Assembly: GCF_003663825.1 (NCBI RefSeq)
Contig: NZ_RCCC01000001.1
Location: forward strand, 566,501-630,500
Direction of reading: 5' to 3'
Source of the DNA: Acidovorax sp. 106
GTDB lineage: Bacteria > Pseudomonadota > Gammaproteobacteria > Burkholderiales > Burkholderiaceae_C
DNA: 64,000 bases
The notes under the pieces were generated by a model, which was not told the origin of the DNA, ran no database searches, and worked only from the letters and a program-made list of their open reading frames with translations. A program made the position numbers and the translations under genes. Positions 1 to 64,000 of this stretch are shown piece after piece (the first letter of the stretch is position 1; the number at the start of each line of letters is the position of its first letter).

Positions 1-333
1 CCCCTGCAAGGCCAGCAGTTTGGCGCCGTGGTGGTGACGAACTACCTGTGGCGCCCGCTGCTGCCCACCTTGCTCGCCAGCCTGGCGCCCGGAGGCGTGC
101 TGATTTACGAAACCTTTGCGCAAGGGCACGAAACCGTGGGACGCCCCAGCCGGGCCGACTTTTTGCTGCGCCCGGGCGAGCTGCTACAGGCTTTTGGGAC
201 GCTGCGCACTGTGACCTATGAGGACGGTTACCTCGAAAACCCGGCCCGCTTCGTGCAGCGGATCGCGGCGGTACGGGAAACACCTCACCCAGAGGGCCCC
301 GCGCGCCACGGGCTGCGGCCCGCGTCTAGTTAG
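1..333 (+). CDS. SAM-dependent methyltransferase, C-terminal part (partial at window start)
   Basis: The reading frame is open from base 1 and ends at the TAG at 331-333, so only about the last 110 residues are visible and the start lies outside the window. The segment F-G-A-V-V-V-T-N-Y-L-W-R-P, followed by LAPGG and an I-Y-E-T-F strand, is the typical end of a small class I (TehB/UbiE-like) methyltransferase fold: strand 4, helix, then strand 5 after the PGG turn. The SAM-binding GxGxG loop would be upstream and cannot be checked. The substrate is unknown. The gene ends 30 bases before dapA on the same strand, so read-through into dapA is possible. Confidence 0.75.
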   Translation, partial: PLQGQQFGAVVVTNYLWRPLLPTLLASLAPGGVLIYETFAQGHETVGRPSRADFLLRPGELLQAFGTLRTVTYEDGYLENPARFVQRIAAVRETPHPEGPARHGLRPASS

Positions 334-363
334 AATGCCCTTTTACCGTTTTCATCTGCGGAC

Positions 364-1260
364 ATGACCTCTTCCTCCGTGCCTCTTACCGGCAGCATCG
401 TCGCCCTCGTCACCCCCATGCACGAGGACGGTAGCGTGGACTACCCCACCCTGCGCAAACTGATCGACTGGCACATCGCCGAGGGCACCGACTGCATCGG
501 CGTGGTGGGCACCACGGGCGAATCGCCCACGGTGAATGTCGAAGAACACTGCGAGATCATCCGCGTGGCCGTGGAGCAAGCCGCCAAGCGCGTTCCCATC
601 ATGGCGGGCTGCGGCGCCAACTCCACCGCCGAAGCGATCGAGCTGGCCAAGTTTGCCAAGAAGGTCGGTGCCGACACGCAACTGCAGGTCGTGCCTTACT
701 ACAACAAGCCTACCCAAGAAGGCCAGTACCTGCACTTCAAGGCGATTGCCGAGGCCGTGGGTGACCTGCCCACCATCCTCTACAACGTGCCCGGCCGCTC
801 GGTGGCTGATATGCAGCACGACACCGTGCTGCGCCTGGCCCAGGTGCCCGGCATCATCGGCATCAAGGAAGCCACCGGCAACATCGAACGTGCGCAGTGG
901 CTCATCCGCGAAGCACCCAAGAACTTTGGTATCTATTCGGGCGACGACCCTACTGCAGTGGCTTTGATGCTGTGCGGCGGCCACGGCAACATCAGCGTGA
1001 CTGCCAACGTAGCCCCCAAGCTGATGCACGAGTTGTGCGCAGCCGCCATTGCGGGCGACGCGCGCCGCGCCATGGAAATCCAGTTCAAGCTGATGCCCGT
1101 ACACAAGCACCTGTTCGTCGAAGCCAACCCCATCCCCGTGAAGTGGGCCATGGCCCGCATGGGCTTGTGTGGTGGAACCATGCGCCTGCCCATGACTCCA
1201 TTGACCCAGGGCAACGAAGCCGTGGTCGAAGGCGCCCTGCGCAGCAGCGGCCTGCTTTGA
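364..1260 (+). CDS. dapA: 4-hydroxy-tetrahydrodipicolinate synthase
   Basis: DapA condenses pyruvate with L-aspartate semialdehyde, the first committed step of the diaminopimelate/lysine pathway in the cytoplasm. The 298-residue protein is close to the usual 290-300. Visible motifs are [10 protein letters not shown] at the N-terminus, the VGTTGESPT loop near residue 50, the catalytic Tyr140 in YNVPGR, and the Schiff-base Lys168 in [11 protein letters not shown]. The ATG at 364 was chosen because the conserved first strand begins about ten residues later. bamC starts 38 bases downstream, a pairing (dapA-bamC) that is common in Proteobacteria and suggests co-transcription. Confidence 0.97.
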
Positions 1261-1298
1261 GCCTGCCCACCCCTCACCGACATTCCAAGGATTCCCGA

Positions 1299-2399
1299 GT
1301 GAAAGCAAATACCCGTCTGGGCCTGCTGGCCCTTGTTGCTGCCCTGTCAGCCTGCTCGACCCTTGAGGGCGACAAGATCGACTACAAAAGCGCAACCAAG
1401 GGCTCGACCCTGGAAGTGCCCCCAGATCTGACCCAGCTGTCCAAAGACTCACGCTACGCCGTGCCCGGCGGCGCCGTGTCAGCCGCCGCGCTGCAGGCCA
1501 GCCAACAGGCTGCACAGCCCTCCGCAGCCAGCCAGGCAGCGGCCACCGCCATTGGTGATGTGCGCATTGAGCGAGACGGCAACCAACGCTGGTTGGTGAT
1601 AAACCGCCCTGCCGACAAGCTGTGGGAGCCTGTGCGTGAGTTCTGGCTGGAGAGTGGATTCATCTTCACCCAAGACCAGTCCAACCTCGGCATTCTGGAA
1701 ACCGACTGGGCCGAAAACCGCGCCAAGCTGCCCCAGGACATCGTGCGTTCGACCCTGGGCAAGGTGTTTGAATCGCTGTATTCGACTGGCGAGCGCGACA
1801 AGTTCCGCACCCGCCTGGAGCGCAATGCCAATGGCGGCACCGACATCTACATCAGCCACCGCGGCATGATCGAGGTGTACACCAACACGCAAAAAGACCA
1901 GACCATCTGGCAGCCCCGCGCCGCCGACCCCGAGCTGGAAACCGAATTCTTGCGCCGCCTCATGGTCAAGCTGGGCGTGAGCCAGGAGCAATCCAAAGCG
2001 ATTGCAGCCACCGCCACCCCAGTGCAAGTGGCACCCGCAGCCCGTATCGCTACGGTGAACAACGCACCCGCTGTGCAGTTGGCTGAGAACTTTGACCGCG
2101 CCTGGCGCCGCGTAGGCTTGGCACTGGACCGCACCGGCTTCACCGTGGAAGACCGCAACCGCAAGGACGGCCTGTACTTTGTGCGCTACGTCGCCCCCAA
2201 CGCAGACAAGAAGGAGCCTGGCTTCTTCGGCAAGCTGTTCGGTGGCTCGTCGGCAGCCATTCCGCCACTGAAGTACCGCATCGCCGTGCGCAGCGAGGGC
2301 AACGCCTCCACCGTGTCCGTGCTCAATGAAGCCGGGGCCCCTGAGACCTCTGCCAACGCCGAGCGCATCGTGCGTGTGATTGCGGACGAGCTGAAATAA
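1299..2399 (+). CDS. bamC: Outer membrane assembly lipoprotein BamC
   Basis: BamC (NlpB) is an accessory lipoprotein of the BAM complex that inserts beta-barrel proteins into the outer membrane. The 366-residue product starts at a GTG at 1299. The following hydrophobic stretch ends in the lipobox L-S-A-C, so Cys20 should be lipidated after signal peptidase II cleavage. An unstructured region follows (KIDYKSATKGSTLEVPPDLTQL, typical of the BamC N-terminus that lies on BamD), then an Ala/Gln-rich linker and two helix-grip domains. The frame is open further upstream into dapA, but the signal peptide fixes the start. A strong intrinsic terminator lies 45 bases after the stop, so dapA-bamC appears to be a closed transcription unit. 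Confidence 0.93.
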   Translation: MKANTRLGLLALVAALSACSTLEGDKIDYKSATKGSTLEVPPDLTQLSKDSRYAVPGGAVSAAALQASQQAAQPSAASQAAATAIGDVRIERDGNQRWLVINRPADKLWEPVREFWLESGFIFTQDQSNLGILETDWAENRAKLPQDIVRSTLGKVFESLYSTGERDKFRTRLERNANGGTDIYISHRGMIEVYTNTQKDQTIWQPRAADPELETEFLRRLMVKLGVSQEQSKAIAATATPVQVAPAARIATVNNAPAVQLAENFDRAWRRVGLALDRTGFTVEDRNRKDGLYFVRYVAPNADKKEPGFFGKLFGGSSAAIPPLKYRIAVRSEGNASTVSVLNEAGAPETSANAERIVRVIADELK

Positions 2400-2443
2400 T
2401 CAGCCCAATGCCGGGCACAGCAAAGTGCCCACACCCGCCCCGC

Positions 2444-2473
2444 AGCCCCGCACAGGAGCTGCGGGGCTTTTTT
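2444..2473 (+). terminator. Rho-independent terminator after bamC
   Basis: A 9-bp perfect stem, agccccgca (2444-2452) with tgcggggct (2460-2468), has a 7-base loop and is followed by a run of T to 2473. It lies between bamC and the next gene, both on the plus strand, and closes the dapA-bamC unit. Confidence 0.9.
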
Positions 2474-2496
2474 AATGGACAACACGGGACGCCGAC

Positions 2497-3282
2497 ATGC
2501 TGCGCCTCAAAAATCTTGGCAGCGGCAGCTCGGGCAATGCCACCCTGATCGAGGGCAGCGATGGTCTGCATACACGGCGTTTACTGGTCGATTGCGGCCT
2601 GGGCATACGCCAGCTGGAGGCCCGCTTGGCAGAGGCCGGGCTGGCACTGGCCCAGATTGACGCCATCTTCATCACCCACGAGCATTCCGACCACATTGGT
2701 TGCGCCCGCTCGTTGGCACTGAAACACCGCATTCCCGTCTGGATGAGCCATGGCACCCATGTCGCCCTGGGCGCCCCCGACCTGGACGGCCTGTTGCGCA
2801 CCGCACACGATCTGGAGCCCATTGATCTGGGCAGTTGGCAAGCAACCCCTTTCACGGTACCGCACGACGCCAGGGAGCCCCTGCAATTGCACTGCACCGA
2901 TGGCGCCACACGCCTAGGGGTGCTGACGGATCTGGGGCACGCCAGCGCGCATGTCAAAGAGCAATTGGCAGGCTGCCACACTCTGATGCTGGAGGCCAAC
3001 CACGATCCGCACATGCTGGAGGCATCGCGCTACCCAGCCTTCCTCAAGCGCCGCATCGGTGGCAAATACGGCCACCTGGCCAACAGCGCAGCGGCCGAAC
3101 TGCTGTGCACCTTGCAACACCCCGGCTTAGCGTGTGTGATTGCGGCCCACCTCAGCGCACAGAACAATACCCCGGCATTGGCCCAGCAGGCGCTGGGGGC
3201 TGCATTGGGCTGGCCCACCGAGCGCATCACCGTGGCCAGCCCGGCCAATGGAACGCCCTGGATCACCGTCGGGGCCGCATAG
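2497..3282 (+). CDS. Metallo-beta-lactamase-fold hydrolase (YycJ/WalJ-like)
   Basis: This 261-residue protein has the MBL-fold opening N-L-G-S-G-S-S-G-N-A-T near residue 5, typical of the YycJ/WalJ and PhnP-like branch, and the metal-binding signature T-H-E-H-S-D-H-I-G near residue 60. Later ligand regions are visible as a TDLGH segment, LEANHD and AAHLSAQNN. Family members are two-metal phosphodiesterases or exonucleases acting on nucleic acids, but the exact substrate cannot be read from sequence. The ATG at 2497 was chosen because the conserved first strand follows it at once; the Shine-Dalgarno signal is weak. The gene follows the bamC terminator and so probably has its own promoter. Confidence 0.85.
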   Translation: MLRLKNLGSGSSGNATLIEGSDGLHTRRLLVDCGLGIRQLEARLAEAGLALAQIDAIFITHEHSDHIGCARSLALKHRIPVWMSHGTHVALGAPDLDGLLRTAHDLEPIDLGSWQATPFTVPHDAREPLQLHCTDGATRLGVLTDLGHASAHVKEQLAGCHTLMLEANHDPHMLEASRYPAFLKRRIGGKYGHLANSAAAELLCTLQHPGLACVIAAHLSAQNNTPALAQQALGAALGWPTERITVASPANGTPWITVGAA

Positions 3283-3353
3283 CCACAAGGAGCTATTGAA
3301 TGCACATGGGGCCGGAACAGCCAGGGCTTCCGAAAAAAGGACGCCCCAATGCA

Positions 3354-3385
3354 AAAGCCCCGCTTTTTTGCAAAAGCAGGGCTTT
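3354..3385. terminator. Hairpin between convergent genes (probable bidirectional terminator)
   Basis: The segment aaagccccgcttt (3354-3366) pairs with aaagcagggcttt (3373-3385) with a single mismatch, and the stem includes T and A runs on each side. It lies between the MBL-fold gene (plus strand, ends 3282) and the small lipoprotein gene (minus strand, ends 3436). Confidence 0.7.
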
Positions 3386-3435
3386 GGTGTGTGGTTCAAG
3401 CCGCCCCTTGCGGGAGGCTACGACCCCTCCACGAA

Positions 3436-3699
3436 TTACTTGGCTTGCGAAGCAGCGCCGGTGGCAGCAGCGGCAGCAGTGTCAGCAGCAGCCTTGGCAG
3501 CGTCAGCAGCAGGAGCGGCTTCAGCGGAAGCAGCAGGAGCGGCTTCGGAGGCAGCAGGAGCGGCTTCAGAAGCGGCAGGTGCTGGAGCTGGAGCAGGTGC
3601 AGCCACGGGAGCTGGTGCTGGAGCGGGTTCTTCTTTTTTACCGCAAGCGGCCAGGGCAGCAGCAGCGATCAGGGCGGCCAGAACGACGGAGTTCTTCAT
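3436..3699 (-). CDS. Small Ala/Pro-rich lipoprotein
   Basis: The 87-residue product begins MKNSVVLAALIAAAALAACGKK: a short charged start, a hydrophobic core and the lipobox L-A-A-C, so it should be a lipid-anchored periplasmic or outer-membrane protein. After the Cys comes a KKEEPAPAPAP stretch and then Ala-rich low-complexity sequence with tandem P-A-A-S-E-A-like units to the end. No globular domain is visible. The start is set by the signal peptide and by an AGGAAA Shine-Dalgarno sequence about 7 bases upstream; the frame is open further upstream but gives no plausible leader. Function is unknown. A TATAAT box and a perfect palindrome lie about 125-150 bases upstream. Confidence 0.8.
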   Translation of the reverse strand: MKNSVVLAALIAAAALAACGKKEEPAPAPAPVAAPAPAPAPAASEAAPAASEAAPAASAEAAPAADAAKAAADTAAAAATGAASQAK

Positions 3700-3821
3700 T
3701 TCAAATTTCCTAGTTGGACAGACAAAAAGCTTGAAAAGCCACGGCGACCGGCCGGTTAAAGCCCTGGTACGCATTGGCGCAATGCACTTGAGGGTTGCAC
3801 CATTTTCAGGCGCAGCCATAA

Positions 3822-3852
3822 ATTATATTGGTATTTAGTCAATAGTGACTAA
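3822..3852 (-). promoter_or_regulatory. Candidate promoter with overlapping palindromic operator
   Basis: Read on the minus strand, a perfect TATAAT (3822-3827) is preceded by the perfect inverted repeat TTAGTCA-N4-TGACTAA (3835-3852), which covers the place where the -35 hexamer would be. No good -35 consensus is present. The only suitable target is the small lipoprotein gene starting at 3699, which would then have a leader of about 115 bases. The rest of the 3700-3949 gap shows no gene. Confidence 0.45.
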
Positions 3853-3949
3853 CACTGAAAAAAGGTTTACGGCAAGTTGACATAGGCACAGATGCAACAC
3901 CGCCGCGCGTGGCAGCCTCTCAGGCCAAGCCACAGCCTCTTGATTCGCG

Positions 3950-4477
3950 TCAAAGCCCCAGGGTGGTGGACGGAAAACCTGGGGAGCTCTTGCTGCGCAC
4001 CCATTCGTTCAAAGACTCACGCACCAGAACGCGGCGGTCCGACTCGGGGCCCGCCACCCCCACGCACCGTTCTGGGTCAAGGCGCTGCATCACCCAGACA
4101 GGCGACCACAGCACGCTGGGCAAGTCCAGGGGGTCTGCCGAAGGGCTCTTGCGGCAAGTGATGATGTGGTCCCAGGTGCCACGCCACTGCACAAAGCGGG
4201 CATGGCGCCGGATGACCTCGTCGTAGTTCACCGCCAGCATGCTGAAACGGCGCCCACCCCGCGCCCAGGCCTGGAGCGACTCCACCACAGCACGCTCGCC
4301 CAGGGGCCAGTCGTGAAAGTGCGCATCACTGATCCAGATCTCAGGCCACCCCTCGCGCGCCGCCGTGGCAAAGGCATCGCGCACCATTTGCTGAAACGCC
4401 TCTCGCCCGCTGAACCGGCCTTCAGGCAAGCCAGACGGTGCGGGGGATGGGTTTGCGGGGTGGTCTGTGGCGGTCAT
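3950..4477 (-). CDS. Conserved protein of unknown function, roxA-linked
   Basis: I do not recognise the family of this 175-residue soluble protein. It has a Pro/Ala-rich N-terminus of about 25 residues, then a compact domain with many aromatic residues: FQQMVRDAF, E-G-W-P-E-I-W-I-S-D, H-F-H-D-W-P-L-G-E, and Q-W-R-G-T-W-D-H-I-I. There is no signal peptide or membrane segment. The ATG at 4477 lies 7 bases after the roxA stop, so the two are almost certainly co-transcribed and perhaps translationally coupled. The frame continues upstream into roxA, but the start inside the gap is the sensible one. The conserved HFHDWPLGE block could be a functional site, but nothing firmer can be said. Confidence 0.7.
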   Translation of the reverse strand: MTATDHPANPSPAPSGLPEGRFSGREAFQQMVRDAFATAAREGWPEIWISDAHFHDWPLGERAVVESLQAWARGGRRFSMLAVNYDEVIRRHARFVQWRGTWDHIITCRKSPSADPLDLPSVLWSPVWVMQRLDPERCVGVAGPESDRRVLVRESLNEWVRSKSSPGFPSTTLGL

Positions 4478-4484
4478 TGGATGA

Positions 4485-5624
4485 TCATGGGGTGGCTTCG
4501 TCGTCGGTGCAGGCGTGTGCCCAGCCGTCATCGCACCAGATGGACAGCAATTCCAGCGCATCGTCGCTGGCGCGCTGGATGTCTTTGGCACTGAGGTAGC
4601 GCTGGTTGGCCAAGCGGCGCATCAAGGTCGCGTCTTTGCCTGCTGCGCGGTAGCTTTCACCATTGATGAAGACATGCTGGGCGTCGTACATCATGCGGGT
4701 GCGGCGGTCCAGGCGCACCGCCTCCATCATGGCGCTTTTGGCACTGGCATCAAACCACACGCTGGGCTTGGGGTCTGTCAGGTACTCACCCAGCGCGCGC
4801 TCCAGGGCCAAAGGCTGCGACAAAGCACGCTCCAGCGCTTCGCGGGCAAAGGCCTGCAGAGTGGCGGGGATGGCGCCAGGCTCGGCCACGGCCTCTTGCT
4901 TGGCGTCGCGGTACATCTGCACCTGCTCATCGTCGGCCGCGTCTTCCGACAAACGCACCAGCAGCTCTTGCGCCAGCTCAGCACGGGCCGGAGAGCGAAA
5001 GCCGATGGAATACGTCATGCACTCGCCTTCGGCAATGCCGTCGTGCGCGTAGCGGGGCGGCAGGTACAGCATGTCGCCAGGCTCCAGCACAAACTCTTCC
5101 TCGGGCTCAAACTCGGCCAGCACCTTCAGGGGAATGCCCTCCTTGAGGGTCAGATCCTTCTGGCGGCCAATGCGCCAGTGGCGGCGGCCATGGGCTTGCA
5201 GCAGAAACACGTCGTAGCTGTCAAAGTGCGGCCCCACCCCGCCACCGTCGGTGGCGTAGCTGATCATGAGGTCGTCCAGCCGGGCCTCCGGCACAAAACG
5301 AAACTGCTGCATCAAGCGGTGCACAGCGTCGTCGTGCAAGTCCACGCCCTGCACCAGCAAAGTCCATTCGCGCTGGCTCAGTGCTGGCAGAGCTCGGCGC
5401 GAAAAGGGGCCGTGGCGCAGCTTCCAGCCACCCTTGACTTGCTGCACCAGACGGGACTCCACAGACTCTTGCGCCGCCAGCGCAAACATCTCAGCGCGCA
5501 GCACCGGGGGCTCAAAATTCGGGATCGCCTGGCGCACCAGCAAAGGCTTTTTGTGCCAATGGCGGCGCATGAACTGCTCGGGGGTGAGCCCGCCCAGCAG
5601 GGACAAAGGTTGTTGGATATCCAT
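4485..5624 (-). CDS. roxA: Ribosomal protein uL16 3-hydroxylase (JmjC/cupin oxygenase)
   Basis: This 379-residue protein matches the RoxA/YcfD family in length and motifs. These enzymes are Fe(II)/2-oxoglutarate oxygenases that hydroxylate an arginine of ribosomal protein uL16. The N-terminus has the family's L-L-G-G-L-T-P-E-Q-F and H-W-H-K-K-P-L-L-V-R-Q-A. The iron-binding H-x-D sits in GPHFDSYDVF, and the distal His in YLPPRYAHDG. The region after about residue 220 corresponds to the dimerisation and winged-helix parts. The ATG at 5624 was preferred over an upstream in-frame start because the conserved N-terminus follows directly. It is divergent from the SlyD-like gene across only 53 bases. 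Confidence 0.92.
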   Translation of the reverse strand: MDIQQPLSLLGGLTPEQFMRRHWHKKPLLVRQAIPNFEPPVLRAEMFALAAQESVESRLVQQVKGGWKLRHGPFSRRALPALSQREWTLLVQGVDLHDDAVHRLMQQFRFVPEARLDDLMISYATDGGGVGPHFDSYDVFLLQAHGRRHWRIGRQKDLTLKEGIPLKVLAEFEPEEEFVLEPGDMLYLPPRYAHDGIAEGECMTYSIGFRSPARAELAQELLVRLSEDAADDEQVQMYRDAKQEAVAEPGAIPATLQAFAREALERALSQPLALERALGEYLTDPKPSVWFDASAKSAMMEAVRLDRRTRMMYDAQHVFINGESYRAAGKDATLMRRLANQRYLSAKDIQRASDDALELLSIWCDDGWAHACTDDEATP

Positions 5625-5677
5625 GAAAAGGCACCTGCCCCTGGCGGGGCTGTTGGTCAAACTGCGACAATTCTCCT

Positions 5678-6202
5678 ATGGAAATTACCCAACAATGTGT
5701 GGTCGCACTGACCTGGACCCTCAAAGACACCCTCGGAGAAGAGCTGGACGTGCTGGATGAGCCGGTGGAGTTCCTGCTCGGCGGCAACGATCTTTTGCCC
5801 CGCATCGAAGAAGCCCTGCAAGGCCACAGCGCAGGCGCCAAGCTGGCGCTGCACCTGGAGCCTGAGGATGCCTTTGGCGACTTCAACGACCAATTGCTGT
5901 TTTTGGAGCCGCGCCAGCTGTTCCCGACCGAGATCGAGGAAGGCATGACCTTCGAGGGCTCCGCCCTGCCCGCTGAATGCAATCCGGCTGCGCCCCGCAG
6001 CGGCCTGTACACCGTGACCGAAATCTACCCCGAACATGTGGTGCTGGACGGCAACCACCCCCTGGCCGGCATTGCGCTGCGCCTGCAGCTGAAAGTGGAA
6101 TCGGTGCGCGAAGCCACCGAAGAGGAAGTGGGCCGAGGCACCACAGGCACCGGCTTCTTCCGCATTGAAGCCCAAGCCCCCGGCAGTCAATTGCTGCACT
6201 GA
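5678..6202 (+). CDS. FKBP-type peptidyl-prolyl cis-trans isomerase, SlyD-like
   Basis: The 174-residue protein has the SlyD/FkpB fold: an N-terminal half-FKBP strand (V-A-L-T-W-T-L-K-D), the D-V-L-D-E-P-V-E-F-L-L-G turn, the N-D-L-L-P-R-I-E-E-A-L helix, and A-K-L-A-L-H-L-E-P-E-D-A-F-G-D before the inserted chaperone flap. After the flap comes V-V-L-D-G-N-H-P-L-A-G-I-A-L, the signature return to the FKBP domain. It should be a cytoplasmic prolyl isomerase and chaperone. The His/Cys-rich metal-binding tail of E. coli SlyD is absent. The ATG at 5678 is the first in frame. It is divergent from roxA with a very short shared upstream region. Confidence 0.88.
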   Translation: MEITQQCVVALTWTLKDTLGEELDVLDEPVEFLLGGNDLLPRIEEALQGHSAGAKLALHLEPEDAFGDFNDQLLFLEPRQLFPTEIEEGMTFEGSALPAECNPAAPRSGLYTVTEIYPEHVVLDGNHPLAGIALRLQLKVESVREATEEEVGRGTTGTGFFRIEAQAPGSQLLH

Positions 6203-6263
6203 CCATGATCAGCACCCCACGCCCACCAGAGTGCAGTCGGAGTGGGTGCAGCAGCTGTCCGGA

Positions 6264-6773
6264 TTACTGGCGAGAAATCTGCCCGTTGTAAAGGCGCACG
6301 CGGTCTCCGATGCGCAGGTCGCCCGGCGAACCCACGTCATACACGCGGTAGCCACCATGGTCCAACTGGACGGAAATTCGATAACCGTCCACATGGTCGC
6401 CAGAGCTGTTGCGGCCCTCAATGGCGTTGCCCGCCACGGCACCGCCGATCACCCCCACCGCAGTGGCGGCCGCGCGCCCACTGCCCTTGCCCACCTGGTT
6501 GCCCAGCAAACCACCCACCACGGCCCCCAGCACCGCGCCGCCACCCGAGGTCTGGCCAGAGCCACGGCTTTGCATCACCTCGATGTTGGATACCCGCCCA
6601 AACTCCGTACCACGGGGGTTGTTGTTCACGGGGTAGGACGGTGCGGCCCCTTGGTAACCACCGCCATAACCACCGCCGTAGTAAGGGTCGGGTCGGTTGT
6701 GGCCGCAGGCGGACAGGGCCAACACTGCGGCGATGGAGCAAGCCACGACGGCAGAGCGATTCAATTGGGGCAT
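6264..6773 (-). CDS. Glycine-zipper 2TM outer membrane lipoprotein
   Basis: The 169-residue product starts at the ATG at 6773, with AAGGAGA about 8 bases upstream, and has a signal peptide ending in the lipobox L-S-A-C. A Tyr/Gly-rich linker (P-Y-Y-G-G-G-Y-G-G-G) follows, then a glycine-zipper pair (GAVLGAVVGGLLGNQVG and GVIGGAVAGNAIEG) near residues 85-125, and a C-terminal beta-rich part with V-Y-D-V-G-S-P-G-D-L-R-I-G-D-R-V. This is the SlyB/glycine-zipper 2TM arrangement found in outer-membrane lipoproteins. The precise role is unknown; family members affect envelope integrity. It converges on the SlyD-like gene, with 61 bases between stops. Confidence 0.87.
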   Translation of the reverse strand: MPQLNRSAVVACSIAAVLALSACGHNRPDPYYGGGYGGGYQGAAPSYPVNNNPRGTEFGRVSNIEVMQSRGSGQTSGGGAVLGAVVGGLLGNQVGKGSGRAAATAVGVIGGAVAGNAIEGRNSSGDHVDGYRISVQLDHGGYRVYDVGSPGDLRIGDRVRLYNGQISRQ

Positions 6774-6974
6774 AAAAGGTCTCCTTGAGAGGATGTGCCG
6801 AGGACCCAGTGGATGGCAAGGGCCCCGCACGGGGGTCAGGTACGAATTACACCAACGCGCCAAGGATGCACCCCGTGCACAACCACCCCGATGAAGCGTC
6901 GGTAAAAAGCCCAACGAAACGTAAGCATGGACCGACACTGACACACAGGTTGCGCCGGCCGCAGTTCGCGACGA

Positions 6975-7421
6975 TCAGGCCTTGCCTGTGGACCCGTACC
7001 CGCCAGCTCCGCGCTCGGTGGCCACAAAGTCCGTCACCACATTGAACTCGGCCTGCACCACGGGCACGATGACCATCTGGGCCAAGCGCTCCATGGGCTC
7101 GATGGTGAAGGCGACATCGCTGCGGTTCCAAGCACTGACCATCAACTGGCCCTGGTAGTCGCTGTCGATCAAGCCCACGAGGTTGCCCAACACAATGCCA
7201 TGCTTGTGCCCCAGACCCGAGCGAGGCAGGATCAGCGCGGCGTATCCGGGGTCCTTCAGGTACACGGCGATGCCCGTGGGCACCAGTTGCCAGGCGTTGG
7301 GCTGCAGGGTCAAGGGGGCGTCCAGGCAGGCGCGCAAGTCCAGCCCCGCGCTGCCAGGGGTTGCGTAAGCCGGAAGTTGCTCGGCCATGCGTGGGTCCAG
7401 GATCTTGACGTCAATCTTCAT
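6975..7421 (-). CDS. dut: dUTP diphosphatase
   Basis: Dut hydrolyses dUTP to dUMP and pyrophosphate, keeping uracil out of DNA and supplying dUMP for thymidylate. The 148-residue length is typical of the trimeric enzyme. Motifs in order are [45 protein letters not shown], and the C-terminal [10 protein letters not shown] that closes over the nucleotide. The gene follows coaBC on the same strand, a widespread pairing, but a strong terminator lies between them, so dut probably also has its own promoter in the 139-base gap. Confidence 0.97.
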
Positions 7422-7474
7422 AAGGTTCGCTCTCGAAATAAAACCAGGCCCAGTCCAACCAGAACCAGTGCCAT

Positions 7475-7511
7475 AAAAAAACCTTCTGCGCTGGCATGGC
7501 CCGGCAGAAGG
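7475..7511 (-). terminator. Rho-independent terminator after coaBC
   Basis: On the minus strand, ccttctgc (7511-7504) pairs perfectly with gcagaagg (7489-7482) across a 14-base loop and runs straight into seven T. It lies 50 bases after the coaBC stop and upstream of dut, which implies at least partial uncoupling of coaBC and dut transcription. Confidence 0.85.
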
Positions 7512-7560
7512 CGGTGCGTAGAAAAAGGATGGGGCGTGGTGCGGGAAGCTGGCGGGATTC

Positions 7561-8775
7561 TCAGCGCTTCAGGCGCCGGGCGATTTCGCCCACCAGTTGC
7601 TGGGCCAGGGCGCGCTTGGAGGCGCGCGGCAGTTCGCGGTGCCCCTGCGCATCCACCAGCAGCAAGGCATTGTCATCCTGCCCAAACGTGGCCGGGCCAA
7701 TGTTGCCCACCAGCAGCGGCACGCCCTTGCGGGCGCGCTTGGCCGTGGCATGCGCCAGCAGGTCATGGCTTTCTGCGGCAAAGCCCACGCAATACAGCGC
7801 CCCCGACTGGGCCTGGGGCGACTGGGCCACGCGGGCGAGGATGTCGGGGTTCTCCACAAAATGCAGTGCAGGGGGTTGGCCCGAGCCGTCTTTCTTGATT
7901 TTCTCGGCCGACTGCGCCGCCACACGCCAATCGGCCACCGCCGCAGTTGCTATGAATACAGTAGCGCCTTGCGCCTGAGCCTCAACCGCTTGCAACATAT
8001 TTTGTGCTGATTTCACATCCACGCGCCGCACCCCACGGGGGGTGGGCAAGTGCACGGGCCCGGCCACCAGGGTCACATCGGCCCCGGCCTCGCGCGCCGC
8101 GCGGGCAATGGCAAAACCCATTTTTCCGCTGGAGAGATTGGTAATGCCCCGCACCGGGTCAATGGCCTCAAACGTAGGGCCGGCGGTGATCAGCACCCTC
8201 TGTCCGGCCAGCACCTTGGGCGCAAAAAAGGCGATCAGCTCTTCCAGCAACTCACTGGGCTCCAGCATGCGCCCATCGCCCGTCTCGCCGCAGGCCTGGT
8301 CGCCATGGCCCACCCCCAGCACCGTGGCGCCGTCTGCTGCCACCTGGGCCAAGTTGCGCTGGGTGGCGGGGTGTGCCCACATCTCACGGTTCATGGCAGG
8401 TGCCAGCAGCAGAGGCACTCGGTCGGTGGGGCGGGCCAGGCACATCAGGCTCAGCAGTTCGTCCGCGCGGCCCTGCACCAGCCGCGCGATGAAATCGGCA
8501 CTGCAAGGCGCAACCACGATGGCATCGGCCTCTCGGCTGAGGTTGATATGCGGCATGTTGTTGGGCTCACGGGCGTCCCACTGCGATCCGTACACGGGGC
8601 GGCCCGACAAGGCTTGCATGGTGACGGGCGTGATGAACTGCTCTGCAGCCTCGGTCATCACCACCTGCACGGTGGCCCCCGCTTTGATGAGCTGGCGGCA
8701 AAAATCGGCCGCCTTGTAGCAAGCCACGCCCCCACTCAGACCCAGAACAATGTGTTTGCCAGCAAGCTCATTCAT
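7561..8775 (-). CDS. coaBC: Bifunctional phosphopantothenoylcysteine decarboxylase / phosphopantothenate-cysteine ligase
   Basis: CoaBC (Dfp) makes 4'-phosphopantothenoylcysteine and decarboxylates it in coenzyme A synthesis. The 404-residue protein has an N-terminal flavin-binding CoaC half (G-G-V-A-C-Y-K, the active-site His in [18 protein letters not shown] and [11 protein letters not shown]) and a C-terminal CoaB half starting near residue 190 ([23 protein letters not shown] loop, L-S-S-G-K-M-G, A-A-V-A-D-W-R, K-I-K-K). The ATG at 8775 is used rather than an upstream in-frame start, because family proteins begin just before the first strand. A degenerate copy of the dispersed AGCGCT repeat underlies residues near 258-277, inside the CoaB core. 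The gene is divergent from pyrG. Confidence 0.96.
7946..8004 (-). repeat. Dispersed AGCGCT repeat, copy 1 (inside coaBC)
   Basis: On the minus strand the stretch ggcgcaaggcgctactg, then tattcatagcaac, matches the repeat arm seen at 48080-48115 (gcgcaggcagctacg, then ttttttatagca) at most positions. It is diverged and lies in frame within coaBC. Confidence 0.55.
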
Positions 8776-8874
8776 GGGCACGAATTTAGCAGACCCCACG
8801 CACATGGTCTTGCACGGGCGCGCAGATGCCCGGCCCCAGGCCCCATCTATAATCCCAATTTCCCACCACCATAA

Positions 8875-10539
<1,665 letters not shown>

Positions 10540-10550
10540 GGAAAACGGCC

Positions 10551-11408
10551 ATGCAACTGTGCGGATTTGACGTTGGCCTTCAGCAGCGCTTTTTCCTGAT
10601 CGCAGGTACTTGCTCCATCGAAGGCCTGGAGATGTCGCTCGACGTCGCGGGCCAGCTCAAGGAAGCCTGCACTGCGTTGGGCATTCCCTTGATCTACAAG
10701 GGCTCGTTCGACAAGGCCAACCGCTCATCTGGCACCAGCCAGCGCGGCGTGGGCATCGATGCGGGCCTGAAAATCCTCGATGAAGTGCGCCGCCAGTTGC
10801 AGTTGCCCATCCTGACCGATGTGCACGACACCTCCCACGTGGCCGAGGTGGCCAGCGTGGTCGATGTGCTGCAAACCCCCGCCTTCCTCTGCCGCCAGAC
10901 GGATTTCATCCGCGCGGTGGCGCAAAGCGGCAAGCCGGTGAACATCAAGAAGGGCCAGTTCCTGGCGCCCTGGGACATGAAGAACGTCATCGACAAGGCC
11001 CGGGCTGCAGCGGCCGAAGTCGGTCTTTCGGAAGACCGCTTCCTGGCCTGCGAGCGCGGTGTGAGCTTTGGCTACAACAACCTCGTGGCCGACATGACCA
11101 GCCTGGCCGAGATGCGCAACTCCGGCGCCCCCGTGGTGTTTGACGTGACCCACTCGGTGCAAAAGCCCGGCGGCCTGGGCGCAGTGAGTGGCGGCGCCCG
11201 CGACATGGTGCCCGTGCTGGCACGCGCGGGTGTGGCTGCGGGCGTGGCCGGCCTCTTCATGGAAACCCACCCCAAGCCCGCCGAAGCCTGGTCGGACGGC
11301 CCCAACGCCGTGCCGCTCAAACACATGAAGGCGCTGCTGGAGACCTTGGTGGCGCTGGACGATGTCACCAAGAAAAACGGATTCCTCGAAAACAACTTTG
11401 GAGCCTGA
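10551..11408 (+). CDS. kdsA: 3-deoxy-8-phosphooctulonate synthase
   Basis: KdsA condenses phosphoenolpyruvate with arabinose 5-phosphate to give Kdo-8-phosphate for lipopolysaccharide. The 285-residue length is standard. Visible family segments are [11 protein letters not shown] near the start, the substrate loop [12 protein letters not shown], the T-D-V-H-D region, [26 protein letters not shown] and E-T-H-P. The conserved Asn that marks metal-independent KdsA is not at the expected N-terminal position: CSIE occupies the place of the usual C-x-I-E of metal-dependent forms, though alignment is needed to be certain. The gene lies in the pyrG-kdsA-eno unit, with 11- and 3-base junctions on either side. 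Confidence 0.96.
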
Positions 11409-11411
11409 GAC

Positions 11412-11702
11412 ATGAGCAGTGGTTACGTCATCGCATCCGTCACCGTCACCAACCCCACGCAGTACGAGGAGTACCGCAAGTGGAGCACCCTGGCCATGCA
11501 GGCCCACGGTGCCGAGGTGTGCGTGCGCGGCGGCAAAGTGGAAGTGCTGGAAGGCGACTGGAACCCCGGCCGCACCGTCATCCTGAAGTTCGCCAGCTTT
11601 GACGCAGCCCGCGCGTTCTACGACACGCCCGAGTACCAAAAGGCCAAGGCCGCACGCGAAGGTGCGGCCATCATGCGCATGGTGTGTGTCGAAGGCGTTT
11701 GA
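11412..11702 (+). CDS. DUF1330 family protein
   Basis: The 96-residue protein is a single ferredoxin-like alpha-beta domain of the DUF1330 type: G-Y-V-I-A-S-V-T-V-T-N-P at the start, Y-E-E-Y-R-K near residue 20, G-G-K-V-E-V-L-E-G-D-W-N-P-G-R near 40, and F-D-A-A-R-A-F-Y-D-T-P-E-Y near 65. The family is structurally close to dimeric monooxygenase-like (ABM) domains but has no established reaction. The start codon lies 3 bases after the kdsA stop, so it is co-translated with that gene. It is followed by a dispersed palindrome and then eno. Confidence 0.88.
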   Translation: MSSGYVIASVTVTNPTQYEEYRKWSTLAMQAHGAEVCVRGGKVEVLEGDWNPGRTVILKFASFDAARAFYDTPEYQKAKAAREGAAIMRMVCVEGV

Positions 11703-11730
11703 TCGCCTTTGTACTTGATCGCTCTCTAAT

Positions 11731-11768
11731 TGATAGCTGCTCGCGCTTACTAGATAAGCGCTAGAGCC
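11731..11768. repeat. Dispersed AGCGCT repeat, copy 2 (DUF1330-eno gap)
   Basis: The sequence tgatagctgctcgcgctta, a short loop and then taagcgctagagcc form the characteristic palindrome. It fills the gap before eno and ends about 35 bases upstream of the eno start. Confidence 0.85.
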
Positions 11769-11781
11769 CGATTTGATTTAA

Positions 11782-13089
<1,308 letters not shown>

Positions 13090-13097
13090 TGCCACCA

Positions 13098-13125
13098 CGG
13101 GCGGTGCGCCGCAGTGCACCGCCCG
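13098..13125 (+). other. Intercistronic hairpin between eno and ftsB
   Basis: The perfect 10-bp inverted repeat cgggcggtgc (13098-13107) / gcaccgcccg (13116-13125) has an 8-base loop. No T-run follows, so it is not a classical terminator. It could protect the eno message 3' end or attenuate read-through into ftsB. Confidence 0.6.
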
Positions 13126-13180
13126 ACTGAACGACACCGACGGACCAAGTCCTCGACCCCTCGCACCCTTCACCGATTTC

Positions 13181-13459
13181 ATGAGCACCCGCCTTGTCCC
13201 TGTGATCTTGCTGGCCTTGCTGGCCGCAGTGCACGCCCAGCTTTGGCTGGGGCGCGGCAGCTTGCCGCAGGTGGCAGCGATGCAGCAAAAGATCGAGGAG
13301 CAGAAAGCCGCCAATGCGCAGGTGCGCCAGACCAATGAGCGTCTGGCCTCTGAAGTCCATGACCTCAAGGAAGGCTTGGACATGGTGGAAGAAAAAGCCC
13401 GCAACGAGCTGGGTATGGTCAAGCCCAACGAGGTGTACGTTCAGTTCACGCCGCGCTGA
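13181..13459 (+). CDS. ftsB: Cell division protein FtsB
   Basis: FtsB is a small bitopic divisome protein that forms a coiled coil with FtsL and bridges to FtsQ, helping to activate septal peptidoglycan synthesis. The 92-residue protein has a short cytoplasmic start, one membrane helix (residues about 4-20), then a coiled coil from about 30 to 70 (I-E-E-Q-K-A-A-N-A-Q-V-R-Q-T-N-E-R-L) and the FtsB/DivIC motif K-A-R-N-E-L-G-M-V-K-P-N-E near 70-85. The ATG at 13181 was chosen because the membrane helix follows directly. Its position after eno is the common proteobacterial arrangement. Confidence 0.95.
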   Translation: MSTRLVPVILLALLAAVHAQLWLGRGSLPQVAAMQQKIEEQKAANAQVRQTNERLASEVHDLKEGLDMVEEKARNELGMVKPNEVYVQFTPR

Positions 13460-13514
13460 TCGCTCACAAGCCAGCGCGCCCCTCGGGTTGGCATCTGCCG
13501 GCCCCTCTCCTCAC

Positions 13515-14006
13515 ATGACCCTCCACATCCTGGGTGCCGCCCACACAGGCGCAGAAGCGCTCTGGCAGGCCTTGGCCGAGCGGCTGGGGCCATTGGCTGG
13601 GCACCTGCATACACCACCGGAGGCCCTGCCCGACGGGGCGACCGCCCTGACTCCACCCGCCCTGGTGGTGCTGATGGGTCTGGATTGGCCCTGCACCGCT
13701 GCGGAACAGCCCCAGCGCGCCGAACAGGATGCCCAGCTGCGCCAAGGGCTGGCATTGCGAGGCATCGCCTACCGCGTGTTGTACGGCCCTCTGGAACGCA
13801 GGTTGTCCAGTGTTTTGGCGGCACTGGACGAGAGCAAGACCAAATTGCCACAGCCCGCCTTGGCGGCATCGGCGGCCCTCTCGCCAGACGGTGAAAGCAA
13901 CCCAGACACCCGAGCCAGGCTGCGCGCCTGGGGATGCGAGAAATGCAGCGATCCGGTGTGCGAGCACAGGCTCTTTACATCTTTGAAACTGACGCCAACG
14001 GTCTAG
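13515..14006 (+). CDS. Hypothetical protein with C-terminal Cys/His motif
   Basis: I do not recognise this 163-residue protein. The N-terminal part (L-H-I-L-G-A-A-H-T-G-A-E-A-L, then L-V-V-L-M-G-L-D-W and I-A-Y-R-V-L-Y-G) alternates hydrophobic strands and helices and could be a small Rossmann-like alpha/beta domain. The last 30 residues contain W-G-C-E-K-C-S-D-P-V-C-E-H-R, with three Cys and a His that could bind a metal. There is no signal peptide. It follows ftsB by 55 bases on the same strand and converges on the CZB gene with 21 bases between stops, so it is probably the last gene of the eno-ftsB unit. Confidence 0.65.
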   Translation: MTLHILGAAHTGAEALWQALAERLGPLAGHLHTPPEALPDGATALTPPALVVLMGLDWPCTAAEQPQRAEQDAQLRQGLALRGIAYRVLYGPLERRLSSVLAALDESKTKLPQPALAASAALSPDGESNPDTRARLRAWGCEKCSDPVCEHRLFTSLKLTPTV

Positions 14007-14027
14007 ACGCAGCCTGCGCGCCTGACC

Positions 14028-14507
14028 CTAGGCACTCTCCTGGCTCACGCTGTGCCGAATGGACTTGAGCAGGATGACGATCTGATTGGAGGCAAACCGG
14101 TAACCACCGTTGAGGATAGCCACCACACGCTCCCACTCCCCCTGCTGGGCCAGCTCCACGATCTCGGCGGCTTGCTCGTGAAAGTAGCGGTGCCGCGCCA
14201 GCAGCATGGGGTATTCGGGGTGGTGGCCCAGCATTTCGCGCCCGACGCCGTGCAGCCAGCGGCCCAAGGCGCTGTAGTTGTCTCGCCGAATCACTGCGGG
14301 GTCCAGCCCTACCTGGGAGCGCCCTTCCAAATAGTCCATCAGCCGCGCTTTCCAGCGCTCATGGGCGTTGATGGCGGCATCCACATCCAGTTCGGCGGGC
14401 ACCGAATCAACAGGGGGCGAGGCCAATGCCAGCGGGCCATCGGCTGGTGCGGTTGACGACACGGAATTCTGGGCCGACGCCCCCAAAAATCGGCGAAGAA
14501 AATCCAT
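14028..14507 (-). CDS. CZB (chemoreceptor zinc-binding) domain protein
   Basis: The 159-residue soluble protein has a Ser/Ala/Pro-rich N-terminus of about 40 residues, then a four-helix CZB domain: I-N-A-H-E-R-W-K-A-R-L near residue 47, the S-A-L-G-R-W-L-H-G block near 80, and the H-R-Y-F-H-E-Q-A-A-E-I-V helix near 105. CZB domains normally bind zinc with three His and one Cys and regulate chemoreceptors or diguanylate cyclases in response to zinc or hypochlorite. Here the position of the usual Cys (C-x-[FL]-G-x-W) holds Ser. As a free-standing domain it could act in trans on signalling proteins. It lies between the hypothetical gene at 13515 and hslO. Confidence 0.82.
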   Translation of the reverse strand: MDFLRRFLGASAQNSVSSTAPADGPLALASPPVDSVPAELDVDAAINAHERWKARLMDYLEGRSQVGLDPAVIRRDNYSALGRWLHGVGREMLGHHPEYPMLLARHRYFHEQAAEIVELAQQGEWERVVAILNGGYRFASNQIVILLKSIRHSVSQESA

Positions 14508-14705
14508 GGAAACCCTCCCTTATGGAGGCGAATCTTAGGTGAGGACTTGTCGCCAATGTGTCAACAATCGTCACACACAGGGAGCGATCTGCTGGGGCCT
14601 GCGACACGCCGCTGCCCGCCATCGGCCGCATTCAAGATGCGCGTTTTGGCAAAGAATCAGAAGCACAGCATCAGATCGGCGACCCAAGCAAGGGCGCCGC
14701 CGCCG

Positions 14706-15698
14706 TTACTGCACCCCTGAAGGTGCGGGCGGCTGGGCCACCGTGGGGGGCACAAAAATCTGGGCTGCATCCACGGCATCAAAGCGGTATTGCCGGCCGC
14801 AGAACTCGCAACCCACTTCGATCTCGTTGCGCTCTGCAAGGATGCTTTCGGCTTCTTCCGCCCCCAGGCTGCGCAGCATGTTGGCCACACGCTCGCGGCT
14901 GCAGGTGCAGGCAAAGCGGGGGCCAGATTCCCCTTGCAAGGGTTCAAAGCGCAGCAGTTTTTCTTCCCAGAACAGGCGCCGCAGGATGGTGTCCACATCC
15001 AGCGTCAGCAGCTCATCGCGCGTGAGGCTGGACGCCAGGTGCGCAATGCGGTTGTAGTCTTCGTTGTGGCCGATCTGGTCTTCGTTCTCACGGTGCGTCA
15101 GCCCCTGCGCCAGATTGCCTTCGCCCTTGAGCGGCATGCGCTGGATCAGCAGCCCAGCGGCCACCTGGCTGTTGGCAGCCAACACCAGCACCGTATCGAG
15201 CTGCTCGGACTGCAGCATGTAGTGCTGCAGCACGTCCGACAGGCGATCGAGCTTCTCGTGGTGGTCGCCATGCAAGGGCACCACGCCCTGGTAGGGCTGT
15301 TGGCCTGGGTGGCGGTCCTTGGGGTCCAGGGTGATGGCGCAGCGCCCGCCGCCGCCCACGTTCACCATCTGGCTCAACTTGGCGTCTGGCGATACCTCGC
15401 CATTGACGGTGGCGGTGGCACGCAGGCTCAGGTCCGACTGCACCTCGGCCACGGCCACCTTGACGGGGCCGTCACCAAAGACCTGCAGCACCAGCGCCCC
15501 ATTGAACTTGATGTTGGACTGCATCAGCACACCCGCTGCAGCCATCTCGCCCAGCAGCTCCTGCACCGGGGCCGCATAGGCACCCGTGGCTGAGTTGCTG
15601 GCACGGCGCTGCAGCACATCGGTCCAGGCATCGGTCAGGCGCACGATCATGCCGCGCACAGGCAGGCCTTCAAAAAGAAACTTGTGGAGTTCAGACAC
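14706..15698 (-). CDS. hslO: Hsp33 redox-regulated chaperone
   Basis: Hsp33 is a cytoplasmic holdase activated by oxidation plus unfolding. The 330-residue protein has the N-terminal substrate-binding domain (F-L-F-E-G-L-P-V-R-G-M-I-V-R-L near residue 7, with G-N-L-A-Q-G- and Q-R-M-P-L-K-type segments) and the C-terminal zinc switch with the pairs C-T-C-S (near 267) and C-E-F-C-G (near 300). That gives the four Cys ligands whose disulfides control activity, in the CxC/CxxC spacing. The length is slightly above the usual 290-300. It lies 59 bases downstream of the gamma-carbonic-anhydrase-like gene on the same strand, probably in one unit. Confidence 0.94.
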   Translation of the reverse strand: MSELHKFLFEGLPVRGMIVRLTDAWTDVLQRRASNSATGAYAAPVQELLGEMAAAGVLMQSNIKFNGALVLQVFGDGPVKVAVAEVQSDLSLRATATVNGEVSPDAKLSQMVNVGGGGRCAITLDPKDRHPGQQPYQGVVPLHGDHHEKLDRLSDVLQHYMLQSEQLDTVLVLAANSQVAAGLLIQRMPLKGEGNLAQGLTHRENEDQIGHNEDYNRIAHLASSLTRDELLTLDVDTILRRLFWEEKLLRFEPLQGESGPRFACTCSRERVANMLRSLGAEEAESILAERNEIEVGCEFCGRQYRFDAVDAAQIFVPPTVAQPPAPSGVQ

Positions 15699-15757
15699 TC
15701 AGGGATTCCAAAAAACGTAAAAAAAAGGAAACGCACAACCAGCGGGGCTGCCGCACG

Positions 15758-16282
15758 TCAGTCGATGCGGCGCAAGCCCGCTTTGAAGCGGCGGGCGTTT
15801 TCGATGTAGTGCAGCGCACTTTGGCGCAGCCCCTCGATCTGCTCGGGCGTCAGTTCGCGCACCGCCTTGGCAGGGCTGCCGATGATCATGGAGCCATCGG
15901 GAAACTCCTTGCCCTCGGTCACCAGGGCCCCGGCACCCACAAGGCAGTTCTTGCCGATCTTGGCGCCGTTGAGCACCACGGCGCCAATGCCGATCAGCGA
16001 CTCGTCCCCGATCGTGCAGCCGTGCAGCATGACCTGGTGGCCCACCGTCACGCGCGCCCCCACCACCAGGGGTTTGCCAAAGTCGGCGTGCAGCACGCTG
16101 GCGTCCTGGATGTTGGTGCCCGCACCGATGGTGATGCTGTCGGTGTCGCCACGCACCACCGCACCAAACCACACGCTGGCGTCTTCACCCAGCGCCACCC
16201 GCCCCATCACCTGGGCACTGTCTGCCACCCAGGCCGATGCGGGCACCTGGGGGGCCACACCATCCAGTTCATACAAAGCCAT
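15758..16282 (-). CDS. Gamma-carbonic anhydrase-like left-handed beta-helix protein (YrdA/PaaY family)
   Basis: The 174-residue protein shows the hexapeptide repeats of a left-handed parallel beta-helix (V-A-L-G-E-D-A-S-V-W, then I-T-I-G-A-G-T-N-I-Q-D, V-T-V-G-H-Q-V-M-L-H-G-C-T-I-G). The three metal-binding His positions of gamma carbonic anhydrases are present: H in S-V-L-H-A, V-G-H-Q and M-L-H-G. The C-terminal helix has the family's G-S-P-A-K-A-V-R-E-L. The family includes YrdA, YrdA-like CaiE and PaaY thioesterase relatives, so neither carbonic anhydrase nor thioesterase activity is assured. The ATG at 16282 has a GGAG about 8 bases upstream; a GTG three codons earlier is the alternative. 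Confidence 0.88.
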   Translation of the reverse strand: MALYELDGVAPQVPASAWVADSAQVMGRVALGEDASVWFGAVVRGDTDSITIGAGTNIQDASVLHADFGKPLVVGARVTVGHQVMLHGCTIGDESLIGIGAVVLNGAKIGKNCLVGAGALVTEGKEFPDGSMIIGSPAKAVRELTPEQIEGLRQSALHYIENARRFKAGLRRID

Positions 16283-16393
16283 GCCACACACTCCGGTTGA
16301 GGTAAGTTAAGAAACCCATCAAGAAACAAATGGCTGCCAATTGTTTACAAAGCGTGTGCAGTGCGCCAGGTGGCAGGGCCTAGAATTGTAAGG

Positions 16394-17197
16394 ATGGAGC
16401 TTCGCCAACGTGCACTGCAGGTTTTACAGACTGCAGACCCATATCAAAAAGCGGCTGCAGCGCTAGATCTACAAGCGCAACTAGCTACACTTTCGATAGC
16501 AGACACATTCCCCACCGACACCGTGGACCCGGCCAGCTTGCCAGGCCACCCGGCCCGCCCTGCGCTGATGCGCCACACCGAAGTGGCCCGGCGCTCACCC
16601 GCCACGGCGCAAGGCCGAGCCATCCTGATCCACGCCATTGCGCACATTGAGTTCAACGCCATCAACCTGGCGCTGGACGCTGTATGGCGCTTTGACGCCA
16701 TGCCCGCAGACTATTACCGGGACTGGGTGCAAGTGGCGGCAGAAGAAGCCATGCACTTTGGCCTGCTGCGCGACCACCTGCGGGCCCAGGGGCATGACTA
16801 TGGCGACTTTCCCGCGCACCAGGGCCTGTGGACCATGTGCGAGAAAACCCAGCACGACATCGTCGCGCGCATGGCGCTGGTGCCCCGCACCATGGAAGCG
16901 CGAGGACTGGACGCCACCCCACAGATCCAGAACAAGCTGCGGCAAGTGGGCACGCCCGACGCCTTGCAAGCCGTGGAGATTTTGAACACCATCTTGCGCG
17001 ACGAAGTCGGGCATGTCGCCATAGGCAACCATTGGTACCGCTGGCTGTGCGAGCGCCAAGGCCTGAACCCCGAGACGCACTACGCCGAACTGGTCAAAAA
17101 GTACGAGGCTCCCCGGCTCAAGCCCCCCTTCAACGACGCAGCCCGCCGCCAGGCCGGCTTCACCGAAGCAGAGTTGCAGTGGCTGCAACAAGGCTGA
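16394..17197 (+). CDS. DUF455 family ferritin-like protein
   Basis: The 267-residue protein has the DUF455 ferritin-like four-helix pattern with diiron-type residues: A-H-I-E-F-N-A-I-N near 85, E-E-A-M-H-F-G near 118, a Glu in P-R-T-M-E-A-R-G near 162, and D-E-V-G-H-V-A near 204. Related proteins resemble MiaE-type and other carboxylate-bridged diiron enzymes, but the reaction is unknown. The ATG at 16394 is preferred over a GTG 33 bases upstream. A TAGAAT box at 16381-16386 ends only 7 bases before the ATG, so the message could be leaderless. Residues about 18-36 are encoded by a copy of the dispersed AGCGCT repeat. Confidence 0.88.
   Translation: MELRQRALQVLQTADPYQKAAAALDLQAQLATLSIADTFPTDTVDPASLPGHPARPALMRHTEVARRSPATAQGRAILIHAIAHIEFNAINLALDAVWRFDAMPADYYRDWVQVAAEEAMHFGLLRDHLRAQGHDYGDFPAHQGLWTMCEKTQHDIVARMALVPRTMEARGLDATPQIQNKLRQVGTPDALQAVEILNTILRDEVGHVAIGNHWYRWLCERQGLNPETHYAELVKKYEAPRLKPPFNDAARRQAGFTEAELQWLQQG
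16446..16500 (+). repeat. Dispersed AGCGCT repeat, copy 3 (inside DUF455 gene)
   Basis: The elements aaaaagcggctgcagcgctag, atct, acaagcgcaactagctac and tttcgatagc match, in order, the copy in mutL. The palindrome is in frame and encodes A-L-D-L-Q-A-Q-L-A-T-L-S-I-A. Confidence 0.7.
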
Positions 17198-17282
17198 CAA
17201 GCCTGTCGGAATTGCACGTTACCTACAATCCATGGCCCTGCCAGATGCCTTTCAAGAACCGTCCACCCGTGAGTAACTCACC

Positions 17283-18551
17283 ATGTCCAACACACCAGCC
17301 CCTGCAGCAGCCTACCCTGCAAGCGCCACACCGGGGCAATCCGCTGTGGCCATGATTGCTCGCCAGGCCATCGTCAATGCGCAGCAAGCGGTCATTGGCT
17401 ATGAGCTGTTCAACCGATCACGCACCGGCATTGGGCACACGGCGGCCACAGACGTCACCCTGGTGTTCACCGCGCTGTCGCACGCTGGCACCGAAGAGCT
17501 GGTGGGCAAGAAGCTGATTTTTGTGAACTGCACGCACGAAAGCTTGTCGGGCGGCCACCTGGAATTGCTGGACCCCGACAAGGTGGTGCTAGAGATCCCG
17601 CCCCTGGGCCATGCTGCCGCGCAGGAGGTGGAAACCCGCCTGCCCATCCTGATCGGCCTGCGCGAGCGCGGCTTCCACCTCGCGTTCAACCACACCGTGC
17701 TCGAATCGGCCTACGCGGCCTGGCTGCCCCTGGCGGACTACATCAAGCTGGACCTGTCGGTGCTGGCCGCGGACCAGCTGACCGTGCTCATCCGTTACGC
17801 AGCCCGCCACACCCAGGCGGAACTGATTGCCGAGAAAGTGGAGACCGCGCAGCAATACGACATGGTCTCCAGCCAAGGCGTGCAGTTGTTCCAGGGCTAC
17901 TGGTTTGCACGCCCCTCGCTGGTCGAGACCAAGCTGCTGTCCCCCGCGCAGACCAGCATCGTGCAACTCATCAACCTGGTGCGCAAACAGGCCAGCACCG
18001 ACGACATCGAAGAGGTGCTGAAGAAAGATGCGGGCCTGGCCTTCAACCTGATGCGCCTGATCAACTCTGCAGGCTTTGGGCTGAACCGCGAGATCACCTC
18101 CTTTCGCCAGGCCGTCATGCTGCTGGGGCTCAAAAAGCTGTTCCGCTGGGCGGCACTGCTGCTCACTGCCGCACGCACGGGCGGGGCACCCTCGTCTGTA
18201 GGCCAAACGGCCGTGGTGCGCGGCCGCTTGATGGAATTGCTGGCCCTGGAGAGCATGCCGGCGGAAGAAGCCGATCAGGCCTTCGTTGTGGGCATCTTCT
18301 CGCTGCTGGACGTGATGCTCTCCATCCCCATGGAATCGGCCCTGGGCCTGCTGACCGTGCCTGATGCCGTGGCCGCAGCCCTGTTGCGCCGCGAGGGCGT
18401 GCTGGGCGATCTGCTGACCCTGGCTGAAGCCTGTGAATCCAGCGACGACGCGGTGTTCCACAAGGCGGCAGGCACCCTGCACCTCACCAGCCAGCAAATC
18501 AACCTGGCCCACCTGCAGGCACTGGCCTGGGCCGATCAGATGGCCGACTGA
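17283..18551 (+). CDS. EAL-like/HDOD signalling protein, copy 1
   Basis: The 422-residue cytoplasmic protein has an N-terminal EAL-like domain (residues about 25-210) and a C-terminal HDOD domain (about 220-410). In the first domain the EAL motif is replaced by Y-E-L-F in I-G-Y-E-L-F-N-R-S, and the metal-binding acids of active phosphodiesterases are not evident, although I-K-L-D, A-E-K-V-E-T and Q-G-Y-W-F-A-R-P keep the fold. It should therefore be an inactive, binding-type domain of the YuxH/CdgJ type. The HDOD part carries L-M-R-L-I-N-S-A and A-V-M-L-L-G-L-K-K-L-F-R-W. Relatives act in motility and surface behaviour. A paralogue follows 124 bases downstream. Confidence 0.9.
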   Translation: MSNTPAPAAAYPASATPGQSAVAMIARQAIVNAQQAVIGYELFNRSRTGIGHTAATDVTLVFTALSHAGTEELVGKKLIFVNCTHESLSGGHLELLDPDKVVLEIPPLGHAAAQEVETRLPILIGLRERGFHLAFNHTVLESAYAAWLPLADYIKLDLSVLAADQLTVLIRYAARHTQAELIAEKVETAQQYDMVSSQGVQLFQGYWFARPSLVETKLLSPAQTSIVQLINLVRKQASTDDIEEVLKKDAGLAFNLMRLINSAGFGLNREITSFRQAVMLLGLKKLFRWAALLLTAARTGGAPSSVGQTAVVRGRLMELLALESMPAEEADQAFVVGIFSLLDVMLSIPMESALGLLTVPDAVAAALLRREGVLGDLLTLAEACESSDDAVFHKAAGTLHLTSQQINLAHLQALAWADQMAD

Positions 18552-18675
18552 GGAACGCTCCCTGCGCTCGGGTGTGTGCCTGGCGCCACCTGGTGCGGCC
18601 ACAGGCGCATGGACCGGCCCGGCAGGCCCTAGAATCTTGTGCAGCGCTTTGCTCAACCTATTCTTTAGCCGCACC

Positions 18676-19959
18676 ATGTCGAGTACCCCAGACCAAGACA
18701 CCCCCGACGTCGAGACCGCAGCCCCACAGGAAGACGTTGATGCCAGCAACCTGGCGATCATTGCGCGCCAGGCCATCGTGGACCACAACCGCACGGTCTA
18801 TGGCTACGAGCTGTTTGACCGCTCCACTGCCGCAGACGCCCACACGGCGGCCAGCGATGCAGCGCTGCTCTTCAACGCCCTGTCCTACGCAGGCACTGAG
18901 GCGCTGGTGGGTAAGAAGACCGTTTTCATCAACTGCACGCACGAGAGCCTGGCTGGCGGCCACCTGGAGTTGATCCACCCCGAGAAGGTGGTGCTGGAAG
19001 TGCCCCCCCTGCCCGACACGGCCACCCAAGAGGAGATCGACCAGCGCGTGCCCGCACTGCAGGCACTGTGCGAGCGCGGCTTTCGCCTGGCGCTGAACCA
19101 GAATGCGCTGCGCAAGCCGTACGCCAGCTGGATGCCTCTGGCCTCCTTCATCAAGCTGGACATGCAAGCTTTCAGAGCCGAGCTGGCCGGCCCGCTGGTG
19201 AAGTTTGCCAGCCAGTTTTCCAAAGCCACGCTGGTGGCAGAAAAAGTGGAGACGGCCGAGCAGTTCAAGCTCATGTCCGACCTGGGCGTGAAGCTGTTCC
19301 AGGGCTTCTGGTTTGCCAAGCCTTCGCTGGTCAAGGCCACCACCATCCGCCCCTCGCAGGCCACCATCATCCAACTCATCAACCTGGTGCGCAAACAGGC
19401 CGACACGAGCGAGATCGAAGACCTGCTCAAAAAGGACCCCACGCTGTCCTTCAACTTGCTGCGCTTCATCAACTCGTCGGGCTTTGGCTTGTCGTGCGAG
19501 GTGACCTCCTTCCGCCACGCAGTGATGATCCTGGGCCTGAAAAAGCTGTTCCGCTGGGCGGCGCTGCTCATGACCACCTCACGCGATGGAGCCCCACCCG
19601 CCGTGGGCCAGACTGCCGTGGTGCGCGGGCGCCTGATGGAGTTGCTGGCCGCCGAAATGCTGCCCGCCGAAGAGTGCGACAACGCATTCGTGGTGGGCGT
19701 GTTCTCGCTGCTGGACTCGATGCTCAACGTCACGATGGAGAAAGCCCTGGAATCGGTGGCCCTGCCCCAGCCCGTGACCGATGCGTTGCTGCACGGCACC
19801 GGCGTGTTTGCGCCGTTCCTGGCTCTGACCAAGGCCTGCGAAAGCGGCGACGACGCCATGTTTGCCAAGATGGCCGATGAGCTGCACCTGTCCAACCGCC
19901 AAGTGAACTGGGCCCATTTGCAGGCCCTGACCTGGGCCGAAAGCTTGAGCATGGACTGA
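18676..19959 (+). CDS. EAL-like/HDOD signalling protein, copy 2 (tandem paralogue)
   Basis: The 427-residue protein is collinear with the preceding gene over its whole length: I-A-R-Q-A-I-V near residue 31, Y-G-Y-E-L-F-D-R-S in place of the EAL motif, F-I-N-C-T-H-E-S-L, A-E-K-V-E-T-A, L-F-Q-G-F-W-F-A-K-P-S-L-V, then an HDOD domain with F-I-N-S-S-G-F-G-L and I-L-G-L-K-K-L-F-R-W-A-A-L-L. It is plainly a tandem duplicate that has diverged most at the N-terminus and in the last 100 residues. The ATG at 18676 was chosen where similarity to copy 1 begins. A bidirectional terminator follows. The two may form homo- or heterodimers in a c-di-GMP-related or stress pathway; no partner is visible nearby. 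Confidence 0.9.
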   Translation: MSSTPDQDTPDVETAAPQEDVDASNLAIIARQAIVDHNRTVYGYELFDRSTAADAHTAASDAALLFNALSYAGTEALVGKKTVFINCTHESLAGGHLELIHPEKVVLEVPPLPDTATQEEIDQRVPALQALCERGFRLALNQNALRKPYASWMPLASFIKLDMQAFRAELAGPLVKFASQFSKATLVAEKVETAEQFKLMSDLGVKLFQGFWFAKPSLVKATTIRPSQATIIQLINLVRKQADTSEIEDLLKKDPTLSFNLLRFINSSGFGLSCEVTSFRHAVMILGLKKLFRWAALLMTTSRDGAPPAVGQTAVVRGRLMELLAAEMLPAEECDNAFVVGVFSLLDSMLNVTMEKALESVALPQPVTDALLHGTGVFAPFLALTKACESGDDAMFAKMADELHLSNRQVNWAHLQALTWAESLSMD

Positions 19960-19988
19960 GCGGTCGTCGGCATACCGATGACCCCATC

Positions 19989-20018
19989 AAAAAGGGCTCC
20001 CATGATGGAGCCCTTTTT
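19989..20018. terminator. Bidirectional rho-independent terminator
   Basis: The segment aaaaagggctcc (19989-20000) pairs perfectly with ggagcccttttt (20007-20018) across a 6-base loop. It has T-runs on both strands and lies between the convergent second HDOD gene and the Bug receptor gene. Confidence 0.92.
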
Positions 20019-20064
20019 GCATCTGCACCCAGTGCATCCAGCGCGCTCAGTGCATCGGCCTGGC

Positions 20065-21027
20065 TCAGTCCCCCTGGATGCGCGCCGCGCGGATGATGCG
20101 GGCGTTGTTCTCTGACTCTTGCGCAATCTGGCGGACAAAGTCGGCGGTGGTGCCACCGGTGGGCACGTTGTCGGTCGCGTCCAGCTTGGCGCGCAGGTCC
20201 GCCTGGGCCAGGGCCTTGTTCACCTCAGCATTCAGGCGCGCCACCACGGCAGCAGGTGTCTGCGCCGGGGCAAAAATGCCAAACAACGAGGACAGGTTGG
20301 CTGCCGGGTGCTTCAACTCGGCCAAGGTCGGCACCTCGGGGAGCGAATCGAGCCGCGCGGGCGCCCCCACCGCCAGCGGCTTGAGCTTGCCCGCCTTGAT
20401 GTGCTGCAGCACCGTCGGGCCTGCATTGGTGGAGAGCACTTCAAACTGCCCGCCCAGCGCATCGTTCATCTGCTGGCCGCCGCCCTTGTAGGGGATGTGC
20501 GTGATCTGCACCTTGGCCACGGACTGGATCTGCTCCAGCATGATGTGCCCAAGGGATGCCTGGCCCGAGGTAGCCCAGCGCACACTGCCCGGCTGCGCCC
20601 GCGCCGCAGCCACCAGCGCATTGAAGTCAGCCGCCTTGCTGGCCGAGGTGCCCAGCAGCAGCACGGGCGAATACATCACGCTCACCACCGGGGCAATGTC
20701 TTTTTGCGGATCAAACGGAGACTTGCCCAGGTGCGGGTTCAGCGCCAGCGGGCTCACGGCCGCAAAGCCCAGTGTGTAGCCATCTGGCGCGGCCTTGGCC
20801 ACCGCGTCCATACCCAGGCTACCACTGGCCCCGGCCTTGTTTTCGATCACCACGGGCGTGCCCAATTGCACCGCCAGCTTGTCGGCCAGGGCCCGCGCCA
20901 CGTTGTCACTCACGCCCCCTGCGGGGTAGGCCACCACGATGCGAATGGGTTTGGCCGTGGGCCAGGCTTGGGCCGCAGCCCAGGTGCAAGCACCCAGAAG
21001 AAAAAGACCCGTCAACAGTTTTTTCAT
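20065..21027 (-). CDS. Tripartite tricarboxylate transporter (Bug/TctC) family periplasmic receptor
   Basis: The 320-residue protein has a Sec signal peptide (M-K-K-L-L-T-G-L-F-L-L-G, cleavage after A-A-A-Q-A) and the Bug-family core: W-P-T-A-K-P-I-R-I-V-V-A-Y-P-A-G-G at the mature start, V-I-E-N-K-A-G-A-S-G-S-L-G, S-P-D-G-Y-T-L-G-like segments and H-I-P-Y-K-G-G-G-Q. These bind small carboxylates in the periplasm. No TctA or TctB membrane gene is adjacent, so it is an orphan receptor, as is common in Burkholderiales; the ligand is unknown. xerD lies upstream on the same strand, 63 bases away. Confidence 0.9.
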   Translation of the reverse strand: MKKLLTGLFLLGACTWAAAQAWPTAKPIRIVVAYPAGGVSDNVARALADKLAVQLGTPVVIENKAGASGSLGMDAVAKAAPDGYTLGFAAVSPLALNPHLGKSPFDPQKDIAPVVSVMYSPVLLLGTSASKAADFNALVAAARAQPGSVRWATSGQASLGHIMLEQIQSVAKVQITHIPYKGGGQQMNDALGGQFEVLSTNAGPTVLQHIKAGKLKPLAVGAPARLDSLPEVPTLAELKHPAANLSSLFGIFAPAQTPAAVVARLNAEVNKALAQADLRAKLDATDNVPTGGTTADFVRQIAQESENNARIIRAARIQGD

Positions 21028-21090
21028 GGTCGGAGAACAGAGAAATAAAGGAAGCAAAAAACGAGAAATACCGCAGGCAGCACCAAACGC

Positions 21091-21990
21091 TCAACCGCGT
21101 GGATGGTGCTGTGCATGCAGCGCCTTGAGCCGTTCACGCGCCACATGGGTGTAGATGGTGGTGGTCGAGATATCGGCATGCCCCAGCAGCAACTGCACCA
21201 CCCGCAAGTCGGCACCGTGGTTGAGCAAGTGGGTGGCAAACGCATGGCGCAGCGTGTGCGGAGACAGCGGCACGGTGATGCCCGCCACCTGCGCCCACTT
21301 TTTGACAATCACCCAGAACATCACGCGGGTCATGCCCTCGCCGCGCTGGGTCACAAACAGGTCCTCGGTCTGCTGCCCGCCCAGGATGGCGCCGCGCGCC
21401 TCCTGCAGGTAGCGCTGCAGCCAGCTGCGGGCTTCATCGCCAAAGGGCACAAGTCGCTCTTTGCTGCCCTTGCCCGTCACGCGCAGCACGCCTTCGTTCA
21501 GCCCCAATTGAAAGGTCTTGAGCGTGACCAGCTCCGTCACGCGCAGGCCGCTGGCGTACATCAGCTCCAGCATGGTGCGGTCGCGCAGGCCCAGGGGGTT
21601 GCCCAGGTCGGGGGCGTTCAGCAGCGACTCCACATGCGCTTGCGACAAGGTCTTGGGCACCCGCAGGGGCTGGCGGGCGGCCTGCAGGCGCAGTGTGGGG
21701 TCTTGGGTGATGCGCCGCTCACGCAGCGCCCAGTGAAAGTACCGGCGCAACACGGTGAGCCGCCGGTTGGCCGAGGTGGCCCGCGTCTGGTCGTGGCGCG
21801 CGGCAAAGTAGCCGTTCAGGTGCGCCTCTTCGGTGGCGTCCAGCGCCAGCGGGGGCTGCTGCTGCGCCAGCCATTGGGCATACAGCGTCAGGTCACGGCG
21901 GTAGGCCGCCAGGGTGTTGCGCGAAAGGCCGTCTTCCAGCCACAAGGCGTCTACAAAGGTATCGATGGCACTCAGGCTGTCTTCAAGCAT
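21091..21990 (-). CDS. xerD: Site-specific tyrosine recombinase XerD
   Basis: XerD works with XerC at dif to resolve chromosome dimers at division. The 299-residue protein has the N-terminal SAM-like core-binding domain (F-V-D-A-L-W-L-E-D-G-L-S-R-N-T-L-A-A-Y-R) and the catalytic domain with Arg in A-S-G-L-R-V-T-E-L, Lys in T-G-K-G-S-K-E-R-L-V-P, H-x-x-R in S-P-H-T-L-R-H-A-F-A-T-H, His in L-L-G-H-A-D-I-S-T-T, and the nucleophilic Tyr in T-I-Y-T-H-V. The S-T-T-x-I-Y-T-H-V form and the length favour XerD over XerC. Since it is single, chromosomal and flanked by transporter genes, it is the housekeeping recombinase rather than a mobile-element integrase. Confidence 0.94.
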   Translation of the reverse strand: MLEDSLSAIDTFVDALWLEDGLSRNTLAAYRRDLTLYAQWLAQQQPPLALDATEEAHLNGYFAARHDQTRATSANRRLTVLRRYFHWALRERRITQDPTLRLQAARQPLRVPKTLSQAHVESLLNAPDLGNPLGLRDRTMLELMYASGLRVTELVTLKTFQLGLNEGVLRVTGKGSKERLVPFGDEARSWLQRYLQEARGAILGGQQTEDLFVTQRGEGMTRVMFWVIVKKWAQVAGITVPLSPHTLRHAFATHLLNHGADLRVVQLLLGHADISTTTIYTHVARERLKALHAQHHPRG

Positions 21991-22026
21991 CTGAAAACGA
22001 TAGCACGCGAGGTGGACTGTCCCATG

Positions 22027-22060
22027 AAAAAAGCCGCGCGGGCCAGGCCAGCGCGGCTTT
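22027..22060 (-). terminator. Rho-independent terminator after the second Bug receptor
   Basis: On the minus strand, gccgcgc (22057-22051) pairs with gcgcggc (22039-22033) and is followed by a T-run (22032-22027). It closes the Bug receptor gene at 22076-23038 before xerD. Confidence 0.85.
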
Positions 22061-22075
22061 GTTGCAGAGGACCGA

Positions 22076-23038
22076 TCAGTCGAGCGTCAGCTTCTGCTTG
22101 GCCACCACGTCCTTGTACACGCTGTACTCGGCCTTGATCTGCTCGGCAAACTGCTCGGGCGTGTTGCCCACCACGATAGAGCCGGTGTCTTCGATGCGCT
22201 TTCGCACGGCGGGGTCTTCCAGCGCCTTGCGCACCGCAGCATTCACCTTGTCCACCACCTCCTTGGGCAAACCCTTAGGGCCCAAGATGCCGTAGTAGGC
22301 CATGCGGTTCACGGGCTCCAGCCCCACCTCCTTGAAGGTGGGCACATTGGGCAAGGCCGCTACGCGCTGGGGCGCCGCCACCACGATGGGCACCAGGCGG
22401 TTTTCCTTGATGAAGGGCAGCGCCGAGGGCAGGTTGTCAAAAATCATCGGCACCTGGCCAGCCACCGTGTCGTTCAAGGCTGGGCCTGCACCGCGGTAGG
22501 GAATGTGGGTCACGAAGACGCCCGTCAGGCTCTTGTACAGCTCCATCTGCAGGTGGCCAATGCCCCCGGTGCCCGACGAAGAGTACGAGTACTTGCCCGC
22601 CGATTTCTTCAGCTCCGCGATGAAACCCTTGTAGTCCTTGGCCGGAAAGCTGGGGTGCACCGCAATGATGTTGGGCGTGGCCGCAATGTTCACGATGGGC
22701 GTGAAGTCGGTCAGCGGGTTGTAGGGCGTCTTGGGGTTAATGGCCGGGTTAGCGGCCGTGGTCGACACGGTGGCAATGCCCAGGGTGTAGCCATCGGGGG
22801 CCGACTTGGCCGTTTCGTTGGCGCCCACGATGCCACCGCCACCGGCCTTGTTTTCCACAATCACGCTCTGGCCCAGGGCCTTACCCAGCGGGTCGGCAAT
22901 CACGCGGGCAATGATGTCGGTGGTGCCGCCGGGCGCAAACGGCACCTGCAGCTTGATGATCTTGTTGGGGTAGCCTTGTGCGGCTACAGATCCTGCAAAA
23001 GCAGCCAACGCCAGAGCGATACAGTTGCGACGATGCAT
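22076..23038 (-). CDS. Bug/TctC family periplasmic receptor, second copy
   Basis: The 320-residue protein has a Sec signal peptide ([14 protein letters not shown], cleavage after S-V-A-A-Q) and the Bug core: [19 protein letters not shown] at the mature start, [19 protein letters not shown], and H-I-P-Y-R-G-A-G-P. It shares the fold but not close sequence with the receptor at 20065. It is an orphan receptor without TctAB neighbours. The start at 23038 is set by the signal peptide; the frame is open for another 200 bases upstream without a plausible leader. It has its own terminator. Confidence 0.9.
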
Positions 23039-23225
23039 GGCAATCCTTTTTGTAACTGCGTGACAACAATGTACGTCCCCCCATGAGAGGTGCACAAGCA
23101 TTGTCGCACTCAGCATCACCCCTGGTGAGGAATTCCCCTCACGCAGGGTGATCTTTGCCGCATCGGTGATGGATGTCACGCTTTCCCGCAGGGAACAGCG
23201 CGGCAGTCTCGGGCATTGCCCGGTT

Positions 23226-23990
23226 TCAGGCAGGCACCATGGCATCCCAGAGGATTTTGGAGCACAGCAGCACGGAGAACACCAGGAACACGGCCTTCAT
23301 GCGCGACGGCGACAGCGTCTTGGTGGCCCATGCGCCCATCATTCCGCCCACGGCACACCCCAGCAGCATGGGGATGCCTAGTTGGAAGTCGATCACGCCC
23401 CTGCTGGCGAAGGTACTGACCGAGGCCCCCACGACCAGCAGGTTGATGCGAGTCATGACCGAGGCGCTCTGCACGAAGCTGAGGCCAAAGAAATGCATGA
23501 GCGCGAAGATAAGGAAAGTACCGAAGCCCGCGCCGAAGAAGCCGGAATACACGCAAAGCGCGAATACGGCGGCCACTCCCTTGGCCGACATGTGCGGGCG
23601 GCCAGGGCCTGGCGCAGCGGCCTTCGCCGAGAGATCCGTGCGGTAGGTAATCCCTAGTACAGCCGCCATGAGCACGGCAACCAGGATCTTGAGCAGCCGC
23701 TCGTCCATGCCCGTGACCAGCAGCGAACCGCTCACGGAGCCGACCACGCACAACGGCCAGAGCACCCACGGCACGACCACCTCGGAGCGCTTGTCATGGC
23801 GGTGCACCAGTGCGCCCGTAGCGAAAGAGCCTATAAGCGCGAACTTAACGGTCGCGATCGCGGTGGCACCCGGATGCCCCAACAGCAGCAGCAGCGGCAC
23901 ACCCAGCGTGACACCGCCCCCGACCGTGACGGCGACGATGCCGACGATCCCCCCAACGCCTGCGAGGGCGGCGCTCCACAGCATCACCAT
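23226..23990 (-). CDS. TauE/SafE family membrane permease
   Basis: The 254-residue protein has about eight membrane helices in two related halves, the TauE/SafE (sulfite/organosulfur exporter) layout. The first half has [13 protein letters not shown] and the second [14 protein letters not shown], the family's paired G-x-x-G-G-G/A-G-x-G motifs. Family members move sulfite, sulfoacetate or other small anions across the inner membrane. The ATG at 23990 overlaps the end of the transcarbamylase gene by 7 bases, so the two are translationally coupled and the permease probably carries a substrate or product of that enzyme. The actual substrate is unknown. Confidence 0.87.
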
Positions 23991-25057
23991 GCGACAGATG
24001 TGGTGATGAACGGCGCAGGCCTGATGTCCAGGCGCAGACTTTCGGCCATGGGGACCGCAGTGGTCAGGCGGAAGCGGCCTAGGCAGCGCTGCAGCACTGC
24101 CATGCGCACTGCCACGCCATTAGCGGCCTGCCGAAAATAGTGATTAAACGGCGTGTCGTCCACCTCCTGCGGTAGTTCGCCGCCACGCGGAAGACAGTGC
24201 ATCACCACTATGTCGCTACGCAGGCCCTGCAGCAGGCACAGATCCACACGGCAGCGCGCCAGTTGGGACTCGTAGGAGGCTGCGTCGCGGTACTGCTCGC
24301 GTTGGACACGCACGGCATAGAGCACGTCGATCTGCCCAAGCATGTCGGCGACGCTGGCATGTTCCTGCACTCCCGCTCCCGCGATCTGCGTCAGCGGAAC
24401 GCACTCCTGCCGGGCCGCATCCACATCGCCCACCGCATCCACCACGTGGACCCGCACGTCGCGAAAGGCACGCAGCCCGGCAAGCAACGATTTAGCGGCA
24501 CGCGAATAGCGCAGCCCCCCGGAAATACCTACCCGCAGGCCGTCCAGCGTGCCGAAATGCTTACGCATGGTGAACAGGTCGATCAGCGTCTGCGTGGGAT
24601 GGTGGTGCAGACCCTCTCCCGCGTTCACAACCGGCACGTCTAGTGCACGGGCCATCTGTTCGACCATACCGTCCTGCGAATGCCGAGCCACGACGATGTC
24701 TGCGTAGTAGCCCGCCATGCGCAGGGTGTCGGGAGCGCTCTCGCCCAGGCCAATACGGGTGCTCTGCATGTCGCCCATGCTGAGTACCTTGGCACCCAGC
24801 CGGTGGGCAGCGGCTTCGAAGCTCAAGCGGGTGCGGGTGCGGGTGCTGGGCTCGAAGAACGCGGTGCACACCAGCGCGCCGGCGAGACTGTAGGCGAACT
24901 CGCTGGGATGCATGCGGATATCCTCGGTCACATCCAGCAGGTTTTCGATATCCCCGCGGGACCAGTCGTCAAGCGAAACAAGGTTCTGGTGCCCCGCCCT
25001 GAGGGAGGGGGTACGGGGACGCCCATCAACGGGCGGAGGGCGGTTGCACTGAGACAT
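23984..25057 (-). CDS. Aspartate-transcarbamylase-like carbamoyltransferase with altered active site
   Basis: The 357-residue protein has the carbamoyl-phosphate domain (F-F-E-P-S-T-R-T, H-H-P-T-Q-T-L-I-D-L-F) and the second domain of ATCase (L-R-Y-S-R-A-A-K-S; V-R-V-Q-R-E-Q-Y, equivalent to the Asp-binding Arg229/Gln231 of E. coli PyrB; Y-F-R-Q-A-A-N-G near the end). Three changes stand out. The STRTRL loop is expanded to STRTRTRL. The S-L-G-K-K-G-E loop carrying Lys84 reads R-I-G-L-G-E. The HPLPR motif reads H-C-L-P-R, as in ornithine transcarbamylases. It is not in a pyrimidine operon but is coupled to a TauE-type permease and divergent from a LysR gene. A catabolic or specialised role with an aspartate-like acceptor is my inference. 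The start is uncertain; a TTG 42 bases upstream is possible. Confidence 0.82.
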   Translation of the reverse strand: MSQCNRPPPVDGRPRTPSLRAGHQNLVSLDDWSRGDIENLLDVTEDIRMHPSEFAYSLAGALVCTAFFEPSTRTRTRLSFEAAAHRLGAKVLSMGDMQSTRIGLGESAPDTLRMAGYYADIVVARHSQDGMVEQMARALDVPVVNAGEGLHHHPTQTLIDLFTMRKHFGTLDGLRVGISGGLRYSRAAKSLLAGLRAFRDVRVHVVDAVGDVDAARQECVPLTQIAGAGVQEHASVADMLGQIDVLYAVRVQREQYRDAASYESQLARCRVDLCLLQGLRSDIVVMHCLPRGGELPQEVDDTPFNHYFRQAANGVAVRMAVLQRCLGRFRLTTAVPMAESLRLDIRPAPFITTSVAW

Positions 25058-25161
25058 AGAAACAAATTTTTGGGCGGACGGGCTGGTTTTCTGATTCAAT
25101 TTTCATTCCGAGGCCTCCATAAGAGAAGTTTGTCTTTCTTATACAAAACATAAAAATTATT

Positions 25162-26073
25162 TTGGAAAAAACCATTGATCTAGAGCAGCTCCGAACCTTC
25201 GCACTGGTACTCGAGCTGGGGAGCTTTTCAGCGGCGGCAGAACGACTGGGACTCACCCAACCCGCCGTCAGTGTCCAAGTCAAGAAGCTCGAGCGCGCAC
25301 TGTCCGTGCGGCTGGTAGAACGCGTGGGGCGGCGCGTGAGCGCCACGTCGGCAGGCACAGATCTGCTTGCACAGGTGCCCCATGTCGCGACAGCAGTGGC
25401 CAATGCAGTGAACGCCGCGACTTTCCACGCGGCGGGGGTCTCGGGCACGGTGCGGCTGGGCACGGGCCTTACGCCCTGCCTCTATTTCCTGCCCGCGGTG
25501 CTGCACGGTCTGCGCAAGCGCTATCCCTCGCTGCAAATTGTCGTGAGCACGGGCAACACAGAGGATTACGTGCGGCAAATCGAAGGCAACATCGTCGATG
25601 TAGCACTCGTCACACTGCCCGTGCATTCGCGGGCAATTGCTGCAACACCAGTGCTCGAAGACGACTTCGTGGCCATCTGCCGTCGCGGCTCCTGCCAGTG
25701 GCCCGATGCAGTGACTGCTGAAATGCTGAGCGAGCAGCCCTTGGTGAAGCTGGGTACAGGCACCACCACCCGCACGCTGGTGGACGAATGGCTGCGGCAG
25801 GGCATGGGCCCGCTGCGCCCGCCCGCGATGGAGTTCGACAGCGTGGAAGCCATCAAGGCCATGGTCGCGGCGGGCCTTGGCTGCGCCGTGCTGCCACGGA
25901 TGGCCGTGACCGGCCCAGGCAAGCACAAGGACCTGGAGATGCGGCCACTCGAACCACGGCTGCGCCGCACCCTGGCCGTCATCATGCGACAAGACAAACC
26001 GGTGAACCGGAGCCTCAAAAAAGTGCTGGAGGCCATCACGGACGGCACCCGCGTCTTCAAGCCCAAGGACTGA
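25162..26073 (+). CDS. LysR-family transcriptional regulator
   Basis: The 303-residue protein has an N-terminal winged helix-turn-helix (L-E-Q-L-R-T-F-A-L-V-L-E-L-G-S-F-S-A-A-A-E-R-L, then L-T-Q-P-A-V-S-V-Q-V-K-K-L-E) and a periplasmic-binding-like effector domain from about residue 95 (G-T-V-R-L-G-T-G, L-T-P-C-L-Y-F-L-P). It starts with TTG at 25162; no ATG is available in frame near the HTH. It is divergent from the transcarbamylase-TauE pair across 104 bases, the classical arrangement for a LysR activator and its target, so it probably controls that pair in response to a small molecule related to the pathway. Confidence 0.9.
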   Translation: MEKTIDLEQLRTFALVLELGSFSAAAERLGLTQPAVSVQVKKLERALSVRLVERVGRRVSATSAGTDLLAQVPHVATAVANAVNAATFHAAGVSGTVRLGTGLTPCLYFLPAVLHGLRKRYPSLQIVVSTGNTEDYVRQIEGNIVDVALVTLPVHSRAIAATPVLEDDFVAICRRGSCQWPDAVTAEMLSEQPLVKLGTGTTTRTLVDEWLRQGMGPLRPPAMEFDSVEAIKAMVAAGLGCAVLPRMAVTGPGKHKDLEMRPLEPRLRRTLAVIMRQDKPVNRSLKKVLEAITDGTRVFKPKD

Positions 26074-26179
26074 CCCACCCACTCGCCGCCGTGCCCATAC
26101 GTGGCCGTGCATATCGAGCTGCGGGGCGTTTTCAACGCCACGACACCCGGCTGCGCAGGCTCCGGGTATCCTCCATACG

Positions 26180-27085
26180 GTGAACTATGCCCAGCTCCTG
26201 CTCCCGGATTTCTCTCTCATTCTCTTGGGTTACCTGCTGTGCAGGTACACCGCCCTCAATCGCTCCATCTGGCAGCCGGTGGAAAGCCTGGTGTACTACC
26301 TGCTGTTTCCGGTGCTGCTGTTCCAGTCCATCGTCAAAAGCCCCATCGATGTGGGCGCGGCCTCCAGCCTGATCGCGGCGGGGCTGCTGTCTGGCGTGGC
26401 GGGCATTGCGCTGGCGTATTCGCTGCCCTACTGGCCCTGGCTGGGCCGTTTCATCGACCGGCGCGACCACGCGGCCAGCGCGCAGGTTGCGTTTCGCTTC
26501 AACTCCTTTATTGGCCTGGCGCTTGCCGAGCGGCTGGCGGGCACACAGGGCTTGCTCATGATTGCGGTGCTCATTGGCGTGTGCGTGCCGCTGTTCAACG
26601 TGGCCGCCGTGTGGCCCATGGCACGCCATGGAGGGCACGGCTTTGTGCGTGAGCTGCTGCGCAACCCGCTCATCCTTGCCACCGCCTCGGGGCTGGTGGC
26701 CAATTTGCTGGGGTTTCGCATCCCCGGCTGGCTGGAGCCCACGGTGAGCCGCATCAGCGCAGCGTCGCTGGCGCTGGGCTTGATGGCGGCAGGTGCAGGC
26801 ATGCAGTTTGGCCTGCTCAGCCGGGGCAAGATGCTGACAGCCTCGGTGCTGGCCATCCGGCATTTGCTGCAGCCGCTGATCGCCTGGGGCCTGGCGCTGC
26901 TGCTCGGCCTCAACGCCGTGCAGACCACGGTGCTGCTGGCCTTCTCTGCCCTGCCCACGGCCTCCACCTGCTATGTGCTTGCCGCCCGCATGGGCTACAA
27001 CGGGCCGTATGTGGCAGGGCTGGTCACGCTGTCGACGGTGCTGGGGGTGGTGAGCCTGCCGTTTGCGCTGGGCTTTTTGCGCTGA
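26180..27085 (+). CDS. AEC (auxin efflux carrier) family transporter
   Basis: The 301-residue protein has ten predicted membrane helices in two halves of five and the AEC signatures: N-terminal L-L-L-P-D-F-S-L-I-L-L-G-Y-L-L-C, L-L-F-P-V-L-L-F near residue 43, and A-L-P-T-A-S-T-C-Y-V-L-A-A-R-M-G near 255. Bacterial members such as MleP and MdcF transport malate, malonate or other organic acids. The start is a GTG at 26180; the Shine-Dalgarno is weak. The next gene, queG, is convergent, with a dispersed palindrome between them. No substrate can be assigned from context. Confidence 0.88.
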   Translation: MNYAQLLLPDFSLILLGYLLCRYTALNRSIWQPVESLVYYLLFPVLLFQSIVKSPIDVGAASSLIAAGLLSGVAGIALAYSLPYWPWLGRFIDRRDHAASAQVAFRFNSFIGLALAERLAGTQGLLMIAVLIGVCVPLFNVAAVWPMARHGGHGFVRELLRNPLILATASGLVANLLGFRIPGWLEPTVSRISAASLALGLMAAGAGMQFGLLSRGKMLTASVLAIRHLLQPLIAWGLALLLGLNAVQTTVLLAFSALPTASTCYVLAARMGYNGPYVAGLVTLSTVLGVVSLPFALGFLR

Positions 27086-27142
27086 GACTGCAGCGGGGTT
27101 GCGGCGGGGCCGTGGGCCCATCGACCAGCCCAATGGCAAACC

Positions 27143-27196
27143 GCTATCCATTTGATAGCTGCCAGCGCTTATCAAATAAGCGCTAGAGGCATAAAA
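27143..27196. repeat. Dispersed AGCGCT repeat, copy 4 (AEC-queG gap)
   Basis: The core gatagctgccagcgcttat, loop, ataagcgctagaggc forms a hairpin between two convergent genes. It is flanked by short AT-rich sequence (ctatccattt and ataaaacactt). Confidence 0.9.
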
Positions 27197-27216
27197 CACT
27201 TAAAGTAGGCTTGAAG

Positions 27217-28308
27217 TCACGCCTGCTCCAGCGCCCAGGCCACATGCTCGCGCACCAGCGCGCTGGGGTCTTGGGCGCGCAGCTGCAGGGCAGCGCGCAC
27301 GTCTGCCGCACCCGTTTGGCGCAGGGCATTGCCCAGGGCTACGGCCACGTTGCGCAGCCAGCGCTCGTGGCCAATACGGCGGATGGGGCCGCCCTCGGTC
27401 ATGCGCAAAAAGGTGGGCTCGTCCCAGGCAAACAGGTGCACCAGTTGCTGCCCCGCCAGGCCCTTGCGCTCATCAAAGTCTGGCAGGCGGCTGACCTGGG
27501 CGAACTTGTTCCAGGGGCACACCAGTTGGCAGTCGTCGCAGCCGTAGATGCGGTTGCCCATGAGCGGGCGAAACTCCAGCGGGATGGGCCCCGCGTGTTC
27601 AATGGTCAGGTACGAAATGCACCGCCGCGCATCCACCCGGTGCGGCGCCACGATGGCCTGCGTGGGGCAGGCATCAATGCAGGCGCTGCAACTGCCGCAG
27701 TGGGCCGTCACAGGCTCGGTGGCAGGCAAAGGCATGTCCACATAGATTTCGCCCAGAAAGAAGGTTGAGCCCGCCTCGCGGTTGAGCACCAGCGTGTGCT
27801 TGCCGCGCCAGCCCTGGCCGCTGCGGGCGGCCAGCTCGGCCTCCAGCACGGGGGCGGAGTCGGTGAACACGCGGTGGCCGAACGGGCCCACCGCCTCGGC
27901 GATGCGGTCACTCAACTTTTGCAGCCGCGCACGCAATACCTTGTGATAATCGCGCCCCCTGGCGTACATCGAGACAATGCCCTCGCCGGGCTGCTGCAGG
28001 CGCTGCAACTCCATCGCCTGCCAGCCGCCCGCCTGGACCACGGCCGGGTTGTGGTCGCGCCCCTGGGGCAGGTAGTCCATGCGCGCGGTGATCACGCTCA
28101 CGGTGCCGGGCACCAGCTCTGCAGGCCTCGCACGCTTTAAGCCATGTGCGGCCATGTAATGCATGTCACCATGGAACCCTTGCGCCAGCCATTGCATCAA
28201 CCCAGGCTCTGACGCGGACAAATCCACCCCCGCCACGCCGATTTGGGAAAATCCCAGCTCGCGGGCCCACTCCTGCATTTGAGGAACGAGTTGACTGTTG
28301 CACCACAT
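27217..28308 (-). CDS. queG: Epoxyqueuosine reductase
   Basis: QueG is the cobalamin-dependent iron-sulfur enzyme that makes the last step of queuosine modification of tRNA. The 363-residue protein has the N-terminal core (R-E-L-G-F-S-Q-I-G-V, H-G-L-K-R-A-R-P-A-E-L-V-P-G-T, A-R-M-D-Y-L-P), two 4Fe-4S motifs (C-G-S-C-S-A-C-I-D-A-C-P near residue 195 and C-D-D-C-Q-L-V-C-P near 250) and a C-terminal HEAT-like part (R-H-I/G-H-E-R-W-L-R-N-V-A-V-A-L-G-N). The ATG at 28308 matches the usual N-terminus; an ATG at 28278 is the alternative. The long open frame further upstream is not coding. The 5' end overlaps that of divergent tsaE if both starts are right. Confidence 0.93.
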   Translation of the reverse strand: MWCNSQLVPQMQEWARELGFSQIGVAGVDLSASEPGLMQWLAQGFHGDMHYMAAHGLKRARPAELVPGTVSVITARMDYLPQGRDHNPAVVQAGGWQAMELQRLQQPGEGIVSMYARGRDYHKVLRARLQKLSDRIAEAVGPFGHRVFTDSAPVLEAELAARSGQGWRGKHTLVLNREAGSTFFLGEIYVDMPLPATEPVTAHCGSCSACIDACPTQAIVAPHRVDARRCISYLTIEHAGPIPLEFRPLMGNRIYGCDDCQLVCPWNKFAQVSRLPDFDERKGLAGQQLVHLFAWDEPTFLRMTEGGPIRRIGHERWLRNVAVALGNALRQTGAADVRAALQLRAQDPSALVREHVAWALEQA

Positions 28309-28827
28309 ACCGGCCAGATTGTAGAAAGCCCCAGCCCTGGCCCAGCCACATTCGTTTGGCGCAGCGAAGAAGACACCGCCGCCTGGGCCCAGCAGCTTGC
28401 CGCGCAGCCTGCGCTGGCCCATGCCTTCGTCACCCTGCACGGCGACCTGGGCGCAGGCAAGACCACGCTGGTGCGCCACCTGCTGCGCGCCCTGGGCGTG
28501 CAAGGCCGCATCAAAAGCCCCACCTACGCCGTGGTGGAACCCCACGAGACCGCACAGCTGGCCATCTGGCACTTTGACTTCTACCGCTTTGACGACCCGC
28601 GCGAGTGGGAAGACGCGGGGTTCAGAGACATCTTTGCCAGCCCGGGCCTCAAGCTGGCAGAATGGCCCGAAAAGGCTGCAGCGCTGACCCCGACTGCAGA
28701 CCTTGCTATCACCATTGAAGCAATGGACGAGACCGAAAGGAAAGTCACCCTGCACGCAGGCACCGCCACCGGGCGCAGCCTGGTGCAAGGGCTGACCCAA
28801 GGATGGAGCCAAGGACCGAGCGCATGA
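28291..28827 (+). CDS. tsaE: tRNA threonylcarbamoyladenosine biosynthesis ATPase TsaE
   Basis: TsaE is the small P-loop ATPase that assists TsaD/TsaB in making t6A37 of ANN-decoding tRNAs. The 178-residue protein has Walker A G-D-L-G-A-G-K-T-T-L near residue 53, R-I-K-S-P-T-Y near 75, H-F-D-F-Y-R near 95, and L-K-L-A-E-W-P-E-K near 120, all TsaE signatures. There is no ATG near the N-terminus. The TTG at 28291, preceded by GAGGA at 28281-28285, is the best start; a TTG at 28243 is possible. The TGA overlaps the amiC ATG (ATGA), so the two are coupled. The queG//tsaE-amiC-mutL order resembles the E. coli queG-tsaE-amiB-mutL block. Confidence 0.92.
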   Translation: MTVAPHTGQIVESPSPGPATFVWRSEEDTAAWAQQLAAQPALAHAFVTLHGDLGAGKTTLVRHLLRALGVQGRIKSPTYAVVEPHETAQLAIWHFDFYRFDDPREWEDAGFRDIFASPGLKLAEWPEKAAALTPTADLAITIEAMDETERKVTLHAGTATGRSLVQGLTQGWSQGPSA

Positions 28828-30278
28828 CTGCCGACGCAAGCATGGACCACCCCACCAAGACGGACAACGCCTACACCCCCAGCCGCCGCCACCTGTTGCA
28901 GGCGGGCAGCCTGGTGCTGCTGCTGGGCACGCAGCAGATTGCACGCGGCGCCACCATCGTGGCGGTGCGCGTGTGGCCCGCGCCAGAGTATTCGCGCGTC
29001 ACCATCGAATCAGACACCAAGCTGGTGGCCAAGCAGTTCTTTGTGACCACCCCGCCGCGCTTGGCGGTGGACATTGAAGGCATTGACCTGAGCCCCGAAC
29101 TGCGCGAGCTGGTGGCCAAGGTCAAGCCCGACGACCCGAACATCGCGGGCATCCGCGTAGGGCAAAACGCCCCCGGCGTGGTGCGCTTGGTGGTCGATTT
29201 GAAGCAGGCCGCGCAGCCCCAGGTGTTCACCCTGCCGCCCATCGCGGCCTACCAGCACCGCCTGGTGTTTGACCTGTACCCCGCCGAGCCCGTGGACCCA
29301 CTGGAAGCGCTGATTGCCGAGCGGCTGCGCGACGCGGGCACCCCAGGCCACGGCGGCGACAAGACCGCCGCAGCACCTGCGCCAGCGCCAGCCAAGGCGG
29401 CAGAGCCCGCCGACCCGCTGGGCGACCTGATCGCACAGCGCAGCAACCGCCCTGGCCCCAGCGCAGCCCCCTCACCTGCCGAGCCTGCGACCGCCCCCGC
29501 CCCTTCCAACGTGGCGACCAACCGCGCTGGCGGGCGCGCCACGGCCACGCAGACCGACCGCATCATCATCGTGGCGCTGGACCCCGGCCACGGCGGTGAA
29601 GACCCCGGCGCCATCGGCCCCGCAGGCACGCGTGAAAAAGACGTGGTGCTGCGCGTGGCCCACCTGCTGCGCGACCGCATCAACGCCACCACCGTGGGCG
29701 GCAACCCCATGCGCGCCTTTCTCACCCGCGACGGCGACTTCTTCGTGCCCCTGGGCACGCGGGTGGAAAAAGCCCGGCGCGTGCAGGCCGACCTGTTCGT
29801 CAGCATCCACGCCGACGCCTTCACCACCCCGGCCGCACGCGGCGCCAGCGTGTTTGCGCTGAGCCAAAGCGGGGCATCGAGCACCGCCGCCCGCTGGCTC
29901 GCCAACAAAGAAAACCAGGCCGACCTAGTGGGCGGGCTGAACGTGCAAAGCAAAGACCAGCATGTGCAACGCGCCTTGCTGGACATGAGCACCACCGCGC
30001 AGATCAACGACAGCCTCAAGCTCGGCACCGTGCTGCTGGGCGAGATTGGCAACATCGGCAAGCTGCACAAGCCCCGCGTGGAGCAAGCCGGGTTTGCCGT
30101 GCTCAAGGCCCCCGACATTCCCAGCGTGCTGGTGGAGACCGCCTTCATCAGCAACCCCGAAGAAGAGGCCCGCCTGCGCAGCAGCACCTACCAGCAGGAG
30201 CTGGCGGATGCGCTCATGCGCGGCATCACCCGCTACTTCGCCAAGAACCCGCCGCTGGCGCGCAGCCGATCGGTGTAA
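28824..30278 (+). CDS. amiC: N-acetylmuramoyl-L-alanine amidase (AmiC type)
   Basis: The 484-residue protein cleaves the peptide from N-acetylmuramic acid, splitting septal peptidoglycan during cell separation. A Tat-type signal (S-R-R-H-L-L-Q-A-G-S-L-V-L-L-L-G) near residue 20 is followed by an AMIN domain (V-R-V-W-P-A-P-E-Y-S-R-V-T-I) to about residue 145, a Pro/Ala-rich linker (150-240) and an Amidase_3 domain. The zinc ligands are visible as D-P-G-H-G-G-E-D-P-G and S-I-H-A-D-A, and the catalytic Glu in V-E-T-A-F-I-S-N. The start is taken at 28824, where ATG overlaps the tsaE TGA; ATGs at 28803 and 28842 are alternatives. Confidence 0.94.
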   Translation: MTADASMDHPTKTDNAYTPSRRHLLQAGSLVLLLGTQQIARGATIVAVRVWPAPEYSRVTIESDTKLVAKQFFVTTPPRLAVDIEGIDLSPELRELVAKVKPDDPNIAGIRVGQNAPGVVRLVVDLKQAAQPQVFTLPPIAAYQHRLVFDLYPAEPVDPLEALIAERLRDAGTPGHGGDKTAAAPAPAPAKAAEPADPLGDLIAQRSNRPGPSAAPSPAEPATAPAPSNVATNRAGGRATATQTDRIIIVALDPGHGGEDPGAIGPAGTREKDVVLRVAHLLRDRINATTVGGNPMRAFLTRDGDFFVPLGTRVEKARRVQADLFVSIHADAFTTPAARGASVFALSQSGASSTAARWLANKENQADLVGGLNVQSKDQHVQRALLDMSTTAQINDSLKLGTVLLGEIGNIGKLHKPRVEQAGFAVLKAPDIPSVLVETAFISNPEEEARLRSSTYQQELADALMRGITRYFAKNPPLARSRSV

Positions 30279-30464
30279 CGCTCCCTGGCCTGGGTGCACA
30301 GCCTGAGGAGCCTGTCGCGCTTCAGGCCTGTCTTCCTACAAGCTCCCATTCCGTTGGCCGACGCGGCAAACGCCGCGCCTGCGCCACAGTCTAGGCATGG
30401 GCTGCTGCACCGCAGTGGCTCAAGAAAAAGGTTCTCACCCAACCCCATGCCAAAGGAGCACACC

Positions 30465-30704
30465 ATGCTGCAATCTCGTCACTGGATCGGGCTGACCGCC
30501 CTCACCGCCGCTCTGGCCCTGGGCGGCTGCGCCTCCAACCCCACCAATGCACAAATCGGCACCGGCGTCGGGGCTGCCGCAGGCGGCGTGGCAGGCCATG
30601 TGCTGCTGGGCGGCCCCCTGGGCACCATTGGCGGGGCCGCAGCCGGCGCCCTGGTGGGCCATGAGATTGGAGAAGACAAGGACCAGCGCCAAAGACGCCG
30701 TTGA
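30465..30704 (+). CDS. Small glycine-zipper lipoprotein
   Basis: The 79-residue product has a signal peptide ending in the lipobox L-G-G-C (residue 23), then a short polar stretch and a glycine-zipper: G-T-G-V-G-A-A-A-G-G-V-A-G, a G-G-P-L-G-T-I-G-G-A-A-A-G-A-L-V-G-H-E-I-G hairpin and a charged tail ending in R-R-R. This is the OsmB/YMGG-like type of small stress-related outer-membrane lipoprotein. The ATG at 30465 has AAAGGAG about 8 bases upstream; the frame is open further upstream but the leader defines the start. It lies 186 bases after amiC, and the gap contains no other gene. A palindromic repeat follows the stop. Confidence 0.85.
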   Translation: MLQSRHWIGLTALTAALALGGCASNPTNAQIGTGVGAAAGGVAGHVLLGGPLGTIGGAAAGALVGHEIGEDKDQRQRRR

Positions 30705-30720
30705 TCCGAAAATTTCAAAA

Positions 30721-30763
30721 AAATAGCTGCCAGCGCTTGATTAGCAAGCGCTAGCAGCTATTT
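30721..30763. repeat. Dispersed AGCGCT repeat, copy 5 (best palindrome)
   Basis: The segment aaatagctgccagcgcttg (30721-30739) faces caagcgctagcagctattt (30745-30763), an almost perfect 19-bp inverted repeat with a 5-base loop. It lies between the convergent glycine-zipper and DedA genes, where it could also act as a terminator in both directions. Confidence 0.95.
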
Positions 30764-30780
30764 AATTGATAGCAAAAATA

Positions 30781-31431
30781 TCAGGCCGCAGCCTTCGATT
30801 GGCGGCCCGCACGCCAGGCCCCAAAGATCGCGATCACACCCGGCACCAAGATCAGCGCCCAGATGATCTTGTCCAGATTCTCCTTCACCCAGGCAAAGTT
30901 GCCAAAGAAGTAGCCTGCCGTGGCAATGCCCAGCACCCACAGCAGCGCACCGCCCACATTGAAGGCCGTGAACTTGGCACGGCTCATCTCTGCGACACCG
31001 GCCACAAAAGGCGCAAACGTGCGGATGAAGGGCATGAAGCGCGCGATCACGATGGTGATACCGCCATAGCGCTCGTAAAACGCGTGGGCCTGGTCAAACG
31101 CCTTGCGGTTGAACCAGCGCGAGTCTTCCCACTGGAACACCTTGGGGCCAAAGTAACGCCCAATGCTGTAGTTGCACTGGTCGCCCAAAATGGCCGCGGC
31201 GACCAACACAGCGCACGCCAGCGGAAAGTTCATCATCCCCGCGCCGCACAGCGCGCCCACGATGAACAGCAGCGAATCGCCCGGCAAAAACGGCATCACC
31301 ACCACGCCCGTTTCCACAAACACAATGAGGAACAGCAGCGCATACACCCACATCCCGTAGGTCTGCACGAAAGCCTCCAGGTGCTTGTCTACGTGCAGGA
31401 TGAAGTCGATCAGAAAGGTCACTATTTCCAT
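30781..31431 (-). CDS. DedA family inner membrane protein
   Basis: The 216-residue protein belongs to the DedA/VTT family: F-L-I-D-F-I-L-H-V-D-K-H-L at the start, the re-entrant loop E-T-G-V-V-V-M-P-F-L-P-G-D-S-L-L-F near residue 40, G-D-Q-C-N-Y-S-I-G-R near 85, and the second re-entrant segment R-F-M-P-F-I-R-T-F-A-P-F-V-A-G near 130, with Arg and Asp/Glu at the usual positions. DedA proteins are linked to lipid-carrier (undecaprenyl phosphate) or phospholipid flipping and to membrane energetics. The ATG at 31431 precedes the conserved N-terminus. It separates the tsaE-amiC block from mutL on the opposite strand. Confidence 0.92.
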   Translation of the reverse strand: MEIVTFLIDFILHVDKHLEAFVQTYGMWVYALLFLIVFVETGVVVMPFLPGDSLLFIVGALCGAGMMNFPLACAVLVAAAILGDQCNYSIGRYFGPKVFQWEDSRWFNRKAFDQAHAFYERYGGITIVIARFMPFIRTFAPFVAGVAEMSRAKFTAFNVGGALLWVLGIATAGYFFGNFAWVKENLDKIIWALILVPGVIAIFGAWRAGRQSKAAA

Positions 31432-31536
31432 GGGCTGGCCTTTGGGGGCTGGTGTGGGATGTATCAAAAACAGGCCGCATTATCCCTATGGCCCTGTAAC
31501 CAAATCCCCACCAACCCGACGCCTAAAATCCGTCCG

Positions 31537-33591
31537 GTGAACCCAACAGACTCCACCACCGACGCCCCCCTGGCCGCGCGCCGCCCCATCCGTGACCTGC
31601 CCGACGAACTCATCAGCCAGATTGCGGCTGGCGAGGTGGTGGAGCGCCCCGCCTCGGTGGTGCGCGAGCTGGTGGACAACGCCCTGGACGCCGGGGCCAC
31701 GCAAATCACCGTGCGGCTGCTGGCCGGTGGCGTGCGGTTGATATCGGTCGAGGACGATGGCCTGGGCATTCCCCCCGAAGAGCTGCCTGTTGCGCTGCGC
31801 CGCCATGCCACCAGCAAGATCACCAACCTGCACGACCTGGAAACCGTGGCCACCATGGGCTTTCGGGGCGAGGCGCTGGCGGCCATCAGCTCGGTATCGG
31901 AGATGGCCTTGCTCTCGCGCCCGCCCACGCAGGCCAGCGCCTTTTTGCTGGACGCCCGCAGCGGCGAGCTGCGCCCCGCCGCCCGCAGCCAGGGCACGAC
32001 CATCGAGGTCAAGGAGCTGTTCTTCTCCACCCCCGCGCGCCGCAAGTTCTTGAAGACCGACGCCACCGAGTTGGCGCACTGCATTGAATCGGTGCGCCGC
32101 CACGCGCTGGCGCGGCCCGATGTGGGCTTTGCCATCTGGCACGAAGGCAAGCTGGTGGAGCAATGGCGCGCCACCTTTGTGCCCGGCGAAGGCAACCCAC
32201 AAGACGCGCTGGCCCGCCGCCTGTCCGACGTGCTGGGCGAAGACTTCGTGCAGCAGTCCGTCACCGTGCAACACCGCGTGGGGCCCGTCACCGTTACCGG
32301 CCGTGCAGGCCTGCCCGACGCGGCCCGCTCGCGCCCCGACCACCAGTACTGCTACGTCAACGGCCGCTTTGTGCGCGACAAGGTGCTCACCCACGCCGCC
32401 CGCGCCGCGTACGAGGACGTGCTGCATGGCCACAAGCAGCCCATCTACGCGCTGTACGTTGAGATCGACCCCGCCCGTGTGGACGTGAACGTGCACCCCA
32501 CGAAGATCGAAGTGCGCTTTCGGGACAGCCGCGAAGTGCACCAAGCCGTGCGCCACGCGGTGGAAAACGCCCTGGCCGCACCCCGCGCTGCGGCCCTGGC
32601 GGCGGCCAATGCCGCCCAGGCCGCAGGCGACGGTGCAGCACCTGTGGCCAACACCACAGATTTAGAACAAAAAAGGCCTCTAGCGCCCGCCTGGCAAGCG
32701 CAAGCAGCTATCAAATTTGAAGAGCGCGGCCACCGCGTGCAAGACCTGCAGGCCCTGTGGGCGCCACGCGAAACCCCTCCCCCAGCGGCGCCAGACGCTG
32801 CGCTGGGCGGCCTGTGGGCACCCTCGGCGCAGCCCGGCGAGGCCACGGGCCAAAGCACCACGCCAGCCTCCATTGCTCTGCCCCCCAATGCGGCGAATGG
32901 GGATGCGAATGCGGCGGCGATGGGGGCCATGAGCCCCGCCACAAGCGATGCGCCCGCCAGCGAAGCCATGGTGTGGCCCGAGCAGCGCGGCGACAACGCA
33001 TCCGCCTGGCCCCTGGGCCGCGCCGTGGCGCAACTGCACGGCGTCTACATCCTGGCCGAAAACGCCCAGGGCATGGTGATTGTGGACATGCACGCCGCCC
33101 ACGAACGCATCGTGTACGAACGCCTCAAGGCCCAGGTAGACAGTGGCGCCCGCATTGCCAGCCAGCCGCTCTTGATCCCCGCCACCTTCGCCGCCACGCC
33201 GCAAGAAGTAGCCACCGCCGAAGAGTCTGCCGAGGTGCTGGCCACGCTGGGGCTGGAGGTCGTGCCCTTCTCACCCAAAACCCTGGCCGTGCGCGCCGTG
33301 CCCACCACGCTGGCGCAGGGCGATGCGGTAGAACTGGCCCGCAGCGTGCTGGCCGAACTGGCCGCGCACGACGCCACCACCGTGGTGCAACGCGCCCGCA
33401 ATGAAATCCTGGGCACCATGGCCTGCCACGGCGCGGTGCGGGCCAACCGCAAGCTCACCCTAGACGAGATGAACGCCCTGCTGCGCCAGATGGAAACCAC
33501 CGACCGCAGCGACCAGTGCAACCATGGCCGCCCCACCTGGCGGCAGTTGTCGATGAAAGAGCTGGACGGGTTGTTTTTGCGCGGGCGGTGA
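31537..33591 (+). CDS. mutL: DNA mismatch repair protein MutL (endonuclease type)
   Basis: The 684-residue protein starts with GTG at 31537. The N-terminal GHKL ATPase domain shows A-A-G-E-V-V-E-R-P, D-A-G-A-T, D-D-G-L-G-I, T-S-K-I and M-G-F-R-G-E-A-L. A long Ala/Pro-rich linker (about 350-490) follows, then the dimerisation domain. This carries D517-M-H-A-A-H-E-R-I-V-Y-E, a D-x-H-A(x)2E(x)4E motif, together with A-C-H-G-A-V-R-A and C-N-H-G-R-P-T at the C-terminus. These are the metal-site motifs of nicking MutL proteins, as expected in a lineage without MutH. The linker includes a copy of the dispersed palindrome. miaA, its usual neighbour, is about 10 kb downstream. Confidence 0.95.
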   Translation: MNPTDSTTDAPLAARRPIRDLPDELISQIAAGEVVERPASVVRELVDNALDAGATQITVRLLAGGVRLISVEDDGLGIPPEELPVALRRHATSKITNLHDLETVATMGFRGEALAAISSVSEMALLSRPPTQASAFLLDARSGELRPAARSQGTTIEVKELFFSTPARRKFLKTDATELAHCIESVRRHALARPDVGFAIWHEGKLVEQWRATFVPGEGNPQDALARRLSDVLGEDFVQQSVTVQHRVGPVTVTGRAGLPDAARSRPDHQYCYVNGRFVRDKVLTHAARAAYEDVLHGHKQPIYALYVEIDPARVDVNVHPTKIEVRFRDSREVHQAVRHAVENALAAPRAAALAAANAAQAAGDGAAPVANTTDLEQKRPLAPAWQAQAAIKFEERGHRVQDLQALWAPRETPPPAAPDAALGGLWAPSAQPGEATGQSTTPASIALPPNAANGDANAAAMGAMSPATSDAPASEAMVWPEQRGDNASAWPLGRAVAQLHGVYILAENAQGMVIVDMHAAHERIVYERLKAQVDSGARIASQPLLIPATFAATPQEVATAEESAEVLATLGLEVVPFSPKTLAVRAVPTTLAQGDAVELARSVLAELAAHDATTVVQRARNEILGTMACHGAVRANRKLTLDEMNALLRQMETTDRSDQCNHGRPTWRQLSMKELDGLFLRGR
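32661..32721 (+). repeat. Dispersed AGCGCT repeat, copy 6 (inside mutL linker)
   Basis: The order tttagaacaaaaaaggcctc, tagcgcccg, loop, caagcgcaagcagctatc, aaatttgaag matches the repeat. It is in frame and encodes L-E-Q-K-R-P-L-A-P-A-W-Q-A-Q-A-A-I-K-F-E within the variable MutL linker. Confidence 0.88.
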
Positions 33592-33677
33592 GGCAGCGCG
33601 CCAGACCATCCCTGTGCGGACCCACGCACGCCCGACCACACTTAGCCACACTTAGCCACACCTGCCAGCCAGCCAGC

Positions 33678-34691
33678 TCAGGATTCGCGCATCTTCGCGA
33701 AGGCCGCCAGTTTTTCGTACTTGCTGCTCTCATCGGCCATGAAGCGGGCGATGTCTTCGCGCCCGGTGGCCAGCACCATGCCCGCGTCTTCCAGCTTCTT
33801 GCGCACGGCGGGGTCTTGCAGCGTGGCCTGCAGGTGGCTCGCCAGCAGCGCGGTCACGTCGGCGGGCAGGCCCTTGGGGGCCATCAGGGCGTACCAGCCC
33901 ACCAGCTCATAGCCCTTGAGGGGCGCAAACTCCGTCATCGCAGGCACCTGGGGCAGGCTGCCCAGGCGCTGGGTGCTGCTCACGGCCAGCGCGGTGATAC
34001 GGCCGCTGCGGATGAAGGGCATGGCCGAGCTGGGCGACAGCACGGCAAAGTCCAGACTGCCACCGGCCAGGTCACTGGTGAGCGGCGCCACGCCCCGGTA
34101 GGGAATGTGCGTCATGAACACTCCGGCCTTTTGCTTGAACAGCTCGCCCGCAAAGTGCAGCGTGGAGCCCACGCCCGAGCTGCCGTAGCTGTATTTACCA
34201 GGATTGCGGCGCAACAGGTCGAGCAGTTCAGGAATGGACTTGATGCCCGTGTGCGGCGCAGCCGTGAGCACCACCGGGGCGGTGGCCATCATGCCGATGG
34301 GGGTGAAGTCCTTGAGACCGTCATAGCGCTGGGCGGGGTTGACCACGCGGGTACCCACCAGCTCGTTGCTGGAGCCGACCAGCAGCGTGTAGCCATCTGG
34401 CGAGGAAGTGGCTACGCGTTGCGCGGCAATGGCACCCGCCGCACCGCCCTGGTTGTCGACCACCGTGGTGGCCTTGAGGCGCGGACCCAATGCATCGGCC
34501 AGCACGCGGCCAATCAGGTCTACCGAGCCCCCGGCGGGATAGCCCACCACGAACTTGATGGGTTTAGAGGGGTAGGCAGCTTGGGCACTGCCGGGCAGTG
34601 CCCACCCGGCAGCACCCAAGGCGGCCAAACCGCGCAGGACATCACGGCGGGACGTTGCAGCAGAAGCCGCATCAAGCAAAGGCAGAGTCAT
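33678..34691 (-). CDS. Bug/TctC family periplasmic receptor, third copy
   Basis: The 337-residue protein has a Tat-type leader (S-R-R-D-V-L-R-G-L-A-A-L-G-A-A-G) rather than the Sec leaders of the two other receptors in the window, then the Bug core: Y-P-S-K-P-I-K-F-V-V-G-Y-P-A-G-G-S-V-D, V-V-D-N-Q-G-G-A-A-G, S-S-P-D-G-Y-T-L-L and H-I-P-Y-R-G-V-A-P. It binds an unknown small carboxylate in the periplasm. The M20 amidohydrolase gene ends 39 bases upstream on the same strand, so the two probably form one unit concerned with uptake and hydrolysis of an N-acylated compound, under the divergent LysR gene at 36055. Confidence 0.9.
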   Translation of the reverse strand: MTLPLLDAASAATSRRDVLRGLAALGAAGWALPGSAQAAYPSKPIKFVVGYPAGGSVDLIGRVLADALGPRLKATTVVDNQGGAAGAIAAQRVATSSPDGYTLLVGSSNELVGTRVVNPAQRYDGLKDFTPIGMMATAPVVLTAAPHTGIKSIPELLDLLRRNPGKYSYGSSGVGSTLHFAGELFKQKAGVFMTHIPYRGVAPLTSDLAGGSLDFAVLSPSSAMPFIRSGRITALAVSSTQRLGSLPQVPAMTEFAPLKGYELVGWYALMAPKGLPADVTALLASHLQATLQDPAVRKKLEDAGMVLATGREDIARFMADESSKYEKLAAFAKMRES

Positions 34692-34730
34692 GGAATAGCT
34701 CGCAATCAACAAGAGAAAAGGCGGGGGCGA

Positions 34731-35942
34731 TCAGGCTGTGGCCTGGGCCGACAGGAAGTGCTCGGTGAGCTTGACCCAGTACGAAGCGGCCACCGGCAGG
34801 ATGCGGTCGTTGAAGTCGTAGCCGGGGTTGTGCACCATGCAGCCGCCCGTGCCATGGGTGTCCCCCTCACCGTTGCCCACGATGAAGTAGCTGCCAGGGC
34901 AGGCTTCAAGCATGAAAGAGAAGTCCTCGCTGCCCGTCAGGGGCTGCAGGTTGGGGATCAGGGCGCCCTCCCCCAGCCAGTCCACCACCACCTGGCGGGC
35001 GATGGCGGTGCAGGCGGGGTCGTTAACCAGCGCGGGGTAGCGCCAGCGGTACTCCACCTCGGCCTCAGCCCCCAGCGCAGCGGCCTGGGTATGGGCCAGC
35101 GCAGTGATGCGCTCACGCAGCTGCTGGCGCACCTCGGGCCGGTAGGCGCGCACCGACAGACGCAACTCCACCTCGTTCGGGATCACGTTGGGCGCGTCGC
35201 CTGCATGGATGGCGCCCACGGTCACCACGGCCATGTCGCGTGGATCGACGTTGCGCGACACCACGGTTTGCAAGGCAAGAATCAGATGTGCAGAGGCCAC
35301 CACCGGGTCCCACGACAAATGCGGCGCTGAACCGTGACCACCCTTGCCGCGCACTTTGATGATGACGGTGTCAGACGACGCCATGAACGAGCCCGGCATG
35401 AAACCAAACTGCCCTGCGGGGAAGCCCGGCATGTTGTGCAGCGCAAAGATGGCATCGCACGGAAACAGCTGAAACAGGCCGTCTTCCACCATCTTGCGCC
35501 CCCCGCCCAGGCCCTCTTCGGCGGGTTGAAAGATCAGGTGCAGCGTGCCATCAAAAGACCGCGTCTGTGCCAGGTGGCGCGCTGCGGCCAGCAGAGTGGC
35601 GGTGTGCCCATCGTGCCCGCAGGCGTGCATCTTGCCCGCGTGGCGGCTGGCGTAGGGCAGGCCCGTGGCCTCGTGGATGGGCAGTGCGTCCATGTCGGCC
35701 CGCAGGCCCAGGCGTTTGCTGCCGTGGCCCACACGCAGCGTGCCCACCACGCCCGTGCCACCCAGGCCCCGGTGCACCTCGTAGCCCCAGGCGGTCAGGC
35801 GCTCGGCCACCAGGTCGCTCGTGGCAAATTCTTCAAAAGCCAGCTCGGGGTGGGCGTGGATGTGGTGGCGCAGGGCCACCATCTCGGTCTCCAGCGCACG
35901 GATGCCGGGCAACACGGCGGTTTGCAAAAGGTCTTGGGTCAT
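34731..35942 (-). CDS. M20 family amidohydrolase (hippurate hydrolase-like)
   Basis: The 403-residue protein matches the M20D/hippuricase-IAA-amino-acid-hydrolase group: R-H-H-I-H-A-H-P-E-L near residue 23, A-D-M-D-A-L-P-I near 80, metal ligands in H-A-C-G-H-D-G-H-T-A near 105, F-Q-P-A-E-E-G near 135, G-G-H-G-S-A-P near 185 and G-S-E-D-F-S-F-M near 330. Such enzymes cut an acyl group from an amino acid or a related amide in the cytoplasm. The ATG at 35942 was chosen because it fits the family's N-terminus; the frame is open to 36047. With the downstream Bug receptor and the divergent LysR regulator it looks like a small catabolic cassette. Confidence 0.92.
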   Translation of the reverse strand: MTQDLLQTAVLPGIRALETEMVALRHHIHAHPELAFEEFATSDLVAERLTAWGYEVHRGLGGTGVVGTLRVGHGSKRLGLRADMDALPIHEATGLPYASRHAGKMHACGHDGHTATLLAAARHLAQTRSFDGTLHLIFQPAEEGLGGGRKMVEDGLFQLFPCDAIFALHNMPGFPAGQFGFMPGSFMASSDTVIIKVRGKGGHGSAPHLSWDPVVASAHLILALQTVVSRNVDPRDMAVVTVGAIHAGDAPNVIPNEVELRLSVRAYRPEVRQQLRERITALAHTQAAALGAEAEVEYRWRYPALVNDPACTAIARQVVVDWLGEGALIPNLQPLTGSEDFSFMLEACPGSYFIVGNGEGDTHGTGGCMVHNPGYDFNDRILPVAASYWVKLTEHFLSAQATA

Positions 35943-36054
35943 GCGGCGCAGTCTAGGCAGCGCTTGGTAGCGGCAGAAGACCAGCATTGCTTGGCCCGAC
36001 AAGCTGCGCCATGCCCCTGCAGACCCAAGGCACAGAAAGTGCATCATTCAAGGC

Positions 36055-37044
36055 ATGGACGCCACGCGCACGCCCCCTCACCTGTCGATGAAGCTGCACC
36101 AGATCCGCTACCTGGTGGCACTGGCCGAGTGCGGCAGCGTGCGGGCCGCAGCGCGCACCTTGGGTGTGACCCAGGCCGCCGTGACCCAGGGCCTGCGCGA
36201 GCTGGAAGAGGCCCACCGCCTGCCCCTGTTCCAGCGCCACAGCAGTGGCATGGTGCTCACAGCCGCCGGGCAGGTGCTGCTGCGGCACGCCCAGCTCGTT
36301 ACCGGCCAGCTAGAGCAAGCCGAGGCCGAGATGGCCGCACTGCGCGACCCGCAGGCCCACATCCGCCTGTCTGTGGCCGTCACACCATGGATTGCCCACA
36401 GCCTGCTGCCCCCCGTGCTGGCCAGCTTTCGTGCCGAGCTGCCCCAGGTGCGGCTGGAGCTGTTCGAAGGCCTGTCGGCCGTGGCCCTGCCCCGCCTGCG
36501 CGAGGGCAGCATTGACCTGCTGATTGGCCGCGTGCCCACCGGCAGCGCCGCGCAAGACCTGCATGCCACGCCGCTGTTTCGCTACGAGGCGGCCGTGGTG
36601 GCGCGCACCGGCCACCCGTTGGTGCAAGCCCGGTCACTGCACGAGTTGCACGACTGCGATTGGCTGCTGAACTACACGCCCAGCGAAGAGAGCGGCATTT
36701 TCGAAAAGCTCTTTTTGCGCCACGGCATCGCGGTGCCCACCCGGCGCATCCACCTGGTGCACTCGGCGTCGCTGCTGCTGCATCTGGTGGCGCACAGTGA
36801 CATGGTGTCGTTTTGCCCCTGGCCGCTGATAGAGACCGAAGGCCCGCACGGCCGCATCACGCCGCTGCGGCTGCAAGAACCCTTTGAGCCCCACACCGCC
36901 GGGGTGCTGCAACGCGGCCACGGCCCCCTGCCCTTTGCAGCGCAGCGGTTTGTGGCGCACCTGCTGCTGCAGGTGCATGCCTGCCAGCACACGGCCGACC
37001 CGCAATTGCAGCGGGTGTTCCGCTCGATCGACGTGCTGGATTAA
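36055..37044 (+). CDS. LysR-family transcriptional regulator, second
   Basis: The 329-residue protein has the N-terminal HTH (L-H-Q-I-R-Y-L-V-A-L-A-E-C-G-S-V-R-A-A-A-R-T-L, then V-T-Q-A-A-V-T-Q-G-L-R-E-L-E) and an effector domain from about residue 100 (H-I-R-L-S-V-A-V-T-P-W-I, then R-L-E-L-F-E-G). Two ATGs are possible, 36055 and 36088; the second is closer to the usual LysR N-terminus, and neither has a clear Shine-Dalgarno. It is divergent from the M20 amidohydrolase-Bug receptor pair across 112 bases, so those genes are its likely targets, with the amide substrate or its product as coinducer (inference). Confidence 0.9.
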   Translation: MDATRTPPHLSMKLHQIRYLVALAECGSVRAAARTLGVTQAAVTQGLRELEEAHRLPLFQRHSSGMVLTAAGQVLLRHAQLVTGQLEQAEAEMAALRDPQAHIRLSVAVTPWIAHSLLPPVLASFRAELPQVRLELFEGLSAVALPRLREGSIDLLIGRVPTGSAAQDLHATPLFRYEAAVVARTGHPLVQARSLHELHDCDWLLNYTPSEESGIFEKLFLRHGIAVPTRRIHLVHSASLLLHLVAHSDMVSFCPWPLIETEGPHGRITPLRLQEPFEPHTAGVLQRGHGPLPFAAQRFVAHLLLQVHACQHTADPQLQRVFRSIDVLD

Positions 37045-37141
37045 GAACCTGCACAAAGACAACGGCCATGCAGGCGGTGGGCTTGCATGGCCGTTGGTGC
37101 TGTGTGCCGCGCTGCAGCACGCGCTCATCCGGTGCCCGGTA

Positions 37142-38353
37142 TCAGTTATCCCGCGCGGCCTTGGCCGTGTCGGCAAAGTCGCTGAACACGCCGTCCACAC
37201 CCAGGTTGAAGAACAGCTTGTACTCGGCCTTCGGGTCGCCCTTGAAGTCCGAGGCCAGGCGCTTGGCTTCGTTGCGGAAGGTGTAGGCGTGCACAAACAG
37301 GCCGGCGGCGTGGGCGTCCTTCACCACCGAGGTGGCGGGCATCATCACGCGGTCGCGCTCGTCGATCTTGCCGTCGCCGTTCAGGTCGTCGGCCTTGCCA
37401 TCGTTGTTGGCGTCCACCTGCTTTGAGGGGATCAGGTACGGCTTCCAGGGGCCAATGCCGTCAGCGTAGGTCTTGACTTCCTTGAGGCCTGCGGGGGTGA
37501 GCAGGCTGGCGAAGGTGCGGGCATCACCGGCCACCGCAAAGTCGTAGGGCTTGTCGTACGGGGCCACCAGCGACATGGTGCCATTGGGGTTCACATCATC
37601 GGCATCGACCAGTTGCACCAAGCGGATTTGTGTCTTGGTGCGCAGGTACTTGAGGTTGGACACCTCAAACGACTGCACGATCACTGGCGATGCCTTGGTG
37701 GTGTAGCCGTACTTGGCCAACACGGTGAGCAGGCGGTCTTCCAGCGGCAGGCCCAGCTTGGCGTGGAAGGTGGGGTGCTTGGTCTCGGGGTACACGCCCA
37801 CGGTGCGGCCCGCCTTGGCGCCTTCGGTCTTGGCCAGGTCCAGCACTTCTTCCAGGGTCGGAATCAAGAATTTGCCGTTGTACGACTGGTCGCGGTCCGA
37901 CAGGGGCTGCACGGCGCGCAGGGTTTTGATTTCTGCCAGGGTGAAGTCCGAAACAAACCAGCCTTCTTCTTCCACACCGTCGACCACCTTCTTGGTCTTG
38001 CGGCTGGCAAATTCAGCGCGGGTGGATACATCGGTGGTGCCCGTGATGTTGGGCTCGTGGCGGGCGACCAGCACGCCGTCCTTGGTGGCCACCAGGTCGG
38101 GTTCGATGAAGTCGGCGCCCATGTCGATGGCGAGCTTGTAGCCCTCCAGCGTGTGGTCAGGGCGGTAGCCTGCCGTGCCCCGGTGGCCAATCACCAAAGG
38201 GGTCTCGCCATTGAGTGTGGGGTAGCTGGGGCTGTCGTTGCCGCCGCAGGCCGCCAGGGCCAGCGCAGCAGCCAGGGCCAGCGCAGCGGGCCGAATGCCA
38301 TGGGGAATGCCTCGGAAAAGGCCCCGGGACGTGCGATCGATGTCAGTGTGCAT
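37142..38353 (-). CDS. glpQ: Glycerophosphodiester phosphodiesterase (lipoprotein)
   Basis: The 403-residue protein hydrolyses glycerophosphodiesters to glycerol 3-phosphate and an alcohol. The leader ends in the lipobox L-A-A-C (near residue 35), so it should be a periplasm-facing lipoprotein. The GDPD domain shows [16 protein letters not shown] near residue 55, [17 protein letters not shown] near 85, and a large insert typical of the GlpQ branch. An acidic stretch near residue 310 ([10 protein letters not shown], then N-G-D-G-K-I-D-E) looks like two calcium-binding DxNxDG loops. The ATG at 38353 has GAGGAGA upstream. It is divergent from gdhA. Confidence 0.92.
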
Positions 38354-38462
38354 TGCAGTTCTCCTCGTTGTATGTGATCCCAGCGGCGCACTGTGGGCCC
38401 GCCTTGTGACAGCGCCATGACGATGTGCCTGCAGTGTCATGTGCCAGACATACCCACAGTGT

Positions 38463-38508
38463 CAAAGCACCAAAACAGAGCAAAAACAGAAGGCAAAGCA
38501 CCAAAACA
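38463..38508. promoter_or_regulatory. Direct repeat pair in the glpQ-gdhA divergent region
   Basis: The 15-mer caaagcaccaaaaca occurs at 38463-38477 and again at 38494-38508, 31 bases apart (about three helical turns). Each contains GCACC, the left half of an NtrC-type GCACC-N5-GGTGC site, with only a weak right half; a further ttggtgc lies near 38568. A nitrogen-responsive regulator site for gdhA is possible but unproven. Confidence 0.35.
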
Positions 38509-38619
38509 ATGCAATCAACCTCTCAAATCACCAAGTTTGTGCATTACCTTATGACGGTTTGACATAATTTGGTGCGCAGCGCCTTGCCTGTTGTTTTGAT
38601 GCAGAAAGCCTTTTTCGAC

Positions 38620-39963
38620 ATGAAATACGAATCCGTGGACAGCTTCCTCTCCCAGGTCTCTCTTCGCAACCCGGGTCAGCCCGAGTTTCTGCAAGCTGTC
38701 ACAGAGGTGATGGAAAGCCTGTGGCCTTTCATCCAGAAGAATCCCCGCTACGCTGAGCACGGCCTGCTGGAGCGCCTGGTGGAGCCCGAGCGCACGGTGA
38801 TGTTTCGCGTGTCATGGGTGGACGACCACGGCAGCGTGCAGGTCAACCGGGGCTACCGCATCCAGCACAGCATGGCGATTGGCCCCTACAAGGGTGGGCT
38901 GCGTTTTCACCCCTCGGTGAACCTGTCGGTGCTGAAGTTTTTGGCGTTTGAGCAAACCTTCAAGAACGCGCTGACCACCCTGCCCATGGGCGGCGGCAAG
39001 GGCGGCAGCGACTTTGACCCCAAGGGCAAGAGCGCGGGCGAGGTGATGCGGTTTTGCCAGGCTTTTGTGACCGAGCTGTACCGCCATGTGGGCCCCGACA
39101 CCGATGTGCCCGCAGGCGACATCGGCGTGGGCGGCCGCGAGGTGGGCTTCATGGCGGGCATGTACAAAAAGCTGGCCAACAGCGCGGCCAGCGTATTCAC
39201 CGGCAAGGGCCTGTCGTTTGGTGGCTCGCTGATCCGCCCCGAGGCCACCGGCTACGGCACGGTGTACTTTGCGCAAGAAATGCTCAAGACCCGTGGCCGC
39301 TCGTTTGACGGGTTGCGCGTGTCGGTTTCGGGCTCGGGCAATGTGGCGCAATACGCGGTGGAAAAGGCCATGGAGCTGGGCGCCAAGGTGATCACGGTGT
39401 CGGATTCGAGCGGCACCATCGTGGACGAAGACGGCTTCACCCCCGAGAAGCTGGCCATCTTGATGGACGTGAAGAACCACCACTATGGCCGCGTGAGCGA
39501 CTACGCCCAGCGCACGGGCGTGAAGTTTGAAGCCGGTGTGCGCCCCTGGCATGTGAAGGTGAACGTGGCCCTGCCCTGCGCCACGCAAAACGAGCTGGAC
39601 GCCCAAGACGCCGCCACCCTGATCCGCAACGGTGTGCTGTGCGTGGCCGAAGGCGCCAACATGCCCTCGACCATCGAAGCGGCCAAGGCTTTTGAAGCCG
39701 CAGGCGTGCTGTATGCCCCCGGCAAGGCCAGCAACGCAGGCGGCGTGGCCACCTCGGGCCTGGAGATGAGCCAGAACGCGGCCCGCCTGTCATGGCCGCG
39801 CGAAGAAGTGGACGCCCGCCTGCTGCAGATCATGCAAGGCATTCACACCGCCTGCCTGCGCTACGGCCAGCGCGCCGATGGCAGCGTGAGCTACATCGAC
39901 GGCGCCAACGTGGCAGGCTTTGTGAAGGTGGCCGACGCGATGCTGGCCCAGGGCGTGGTGTAA
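38620..39963 (+). CDS. gdhA: NADP-specific glutamate dehydrogenase
   Basis: GdhA aminates 2-oxoglutarate to glutamate with NADPH, assimilating ammonia. Starting at 38620 the protein has 447 residues, exactly the length usual for the hexameric NADP-type enzyme. Motifs: G-P-Y-K-G-G-L-R-F-H-P near residue 88, the catalytic Lys in P-M-G-G-G-K-G-G-S-D-F near 122, D-I-G-V-G-G-R-E near 167, the nucleotide-binding G-S-G-N-V-A-Q near 240, and A-E-G-A-N-M-P near 345. An upstream in-frame start at 38569 is less likely. It is divergent from glpQ and followed by a strong terminator. Confidence 0.96.
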   Translation: MKYESVDSFLSQVSLRNPGQPEFLQAVTEVMESLWPFIQKNPRYAEHGLLERLVEPERTVMFRVSWVDDHGSVQVNRGYRIQHSMAIGPYKGGLRFHPSVNLSVLKFLAFEQTFKNALTTLPMGGGKGGSDFDPKGKSAGEVMRFCQAFVTELYRHVGPDTDVPAGDIGVGGREVGFMAGMYKKLANSAASVFTGKGLSFGGSLIRPEATGYGTVYFAQEMLKTRGRSFDGLRVSVSGSGNVAQYAVEKAMELGAKVITVSDSSGTIVDEDGFTPEKLAILMDVKNHHYGRVSDYAQRTGVKFEAGVRPWHVKVNVALPCATQNELDAQDAATLIRNGVLCVAEGANMPSTIEAAKAFEAAGVLYAPGKASNAGGVATSGLEMSQNAARLSWPREEVDARLLQIMQGIHTACLRYGQRADGSVSYIDGANVAGFVKVADAMLAQGVV

Positions 39964-39989
39964 CGCGCAGCCCTCAGGGCCGCCAAGCA

Positions 39990-40026
39990 AGGGGGCTTCA
40001 GGAACCTGTTCCAAGCCCCCTTTTTT
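39990..40026 (+). terminator. Rho-independent terminator after gdhA
   Basis: The segment gggggctt (39991-39998) pairs with aagccccc (40013-40020) across a 14-base loop and is followed by six T. It lies 27 bases after the gdhA stop and isolates it from pilU. Confidence 0.9.
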
Positions 40027-40133
40027 CATTTGGCCGACGCCTCCAATGCCAGTATGCTGACCGACAGTCTCCCGCCTTGGACCAAAAACACCTTCAAGGC
40101 CCCGGAGGTGCAACCCGTGGAGGAATACAGCGC

Positions 40134-41267
40134 ATGGAAATCTTCAACTTCCTGAACCTCATGGTCGAGAAGGCGGGCTCGGACCTGTTCTTCAGCGTGG
40201 GGGCGCCCGTCAACGTGAAGATCGAGGGCATCACCCACCCGCTCAAGATGCCCGCGCTGTTGCCGGGCCAGGTCAAGCAGCTGGCGTACTCAATCATGAA
40301 CGAACGCCAGATCAGCGAGTTCGAGGCCAAGCAGGAGATGAACCTGTCCATCTCGGCCGAGAACCTGGGGCGATTTCGGGTGAACGTATTTGTGCAGCGC
40401 GGCGAGACCGGCATGGTAGTGCGCTACATCAAGAACAAGATTCCGCCGCTAGCCGCCCTGGGTCTGCCTCCGGTGCTGGAGAAACTGGTCATGCTCAAGC
40501 GCGGGCTGGTGCTGGTGACGGGCGCCACGGGCTCGGGCAAGTCCACCACGCTGGCGTCCATGCTCAACTTCCGCAACGAAAACACCACGGGCCACATCCT
40601 CACCATTGAAGACCCGCTGGAGTTTTTGCACTCGCACAAGCTCTCGGTGGTGGACCAGCGCGAGGTCGGCATCGACACCCAGTCGTACGAAGAGGCGCTC
40701 AAGAACGCGCTGCGCGAAGCGCCCGACGTGATCATGATCGGCGAGATCCGCGACCGCAACACCATGAAGCAGGCCATTGCGTATGCCGAGACAGGGCACC
40801 TGTGCCTGTCCACCCTGCACGCCAACAACGCCAACCAGGCCATGGAGCGGGTGATCAACTTCTTCCCGGAAGACGCACACCACCAGTTGCTGATGGACCT
40901 GAGCCTGAACCTGGCGGGCGTGGTGTCGCAGCGGCTCATCCCCGGCCTGCATGAAAAGCTGGTGCCTGCGGTGGAGGTGATGCTCACCTCGCCCTACATT
41001 GCCGACCTGATCGGCAAAGGCGAGTTCTCCGGCATCAAGGAGGCCATGGGCCACAGCACCGAATCGGGCATGTGCACCTTTGACCAGGCGCTGTACAAGC
41101 TCTATACCGAAGGCCGTATTTCGCTGGAAGAAGCCCTGCACAATGCCGATTCGCGCACCGACCTGGCCCTGCGGGTGCGGCTGACAGCAGGGGTGAACAC
41201 CTCGGACGCCGGGGATTTGACCATTGAGCCCACATCGCCCCAGCACCGGGCGTCGCAGCATTTTTGA
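40134..41267 (+). CDS. pilU: Type IV pilus retraction ATPase, PilU-like
   Basis: The 377-residue protein is a PilT/PilU-family hexameric ATPase. It has an N-terminal PAS-like region (L-M-V-E-K-A-G-S-D-L-F-F-S-V-G-A-P-V-N-V-K), Walker A G-A-T-G-S-G-K-S at 130-137, the Asp box I-L-T-I-E-D-P-L-E-F, Walker B I-M-I-G-E-I-R-D, and the His box S-T-L-H-A-N-N-A-N-Q. The sequence S-D-L-F-F-S and the longer C-terminal tail fit PilU better than PilT. The ATG at 40134 has GTGGAGGA about 10 bases upstream. In many Burkholderiales pilT and pilU are adjacent; here no pilT is within the window. Confidence 0.88.
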   Translation: MEIFNFLNLMVEKAGSDLFFSVGAPVNVKIEGITHPLKMPALLPGQVKQLAYSIMNERQISEFEAKQEMNLSISAENLGRFRVNVFVQRGETGMVVRYIKNKIPPLAALGLPPVLEKLVMLKRGLVLVTGATGSGKSTTLASMLNFRNENTTGHILTIEDPLEFLHSHKLSVVDQREVGIDTQSYEEALKNALREAPDVIMIGEIRDRNTMKQAIAYAETGHLCLSTLHANNANQAMERVINFFPEDAHHQLLMDLSLNLAGVVSQRLIPGLHEKLVPAVEVMLTSPYIADLIGKGEFSGIKEAMGHSTESGMCTFDQALYKLYTEGRISLEEALHNADSRTDLALRVRLTAGVNTSDAGDLTIEPTSPQHRASQHF

Positions 41268-41301
41268 TGCGTCTGCAGGGAGGGGCCTGCAATACGCAAC
41301 A

Positions 41302-41327
41302 CCCGTTCGGGCTGAGCCTGTCGAAGC
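41302..41327 (+). repeat. Dispersed CGTTCGGGCTGAGC repeat, unit 1
   Basis: The unit cccgttcgggctgagc followed by ctgtcgaagc lies between pilU and the alpha/beta hydrolase gene. The same unit recurs at several intergenic places between here and 46107. Confidence 0.85.
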
Positions 41328-41440
41328 GGGGGCCCAGCACCCCGGCAGGCTTGCGGTAAACGGCTTGCGGTGGCTGAATGCAGGCCCATGAGCGCCAACA
41401 CACCAGAACTTTCTGCCCCCGGGCCGACTCACTCGCTTTC

Positions 41441-42274
41441 ATGAGACGCACGCCCCTCTTCCTCGCCCTGGCCGCCGCTGTGGCCATCACCGCTGGTTGC
41501 GCCACGCTGGACGCCAAGCAGCGCGAATGGATCTTCCAGCCCAGCGACCGCAGCTGGGGCGGCGCACAGTCCACCGAGGGCATGCAGGACGTGTGGATCG
41601 AATTCCCGTCGGCCACCACCGGCCAGGCCGAGCGCCTGCACAGCCTGTGGATGCCGCAGCCGCGCAGCCATGCACCCGTGCTGCTGTACCTGCACGGTGC
41701 ACGCTGGAACGTGGCGGGCTCGTCTGGCCGCATAAGGCGCATGCACGCGCTGGGTTTTTCGGTGCTGGCGATTGACTACCGGGGCTTTGGCAAAAGCAGC
41801 GCGGGCCTGCCCTCTGAGGTGACCGCCGCCGAAGACGCCCGCGCCGCCTGGCAGTGGCTGGCGCAGCAGCACCCCAATGCGCCCCGCTACATCTTTGGCC
41901 ACTCGCTGGGCGGTGCCATTGCCATCGATCTGGCCCGCAGTGTGGACGACGAGAAAGGCACGCTGGTAGAGGGCACTTTCACCAGCATCCCCGATGTGGT
42001 GAGCACCTTCCGCTGGGGCTGGCTGCCGGTGTCTCCCCTCATCACCCAGCGCTTTGAATCGGTGCGCAAGGTGGCCGAAATTGGGTCGCCCCTGCTGGTG
42101 GTGCACGGCAGCGAGGACACCCTCATCCAGCCCGCGCTGGGCCGCAAGCTGTTTGACGCCGCCCAGGAGCCCAAGCAGTTCATCCTGGTCGAAGGCGGCT
42201 CGCACCACAACACCAACGCCGTGGGCCAGGGGCAATACCGGCAGGCGCTGGCCTCGCTGTTTAAGATCCGATAG
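41441..42274 (+). CDS. Alpha/beta hydrolase lipoprotein
   Basis: The 277-residue protein has a signal peptide with lipobox T-A-G-C (Cys20) and an alpha/beta-hydrolase domain of the YfhR/BEM46 type: L-L-Y-L-H-G-A-R-W-N-V-A-G near residue 78 (oxyanion region), I-D-Y-R-G-F-G-K-S, the nucleophile elbow F-G-H-S-L-G-G-A near 152, the acid in V-V-H-G-S-E-D-T-L near 222, and the catalytic His in G-G-S-H-H-N-T near 255. It should be a membrane-anchored serine hydrolase facing the periplasm; the substrate is unknown. The ATG at 41441 is set by the leader. It is flanked on both sides by CGTTCGGGCTGAGC repeats. Confidence 0.88.
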   Translation: MRRTPLFLALAAAVAITAGCATLDAKQREWIFQPSDRSWGGAQSTEGMQDVWIEFPSATTGQAERLHSLWMPQPRSHAPVLLYLHGARWNVAGSSGRIRRMHALGFSVLAIDYRGFGKSSAGLPSEVTAAEDARAAWQWLAQQHPNAPRYIFGHSLGGAIAIDLARSVDDEKGTLVEGTFTSIPDVVSTFRWGWLPVSPLITQRFESVRKVAEIGSPLLVVHGSEDTLIQPALGRKLFDAAQEPKQFILVEGGSHHNTNAVGQGQYRQALASLFKIR

Positions 42275-42302
42275 CCCACACGGTGCCTGCAACACCATCC
42301 CA

Positions 42303-42363
42303 CCCGTTCGGGCTGAGCTTGTCGAAGCCTTGTGCAGCGCTTCGACAAGCTCAGCGTGAACGG
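42303..42363. repeat. Dispersed CGTTCGGGCTGAGC repeat, inverted pair
   Basis: One unit (cccgttcgggctgagc, 42303 on, ending tcgaagc at 42328) is followed after a short spacer by an inverted unit (gcttcgacaagctcagc, 42341 on, ending gtgaacgg at 42363). The two can form a long hairpin between the hydrolase and MFS genes. Confidence 0.9.
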
Positions 42364-42438
42364 ACTGGGGAAAAGTATGCGCACCAAAGTCCTCCTGGCT
42401 GAGTCCGCGATGGCTCAGACCTCTTGGAACATCTCTCG

Positions 42439-42464
42439 CCCGTTCGGGCTGAGCCTGTCGAAGC
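42439..42464 (+). repeat. Dispersed CGTTCGGGCTGAGC repeat, single unit
   Basis: The unit cccgttcgggctgagc followed by ctgtcgaagc lies in the 272-base gap before the MFS gene. It is preceded by ccgcgatggctcagacctct, a spacer that recurs in modified form at 45761-45785 near another unit. Confidence 0.85.
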
Positions 42465-42546
42465 CCTGCGCAGCGTTTTGCCATGCCCAGCATGACCGGG
42501 CCGACAGGGACAAGCCCCCTCCCCCATCTGGTACCCTCAGCCGGTT

Positions 42547-43800
42547 ATGTCTGCCCCTTCTGCCACCGCAGGCGCTGCGCCGCTCACGCCTGCCACGCCG
42601 CCTTCGCCCACACCCGGCCTGGCCATTCTGGTGCTGGCCCTGCTGCTAAGCATCCAGCCCGTCACCACCGACCTGTACCTGCCCGCGCTGCCCGCACTCA
42701 CCCGCGAGTTGGGTGCCACCGTGGCTGCTGGCCAGCTCACGCTCAGCGCGCTGCTGCTGGCCTTTGGCTGCTCGCAACTGGTGTGGGGCCCGCTGTCTGA
42801 CCGCCTTGGCCGCCGCCCGGTGCTGCTGGCGGGCCTGGGCATGTACACCGCCGCATCGGTGGCCAGCGCCCTGGCCCCCAGCATGGGCCTGCTGATCGTG
42901 TGGCGCGTGCTGCAAGGCGCGGCCATGGGCGCGGTGGTGATGTGCGCCCGCGCCATCGTGCGCGACCTGTACACGCCGCTGACCGGGGCACGCGCCATGT
43001 CCAAAGCCCTGACCGGGCTGGGCGTGGTGGCCTGTCTGTGCGCGCCCCTGGGCGGCATGCTCGCGCAGTGGCTGGGCTGGCGTGCGGCGCTGCTGGCCGT
43101 CACGGCCTACGCGCTGGCCACGCTGGCGCTGGTGGCGCTGCGCATGCCCGAGACAGTGCAGCACAAAAACCCGCTGGCACTGCAGCCCACCACGCTGCTG
43201 AGCAATTGGCGACTGGTGCTGGGGCACCCCACGTTCTGGGCGTTTTCGCTGCTCACCACGGCCACGTACTGCGGGCTGTTCACTTTTTTAGCGGCGTCGT
43301 CGTTCGTGTTCATCGAGGTGCTGCAGCTCACCCGCACGCAATACGGCTGGATGCTGCTGTCCACCAGCGCGGCGTATTTTGTGGGCACTTTTTTGTGCCG
43401 CTATCTGCTCGCGCGCCTGGGGCTGCGCCGCACCGTGGCGATGGCAGGGGGCTTGAGCCTGCTGGGCGGCTGCGGCATGGCCCTGGTGGCCCTGGCGGGC
43501 TGGCACCAGCCGGTGGCGCTGCTGGCGCCGTTTTACCTGTTCATGCTGGGCCACGGCATCCACCAGCCCTGCGGGCAAACGGGCTCGGTCGGGCCGTTTC
43601 CGCAGGCGGCGGGCGTGGCCTCGGCCCTCAATGGTTTTGTGATGATGCTGGCCGCCTTTGCCACGGGCGGCTGGGTAGGCTCCCACCTCAACGGCACCCT
43701 CTGGCCGCTGATCTACGGCGTGCTGTTCTGGTCCGTCGTGCTGGGCATTACATCCTGGACTTTGGTACAAAAATTTGGAGAACCGCGACATGCTGCCTGA
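42547..43800 (+). CDS. Bcr/CflA family MFS efflux transporter
   Basis: The 417-residue protein has twelve membrane helices and Bcr/CflA signatures: [15 protein letters not shown] near residue 36, the MFS loop [14 protein letters not shown] near 80, and [13 protein letters not shown] near 135. Family members export drugs such as bicyclomycin and chloramphenicol, or small peptides and cysteine; the substrate here is unknown. The ATG at 42547 is followed by an Ala/Pro-rich N-terminus of about 25 residues. Its 3' end overlaps the miaA start by 11 bases, so miaA translation may depend on it. Confidence 0.9.
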
Positions 43801-44815
43801 ACACCTGCCCAACATTGCGCTGGCAGGCCCTACCGCATCGGGCAAAACCGCCGGGGCGCTGGCCCTGGCTGCCGTGCTGGGGCGGCGCATGCCGGTCGAA
43901 ATCATCAGCGTCGATTCAGCCCTGGTCTACCGGGGCATGGACATTGGCACCGCTAAGCCCACGGCGGCAGAGCGCGCCGCCGTGCCGCACCACCTCATCG
44001 ATATCCGCGACCCGCTGCAGGCCTACAGCGCTGCCGAGTTTGTGCAAGACGCCACGCGCCTCATCGCCGAGATCCGCGCACGCGGTGCCCTGCCCCTGCT
44101 GGTGGGCGGCACCATGCTGTACTTCAAGGCGCTGATCGACGGCATTGACGACATGCCCGCCGCCGACCCCGAGGTGCGCGCCCAGCTAGAAGCCCAGGCC
44201 CAGGCCATTGGCTGGCCTGGCATGCACGCCGAGCTGGCCAAGGTAGACCCCACCACCGCCGCCCGCCTGGCGCCGGGCGACAGCCAGCGCATCCAGCGTG
44301 CGCTGGAGGTGTGGCATGTGTCGGGCCAGCCACTGTCGAGCTTTCACACTACAAAAAAAGGAGCTGCCAGCGCAAGCGCAGCAGGCGCTACAGCCCTTTT
44401 TTCTTTAGAACCCGACCACCGTGCCTGGCTGCACGAGCGCATAGCCCAGCGGTTTGACGCCATGCTGGCCGCAGGCTTTATGGACGAGGTGCGCGGCCTG
44501 CGCGCACGCGGCGACCTGCATGCCGACCTGCCATCGATGCGCTGCGTGGGCTACCGGCAAGCGTGGGACGAGCTGGACTACCAGGCCCGCAAAGGCCCCG
44601 ACGCGCCGCTGAACATCGCCCACTTCCGCGAGCGCGGCATCGTTGCAACTCGCCAGCTGGCCAAGCGCCAGGTGACCTGGCTGCGCAGCATGCCCGAGCG
44701 CCACGCCATCGCCTGCGACCAGCCCACCGCCGTGGCCGCACTGGTGCAGGCCGTGCTGCAGCGGCTGGACCAGGCAGACAAGCCAGCCGCCGCATCCAAA
44801 GAAACCAGCGCCTGA
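43790..44815 (+). CDS. miaA: tRNA dimethylallyltransferase
   Basis: MiaA transfers a dimethylallyl group to A37 of tRNAs reading UNN codons. The 341-residue protein has the P-loop G-P-T-A-S-G-K-T at 13-20, [18 protein letters not shown] near 45, L-I-D-I-R-D-P near 72, V-G-G-T-M-L-Y-F near 105, and M-R-C-V-G-Y-R-Q near 250. The ATG at 43790 has GGAGA upstream and overlaps the end of the MFS gene by 11 bases; a TTG at 43775 is the alternative. A copy of the dispersed palindrome is inserted in frame near residues 188-207, in the loop before H-R-A-W-L-H-E-R-I. Confidence 0.95.
44350..44410 (+). repeat. Dispersed AGCGCT repeat, copy 7 (inside miaA)
   Basis: The pattern actacaaaaaaaggagctgc, cagcgcaagcgcagc, aggcgctacagcc, cttttttctttagaa keeps the repeat layout with A- and T-rich ends. 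It is in frame and encodes [20 protein letters not shown]. Confidence 0.85.
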
Positions 44816-44921
44816 GCGCAAAGCCCCAACGGCCCTTTATCCCCTTGGCCCAATCCCCTGTTGGCCCTTCTGCCCACCCCGCGACTGCCCACCCCGCACC
44901 AGCCCACCAGCCCACCCGTCC

Positions 44922-45611
44922 ATGCCCGCCCCCACGCTGAGCCCCACGCCCACCCTGTCCGTCCAGCACCTGGGCAAGCACTACGGCAGCACCGCGGTGT
45001 TTTCGCAGGTGGACTTCAGCGTGGCGCCTGGTGAGTTTGTGGCCATCGTGGGCGATTCGGGCGTGGGCAAATCCACCCTGCTCAACTGCCTGGCCGGGCT
45101 GGACCAGTGGGACCAGGGCGACATCACCTACACCGCCCAGGCTGGCACCAGCACCCGCTTGGCCGACCTGGACGACACCGCCCGCGCCCTGTGGCGCCGC
45201 GCCCATGTGGGCTTTGTGTTCCAGGCCTTCCACGTGCTGCCGCACCTGGACGTGGCGCAAAACGTGGCCCTGCCGCTGATGCTGCTGGGCCAGACAGACC
45301 CTGCGCGTGTTCAACGCATGCTCGATGCCGTGGGCCTGGGCACGCTGGGCAACCGCCTGCCCCAGCAACTGAGCGGCGGGCAACTGCAGCGCGTGGCCAT
45401 CGCCCGCGCCCTGGTGCACCGCCCCGGCCTGCTGCTGGCCGACGAGCCCACCGGCAACCTCGACCCCACCACGGCAGCTTTGGTCATGGACCTGCTGCTG
45501 GCCCAAACGCGCGAGCACGGCGCATCGCTGGTGCTGGTCACGCACTCTGACGCCGCCGCAGCCCGCGCCGACCGGGTGCTGCGGCTGACGGCCAGCGGCA
45601 TGGTGGGCTGA
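44922..45611 (+). CDS. ABC transporter ATP-binding protein (LolD/YbbA-like)
   Basis: The 229-residue protein is a complete ABC ATPase: Walker A G-D-S-G-V-G-K-S-T near residue 44, Q-loop F-V-F-Q-A-F-H near 100, signature L-S-G-G-Q-L-Q-R-V-A near 148, Walker B L-L-L-A-D-E-P-T-G-N-L-D near 168, and the His switch V-T-H-S near 204. It belongs to the MacB/LolD/FtsE-type group that pairs with FtsX-like permeases. The permease gene at 46142 follows on the same strand, but 530 bases of repeat-rich DNA lie between them, which is unusual for such a pair. It probably drives export or extraction of a lipid or envelope component. Confidence 0.92.
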   Translation: MPAPTLSPTPTLSVQHLGKHYGSTAVFSQVDFSVAPGEFVAIVGDSGVGKSTLLNCLAGLDQWDQGDITYTAQAGTSTRLADLDDTARALWRRAHVGFVFQAFHVLPHLDVAQNVALPLMLLGQTDPARVQRMLDAVGLGTLGNRLPQQLSGGQLQRVAIARALVHRPGLLLADEPTGNLDPTTAALVMDLLLAQTREHGASLVLVTHSDAAAARADRVLRLTASGMVG

Positions 45612-45638
45612 GCCCGCCTACGCGTTACGCCGCCTCGC

Positions 45639-46107
45639 GCAGCGCTTCGACAAGCTCAGCGTGAACGGTCGGGGGAAGGCGCACCCCAAAGCCCCGCCCC
45701 ACACGTTCAGACTGAGCCCGTCGAAGCCAGGGCACATCACCCCACCCGTTCGGGCTGGGCCCGCCATGGCACGGATCTCTTGGAACCCCAAATACCCGTT
45801 CGGGCTGAGCCCGTCGAAGCCGGGGCACGCCCACCCAGACCTCGTAGGTCGGGTTAGCCCGCAAGGGCGTAACCCGACGCCCACAGGGCACGCAGCGTTG
45901 ACGTCGGGTTACGCTGCGCTAACCCGACCTACACAGCTGAATCTACCCACGCGTCGCACAGTGCAGCGCTTCGACAAGCTCAGCGTAAACGGTTGGGGAA
46001 AGCACATGCCCCCCAGCCCCCCATCCACTGGGGCTGAGCCTGCGATGGCCTGGGCCGCTTTGAACCAGCACTTTGAACCAGCCCACCCGTTCGAGCCTGT
46101 CGAAGCC
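45639..46107. repeat. Repeat cluster between the ABC ATPase and permease genes
   Basis: The 530-base gap 45612-46141 holds no gene. It contains CGTTCGGGCTGAGC units at 45702-45727 (diverged), 45744-45770 (partial), 45794-45820 and 46085-46107 (shortened), inverted units gcttcgacaagctcagc at 45639-45668 and 45964-45992, and a different palindrome pair at 45843-45932. Parts of a longer composite unit, with gatggc and ctcttggaacc spacers, recur. The gap therefore looks like a hot spot where repeats accumulate, splitting an operon. Confidence 0.85.
45843..45932. repeat. TCGGGTTA palindrome pair
   Basis: The unit cgtaggtcgggttagcccg, then caagggcgtaacccgacg (45843-45879), is followed by acgtcgggttacgctgcgct, then aacccgacctaca (45901-45932). 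Each folds on itself through cgggtta/taacccg, and the two units are also inverted relative to each other through gtaggtcggg/cccgacctac. Confidence 0.85.
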
Positions 46108-46141
46108 AGGGCACACCCCACGCCAGCGGCACAATGCCCCC

Positions 46142-48820
46142 ATGCTCGCACTGCTTCGCACCTTCTCGTGGCAAGACCTGCGCCACCACCCTTGGCGCAG
46201 CGCCGCCGCCGTGGCTGCCGTCATGCTGGGCGTGGCGCTGGCGTTTGCCGTGCACGTCATCAACGCATCGGCGCTGGACGAGTTCTCGCAGGCCGTGCGC
46301 GCCGTCAACGGCCAGCCCGATCTGGAAGTGCGCGCCATGCAGGGCACGCTGGGCGAAGACCTGTTTGCCCAAATCGCCACCCACCCCGACGTGGCCCGCG
46401 CCAACCCGGTGCTGGAGGCCACAGCCATGGCCCGCCCTGCAGCCTCCACAGCATCCACAGCCCCCACCGAGGCACAAGCCCCCTCCAACGACGCCATCCC
46501 CCTGCGCCTGCTGGGGGCCGATGCCCTGCTGCTGCCCGCCATGGCCCCGGCCCTCATGCCCCGGCCGTGGGAAGGCGCGGCACGCGATGCACTCTTTGCC
46601 CCCGCCACGGTTTACCTCAACCCCGCCGCCCTGCAAGCGCTGGGCGTGCCGCCCGAAGGCACCCAGCCCCGCCCCACGCTGCAACTGCAAACCGGCCTGC
46701 AAACCCTGACCGTGCAAGTGGCAGGCACCGTGAGCGCCCCCGGCGCCCCACTGGCGGTGATGGACATTGGCGCTGCGCAAGACCTGCTGGGCCGCGTGGG
46801 CCAGCTCACCCGCATCGACCTGCAACTGCAGCCCGGCACCGACCGCAGCGCCTTCCAACAATCGCTGCAAGCCCTGCCCGGCTGGCCCGCGCAGGCCACG
46901 CTGGCCGAGCCGGGCGATGCGGCGCAGCGGGTGAGCAACCTCTCGCGCGCCTACCGTGTGAACCTGACGGTGCTGGCGCTGGTGGCGCTGTTCACCGGGG
47001 CGTTTTTGGTGTTCTCGGTGCTGGCCCTGAGCGTGGCGCAGCGCGGGCCGCAGTTTGCGCTGCTGGCCGTGCTGGGCGCCACCCCGCGCCAGCGACTGGC
47101 GCTGGTGCTGGCCGAATCGGCCCTGCTGGGCCTGGTGGGCAGCCTGGCCGGGCTGGCACTGGGCACGGCCCTGGCCAGCGCAGCGCTGCAGTTGCTGGGT
47201 GGCGACCTGGGCGGTGGCTACTTTGCCGGGGTGCAGCCCCGCTTGCAGTGGAGCTTGAGCGCCGCCCTGCTGTACGGCAGCCTGGGCGTGACCGCCGCCG
47301 TGGTGGGCGGCTGGTGGCCCGCCCGCGCCGCGCAAGCCCTGCCGCCTGCGCAAACCCTCAAAGGCATGGGCAGCGCCAGCGGGCGCGCCGGGCGGGGCTG
47401 GGTGGGTATGGTTTTGATAGCTGCCAGCGCTTTATTGGCGGCGCTTCCGCCCATTTTTGGCATTCCACTGGCGGCCTATGTAGCGATTGGCCTGCTGCTG
47501 GTGGGCGGCATTGCCCTGCTGCCCTGGGGCGTGGCCTGGCTGCTGCAGCGGCTGCAGCCCCTGGCCGTGCGCCACCCGCTGACCCTGCTGGCGCTGGAGC
47601 GTGCGCGCCGCATGCGCGGCACCGCCGCCATTGCCGTGGGCGGCGTGGTGGCCAGCCTGAGCCTGGCCGTGGCGCTGACGGTGATGGTGGCCAGCTTTCG
47701 CGGCTCGGTCATCCAGTGGCTGGACGCGGTGCTGCCATCGCCGCTGTACGTGCGCTCGGCACTGCAAGCCGCTGGCGGCGACGCTGCGCTGCTGCCCCCC
47801 GGCTTTGCCGAAGCGGTGGCCCGCCTGCCGGGTGTGGACAAGGTATCGCCCCTGCGCACCAGCCCCCTGCAACTGAGCGCCGCCCGCCCCGCCCTCACCG
47901 TGCTCAGCCGCCCCCTTGGCACCGACCCCGCCCAGGTGCTGCCCCTCACCGGCCCCGCTTTGCCCGTGCCCACCGGGCAAATCGGCGTGTATGTGAGCGA
48001 GGCGGTGGTGGACCTGTACGGCGTGCGCCCCGGCCAGGCGTGGCCCGAACTTTCCAAGGCTTTTATGCCTGTAGCGCCCGATCATCAAGCGCAGGCAGCT
48101 ACGTTTTTTATAGCAGGCGTGTGGCGCGACTATGTGCGCCAGACCGGGGCCATTACCCTCGACAGCGCCGCCTACCAGCACCTGACGGGCGACACCCGCA
48201 TCAGCGATCTGGCCCTGTGGCCTGCCGAGGGGGTGGACATGGCTGCACTGCAAGGCCACATCCGCAACGCGGCGCAGCAGGCCAGCGCGGCAGCACCAGC
48301 GGGCTCCAGCGACTCAGGTGCCGCCAACAGCAACGTGGATGGCAACCCGCCCCTGGTCGAATTTGTCTCCGCCCAATCCATCCGCGAACGCTCGCTGCAA
48401 ATTTTTGACCGCAGCTTCGCCGTCACCTACTGGCTGCAGGCCGTGGCCATTGGCATCGGCCTGTTCGGCGTGGCCGCCAGCTTCAGTGCCCAGGTGCTGG
48501 CCCGCCGCAAAGAGTTCGGCCTGCTCGCCCACCTGGGCCTCACCCGCCGCCAAATCCTGGCCGTGGTGGCAGGCGAAGGCGCGGCGTGGACGGGCATTGG
48601 CGCCATCGCTGGCGTGCTGCTGGGCCTGGCCGTTTCCGTAGTGCTGGTGCACGTGGTCAACCCGCAGAGTTTTCACTGGACGATGGAGATGAACATCCCC
48701 GCCCCGCGCTTGTGGGCGCTGTGTGCGGCGGTGGTGGTGTCGGGGACGGTGACTGCGTGGCTGGCTGGGCGAGCGGCGGCGGGGAGGGATGCGGTGATGG
48801 CGGTGAAGGAGGATTGGTAG
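46142..48820 (+). CDS. FtsX-like ABC transporter permease
   Basis: The 892-residue inner-membrane protein has an N-terminal helix (near residues 20-40), a periplasmic MacB-PCD-like region, an FtsX domain with three helices near 275-400 (L-L-A-V-L-G-A-T-P-R-Q-R-L is the coupling segment), a short pair of helices near 425-465, a second periplasmic region, and a second FtsX domain near 765-890 (L-L-A-H-L-G-L-T-R-R-Q-I-L). This two-FtsX layout is that of the LolC-like/YbbP exporters. With the ATPase at 44922 and the lipocalin-like gene at 52101 it probably forms an envelope export system. Two dispersed palindromes lie inside it in frame. Confidence 0.9.
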   Translation: MLALLRTFSWQDLRHHPWRSAAAVAAVMLGVALAFAVHVINASALDEFSQAVRAVNGQPDLEVRAMQGTLGEDLFAQIATHPDVARANPVLEATAMARPAASTASTAPTEAQAPSNDAIPLRLLGADALLLPAMAPALMPRPWEGAARDALFAPATVYLNPAALQALGVPPEGTQPRPTLQLQTGLQTLTVQVAGTVSAPGAPLAVMDIGAAQDLLGRVGQLTRIDLQLQPGTDRSAFQQSLQALPGWPAQATLAEPGDAAQRVSNLSRAYRVNLTVLALVALFTGAFLVFSVLALSVAQRGPQFALLAVLGATPRQRLALVLAESALLGLVGSLAGLALGTALASAALQLLGGDLGGGYFAGVQPRLQWSLSAALLYGSLGVTAAVVGGWWPARAAQALPPAQTLKGMGSASGRAGRGWVGMVLIAASALLAALPPIFGIPLAAYVAIGLLLVGGIALLPWGVAWLLQRLQPLAVRHPLTLLALERARRMRGTAAIAVGGVVASLSLAVALTVMVASFRGSVIQWLDAVLPSPLYVRSALQAAGGDAALLPPGFAEAVARLPGVDKVSPLRTSPLQLSAARPALTVLSRPLGTDPAQVLPLTGPALPVPTGQIGVYVSEAVVDLYGVRPGQAWPELSKAFMPVAPDHQAQAATFFIAGVWRDYVRQTGAITLDSAAYQHLTGDTRISDLALWPAEGVDMAALQGHIRNAAQQASAAAPAGSSDSGAANSNVDGNPPLVEFVSAQSIRERSLQIFDRSFAVTYWLQAVAIGIGLFGVAASFSAQVLARRKEFGLLAHLGLTRRQILAVVAGEGAAWTGIGAIAGVLLGLAVSVVLVHVVNPQSFHWTMEMNIPAPRLWALCAAVVVSGTVTAWLAGRAAAGRDAVMAVKEDW
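47411..47457 (+). repeat. Dispersed AGCGCT repeat, copy 8 (inside ABC permease)
   Basis: The segment gttttgatagctgccagcgc, then tttattggcggcgcttccgc and ccattttt, keeps the left arm well and the right arm poorly. It is in frame and encodes part of a membrane helix, V-L-I-A-A-S-A-L-L-A-A-L-P. Confidence 0.75.
48057..48115 (+). repeat. Dispersed AGCGCT repeat, copy 9 (inside ABC permease)
   Basis: The segment aaggcttttatgcctgtagc, gcccgatcatcaagcgcagg, cagctacgttttttatagca shows both arms and the AT-rich ends. It is in frame and encodes M-P-V-A-P-D-H-Q-A-Q-A-A-T-F-F-I-A in the second periplasmic region. Confidence 0.88.
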
Positions 48821-49015
48821 CACACGCTTTTCCCTTCCGGTTTCATACGAACCTTCCTATAACGCCCCCACAACCATGTCGAAAAAAGTTGGGGTCAATT
48901 TTTTGTAATCTATGCAGTGACACTCTGAATTCAAGTCAAGCCTCAAGCTCTTTTTGCTTTGGTATTGACGAGCATTTACATAAACTGTGCGCAATAACCA
49001 CCAGAGGAGAAAATT

Positions 49016-50734
49016 TTGGCAAGTATCAGTCAAGGCTCGACGGCATCCAAGGCTAGCAACGTGGATCCCAGAAAGGAAATGCTGACAGCTATCGATGGCG
49101 TGGCAAAACGTGGCGGTATCTCGAGAGATAAAGCCATCACTGCGTGGTACGCGTCGACGTTGCTAGGGATTGACGAAGACGAGGCAATTGACGCAGCCTC
49201 TGTCGATGGCTCGGAGGACAACGGCTGCGACTTTATCTATATCGATAATGACCAAGAAGTTGTATATGTTCTCCAAGGCTACGTTTCCGACCGAGCGGAT
49301 CGAAGCGCAGGAATCAAGAAGTGGAATGCGCTGGTTGCGGCAGTTACCAACATTAATGATCCAATCTCTTTCCAGCATGGCGGACGCCGAGATATATTTG
49401 ACCTTCTCACAGAAGTAGACATCTCGCATTATTCTCGAGTTTTTGGCCTTGTAACCCTAGCAGCAAAATCTGATCAAATTGCTAGACAACGTGAAGCAAC
49501 AGTGCGCGCAAGGACCTATGGGCCAGAGGCAACCTTTTTTTATGAATATCAAGAGTCGATTTATGACAAGTTTGTGATAGCTCGAGCGGCGGACCGTAAT
49601 GTCACAGAAGACGCAATTACATTCTCCGGCCCAGTCGCAGATATCAAGGGTGACTTCGGACAAGCCATTGTTGGTTCCGTAGCGGCATCTGAACTAGCCA
49701 GGCTACATGAAAAATACAACAATCAGTTATTTGAAGGAAATGTGCGCCTCTTTATCGGCGAACGAAAAGGCGGAATTAATGAGAAAATTGTCGAAACGGC
49801 AAATAATCGACCTGGTGACTTCTGGGCACTAAACAATGGAATTACCATAGTTGCCGACAGTTTCGAAAATGTTGGTGGCAACAAGTATCTAATACGACGA
49901 TTTTCGGTTGTAAACGGGTGCCAGACAACGGTTAGCTTGACACGAGCAATTGAAAAATCTCCAGATGCGGGCAAAGCACAAGTTCTCGCAAGAATAGTGG
50001 GCGCCAAAAAAGCTTTATTAACCGACATCGTCCGTTACAACAATACTCAGAATCCAGTAAAGCTAGCAGCAGTCCGCTTACTAGACCCCATTCAGGAGAG
50101 TCTGCGAAGCGCCTTTTCTACCATCGAATACGTTTATGCACCTAAACAGGAAGGTGCAAAAACTGCAAAAAGCGCCAAACGAATAGAGCTTGATCGCATC
50201 ACACAATATCTAGCTGCCATGTCAGAAGACACGGTTTTAGAGTCAGTAGCGAAGAAAGCCGAGCTTTTTGATCGCTCGTATAAAAACATATTTCCTCGCG
50301 GATTAAAACCTGAACGCGTAATGCTTGCATGGCTCCTAGCCCAAGAAATAGAAAATGAAAGAGCACAACTGCTTAATGCACAAGAGGGAGATTCCGATCC
50401 AATAATGAAAGCTATTCTCGGAATTCATGGAACGCCCTGGGGAATATACGTTGCAAATACACTAATCGAGAAATCAGGCTCTGACATGAGCAAGCTAACA
50501 TTAAAGAGAATGATCTCACCTGATTTCAATGCTGCGCTCAAAAAGTACGCAAAAAGAGCTATGGAGCTGTACTCAGAAATCGCTGTCAACATAGTGACCA
50601 CAGACGAGGCCGACTCTTCAACACGGAATGAATTACGAGCGAAGCCATTCTTGGAAAAGTTAAAAAGAAACCTCGCACTACGCATGGCGCGAATTGGAAC
50701 CTGGAAGTTGCCTAAGCTAAACTCTGTCGGCTAA
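49016..50734 (+). CDS. AIPR-family protein (putative abortive-infection phage resistance)
   Basis: The 572-residue protein has the AIPR core: L-F-E-G-N-V-R-L-F-I-G near residue 240, N-N-R-P-G-D-F-W-A-L-N-N-G-I-T-I-V near 262-278, V-V-N-G-C-Q-T-T at 298-305, and a D-I-V-R-Y-N-N-T-Q-N-P-V segment near 340. The N-terminal part (D72-F-I-Y-I-D, then Y-V-L-Q87-G-Y) resembles the nuclease-like fold found ahead of AIPR domains, but the usual Q-x-K reads Q-G-Y. It starts with TTG at 49016 behind a strong AGGAGA. Base and codon use are clearly AT-rich compared with every neighbour, a sign of horizontal transfer. It is a single gene with AT-rich flanks; defence function is inferred from the family. Confidence 0.85.
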   Translation: MASISQGSTASKASNVDPRKEMLTAIDGVAKRGGISRDKAITAWYASTLLGIDEDEAIDAASVDGSEDNGCDFIYIDNDQEVVYVLQGYVSDRADRSAGIKKWNALVAAVTNINDPISFQHGGRRDIFDLLTEVDISHYSRVFGLVTLAAKSDQIARQREATVRARTYGPEATFFYEYQESIYDKFVIARAADRNVTEDAITFSGPVADIKGDFGQAIVGSVAASELARLHEKYNNQLFEGNVRLFIGERKGGINEKIVETANNRPGDFWALNNGITIVADSFENVGGNKYLIRRFSVVNGCQTTVSLTRAIEKSPDAGKAQVLARIVGAKKALLTDIVRYNNTQNPVKLAAVRLLDPIQESLRSAFSTIEYVYAPKQEGAKTAKSAKRIELDRITQYLAAMSEDTVLESVAKKAELFDRSYKNIFPRGLKPERVMLAWLLAQEIENERAQLLNAQEGDSDPIMKAILGIHGTPWGIYVANTLIEKSGSDMSKLTLKRMISPDFNAALKKYAKRAMELYSEIAVNIVTTDEADSSTRNELRAKPFLEKLKRNLALRMARIGTWKLPKLNSVG

Positions 50735-51020
50735 ACATTAGCTTTTTTATTATTTATGACAGTGATCCCTCTGAAAAGTTAATGCAATATTTACTGAAAG
50801 GCTATTGACTACCTAAATTCGGTTTTGCTGCACAATGCAATCCTTTTCCAGCTTGACGTCTTTGGCGAAAGATTCTTCCATCCAATGTGAAGCAAGAATC
50901 TGTGCATATGCAGCACTGTTCAGCAAGGAATTTCATTTGCGCAGCAAAGCCCCTGAATTCTGTTAAAGACGGGCCTAGGCACTACAGCAGTTCGGCCCCA
51001 TTCTCTCGATAAGTTGTCAT
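50735..51020. other. AT-rich non-coding flank of the AIPR gene
   Basis: This 286-base stretch continues the AT-rich composition of the AIPR gene until roughly base 50960. No open frame, RNA gene or clear terminator is visible apart from a short T-rich run just after the stop. With the 195 bases upstream of the gene (48821-49015) it marks the likely extent of the acquired segment; I found no convincing flanking direct repeat. Confidence 0.5.
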
Positions 51021-52076
51021 ATGGAATCCCCCTCCCCCTGGCTCCACGAAGCCATCGCCCGCATCGAAGCCGACTACCAGCGCAGCGCCGATACCCACCT
51101 GATCCCGCTGCGCCTGCCTGCCTTTGCTGCGCACGGCATTGACCTGTACCTCAAGGACGAATCCACGCACCCGACGGGCAGCCTGAAGCATCGGCTGGCG
51201 CGGTCGCTGTTTTTGTATGCGCTGTGCAATGGCTGGCTGCATGAGGGCTCGACGGTGGTGGAGGCGTCGAGCGGCTCCACGGCAGTGAGCGAGGCCTACT
51301 TTGCGCGGCTGCTGGGCTTGCCGTTTGTGGCGGTGATGCCGCGCAGCACCTCGCCCGAGAAGATTGCGCAGATCGAGTTCCACGGTGGGCGCTGCCATCT
51401 GGTGGGCAGTGCGGGCCAGGTGTATGAGGAGGCCCGCGCCATTGCGGCGGAGACGGGCGGGCATTACATGGACCAGTTCACCTATGCCGAGCGGGCCACC
51501 GACTGGCGGGGCAACAACAACATTGCCGAGAGCATGTTCACCCAGATGGCGCGCGAGCGGCACCCGGTGCCGCGCTGGATTGTGGTGGGCGCAGGCACGG
51601 GCGGCACCAGCGCCACCATTGGCCGTTATGTGCGCTACCAGCGGCACGCCACGCAGGTGTGCGTGGCCGACCCGGCGGGCTCGGTGTTCAGCGCCTACCA
51701 CCGCACGGGCGATGCCAGCCTGACGGCCCCGGGCTCGCGCATCGAGGGCATTGGCCGCCCCCGGGTGGAGCCCAGCTTTATCCGCACGCTGGTAGACCGC
51801 ATGGTGGATGTGGCGGATGTGGATTCGGTGGCAGCGATGCGAGTGCTGTCGCAACTGCTGGGGCGGCGCGTGGGGCCATCCACCGGCACCAACTTTGTGG
51901 CGATGCTGACGCTGGCGCATGAGATGCGTGAGCGGGGCGAGAGCGGCTCGATCTTGTCGTTGCTGTGCGATGCGGGGGAGCGGTATTTGCCCACGTACTA
52001 CAACGGCGACTGGGTGTCTGCCACCATGGGTGACTGCACCGAGGCGCAGGCGCGCATTGCGGCGCTGCTGGATTGA
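51021..52076 (+). CDS. PLP-dependent L-cysteine desulfhydrase, Cds1-like (cysteine synthase family)
   Basis: The 351-residue protein is a fold-type II PLP enzyme of the cysteine synthase family. The PLP Lys56 lies in T-G-S-L-K-H-R, the substrate loop in [11 protein letters not shown] near residue 78, and the phosphate-binding loop in [10 protein letters not shown] near 190. The [13 protein letters not shown] segment and the C-terminal G-P-S-T-G-T-N-F are those of Cds1-type enzymes, which release sulfide from cysteine, rather than of CysK/CysM. The lipocalin-like gene starts 24 bases downstream, so they are probably co-transcribed. GC content is back to that of the chromosome. Confidence 0.87.
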
Positions 52077-52100
52077 TCGGCACAACGGCGGACGAATCTG

Positions 52101-53264
52101 ATGCCGATGCGTGCACTAACACCTATGCCCACTGGTGCGGCTGCGCCCGCAATGGTGCGGGCCCTCTCGCGCCGCAGGTGGCTGGCCTGGGCGCTGGGTG
52201 CGATGGGTGCGGGGGCTGGCCCCATCGCCCAGGCACTGCCCGCTCGGGCGCTGCAGTTTCCGCGTGACCATGGCAGCCACTCCGAGCTGCGCACCGAGTG
52301 GTGGTACATCACCGGCTATGCCACGGCCGGGGGGCGGCCGTTTGGGTTTCAGGTGACGTTTTTCCGATCGCGTATGGATGCCACGCAGGCCATGCAGTCG
52401 GCCTTTGCGGCCAAGCAGCTGGTGTTTGCGCACGCTGCCGTGACCGATGTGCAGGGCCGCCGCTTGCTACACGACCAGCGCATGGCACGGGCCGGGTTTG
52501 GCGTGGCGCAGGCCAGCGAGGCCGATACCGCAGTGCGGCTACGGGACTGGAGCCTGCAGCGGCAGGACACGGCGCGGGGGAAGCCCGACACAGCCACCAG
52601 CCGCTACACCACCCAGGTGGTGGGCGAGCACTTTGGTCTACAGCTGCAGTTTGACGCCACCCAGCCCCTGCTGTTGCAGGGCCAGCAAGGGCTGTCGCGC
52701 AAAGGGCCGCAGGCAGCGCAGGCCAGCTACTACTACAGCCAGCCCCAACTGGCGGTAAGCGGCCGCATCGTGCTGGATGGGCGCACCCTGACCATTGACA
52801 CCACCCAGTCCGCCCGCGCCTGGATGGACCATGAGTGGAGCGAGGCCCTGCTGGCCGACGATGCGGTGGGCTGGGACTGGATCGGCATGAACCTGCTGGA
52901 CGGCAGCGCGCTCACGGCCTTCAGGCTGCGGCGGGCCGATGGCACGGCGCTGTGGGCGGGCGGGTCGTTCAGGGCGGTGGGCCAAGCCACCCGCGTGTTC
53001 ACCGCCACCGAGGTGGCCTGGCGCCCACTGCGCTGGTGGACCAGCCCCGAGAGCGGCGCCCGCTACGCGGTGCAGTGGGAGGTGCAAACCCCCGTGGGCA
53101 CCTACACCGTGGCGGCGGTGCTGGATGCGCAGGAGCTGGACAGCAGTGCGTCGACCGGGGCGGTGTATTGGGAGGGTTTGTCAGACCTGCTGCACGCCAA
53201 TGGCAACGTGGCGGGGCGTGGGTATCTGGAGATGACGGGGTACACCCGGGCCATGCGGCTTTGA
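52101..53264 (+). CDS. AttH/CrtC-like lipocalin-domain secreted protein
   Basis: The 387-residue protein has a Tat-like leader (S-R-R-R-W-L-A-W-A-L-G-A-M-G near residue 23) and two lipocalin-like halves of the AttH/CrtC (carotenoid 1,2-hydratase-like, predicted secreted hydrolase) family: R-T-E-W-W-Y-I-T-G-Y near residue 71, F-G-F-Q-V-T-F-F-R-S, then Y-Y-Y-S-Q-P near 212 and W-M-D-H-E-W-S near 245. Such proteins are commonly encoded next to a LolD-like ATPase and FtsX-like permease and probably act on an exported lipid in the periplasm. Here those partners lie upstream, beyond the AIPR and Cds1 genes. ATGs at 52107 and 52152 are alternative starts. Confidence 0.85.
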   Translation: MPMRALTPMPTGAAAPAMVRALSRRRWLAWALGAMGAGAGPIAQALPARALQFPRDHGSHSELRTEWWYITGYATAGGRPFGFQVTFFRSRMDATQAMQSAFAAKQLVFAHAAVTDVQGRRLLHDQRMARAGFGVAQASEADTAVRLRDWSLQRQDTARGKPDTATSRYTTQVVGEHFGLQLQFDATQPLLLQGQQGLSRKGPQAAQASYYYSQPQLAVSGRIVLDGRTLTIDTTQSARAWMDHEWSEALLADDAVGWDWIGMNLLDGSALTAFRLRRADGTALWAGGSFRAVGQATRVFTATEVAWRPLRWWTSPESGARYAVQWEVQTPVGTYTVAAVLDAQELDSSASTGAVYWEGLSDLLHANGNVAGRGYLEMTGYTRAMRL

Positions 53265-53414
53265 GCGCAGGGCTGGGGTGCGGTGGGTTGCGGTTGGCTC
53301 CCATAGCCCCGCCTCCACAGAATCACTACGGATCGATTTCAATAAAAAAGAGCATGCAACGCGTGGCCGCAGGCTCTTTGGACGGGCGTTCAGCCGGATG
53401 AATCAGGCTGCGAT

Positions 53415-55280
53415 TCAGTCCCTGGACAGCGCCAAAGCCTGACCCCGCTGGGGCGATGCGCTGCCACCCCATGCGGCCGCGCCACCGTGGTCGAGCTTGA
53501 AGCCTGCCACCGCATCGGCCAGCGCCACCGCTTGGTGCTGCAGCGACTGGGCGGCGGCCGTGGCTTCTTCGACCAAAGCGGCGTTCTGCTGGGTGGACTG
53601 GTCCATCAGCGTGACGGCGCTGCCGATCTCGGCAATGCCAGTGCTTTGCTCCTGGCTGGCCAGGCTGATGTCAGCCACGATGGTGGTGACCTTGCGCACG
53701 CTTTCCACCACCTTGTCCATGGTGGCGCCGGCCTCTTGCACCAGCTTGCTGCCCGCATCCACTTGCGAGGCCGATTCGCTGATCAGCTCCTTGATCTCTT
53801 TGGCGGCCGTGGCGCTGCGCTGGGCCAGCGTACGCACTTCAGAGGCCACCACCGCAAAGCCGCGCCCTTGCTCACCAGCGCGGGCGGCCTCGACGGCGGC
53901 GTTCAGGGCCAGGATGTTGGTCTGGAAGGCAATGCCGTCAATGACGCCAATGATGTCCACGATCTTGCGGGCCGAGGCATCGATGCCGCCCATGGTCTGC
54001 ACCACCTGCCCCACCACGGTGCTGGCGTGCGACGCGACCTGCGATGCGCCGGTGGCCAGGTCGTTGGCCTGGCGGGCGTTGGCCGCGTTTTGCTGCACGG
54101 TGGCGGTCAGCTGCTCCATGGCAGCGGCGGTTTCTTCGAGGGAGCCCGCCTGTTGTTCGGTGCGCGCTGACAGGTCGTGGTTGCCGCTGGCAATCTCAGT
54201 GGAGGCCAGTCGCACGGACTCGGACGATTCGCGGATGCTCACCAGCACCTTGGCGATCTTGTCCACAAACTGGTTGAACGAGGCAGCGATGGTGGCCAGC
54301 TCGTCATTGCCCTCGGTGGCAAGGCGGCGGGTCAGGTCACCCTCGCCCGAGGCAATGTCGCGCAAGGCGTCGCTTACCAGCCCCAGGCGGCGCAGCTGGC
54401 GGCTGACCGCCACCGTCAGCAGGGCCACGGCCACCAGCACGCTCAGTACGGTGATGGTGGCAGCAATCTGCAGCATGGCGGTCACTGCCTGCGTAGCTTC
54501 TGCGCGGTCAATGGCAATCGCCAGCGTCCAGGGCGTGCCGTCGACCTTGGCGGCATACAGCATCTGGTCGGCGCCATCGATCAGCACATCGGCGCGGGCG
54601 CTGTCAGCGGCCAATTTGGTCAACAAAGCGGCGTCTACGCCTTTGGCAATGTCGGATGCGGGCTTGAGCGAGAGGTCGGCCTTGGGGTGCGCCAGCAGCT
54701 TGCCTTCGCCGTCAATCAGGAACGCAAAGCTTTTGGAGATAGGGCGGATCGCGGCGACCTTCTTGGTCACAGTGTCCAGGTGCATGTCGGAACCGACCAC
54801 GGCAGTGGGCTGCCCTTTGGGGCCAACGGGCTCGACAAAGCTGATAGTGAGCTTGCCCGTGCTCGCATCCACGTAAGCCGGGGTCAAGGCTGGCCCCCCG
54901 GTTTGCACGGCCTGCTTGTACCAAGGGCGGGCCGTTCCGTCGTAGCCATCGGGCATGGGGTGGGCAAAGATGTTGCGTTTGTCGGCGTAGACAAAATACG
55001 TGTCGTCAAACGCACCAGCCTGTTTGGCGGCCAGCAAAAAGGGCACTGGCTCTGCCTGGCCCACGGCCAGTTTCAATGAGCTGGTGATGCGCTGCTTCTC
55101 TCGCACCCACTCCGCCAGTTCGTTGGCGTGGGATCGGGTGAGCTGACCCACGCGGTCGTCAATGCCATTCAAAGTGTCTTTGCGAACCACCACAAAAGTA
55201 GCCAGCGCCAGCGTTAGAAGTGAAAACACCGTGATCGCAACGCAAATGGCAATCAGCCGTGCACGCAGTGTTTGAAACAT
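53415..55280 (-). CDS. Methyl-accepting chemotaxis protein with dCache sensor
   Basis: The 621-residue chemoreceptor has a membrane helix at about 10-30, a periplasmic double-Cache sensor (about 35-280; [27 protein letters not shown] is the ligand-binding region), a second helix near 285-310, a HAMP domain and a cytoplasmic coiled coil. The hairpin tip reads [27 protein letters not shown], which contacts CheA and CheW. The dCache type usually senses amino acids or other small organic compounds. The start at 55280 is set by the first helix. No chemotaxis genes are adjacent, so it is a stand-alone receptor. Confidence 0.95.
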
Positions 55281-55703
55281 GTGGAGCGCCTTGAATGTAA
55301 GTGTTTGAAAATTATCTGCCAGCCGTTTCACAGGTGGCGCAAATTTTCGGCAACGGCCCACATGGTAGCTAGTTAGCAACAAAGTATGCACTAGCTACGG
55401 GAAATCACTGGCCCGTAAAAAAAGGCAAGTACCTGGAGATTGCAGGCCTAGTCAGCGCGGTTTTTCCTATGCAATGCACTGCATAGCCCTCTTTTGCTTT
55501 GAGGTATTGGGGATGGAAAGGCGAGGGAGAAACGTGGGCCAACTGGGGCGTGGTGGATAAAGCAGCCAGAGTCGTTACCGACCAAGGCTGGCCGCAACAG
55601 CATCGATTTATCTGGCATGGATCGGTGCAATTCAGCACTGCGAAATGACCAGCACCTTGGCCCCTGCCAGCCATGGCTGATGCCCCCGCCCCGAAAGAGG
55701 CAA
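55281..55703. other. Non-coding region upstream of the chemoreceptor gene
   Basis: This 423-base gap has no convincing gene. An 89-codon minus-strand frame (55405-55674) lacks family features and a ribosome binding site. A small perfect inverted repeat, ctatgca/tgcatag, lies at 55467-55486. Promoter elements for the chemoreceptor gene must lie here but none stands out. Confidence 0.5.
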
Positions 55704-56156
55704 CTACTGCAAGGGCTCTTTCAAGACGGATGGAAGGGGAAGCACGGCAATGCCTTCGTCCAGCAATTGCACGGTTTCCTGCAGCGTGGCTTGCCCGCGA
55801 ATGGCACGCTCATCGGCATCACCCGCATGGATTTTGCGAGCCTCTTCGGCGAAGCGAGAGCCCACATCTTCAGACTCGGCCACCATGCGACGGGCCTGGT
55901 GTAACCAAGCGGCGAGTTGCTGCGGATTGGGGGCGGGAGATTCCGGCTGGCGCACAGAGGGAGACTGAGCAAGGGGCTCGGGCGGCGTGGCCCCCAAGTT
56001 CAAGCGCGGGGCGCTGAGGCGCTTGTGCACCTGCTCATCACCGCACAAAGGGCATTGCACCAACCCCCTTTGGAGCTGAGACTGAAAGTCTTCTTCCGAT
56101 GCAAACCAGCCTTCAAAGACATGTTCGCTACGGCACTGCAGATCAAGCACCTTCAT
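55704..56156 (-). CDS. DUF1178 family protein
   Basis: The 150-residue protein shows the DUF1178 pattern: M-K-V-L-D-L-Q-C at the start, H-x-F-E-G-W-F-A-S near residue 12, a C-P-L-C-G-D pair near 35-39, V-x-K-R-L-S-A-P near 43-50, then a Pro-rich linker and a C-terminal helical part with A-R-K-I-H-A-G-D-A-D-E-R-A-I-R-G-Q-A-T near 105-125. Cys8 with the CxxC could bind zinc. The function of the family is unknown. It follows DUF2818 by 29 bases at the end of the nuo operon, an association often seen in Burkholderiales. Confidence 0.9.
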   Translation of the reverse strand: MKVLDLQCRSEHVFEGWFASEEDFQSQLQRGLVQCPLCGDEQVHKRLSAPRLNLGATPPEPLAQSPSVRQPESPAPNPQQLAAWLHQARRMVAESEDVGSRFAEEARKIHAGDADERAIRGQATLQETVQLLDEGIAVLPLPSVLKEPLQ

Positions 56157-56185
56157 GGCGACGAGCTTACGCGAGGGTCAGGCAA

Positions 56186-56491
56186 TCAACCGCGACGGCG
56201 CACAAGGTAGCGGTAGATGAACCCAGGGAATGCCAACGTGACGAACAACGTACCCGTGATGGCGTAGAACTCCCAACCCTGCGGCGCATTCTGGCCCGCG
56301 CGGCGCTCCAGCAGCATGGCGCAGCCACCTACGATGAAATACAGCGCCACCAGCTCCAGCAGTCGAATGAACAGGGTTTTGTGAGGCCTTGCCACGGGCC
56401 CCACCAGCGCCAGCCGCTGGCTCAGAAACGGCAGGTTGGCCGCAACCAACGCCGCGAAAATCACCAACCAGATGGCGCCTGTTTGAGACAC
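56186..56491 (-). CDS. DUF2818 family membrane protein
   Basis: The 101-residue protein has three hydrophobic helices (about 5-25, 45-65 and 75-95), with R-L-A-L-V-G-P and R-P-H-K-T-L in the first cytoplasmic loop and a basic end, Y-R-Y-L-V-R-R-R-G. This is the DUF2818 pattern found almost only behind nuoN in Betaproteobacteria. It lies 17 bases after nuoN and so is co-transcribed with complex I. It may be an accessory or assembly factor, but that rests on context alone. Confidence 0.9.
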   Translation of the reverse strand: MSQTGAIWLVIFAALVAANLPFLSQRLALVGPVARPHKTLFIRLLELVALYFIVGGCAMLLERRAGQNAPQGWEFYAITGTLFVTLAFPGFIYRYLVRRRG

Positions 56492-56508
56492 GGCTCAAAA
56501 ATTCTGGA

Positions 56509-58002
56509 TCAAGTCGCGAGTGCACGCACGATGGCGTTGGCACACAGCGTCATCAGCCCGCCAGGCAACAGACCCAGCACCAGCACCAAGGCGCCGTTGA
56601 TCGTCAGCACCACACGGACGTCCAATGGAGCGGACACGTGGGTAGCGGTGAGTGGTGCGTCAAAGTACATCACCTTCACTACGCGCAGGTAATAGAAGGC
56701 ACCAATCAGCGACATCATCACGGCAAACACGGCCAAGGCGATGTACAGATTCTGACCCGATGCCAGCAGGGATTGCAGCACAGAGAGCTTGGCGTAGAAG
56801 CCCACCATGGGCGGGATACCCGCCATGGAGAACAGGCACACGGCCATCACGCCGGCATACAAAGGGCTGCGTTGGTTCAATCCGGCCAGATCGGCAATCT
56901 CTTCGCTTTCAAAGCCTTCGCGGGCCAAGAGCAGGATGACACCGAAGGTGGCCAGGGTGGTCAGCACATAGGTGATGACGTAGAACATCGAGGCGCTGTA
57001 AGCGTTCTCTGCCACTGCCGAGTTCACTTGGCCATTGATCACGCCCGACAACAGACCCAGCAGCACAAAGCCCATTTGTGAAATGGTGGAGTAAGCCAAC
57101 ATGCGCTTGAGGTTGGTTTGCGCAATCGCCGCGAGGTTACCGACCAGCAAGGAGCCAATCGCCAACACAGCGAGCATTTGCTGCCAATCGATTGCCAGGG
57201 GCAACAGGCCATCCACCAACAGACGCATGGTGATGGCGAAAGCAGCCAACTTGGGCGCGCCACCAATCATGAGAGTAACGGCGGTAGGAGCACCTTGGTA
57301 AACGTCGGGGATCCACATGTGGAAAGGCACCACACCCAGCTTGAAAGCAAGGCCAGCCACCACGAACACCAGACCGAAGACCAGCACCTGGTGCTTGATT
57401 TGACCCGAAAGCACCGCCTTGAACACTTGGCCGATGTCCAAAGAGCCGGTAGCGCCGTAAAGCATGGACAGGCCGTACAGCAAGAAGCCACTGGCCATCG
57501 CACCCAAAACGAAGTACTTCATCGCCGCTTCAGTGGCCGTCGCGTTATCGCGACGCAAAGCCACCAGGGCGTAGCTGGACAGCGTCAACAATTCCAGACC
57601 CAGATAGATCACCAGGAAGTTGTTGCCGGAGATCATGATGAACATGCCCAGCAAGGCAAACATGGAGAGCGTGAACATCTCACCACCACGCAGCATGTCG
57701 CGGTCGGCAGCGTAAGGGCGGCCATACACCAGCGTCACCATGACAGCAATGGTGGCAAAACACTTGAGCCAATTGCCCATGGCATCACTGACCACCATGT
57801 TGCCAAAGCCGTAGAAGGTATTGCCACTGCTGGCGTAAACACCTTCCAGGGCGGCCACCACGGCCAAAGTGAGCATGGTCAGCACGTAGGTTGCAGTGCG
57901 CCGTGGGCTGTTCACCCCCAGATCGACCAGCGCAATCACGCAGGCCATCACAAGAAGCACGATCTCGGGGTAGACCGCAAGCCAGCTGATGTTGTCAATC
58001 AT
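56509..58002 (-). CDS. nuoN: NADH-quinone oxidoreductase subunit N
   Basis: NuoN is one of the three antiporter-like membrane subunits of complex I. The 497-residue protein has about 14 membrane helices, the conserved region [13 protein letters not shown] near residue 135 with the key Glu, the broken-helix region near [15 protein letters not shown], and the central [15 protein letters not shown] segment near 310. It is the last canonical subunit of the operon; nuoM ends 23 bases upstream and the DUF2818 gene starts 17 bases downstream. Confidence 0.97.
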
Positions 58003-58025
58003 CTCAAATCTCTCAGTTCTGTCGG

Positions 58026-59504
58026 TCAGTTCAGCTTTTGCAAGGCCACGTGCTTGAGCAGTTCAGCCACCGAAGCGTCCATCACATCCGTGAACGGACG
58101 GGGGTACAGGCCCATCGCCAGCACGGCAATGGCAAGAAGCGCAAGCACCAAGAACTCACGGCTACCAATGTCCGTCAACTCCTTCACATGGCTGTTGCCC
58201 ACAGGACCCAAGTAGACGCGCTTGAACATCCACAGTGTGTAGGCAGCACCAAAGATCAACGCCGTGGCAGCGGCCAGACCCACCCAGAAGTTGGCCTTCA
58301 CGGCGCCCAGGATGACCATCCATTCGCCCACAAAACCAGCGGTTCCTGGCAGGCCGCAATTGGCCATCGCAAACAGCAGTGCAAATGCAGTGAAGTTGGG
58401 CATGGTGTTGACCACACCGCCGTAGGCAGCGATCTCACGGGAATGCACGCGGTCGTACAACACGCCGATCGACAGGAACATCGCGCCCGACACAAACCCG
58501 TGGGCAATCATCTGCACCAAACCGCCGGACACGCCCAGGTCATTGAAGATGAAGAAGCCGAGTGTGACAAACCCCATGTGGGCAACGGACGAGTAAGCCA
58601 CCAGCTTCTTCATGTCCTTTTGCACCATGGCCACCAGACCCACGTAGATCACGGCCACCAGAGACAAACCGATCATCAGCCAAGCCCATTCGCGCGAGGC
58701 ATCAGGGGCGATAGGCAGAGAAAAACGCAAGAAACCGTAGGCACCTAGCTTGAGCATGATGGCAGCCAGCACAGCAGAGCCGCCCGTTGGCGCTTCCACG
58801 TGAACATCAGGCAGCCAAGTGTGCACAGGCCACATGGGCACCTTCACGGCAAATGCCGCGAAGAAGGCAAAGAAAAGCAAGGTCTGCGCGGTGCTGCCCA
58901 AAGGCAGCTTGTGCCACGAAGCGATGTCAAAGCTGCCACCCGACTGGTTGTACAGGTAGATCAGCGCAATCAACATGAGCAAAGAGCCCATCAGCGTGTA
59001 AAGGAAAAACTTGAACGCTGCGTAGATCTTGTTGGGGCCGCCCCAGATACCGATGATCAGGTACATGGGGATCAGCGTGGCCTCGAAGAACACGTAGAAC
59101 AGCATGCCATCGAGTGCCGTGAACACGCCAATCATCAGGCCCGACAAAATCAGGAAGGCGCCCATGTACTGGTTCACGCGCTCTGTGATGGACTCCCACG
59201 AAGCCAGAACCACGATCACCGTGATGAAAGCCGTCAGCGGAACAAACCAAAAAGAGATGCCGTCCACACCCAGGTGGTAGTGGATATTGAAACGCTCAAT
59301 CCAAGCAGCCTTCTCGACGAACTGCATGGCTGCAGTGCCTGTCTCAAATCCACCATACAGAGGCAGCGTGACCAAAAAGCCAACCACGGCACCCACCAGT
59401 GCAATCCAGCGCACCGCGCGGGCATGCTCATCTCGCCCCAAAGCGAGCAACACTGCCCCAAAGACAACAGGGGTCCAGATTGCGAGACTCAACAACGAAC
59501 TCAT
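58026..59504 (-). CDS. nuoM: NADH-quinone oxidoreductase subunit M
   Basis: The 492-residue antiporter-like subunit of complex I carries the family markers: [11 protein letters not shown] near residue 70, the conserved Glu in [10 protein letters not shown] near 140, [20 protein letters not shown] near 230, and [15 protein letters not shown] near 300. It contributes one of the proton channels. The ATG at 59504 gives the standard N-terminus M-S-S-L-L-S; the longer open frame upstream is ignored. It lies 13 bases after nuoL. Confidence 0.97.
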
Positions 59505-59517
59505 TTTGTTTTTTTCC

Positions 59518-61557
59518 TTACTTGATGAGCTGCATGAAGAAGTCGCCCCAGACAAACCAGGTCATCAGCGCGAAGACACCCAAAATCATCACCAAGGCGT
59601 AATGGAAGATGAAACCAGATTGCATCCAGCGAACCACGCCGGACACAGCACCGACGAGTTTCCAGGAGCCGTTGACCACACCGCCGTCGATGATGGCCTG
59701 GTCGCCCACCTTCCAGAGCCCTGTGCCCAACGCACGGGCGCCACGGGCCAGGATGTTTTCATTGATCCAGTCCAGGTAGTACTTGTTTTCCAGCAAACGG
59801 TACAGCGGCTGAACACGTGCCTTGATGCCCGCGGGAAGCGCTGGATTGACCATATACATGTAGTAAGACAAGGCGACGCCCGCGAATGCCAGCCAGAAAG
59901 GCGCCGTTTGCAGACCGTGCACAGCCATGGCCACGGGCCCGTGGAATATCTCACCCAGCTTGGCCATCGCAGGATGCTTTGCAGCGTCCACAAAAATCAC
60001 GTTCTTGAAGAAGTCGCCAAACAGCATCGGCTGAATGAACAGGAAACCGACAATGACCGACGGGATAGCCAACAACACCAAAGGCACTGTCACTACCCAA
60101 GGCGATTCGTGTGGTTCATGGTGGTCGTCGTGCCCATGCCCATGGTGATCGCCGTGGTGCGCATCGGGGTTCTGGTCAAAACGTTCCTTGCCATGGAAGA
60201 CCAGGAAGTACATACGGAACGAATAGAACGCCGTCACAAACACACCGGCCAGCACGGCAAAGTGCGCAAAGTGTGCGGCTGGCAGATGGCTGAAATGCAC
60301 TGCCTCAATGATGCTGTCCTTGGAGTAAAAACCCGCGAACAGAGGGGTACCGATCAACGCCAACGAACCCAGCAACGAAGTAATCCAAGTAATGGGCATG
60401 TACTTACGCACGCCACCCATCCAGCGGATGTCTTGGTTGTGGTGCATGCCCATGATGACCGAGCCAGCGCCAAGGAACAGCAGCGCCTTGAAGAACGCAT
60501 GGGTCATCAGGTGAAACACGGCCACCGAATAGGCCGAGGCACCCAGAGCCACCGTCATGTAGCCCAGCTGCGACAGCGTGGAATACGCCACCACGCGCTT
60601 GATATCGTTCTGGATGATGCCCAGGAAGCCCATGAACAGGGCGGTGATGGAGCCGATGATCAGAATGAAGTTGAGTGCCGTGTCCGACAGCTCGAACAGC
60701 GGCGACATGCGCGACACCATGAAGATGCCTGCGGTCACCATGGTGGCTGCGTGGATCAGCGCCGAGATGGGGGTCGGGCCCTCCATCGAGTCAGGCAGCC
60801 AGACGTGCAGCGGAAACTGTGCGGACTTGCCCATCGCGCCGATGAAAAGGCAGATGCAAATCACGGTGATCAGCATCCAGTCGGTGCCAGGGAAGGCCAA
60901 GCCCCCCAGTTCACCCGATTTGGCGAAGATCTCACCGTAATTCAGTGTGCCGGTGTAGGCTGCAATCAGGCCAATACCGAGAATGAAGCCAAAGTCACCC
61001 ACGCGATTGACCAAGAAGGCCTTCATGTTGGCGAAGATGGCCGTAGGCTTGTTGAACCAGAAACCGATCAGCAGATAAGAGACCAAACCCACTGCTTCCC
61101 AACCAAAGAACAGCTGCAGCAGGTTGTTGCTCATGACCAGCATGAGCATCGAGAAAGTGAAAAGCGAAATGTAGGAGAAGAAGCGGTTGTAGCCTTCGTC
61201 TTCTTCCATATAGCCGATGGTGTAGATGTGCACCATGAGCGAAACAAACGTCACCACCACCATCATCATGGCAGTGAGGCTGTCAATGAGGAAGCCTACC
61301 TCCATCTTCAAGCCACCGACCACCATCCAGGTGTAGAGGGTTTCATTGAAGCGGGCACCGTCCAGAGCAACGCTCTTGAGCGTCATGGCGGACAGAACAA
61401 AAGCCACCAGCACACCCAGAATCGTCAAGGTGTGGCTAAGGCGACGGCCAATCCAGTTACCACCAAAGGTGGTGCCGAAAACGCCTGCCAGCAAAGCACC
61501 CGCCAGCGGGGCCAGCGGGACGGCCAGGAGCGTTGAAGCAGAGAGGGTTTGACTCAT
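59518..61557 (-). CDS. nuoL: NADH-quinone oxidoreductase subunit L
   Basis: The 679-residue protein is the distal antiporter-like subunit with the long lateral helix at its C-terminus. Markers: D-S-L-T-A-M-M-M-V-V-V near residue 85, F-G-W-E-A-V-G-L-V-S-Y-L-L-I near 145, A-Q-F-P-L-H-V-W-L-P-D-S-M-E-G-P-T near 245, and D-I-K-R-V-V-A-Y-S-T-L-S-Q-L-G-Y near 320. A His/Asp-rich cytoplasmic loop (H-H-G-D-H-H-G-H-G-H-D-D-H-H) near residue 460 could bind metal or simply be a flexible loop. The start at 61557 gives the family's N-terminus; the frame is open upstream. Confidence 0.97.
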   Translation of the reverse strand: MSQTLSASTLLAVPLAPLAGALLAGVFGTTFGGNWIGRRLSHTLTILGVLVAFVLSAMTLKSVALDGARFNETLYTWMVVGGLKMEVGFLIDSLTAMMMVVVTFVSLMVHIYTIGYMEEDEGYNRFFSYISLFTFSMLMLVMSNNLLQLFFGWEAVGLVSYLLIGFWFNKPTAIFANMKAFLVNRVGDFGFILGIGLIAAYTGTLNYGEIFAKSGELGGLAFPGTDWMLITVICICLFIGAMGKSAQFPLHVWLPDSMEGPTPISALIHAATMVTAGIFMVSRMSPLFELSDTALNFILIIGSITALFMGFLGIIQNDIKRVVAYSTLSQLGYMTVALGASAYSVAVFHLMTHAFFKALLFLGAGSVIMGMHHNQDIRWMGGVRKYMPITWITSLLGSLALIGTPLFAGFYSKDSIIEAVHFSHLPAAHFAHFAVLAGVFVTAFYSFRMYFLVFHGKERFDQNPDAHHGDHHGHGHDDHHEPHESPWVVTVPLVLLAIPSVIVGFLFIQPMLFGDFFKNVIFVDAAKHPAMAKLGEIFHGPVAMAVHGLQTAPFWLAFAGVALSYYMYMVNPALPAGIKARVQPLYRLLENKYYLDWINENILARGARALGTGLWKVGDQAIIDGGVVNGSWKLVGAVSGVVRWMQSGFIFHYALVMILGVFALMTWFVWGDFFMQLIK

Positions 61558-61588
61558 TATTGAGAACCTTGGGAATACGGGTAACTCA

Positions 61589-61897
61589 TCAACCCTTGAG
61601 GGTGTTGAGGTCTTCTGCGTTGATGCTGGACTTGTTGCGGAACAGCAGCACCAGAATGGCCAGCCCAATGGCGGATTCAGCAGCTGCCACTGTCAGAATA
61701 AAAAACACGAACACTTGCCCGTGCATGTCGTCCAAATAGTGGGAAAACGCTACGAAATTCATGTTGACCGCCAACAGCATCAACTCAATGGCCATCAACA
61801 AAACGATCAAATTCTTGCGGTTCAAAAAGATACCAATGACGGCCAGCGCGAAAAGCATCGCCCCGAGCGATAGGAAGTGCCCCAATGTCAATGTCAT
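61589..61897 (-). CDS. nuoK: NADH-quinone oxidoreductase subunit K
   Basis: The 102-residue protein has the three membrane helices of NuoK (MrpC-like). Conserved Glu residues occur in the second helix ([13 protein letters not shown], near residue 36) and third ([10 protein letters not shown], near 72), the E-channel residues linking the quinone site to proton pumping. Its ATG overlaps the nuoJ stop by 4 bases (ATGA), so translation is coupled. nuoL follows after 31 bases. Confidence 0.97.
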
Positions 61898-62562
61898 GCT
61901 TTTTTCTCCTGAGCCTGGGCTTCTTCCTGCGAAGGTTCTGCAGGCTTCTGTGTGGCGGCAACCTTCACCACCTCAAGCCGATCACGGGCACGGACACGCA
62001 CCTGAACGGAAGGGTTGATCGCCTTGCTGTCCTTGCGCTGACGCAGCGTCAATGCAATGGCGGCAATCATGGCCACCAGCAAAATCACGGCCGCAATTTC
62101 GACGGGGTACAGGTACTCGGTGTAGAGCAACTTACCCAATGTCTTGGTATTGGAATACTGAACCACCTGGCCTGCGGCATCCAGCAAGGGAGCCGCCCCC
62201 TTGGGCTCATCCAGCCCCCGGAACCCACCCATCAACACCGCAGCCATTTCCAGTGCGATCAAAGCGCCGACCGTGGCAGCCAAAGGGAAGTGTTTCCAAA
62301 AACCTTTTCGCACGGTGTCGATGTGGATGTCCAACATCATCACGACGAACAAGAACAGCACCATCACAGCGCCGAGATAGACCAGCACCAGGGCAATGGC
62401 CAAAAACTCCGCCTTGAGCAGCAACCAAACTGCAGCAGCTTGGGAGAATGCCAGGATGAGATAGAGCACCGCGTGCACAGGGTTGCGCGCGGTAATCACC
62501 CGGAAGGCCGCGAAAAGCAGCACAACCGAGAAAAAGTAGAAGAAACCAGTCTTGGCGTCCAT
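61894..62562 (-). CDS. nuoJ: NADH-quinone oxidoreductase subunit J
   Basis: The 222-residue protein has five membrane helices with NuoJ features: [24 protein letters not shown] at the start, [14 protein letters not shown] near residue 60 (the pi-bulge helix of complex I), and a cytoplasmic tail from about 180 that is longer than usual and rich in Lys/Glu/Ala, ending E-A-Q-A-Q-E-K-K-A. It overlaps nuoK by 4 bases. nuoI ends 50 bases upstream. Confidence 0.96.
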
Positions 62563-62612
62563 GGATCGGGTCTTTATAGAAAGTCAGGCAAACAGGCTGA
62601 GTTCAACACCGA

Positions 62613-63125
62613 TCAACGGTATTTGGCATCTGCTGCCTTGGCCGCAGCGATTTCGCCTTCGTACCGGTCGCCCACAGCCAGGAGCATGTCCTTCGTGAAA
62701 TACAGGTCACCACGCTTCTCACCGTGGTATTCAAAGATATGTGTTTCCACAATCGAATCGACCGGGCAGCTCTCTTCGCAAAAGCCGCAGAAGATGCACT
62801 TGGTCAAATCGATGTCGTAACGGGTGGTGCGACGCGAGCCGTCGTCACGCACATCAGATTCGATGGTGATCGCCATCGCAGGGCACACGGCCTCACAAAG
62901 CTTGCAGGCAATGCAACGCTCCTCGCCATTGTCATAACGGCGCAGGGCATGCAAGCCCCGGAAGCGGGGAGACAGCGGAGTTTTCTCTTCTGGGAACTGC
63001 ACGGTCACCTTGCGGCGAAAGGCATAGCGCCCAGTCAGGGCCATACCCTTGAGCAGCTCCACCAGCATGAAGCTCTTGAAAAAGTCTTTGAACGAAAAAG
63101 GCGCAGCAGCAGCAACAGCAGTCAT
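62613..63125 (-). CDS. nuoI: NADH-quinone oxidoreductase subunit I
   Basis: The 170-residue peripheral-arm subunit carries two 4Fe-4S clusters (N6a and N6b) near the quinone site. The motifs [12 protein letters not shown] near residue 72 and [12 protein letters not shown] near 111 are complete. The N-terminal amphipathic part ([14 protein letters not shown]) would lie along the membrane, as expected for this family. nuoH ends 12 bases upstream, and nuoJ begins 50 bases downstream. Confidence 0.98.
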
Positions 63126-63137
63126 TCGTGTCCCCGC

Positions 63138-64000
63138 TTATTTCCAGATATTCCAAGGCGAGAGCAACCACCCGCCGACGATCACCAAACACACCAACGT
63201 GACTGGGATAAAAATCTTCCAACCCAAACGCATGATCTGGTCATAGCGAAAGCGCGGGAACGTGGCACGAATCCAAATGAACATGGACACCACCAAGAAT
63301 GTCTTGGCAGCCAACCAGATCCAACCGGGAACGAAGGACAAGATATCCAGAGGCGGCAACCAGCCCCCCAGGAACATCAGTACAGCAAGGATCGACACCA
63401 ACCACATGCTGGCGTACTCAGCCAGGAAGAAGATCGCGAAGCCCATGCCCGAATACTCAACCATGTGACCGGCCACGATTTCGGCTTCGCCTTCCACCAC
63501 GTCAAAAGGGTGACGGTTGGTTTCAGCAACGCCAGAGATCAAGTACACCAAGAAAATTGGCAACAGGGGCAACCAGTTCCATGACAAGAAGGTCAGGCCC
63601 TTGTCTGCAGCCATGCCCTTGGCTTGCGACATGACGATCTCAGTCAGGTTCATGCTCCCGGACACCATGATGACCACGAGGAAACAGAACCCCATCGCGA
63701 TTTCATAACTCACCATTTGGGCCGAGGCGCGAAGAGCTCCCAGGAAGGCATACTTGGAGTTCGATGCCCAGCCGGCAATGATCACGCCATACACCTCGAT
63801 GGAGGTAATGGCCATCACCAACAGCAAGCCTGCATTGACATTAGCCAGGGCAACATCCGGACCGAAGGGGATCGCGACCCATGCAGCCAGAGCGGGCATG
63901 ATCGCCATGATCGGCCCGAGCACAAACAGCCCCTTGCTTGCGGCGGTGGGCTGGATGATTTCTTTGGTGAGCAACTTCAAGGCGTCTGCAATAGGCTGCA
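63138..64000 (-). CDS. nuoH: NADH-quinone oxidoreductase subunit H (partial, N-terminus outside window)
   Basis: NuoH anchors the peripheral arm and forms the quinone-entry channel of complex I. The frame is open to the window edge; the last visible codons there read [14 protein letters not shown], a segment that in full-length NuoH (about 350 residues) lies some 60-70 residues from the start. The TTG at 63980 is therefore not the start. Other markers are [21 protein letters not shown], the loop lining the quinone cavity, and the C-terminal [15 protein letters not shown]. The rest of the operon (nuoA-G) should lie beyond the edge. Confidence 0.97.

Follow-up and report, generated by a model that had tools for sequence, protein, structure and literature searches.

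A degenerate palindromic repeat read within unrelated genes of Acidovorax sp. 106, a candidate DNA-level signal

The locus and its repeat family

The window, a 64,000-nucleotide stretch of the Acidovorax sp. 106 genome, harbors genes for an FtsX-like ABC permease, MutL, MiaA, CoaBC and a DUF455 protein, all of which contain a copy of the same dispersed repeat (Table 1). The repeat is a long, degenerate near-palindrome of about 64 bp with A+T-rich ends and the consensus AATTGCTATTAAATTAATAGCTGCTAGCGCTTATTTAATAAGCGCTAGAGGCCATTTTTATTTAAAA. It is found mostly between genes; 464 kb of the genome hold 53 copies scoring 25 bits or more, and in this unbiased sample 8 of 58 copies are genic. Extrapolation to the whole genome gives about 560 copies, 14% of them genic. 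The family is full-length, has a definable consensus and numbers well above a hundred copies. Scoring used a profile made from 128 intergenic copies; the search model had been seeded with seven copies, four of them genic, and the own-genome sample consists of the best 150 of 2221 candidates and is biased to strong copies. Genes were called from codon usage, which placed the start of the DUF455 gene downstream of its repeat.

Table 1. Genes and repeat copies in the window
Feature	Positions	Strand	Support
coaBC	7561..8781	-	PF04127, PF02441
Weak repeat copy in the minus-strand gene coaBC, frame opp2	7947..8006	+	14.0 bits, E 0.0017 (64-kb window)
Intergenic repeat copy	11718..11784	+	61.9 bits
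DUF455 gene	16361..17197	+	PF04305, E 3e-95
Repeat copy in DUF455 gene, frame opp2	16445..16502	-	29.5 bits, E 2.5e-8
Intergenic repeat copy	27142..27205	+	56.0 bits
Almost completely palindromic intergenic repeat copy, upstream of mutL	30718..30775	-	56.6 bits
mutL (start chosen; true start may be further downstream)	31381..33591	+	PF08676, PF01119
Repeat copy in mutL linker, frame opp2	32659..32722	-	49.1 bits, E 1.9e-14
miaA (IPP transferase)	43775..44815	+	PF01715, E 3.8e-85
Repeat copy in miaA, same orientation as gene, frame same2	44348..44411	+	33.7 bits
FtsX-like ABC permease gene	46142..48820	+	PF02687, E 5e-25
Second, partial permease copy, orientation opposite to the first, frame same2	47408..47458	+	25.1 bits, E 5.9e-7
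Repeat copy in permease gene, frame opp2	48052..48115	-	42.9 bits, E 1.6e-12

Comparison of the window with Rfam gives no match at or above any family's gathering score. The core ATAGCTGC occurs there six times, never outside the repeat copies, and no short over-represented core was found outside them. Among 156 copies, regular spacing was rejected (coefficient of variation 0.99), as was an orientation set by replichore: in negative-skew bins 43 copies are plus and 30 minus, and in positive-skew bins 48 are plus and 35 minus.

Peptides and codons within the host genes

A sequence-only reading of the window had proposed that one repeat yields a shared peptide in four unrelated proteins. The four peptides lie exactly where it implied: HQAQAATFFIA in the permease (48083-48115, +), WQAQAAIKFEE in MutL (32692-32724, +), LQAQLATLSIA in the DUF455 protein (16469-16501, +) and the CoaBC peptide at 7948-7977 (-). 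Pfam assigns the four hosts to the FtsX permease, MutL, DUF455 and DFP/Flavoprotein families, confirming that they are unrelated. The repeat itself is weak in coaBC compared with the permease, MutL and DUF455 genes; the coaBC site of the sister genome G030 scores 30.5 bits. Copies beyond these four are also present, in miaA (44348-44411) and as the second permease copy (47408-47458); of 80 permease loci, 11 have a match in the orientation of the latter near the equivalent position, with positions computed assuming no gaps.

The attribution of the likeness to a DNA element was borne out by synonymous recoding, in which none of 3000 recoded sequences reached the real repeat score in each of seven genic cases (six sites, with CoaBC taken in two genomes). 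The likeness is therefore a DNA-level signal, beyond what chance and protein likeness provide. The repeat codons are also kept across genera. Codon conservation in the permease gene is highest at 48052..48115 among 23 Acidovorax, and relative to the codon usage of the gene the repeat region gives z 5.3 in these 23 and z 5.6 in 19 sequences from other genera; both sets were picked by hand, the first leaving out the repeat-less L174, L176, L177 and L212 and the second being a mixture. Codons ending in A or T make up 0.75 of those at the permease repeat as against 0.15 gene-wide. In MiaA, codon conservation peaks at the repeat (z 4.6, the top of the gene), and in MutL the repeat is the second-ranked region (z 3.6), in both cases over all covering loci. 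For each of these two genes 28 other Acidovorax loci span the repeat site, of which 25 have the mutL copy and 22 the miaA copy, with L277 and L307 leaving repeat sites uncovered; the intergenic copy upstream of mutL has a counterpart at about the same place in 17 of 26.

That the peptides derive wholly from the repeat was not confirmed. In the permease the segment F-F-I/V-A-G-V-W-R-D-Y is conserved, with few exceptions, in relatives that lack the repeat. The 11-residue CoaBC stretch is likewise conserved, again with few exceptions, in repeat-less relatives. The peptide endings F-F-I-A and V-F-I-A belong to the host proteins and are kept where the repeat is absent.

The further suggestion that the element is a source of new protein segments is contradicted for two of the hosts, in which alignments show no insertion at the repeat copy. 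CoaBC has no gap in alignment with any of 25 other Acidovorax, whose repeat scores are graded from 30.5 to 0, and its repeat segment also aligns gaplessly with solved CoaBC proteins. The DUF455 protein has no residues extra to repeat-less relatives such as L408, L412 and L413, and several others are longer at this point. At least in part, these alignments give the outcome that the sequence-only reading had itself set against its proposal, namely residues that are ancestral in species without the repeat. By eye, the protein differences in CoaBC resemble ordinary divergence. At the permease, MiaA and MutL copies there may have been an old insertion; permease and MiaA orthologs of equal length that carry no repeat match exist.

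Reading frames and orientation

A single preferred frame and orientation, corresponding to opp2, had also been proposed, and this was not upheld: genic copies are found in both orientations and mainly in three frames. Of the genic copies in the sampled loci, 22 score over 30 bits, with nine in opp2, seven in same2, four in opp0, and one each in opp1 and same1, a tally that includes the permease and MutL copies, excludes those of DUF455 and CoaBC, leaves out the 3 of 25 genic copies below 30 bits, and counts among its four opp0 "genes" a 32-codon open reading frame that is probably spurious. When the 128 intergenic copies are read in all frames, same2 is stop-free in 51, opp2 in 26, opp0 in 25, same0 in 12, opp1 in 2 and same1 in none. 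The genic restriction thus arises mostly because stop codons close the other frames. What remains of a preference for opp2 is weak (p 0.04) and subject to sampling bias, as four of the seven model seeds were genic; the eight genic copies of the unbiased 464-kb sample divide into three in opp2, three in same2 and two in others.

Conservation between genomes

Comparison with G030, which is 93.5% identical, places 46 of 47 mapped copies in both genomes, and no clean empty site was found among the 47. The 50 kb absent from G030 fully enclose none of the copies that reach 25 bits, as against 47 in the 354 kb that are shared (p 0.003, with some exceptions). Identity between the two genomes is 92.2% at the high-information columns of the repeat, 92.4% in other intergenic DNA and 87.5% at the low-information columns, and constraint is therefore visible only against the last of these. 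The copies, which are probably old, are positionally stable with respect to this one relative and placed regardless of strand.

Across 26 genomes, the number of strong copies correlates with the score of the mutL copy (rho 0.81) and of the miaA copy (rho 0.74), kinship being ignored and counts of 71 standing for at least 71. G002 and G005 have no strong copies, and in neither genome does mutL or miaA give a match at E 0.01. G003 and G027, with one site uncovered, were omitted from the absent/shared test and the correlation tables, and the incomplete G012 and G036 from the correlation.

Possible origins and maintenance of the repeat

On balance, we lean slightly toward the repeat being a DNA-level signal that is maintained in trans and is not insertional. 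At the DNA level, a motif of about 64 bp would be preserved by the majority of the Acidovorax examined and by some related genera, and inside genes it would overwrite host codons, chiefly by the selection of synonymous codons, in any frame that is stop-free and yields a peptide tolerable to the host protein. The A-Q-A-A-like residues of unrelated proteins would then be shared because the motif is written over codons in usable frames. All copies would be maintained at once by a candidate trans-acting recognizer. Gradual drive of this kind predicts a continuum of weak matches, and its absence from coding sequence, where 2 real matches of 5-11 bits compare with 1-5 in eight shuffles, counts against trans-maintenance.

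That same absence accords with an extinct mobile palindromic element, similar to those of Rickettsia, which inserted into genes and spacers before the genera diverged and survives as relics in frame, other insertions having been lethal. We regard such an origin as possible though unlikely: it accords with a full-length family of well over a hundred copies and with the confinement to stop-free frames, whereas the absence of an insertion in CoaBC and DUF455 and the lack of any empty site among the mapped copies speak against it. The permease site is common to Diaphorobacter, Polaromonas and Giesbergeria and was found in none of the 26 loci titled Variovorax, where the loop is shorter in several cases, a distribution that suits an insertion, and decay of a former copy could account for the orthologs of equal length that show no match; yet in relics the A/T-ending codons, about 15% of those gene-wide, should erode and are instead kept. 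The single Y1 transposase gene of the genome also has no copy in its fetched locus.

A link to RAYT transposases was examined separately and is unsupported, with the sole own-genome Y1_Tnp gene (locus L040) as above and 1 of 13 Y1 loci (L044) holding one repeat copy.

The strong hairpin of the consensus (-21.2 kcal/mol) could indicate a REP-like intrinsic terminator or mRNA-stabilizing structure at gene ends, with occasional genic copies, which we consider improbable. In sampled loci centered on copies, gaps of 70-400 nt hold a copy in 35 of 54 convergent, 72 of 158 codirectional and 5 of 45 divergent cases, and enrichment between convergent and depletion between divergent genes does fit a terminator. 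Beside codirectional genes, however, 44 copies are opposite and 43 the same in orientation, showing no strand preference, the stem displays neither excess pairing nor compensatory covariation among the 128 intergenic copies, and strongly conserved copies lie in the middle of long genes. The orientation and covariation results do not fit an intrinsic terminator. Very improbable is ectopic gene conversion from other copies, rewriting short stretches of host genes at unchanged length: it would yield gapless CoaBC and DUF455 copies and leave no weak-match continuum, but needs conversion over about 60 bp of low similarity, and the CoaBC protein differences noted above look like ordinary divergence.

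What a signal maintained in trans might do can be suggested only tentatively. It could mark self DNA for recognition in natural transformation, its copies being propagated and repaired through biased uptake and recombination, a leading candidate role that we nevertheless hold to be possible but doubtful; a site that binds a chromosome-associated protein and is kept by ordinary selection is about as likely. The fullest version of the first idea seems to us unlikely, namely that a palindromic uptake-type signal of about 64 bp, belonging to the Comamonadaceae, has been driven genome-wide into the codons of conserved genes, so that the DNA signal rather than the protein would decide the synonymous codons and some of the amino acids at shared sites in different genera, and the motif would decay everywhere at once after loss of its recognizer. 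If the motif is maintained via synonymous codons, such repeats would be more than inert or selfish insertions, and the codons used in these conserved genes would partly serve another system. Genomes with few or no strong copies, such as G002 and G005, provide natural controls.

Comparison with known systems

The palindromic elements of Rickettsia are insertions that are read in frame inside unrelated proteins. The present repeat resembles them in being palindromic and in appearing as a peptide in unrelated proteins, and differs from them in that its CoaBC and DUF455 copies, aligned with homologs lacking the element, are not inserted. It is also similar to BRE, described in part of PMC3110155 as a short repeat of Betaproteobacteria, including Acidovorax, with some copies inside coding sequence. 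Identity with BRE was rejected by description, as the features published there (75-91 bp, 69% mean G+C in Bordetella, sometimes tandem) do not fit a dispersed repeat with A+T-rich ends.

Among uptake sequences, a 12-bp motif is repeated almost 1,500 times in Neisseria, according to a passage of PMC2346458, and sections of PMC1939737 describe such sequences as non-palindromic, with 35-65% in reading frames, and as arising by point mutation in existing sequence. Going by these sections, the uptake sequences of the Neisseriaceae and Pasteurellaceae, at 9-12 bp and non-palindromic, differ from a degenerate palindrome of about 64 bp and an extrapolated 560 or so copies. A short exact core in about 1000 or more copies was not found, given 53 copies (at least 25 bits) in 464 kb and six occurrences of ATAGCTGC in the window. 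An origin in existing sequence would suit CoaBC and DUF455, set against coding DNA that holds no weak-match continuum.

The motif is a candidate for the transformation sequence specificity reported in Acidovorax temperans and Verminephrobacter eiseniae. In the relevant portion of PMC4212676, natural competence is reported for A. temperans and A. facilis, A. temperans accepted DNA from its own species only and was not transformed by DNA from A. facilis, A. defluvii or A. delafieldii, and competence was undetectable in the latter two. The permease copy is present in these three species (L175, L172 and L194), and the motif alone would therefore not explain the species barrier.

A close precedent lies in a section of PMC5217627 that gives counts and gene context, and in that section no frames, orthologous positions, codon-level conservation or mechanism. 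Its Polaromonas naphthalenivorans pair, ATAGCT(N)22CAAAAG, with 18 of 125 in genes, fits the present motif only loosely. The Acidovorax ebreus pair, GCTTAT(N)5AAGCG, with 114 copies of which 107 are intergenic, 5 genic and 44 between convergent genes, is contained in the consensus found here.

Makeup and abundance of the repeat

The repeat consensus, drawn from 128 intergenic copies, spans some 64-70 bp, with A+T-rich ends, and contains a GCTAT...ATAGC box together with an AGCGCTT/AAGCGCT stem. In the single-contig genome of Acidovorax sp. 106 (4,884,083 bases), a covariance model gave 150 matches at 149 places among the 150 candidates scored, the best of 2221. Within an unbiased 464-kb stretch, 35 copies score 40 bits or more and another 18 score 25-40 bits, which extrapolates to around 560 copies genome-wide. 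Of the copies scoring 20 bits or more in this stretch, 58 in all, most are intergenic (46, with 4 across a gene end and 8 genic), yet the coding share of bases is 82% by our own gene caller. At a strict threshold, the repeat occurs in 37 of 69 genomes and in 10 of the 40 genera examined. The closest named records in a scan for the window's genome are from Acidovorax, and the permease of Acidovorax temperans DSM 7270 has 95% identity to that of the window, in a scan that may omit own-genome records.

Searches of the open literature on uptake signals and on palindromic repeats in Acidovorax and Comamonadaceae returned no title or abstract opening describing the repeat. Among the literature examined, as far as its texts were accessible, the motif was found in PMC5217627 alone, the available part of which describes it as paired motifs in A. 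ebreus, where 5 of its 114 copies fall within genes.

Features of the window noted alongside the repeat copies in genes
Feature	Position	Description
Intergenic repeat copy	30718-30775	Near-perfect palindrome, scoring on both strands
Codon-conservation peak in the mutL frame	31456-31491	Strongest in the frame, near the start
Second dispersed repeat family	42298-42499, 41301-41344, 45603-46123	Arms CGTTCGGGCTGAGC / GCTTCGACAAGCTCAG
Stretch of 45% G+C adjoining the permease	~48819-51028	No aligned counterpart in the fetched region of the close relative G030; possibly acquired DNA
ORF in this stretch	49016-50734	572 codons

Genic copies and their reading frames

The sequence-only reading was that the repeat encodes a shared peptide, and it suggested that the element is tolerated preferentially in one frame and orientation, making it a source of new protein segments. 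The four peptides that it named do stand at the expected places, all read in a single frame of the repeat, and their hosts (CoaBC, a DUF455 protein, an FtsX-like permease, and MutL) are four unrelated families. A profile of this genome's 128 intergenic copies gives strong matches to the copies in the permease, MutL, and DUF455 and a weak one to that in CoaBC (14.0 bits, E 0.0017), and adds two genic copies absent from that list, in MiaA and at a second permease site.

Genic copies account for 25 of 167 copies in the sampled loci. With frames named by orientation relative to the gene (opp or same) and a frame digit, the 22 genic copies above 30 bits fall as opp2 9, same2 7, opp0 4, opp1 1, and same1 1, a tally that includes one opp0 case in a 32-codon, probably spurious ORF and excludes DUF455 and CoaBC, both opp2. 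Stop-free frames in the 128 intergenic copies number 51 for same2, 26 for opp2, 25 for opp0, 12 for same0, 2 for opp1, and 0 for same1. The genic frames depart clearly from equal use of all six (p 0.0017) and weakly from the stop-free expectation (p 0.03; opp2 alone p 0.04), in a sample biased by a search model of which 4 of the 7 seeds were genic copies. The claimed frame, opp2, is thus real, yet it is mostly what stop codons leave, along with same2 and opp0.

Host residues and the question of insertion

In the permease, aligned Variovorax sequences keep F-F/Y-V/I-A-G-V/I-W-R-D-Y with few exceptions, and none of the 26 loci titled Variovorax has the repeat there; repeat-bearing species spell these residues with the repeat's codons (for instance, of 23 Acidovorax sequences, 21 use ATA and all 23 use GCA). 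Relatives that lack the repeat largely retain the S-L-E-P of MiaA. The CoaBC segment aligns without gaps in 25 other Acidovorax and against the solved proteins 1u7u and 6tgv, from E. coli and a mycobacterium. Its match to the repeat is graded, from 30.5 bits in G030 through the value in the own genome down to nothing; of the 25 other genomes, 7 match at E 1 or below and 18 do not. In DUF455, match-less relatives such as L408, L412, and L413 show no gap over the length of the repeat, and additional residues occur at the site in several others; therefore, nothing has been added in this protein. Orthologs of equal length and with no repeat match also occur for the permease (loci L197, L208, L220, and L229) and MiaA (L340 and L344), and these could alternatively be decayed copies. 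The MutL site lies in a linker of variable length.

In five Polaromonas permeases (L217, L219, L235, L239, and L240), the segment resembling the repeat has an extended tail (RAQAAIDSIA or a similar sequence), after which comes the ancestral F-Y/F-V-A-G, so that repeat and host residues stand in another register than in Acidovorax.

Evidence for maintenance at the DNA level

Under the genome's codon usage, none of 3000 synonymous recodings reached the real repeat score in any of seven genic cases. Codon conservation, relative to gene codon usage, is highest at the repeat both in the permease (23 Acidovorax sequences with the site and 19 hand-picked from other genera) and in MiaA. In MutL the repeat ranks second, behind a region close to the uncertain start; this suggests that translation really begins further downstream and that the top region belongs to the leader. 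Across 30 Acidovorax genomes at E 0.01, 28 other loci cover each of the MutL and MiaA sites, and 25 of them carry the MutL copy and 22 the MiaA copy; the permease site matches in 29 of 80 loci, among them Diaphorobacter, Polaromonas, and Giesbergeria. Upstream of mutL, 17 of 26 covering loci share the intergenic copy.

When at most 71 candidates per genome are scored, strong copies number 62 to 71 in G000, G007, G011, and G030 and none in G002 and G005; a looser cut with 150 candidates scored gives one in G005 and none in G002. The mutL and miaA sites of these last two genomes have no match at E 0.01, and at E 0.05 the G002 miaA site gives 11.8 bits. The G002 sites look decayed, and those of G005, GC-rich in their codons, may never have carried the motif. 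Over 26 genomes, strong copy number correlates with copy score at mutL (rho 0.81) and miaA (rho 0.74), both without phylogeny correction, as would be expected of a genome-wide maintaining process.

Mobility

Long aligned blocks of the own genome and G030 have a mean identity of 93.5%. The 61 own copies examined, all scoring 12 bits or more, include 14 that were unmappable; of the remaining 47, 46 have a same-place partner. Interval lengths differ by at most 5 bases in 40 of the 47; the remaining 7 show differences of 9 to 4610 bases, four of them of 58 to 139 bases. The partnerless copy falls in a region with a difference of over 1 kb between the genomes, as do three of four unpaired G030 copies, the fourth being unmappable, and no clean empty site was seen among the 47. 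In 50 kb absent from G030 there is no complete copy scoring 25 bits or more, versus 47 in 354 kb shared; a 39-bit copy starts at such a segment's last base, and a 21-bit copy, below the cut, lies inside one. This fits both old copies and an uptake signal. The own genome has one Y1-type (RAYT-like) transposase gene of about 250 codons, at locus L040, and no repeat copies flank it.

A candidate uptake signal

Beside codirectional genes the copies show no orientation preference (43 versus 44), gaps between convergent genes often hold a copy and those between divergent genes rarely do, and no covariation was found in the stem; these features favour a strand-symmetric DNA signal rather than an RNA hairpin.

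Such a signal may serve uptake in natural transformation. The accessible part of PMC4212676 reports natural competence for both A. temperans and A. facilis, the uptake of markers by A. temperans from its own species only, and apparently selective binding in the related Verminephrobacter; no signal sequence is named in that part. Against uptake, the same source reports that DNA of A. facilis, A. defluvii, and A. delafieldii failed to transform A. temperans, and the motif is present in the permease genes of all three. Also against it, identity to G030 in high-information columns (92.2%) is above that in low-information columns (87.5%, p 0.0004) but not above other intergenic DNA (92.4%), and weak intermediate matches are lacking in coding DNA (335 genes). 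The repeat is also long, palindromic, and low in copy number for an uptake signal. In favour, known uptake sequences, as described in the available part of PMC1939737, evolve through point mutation of existing sequence and have no chromosome orientation bias.
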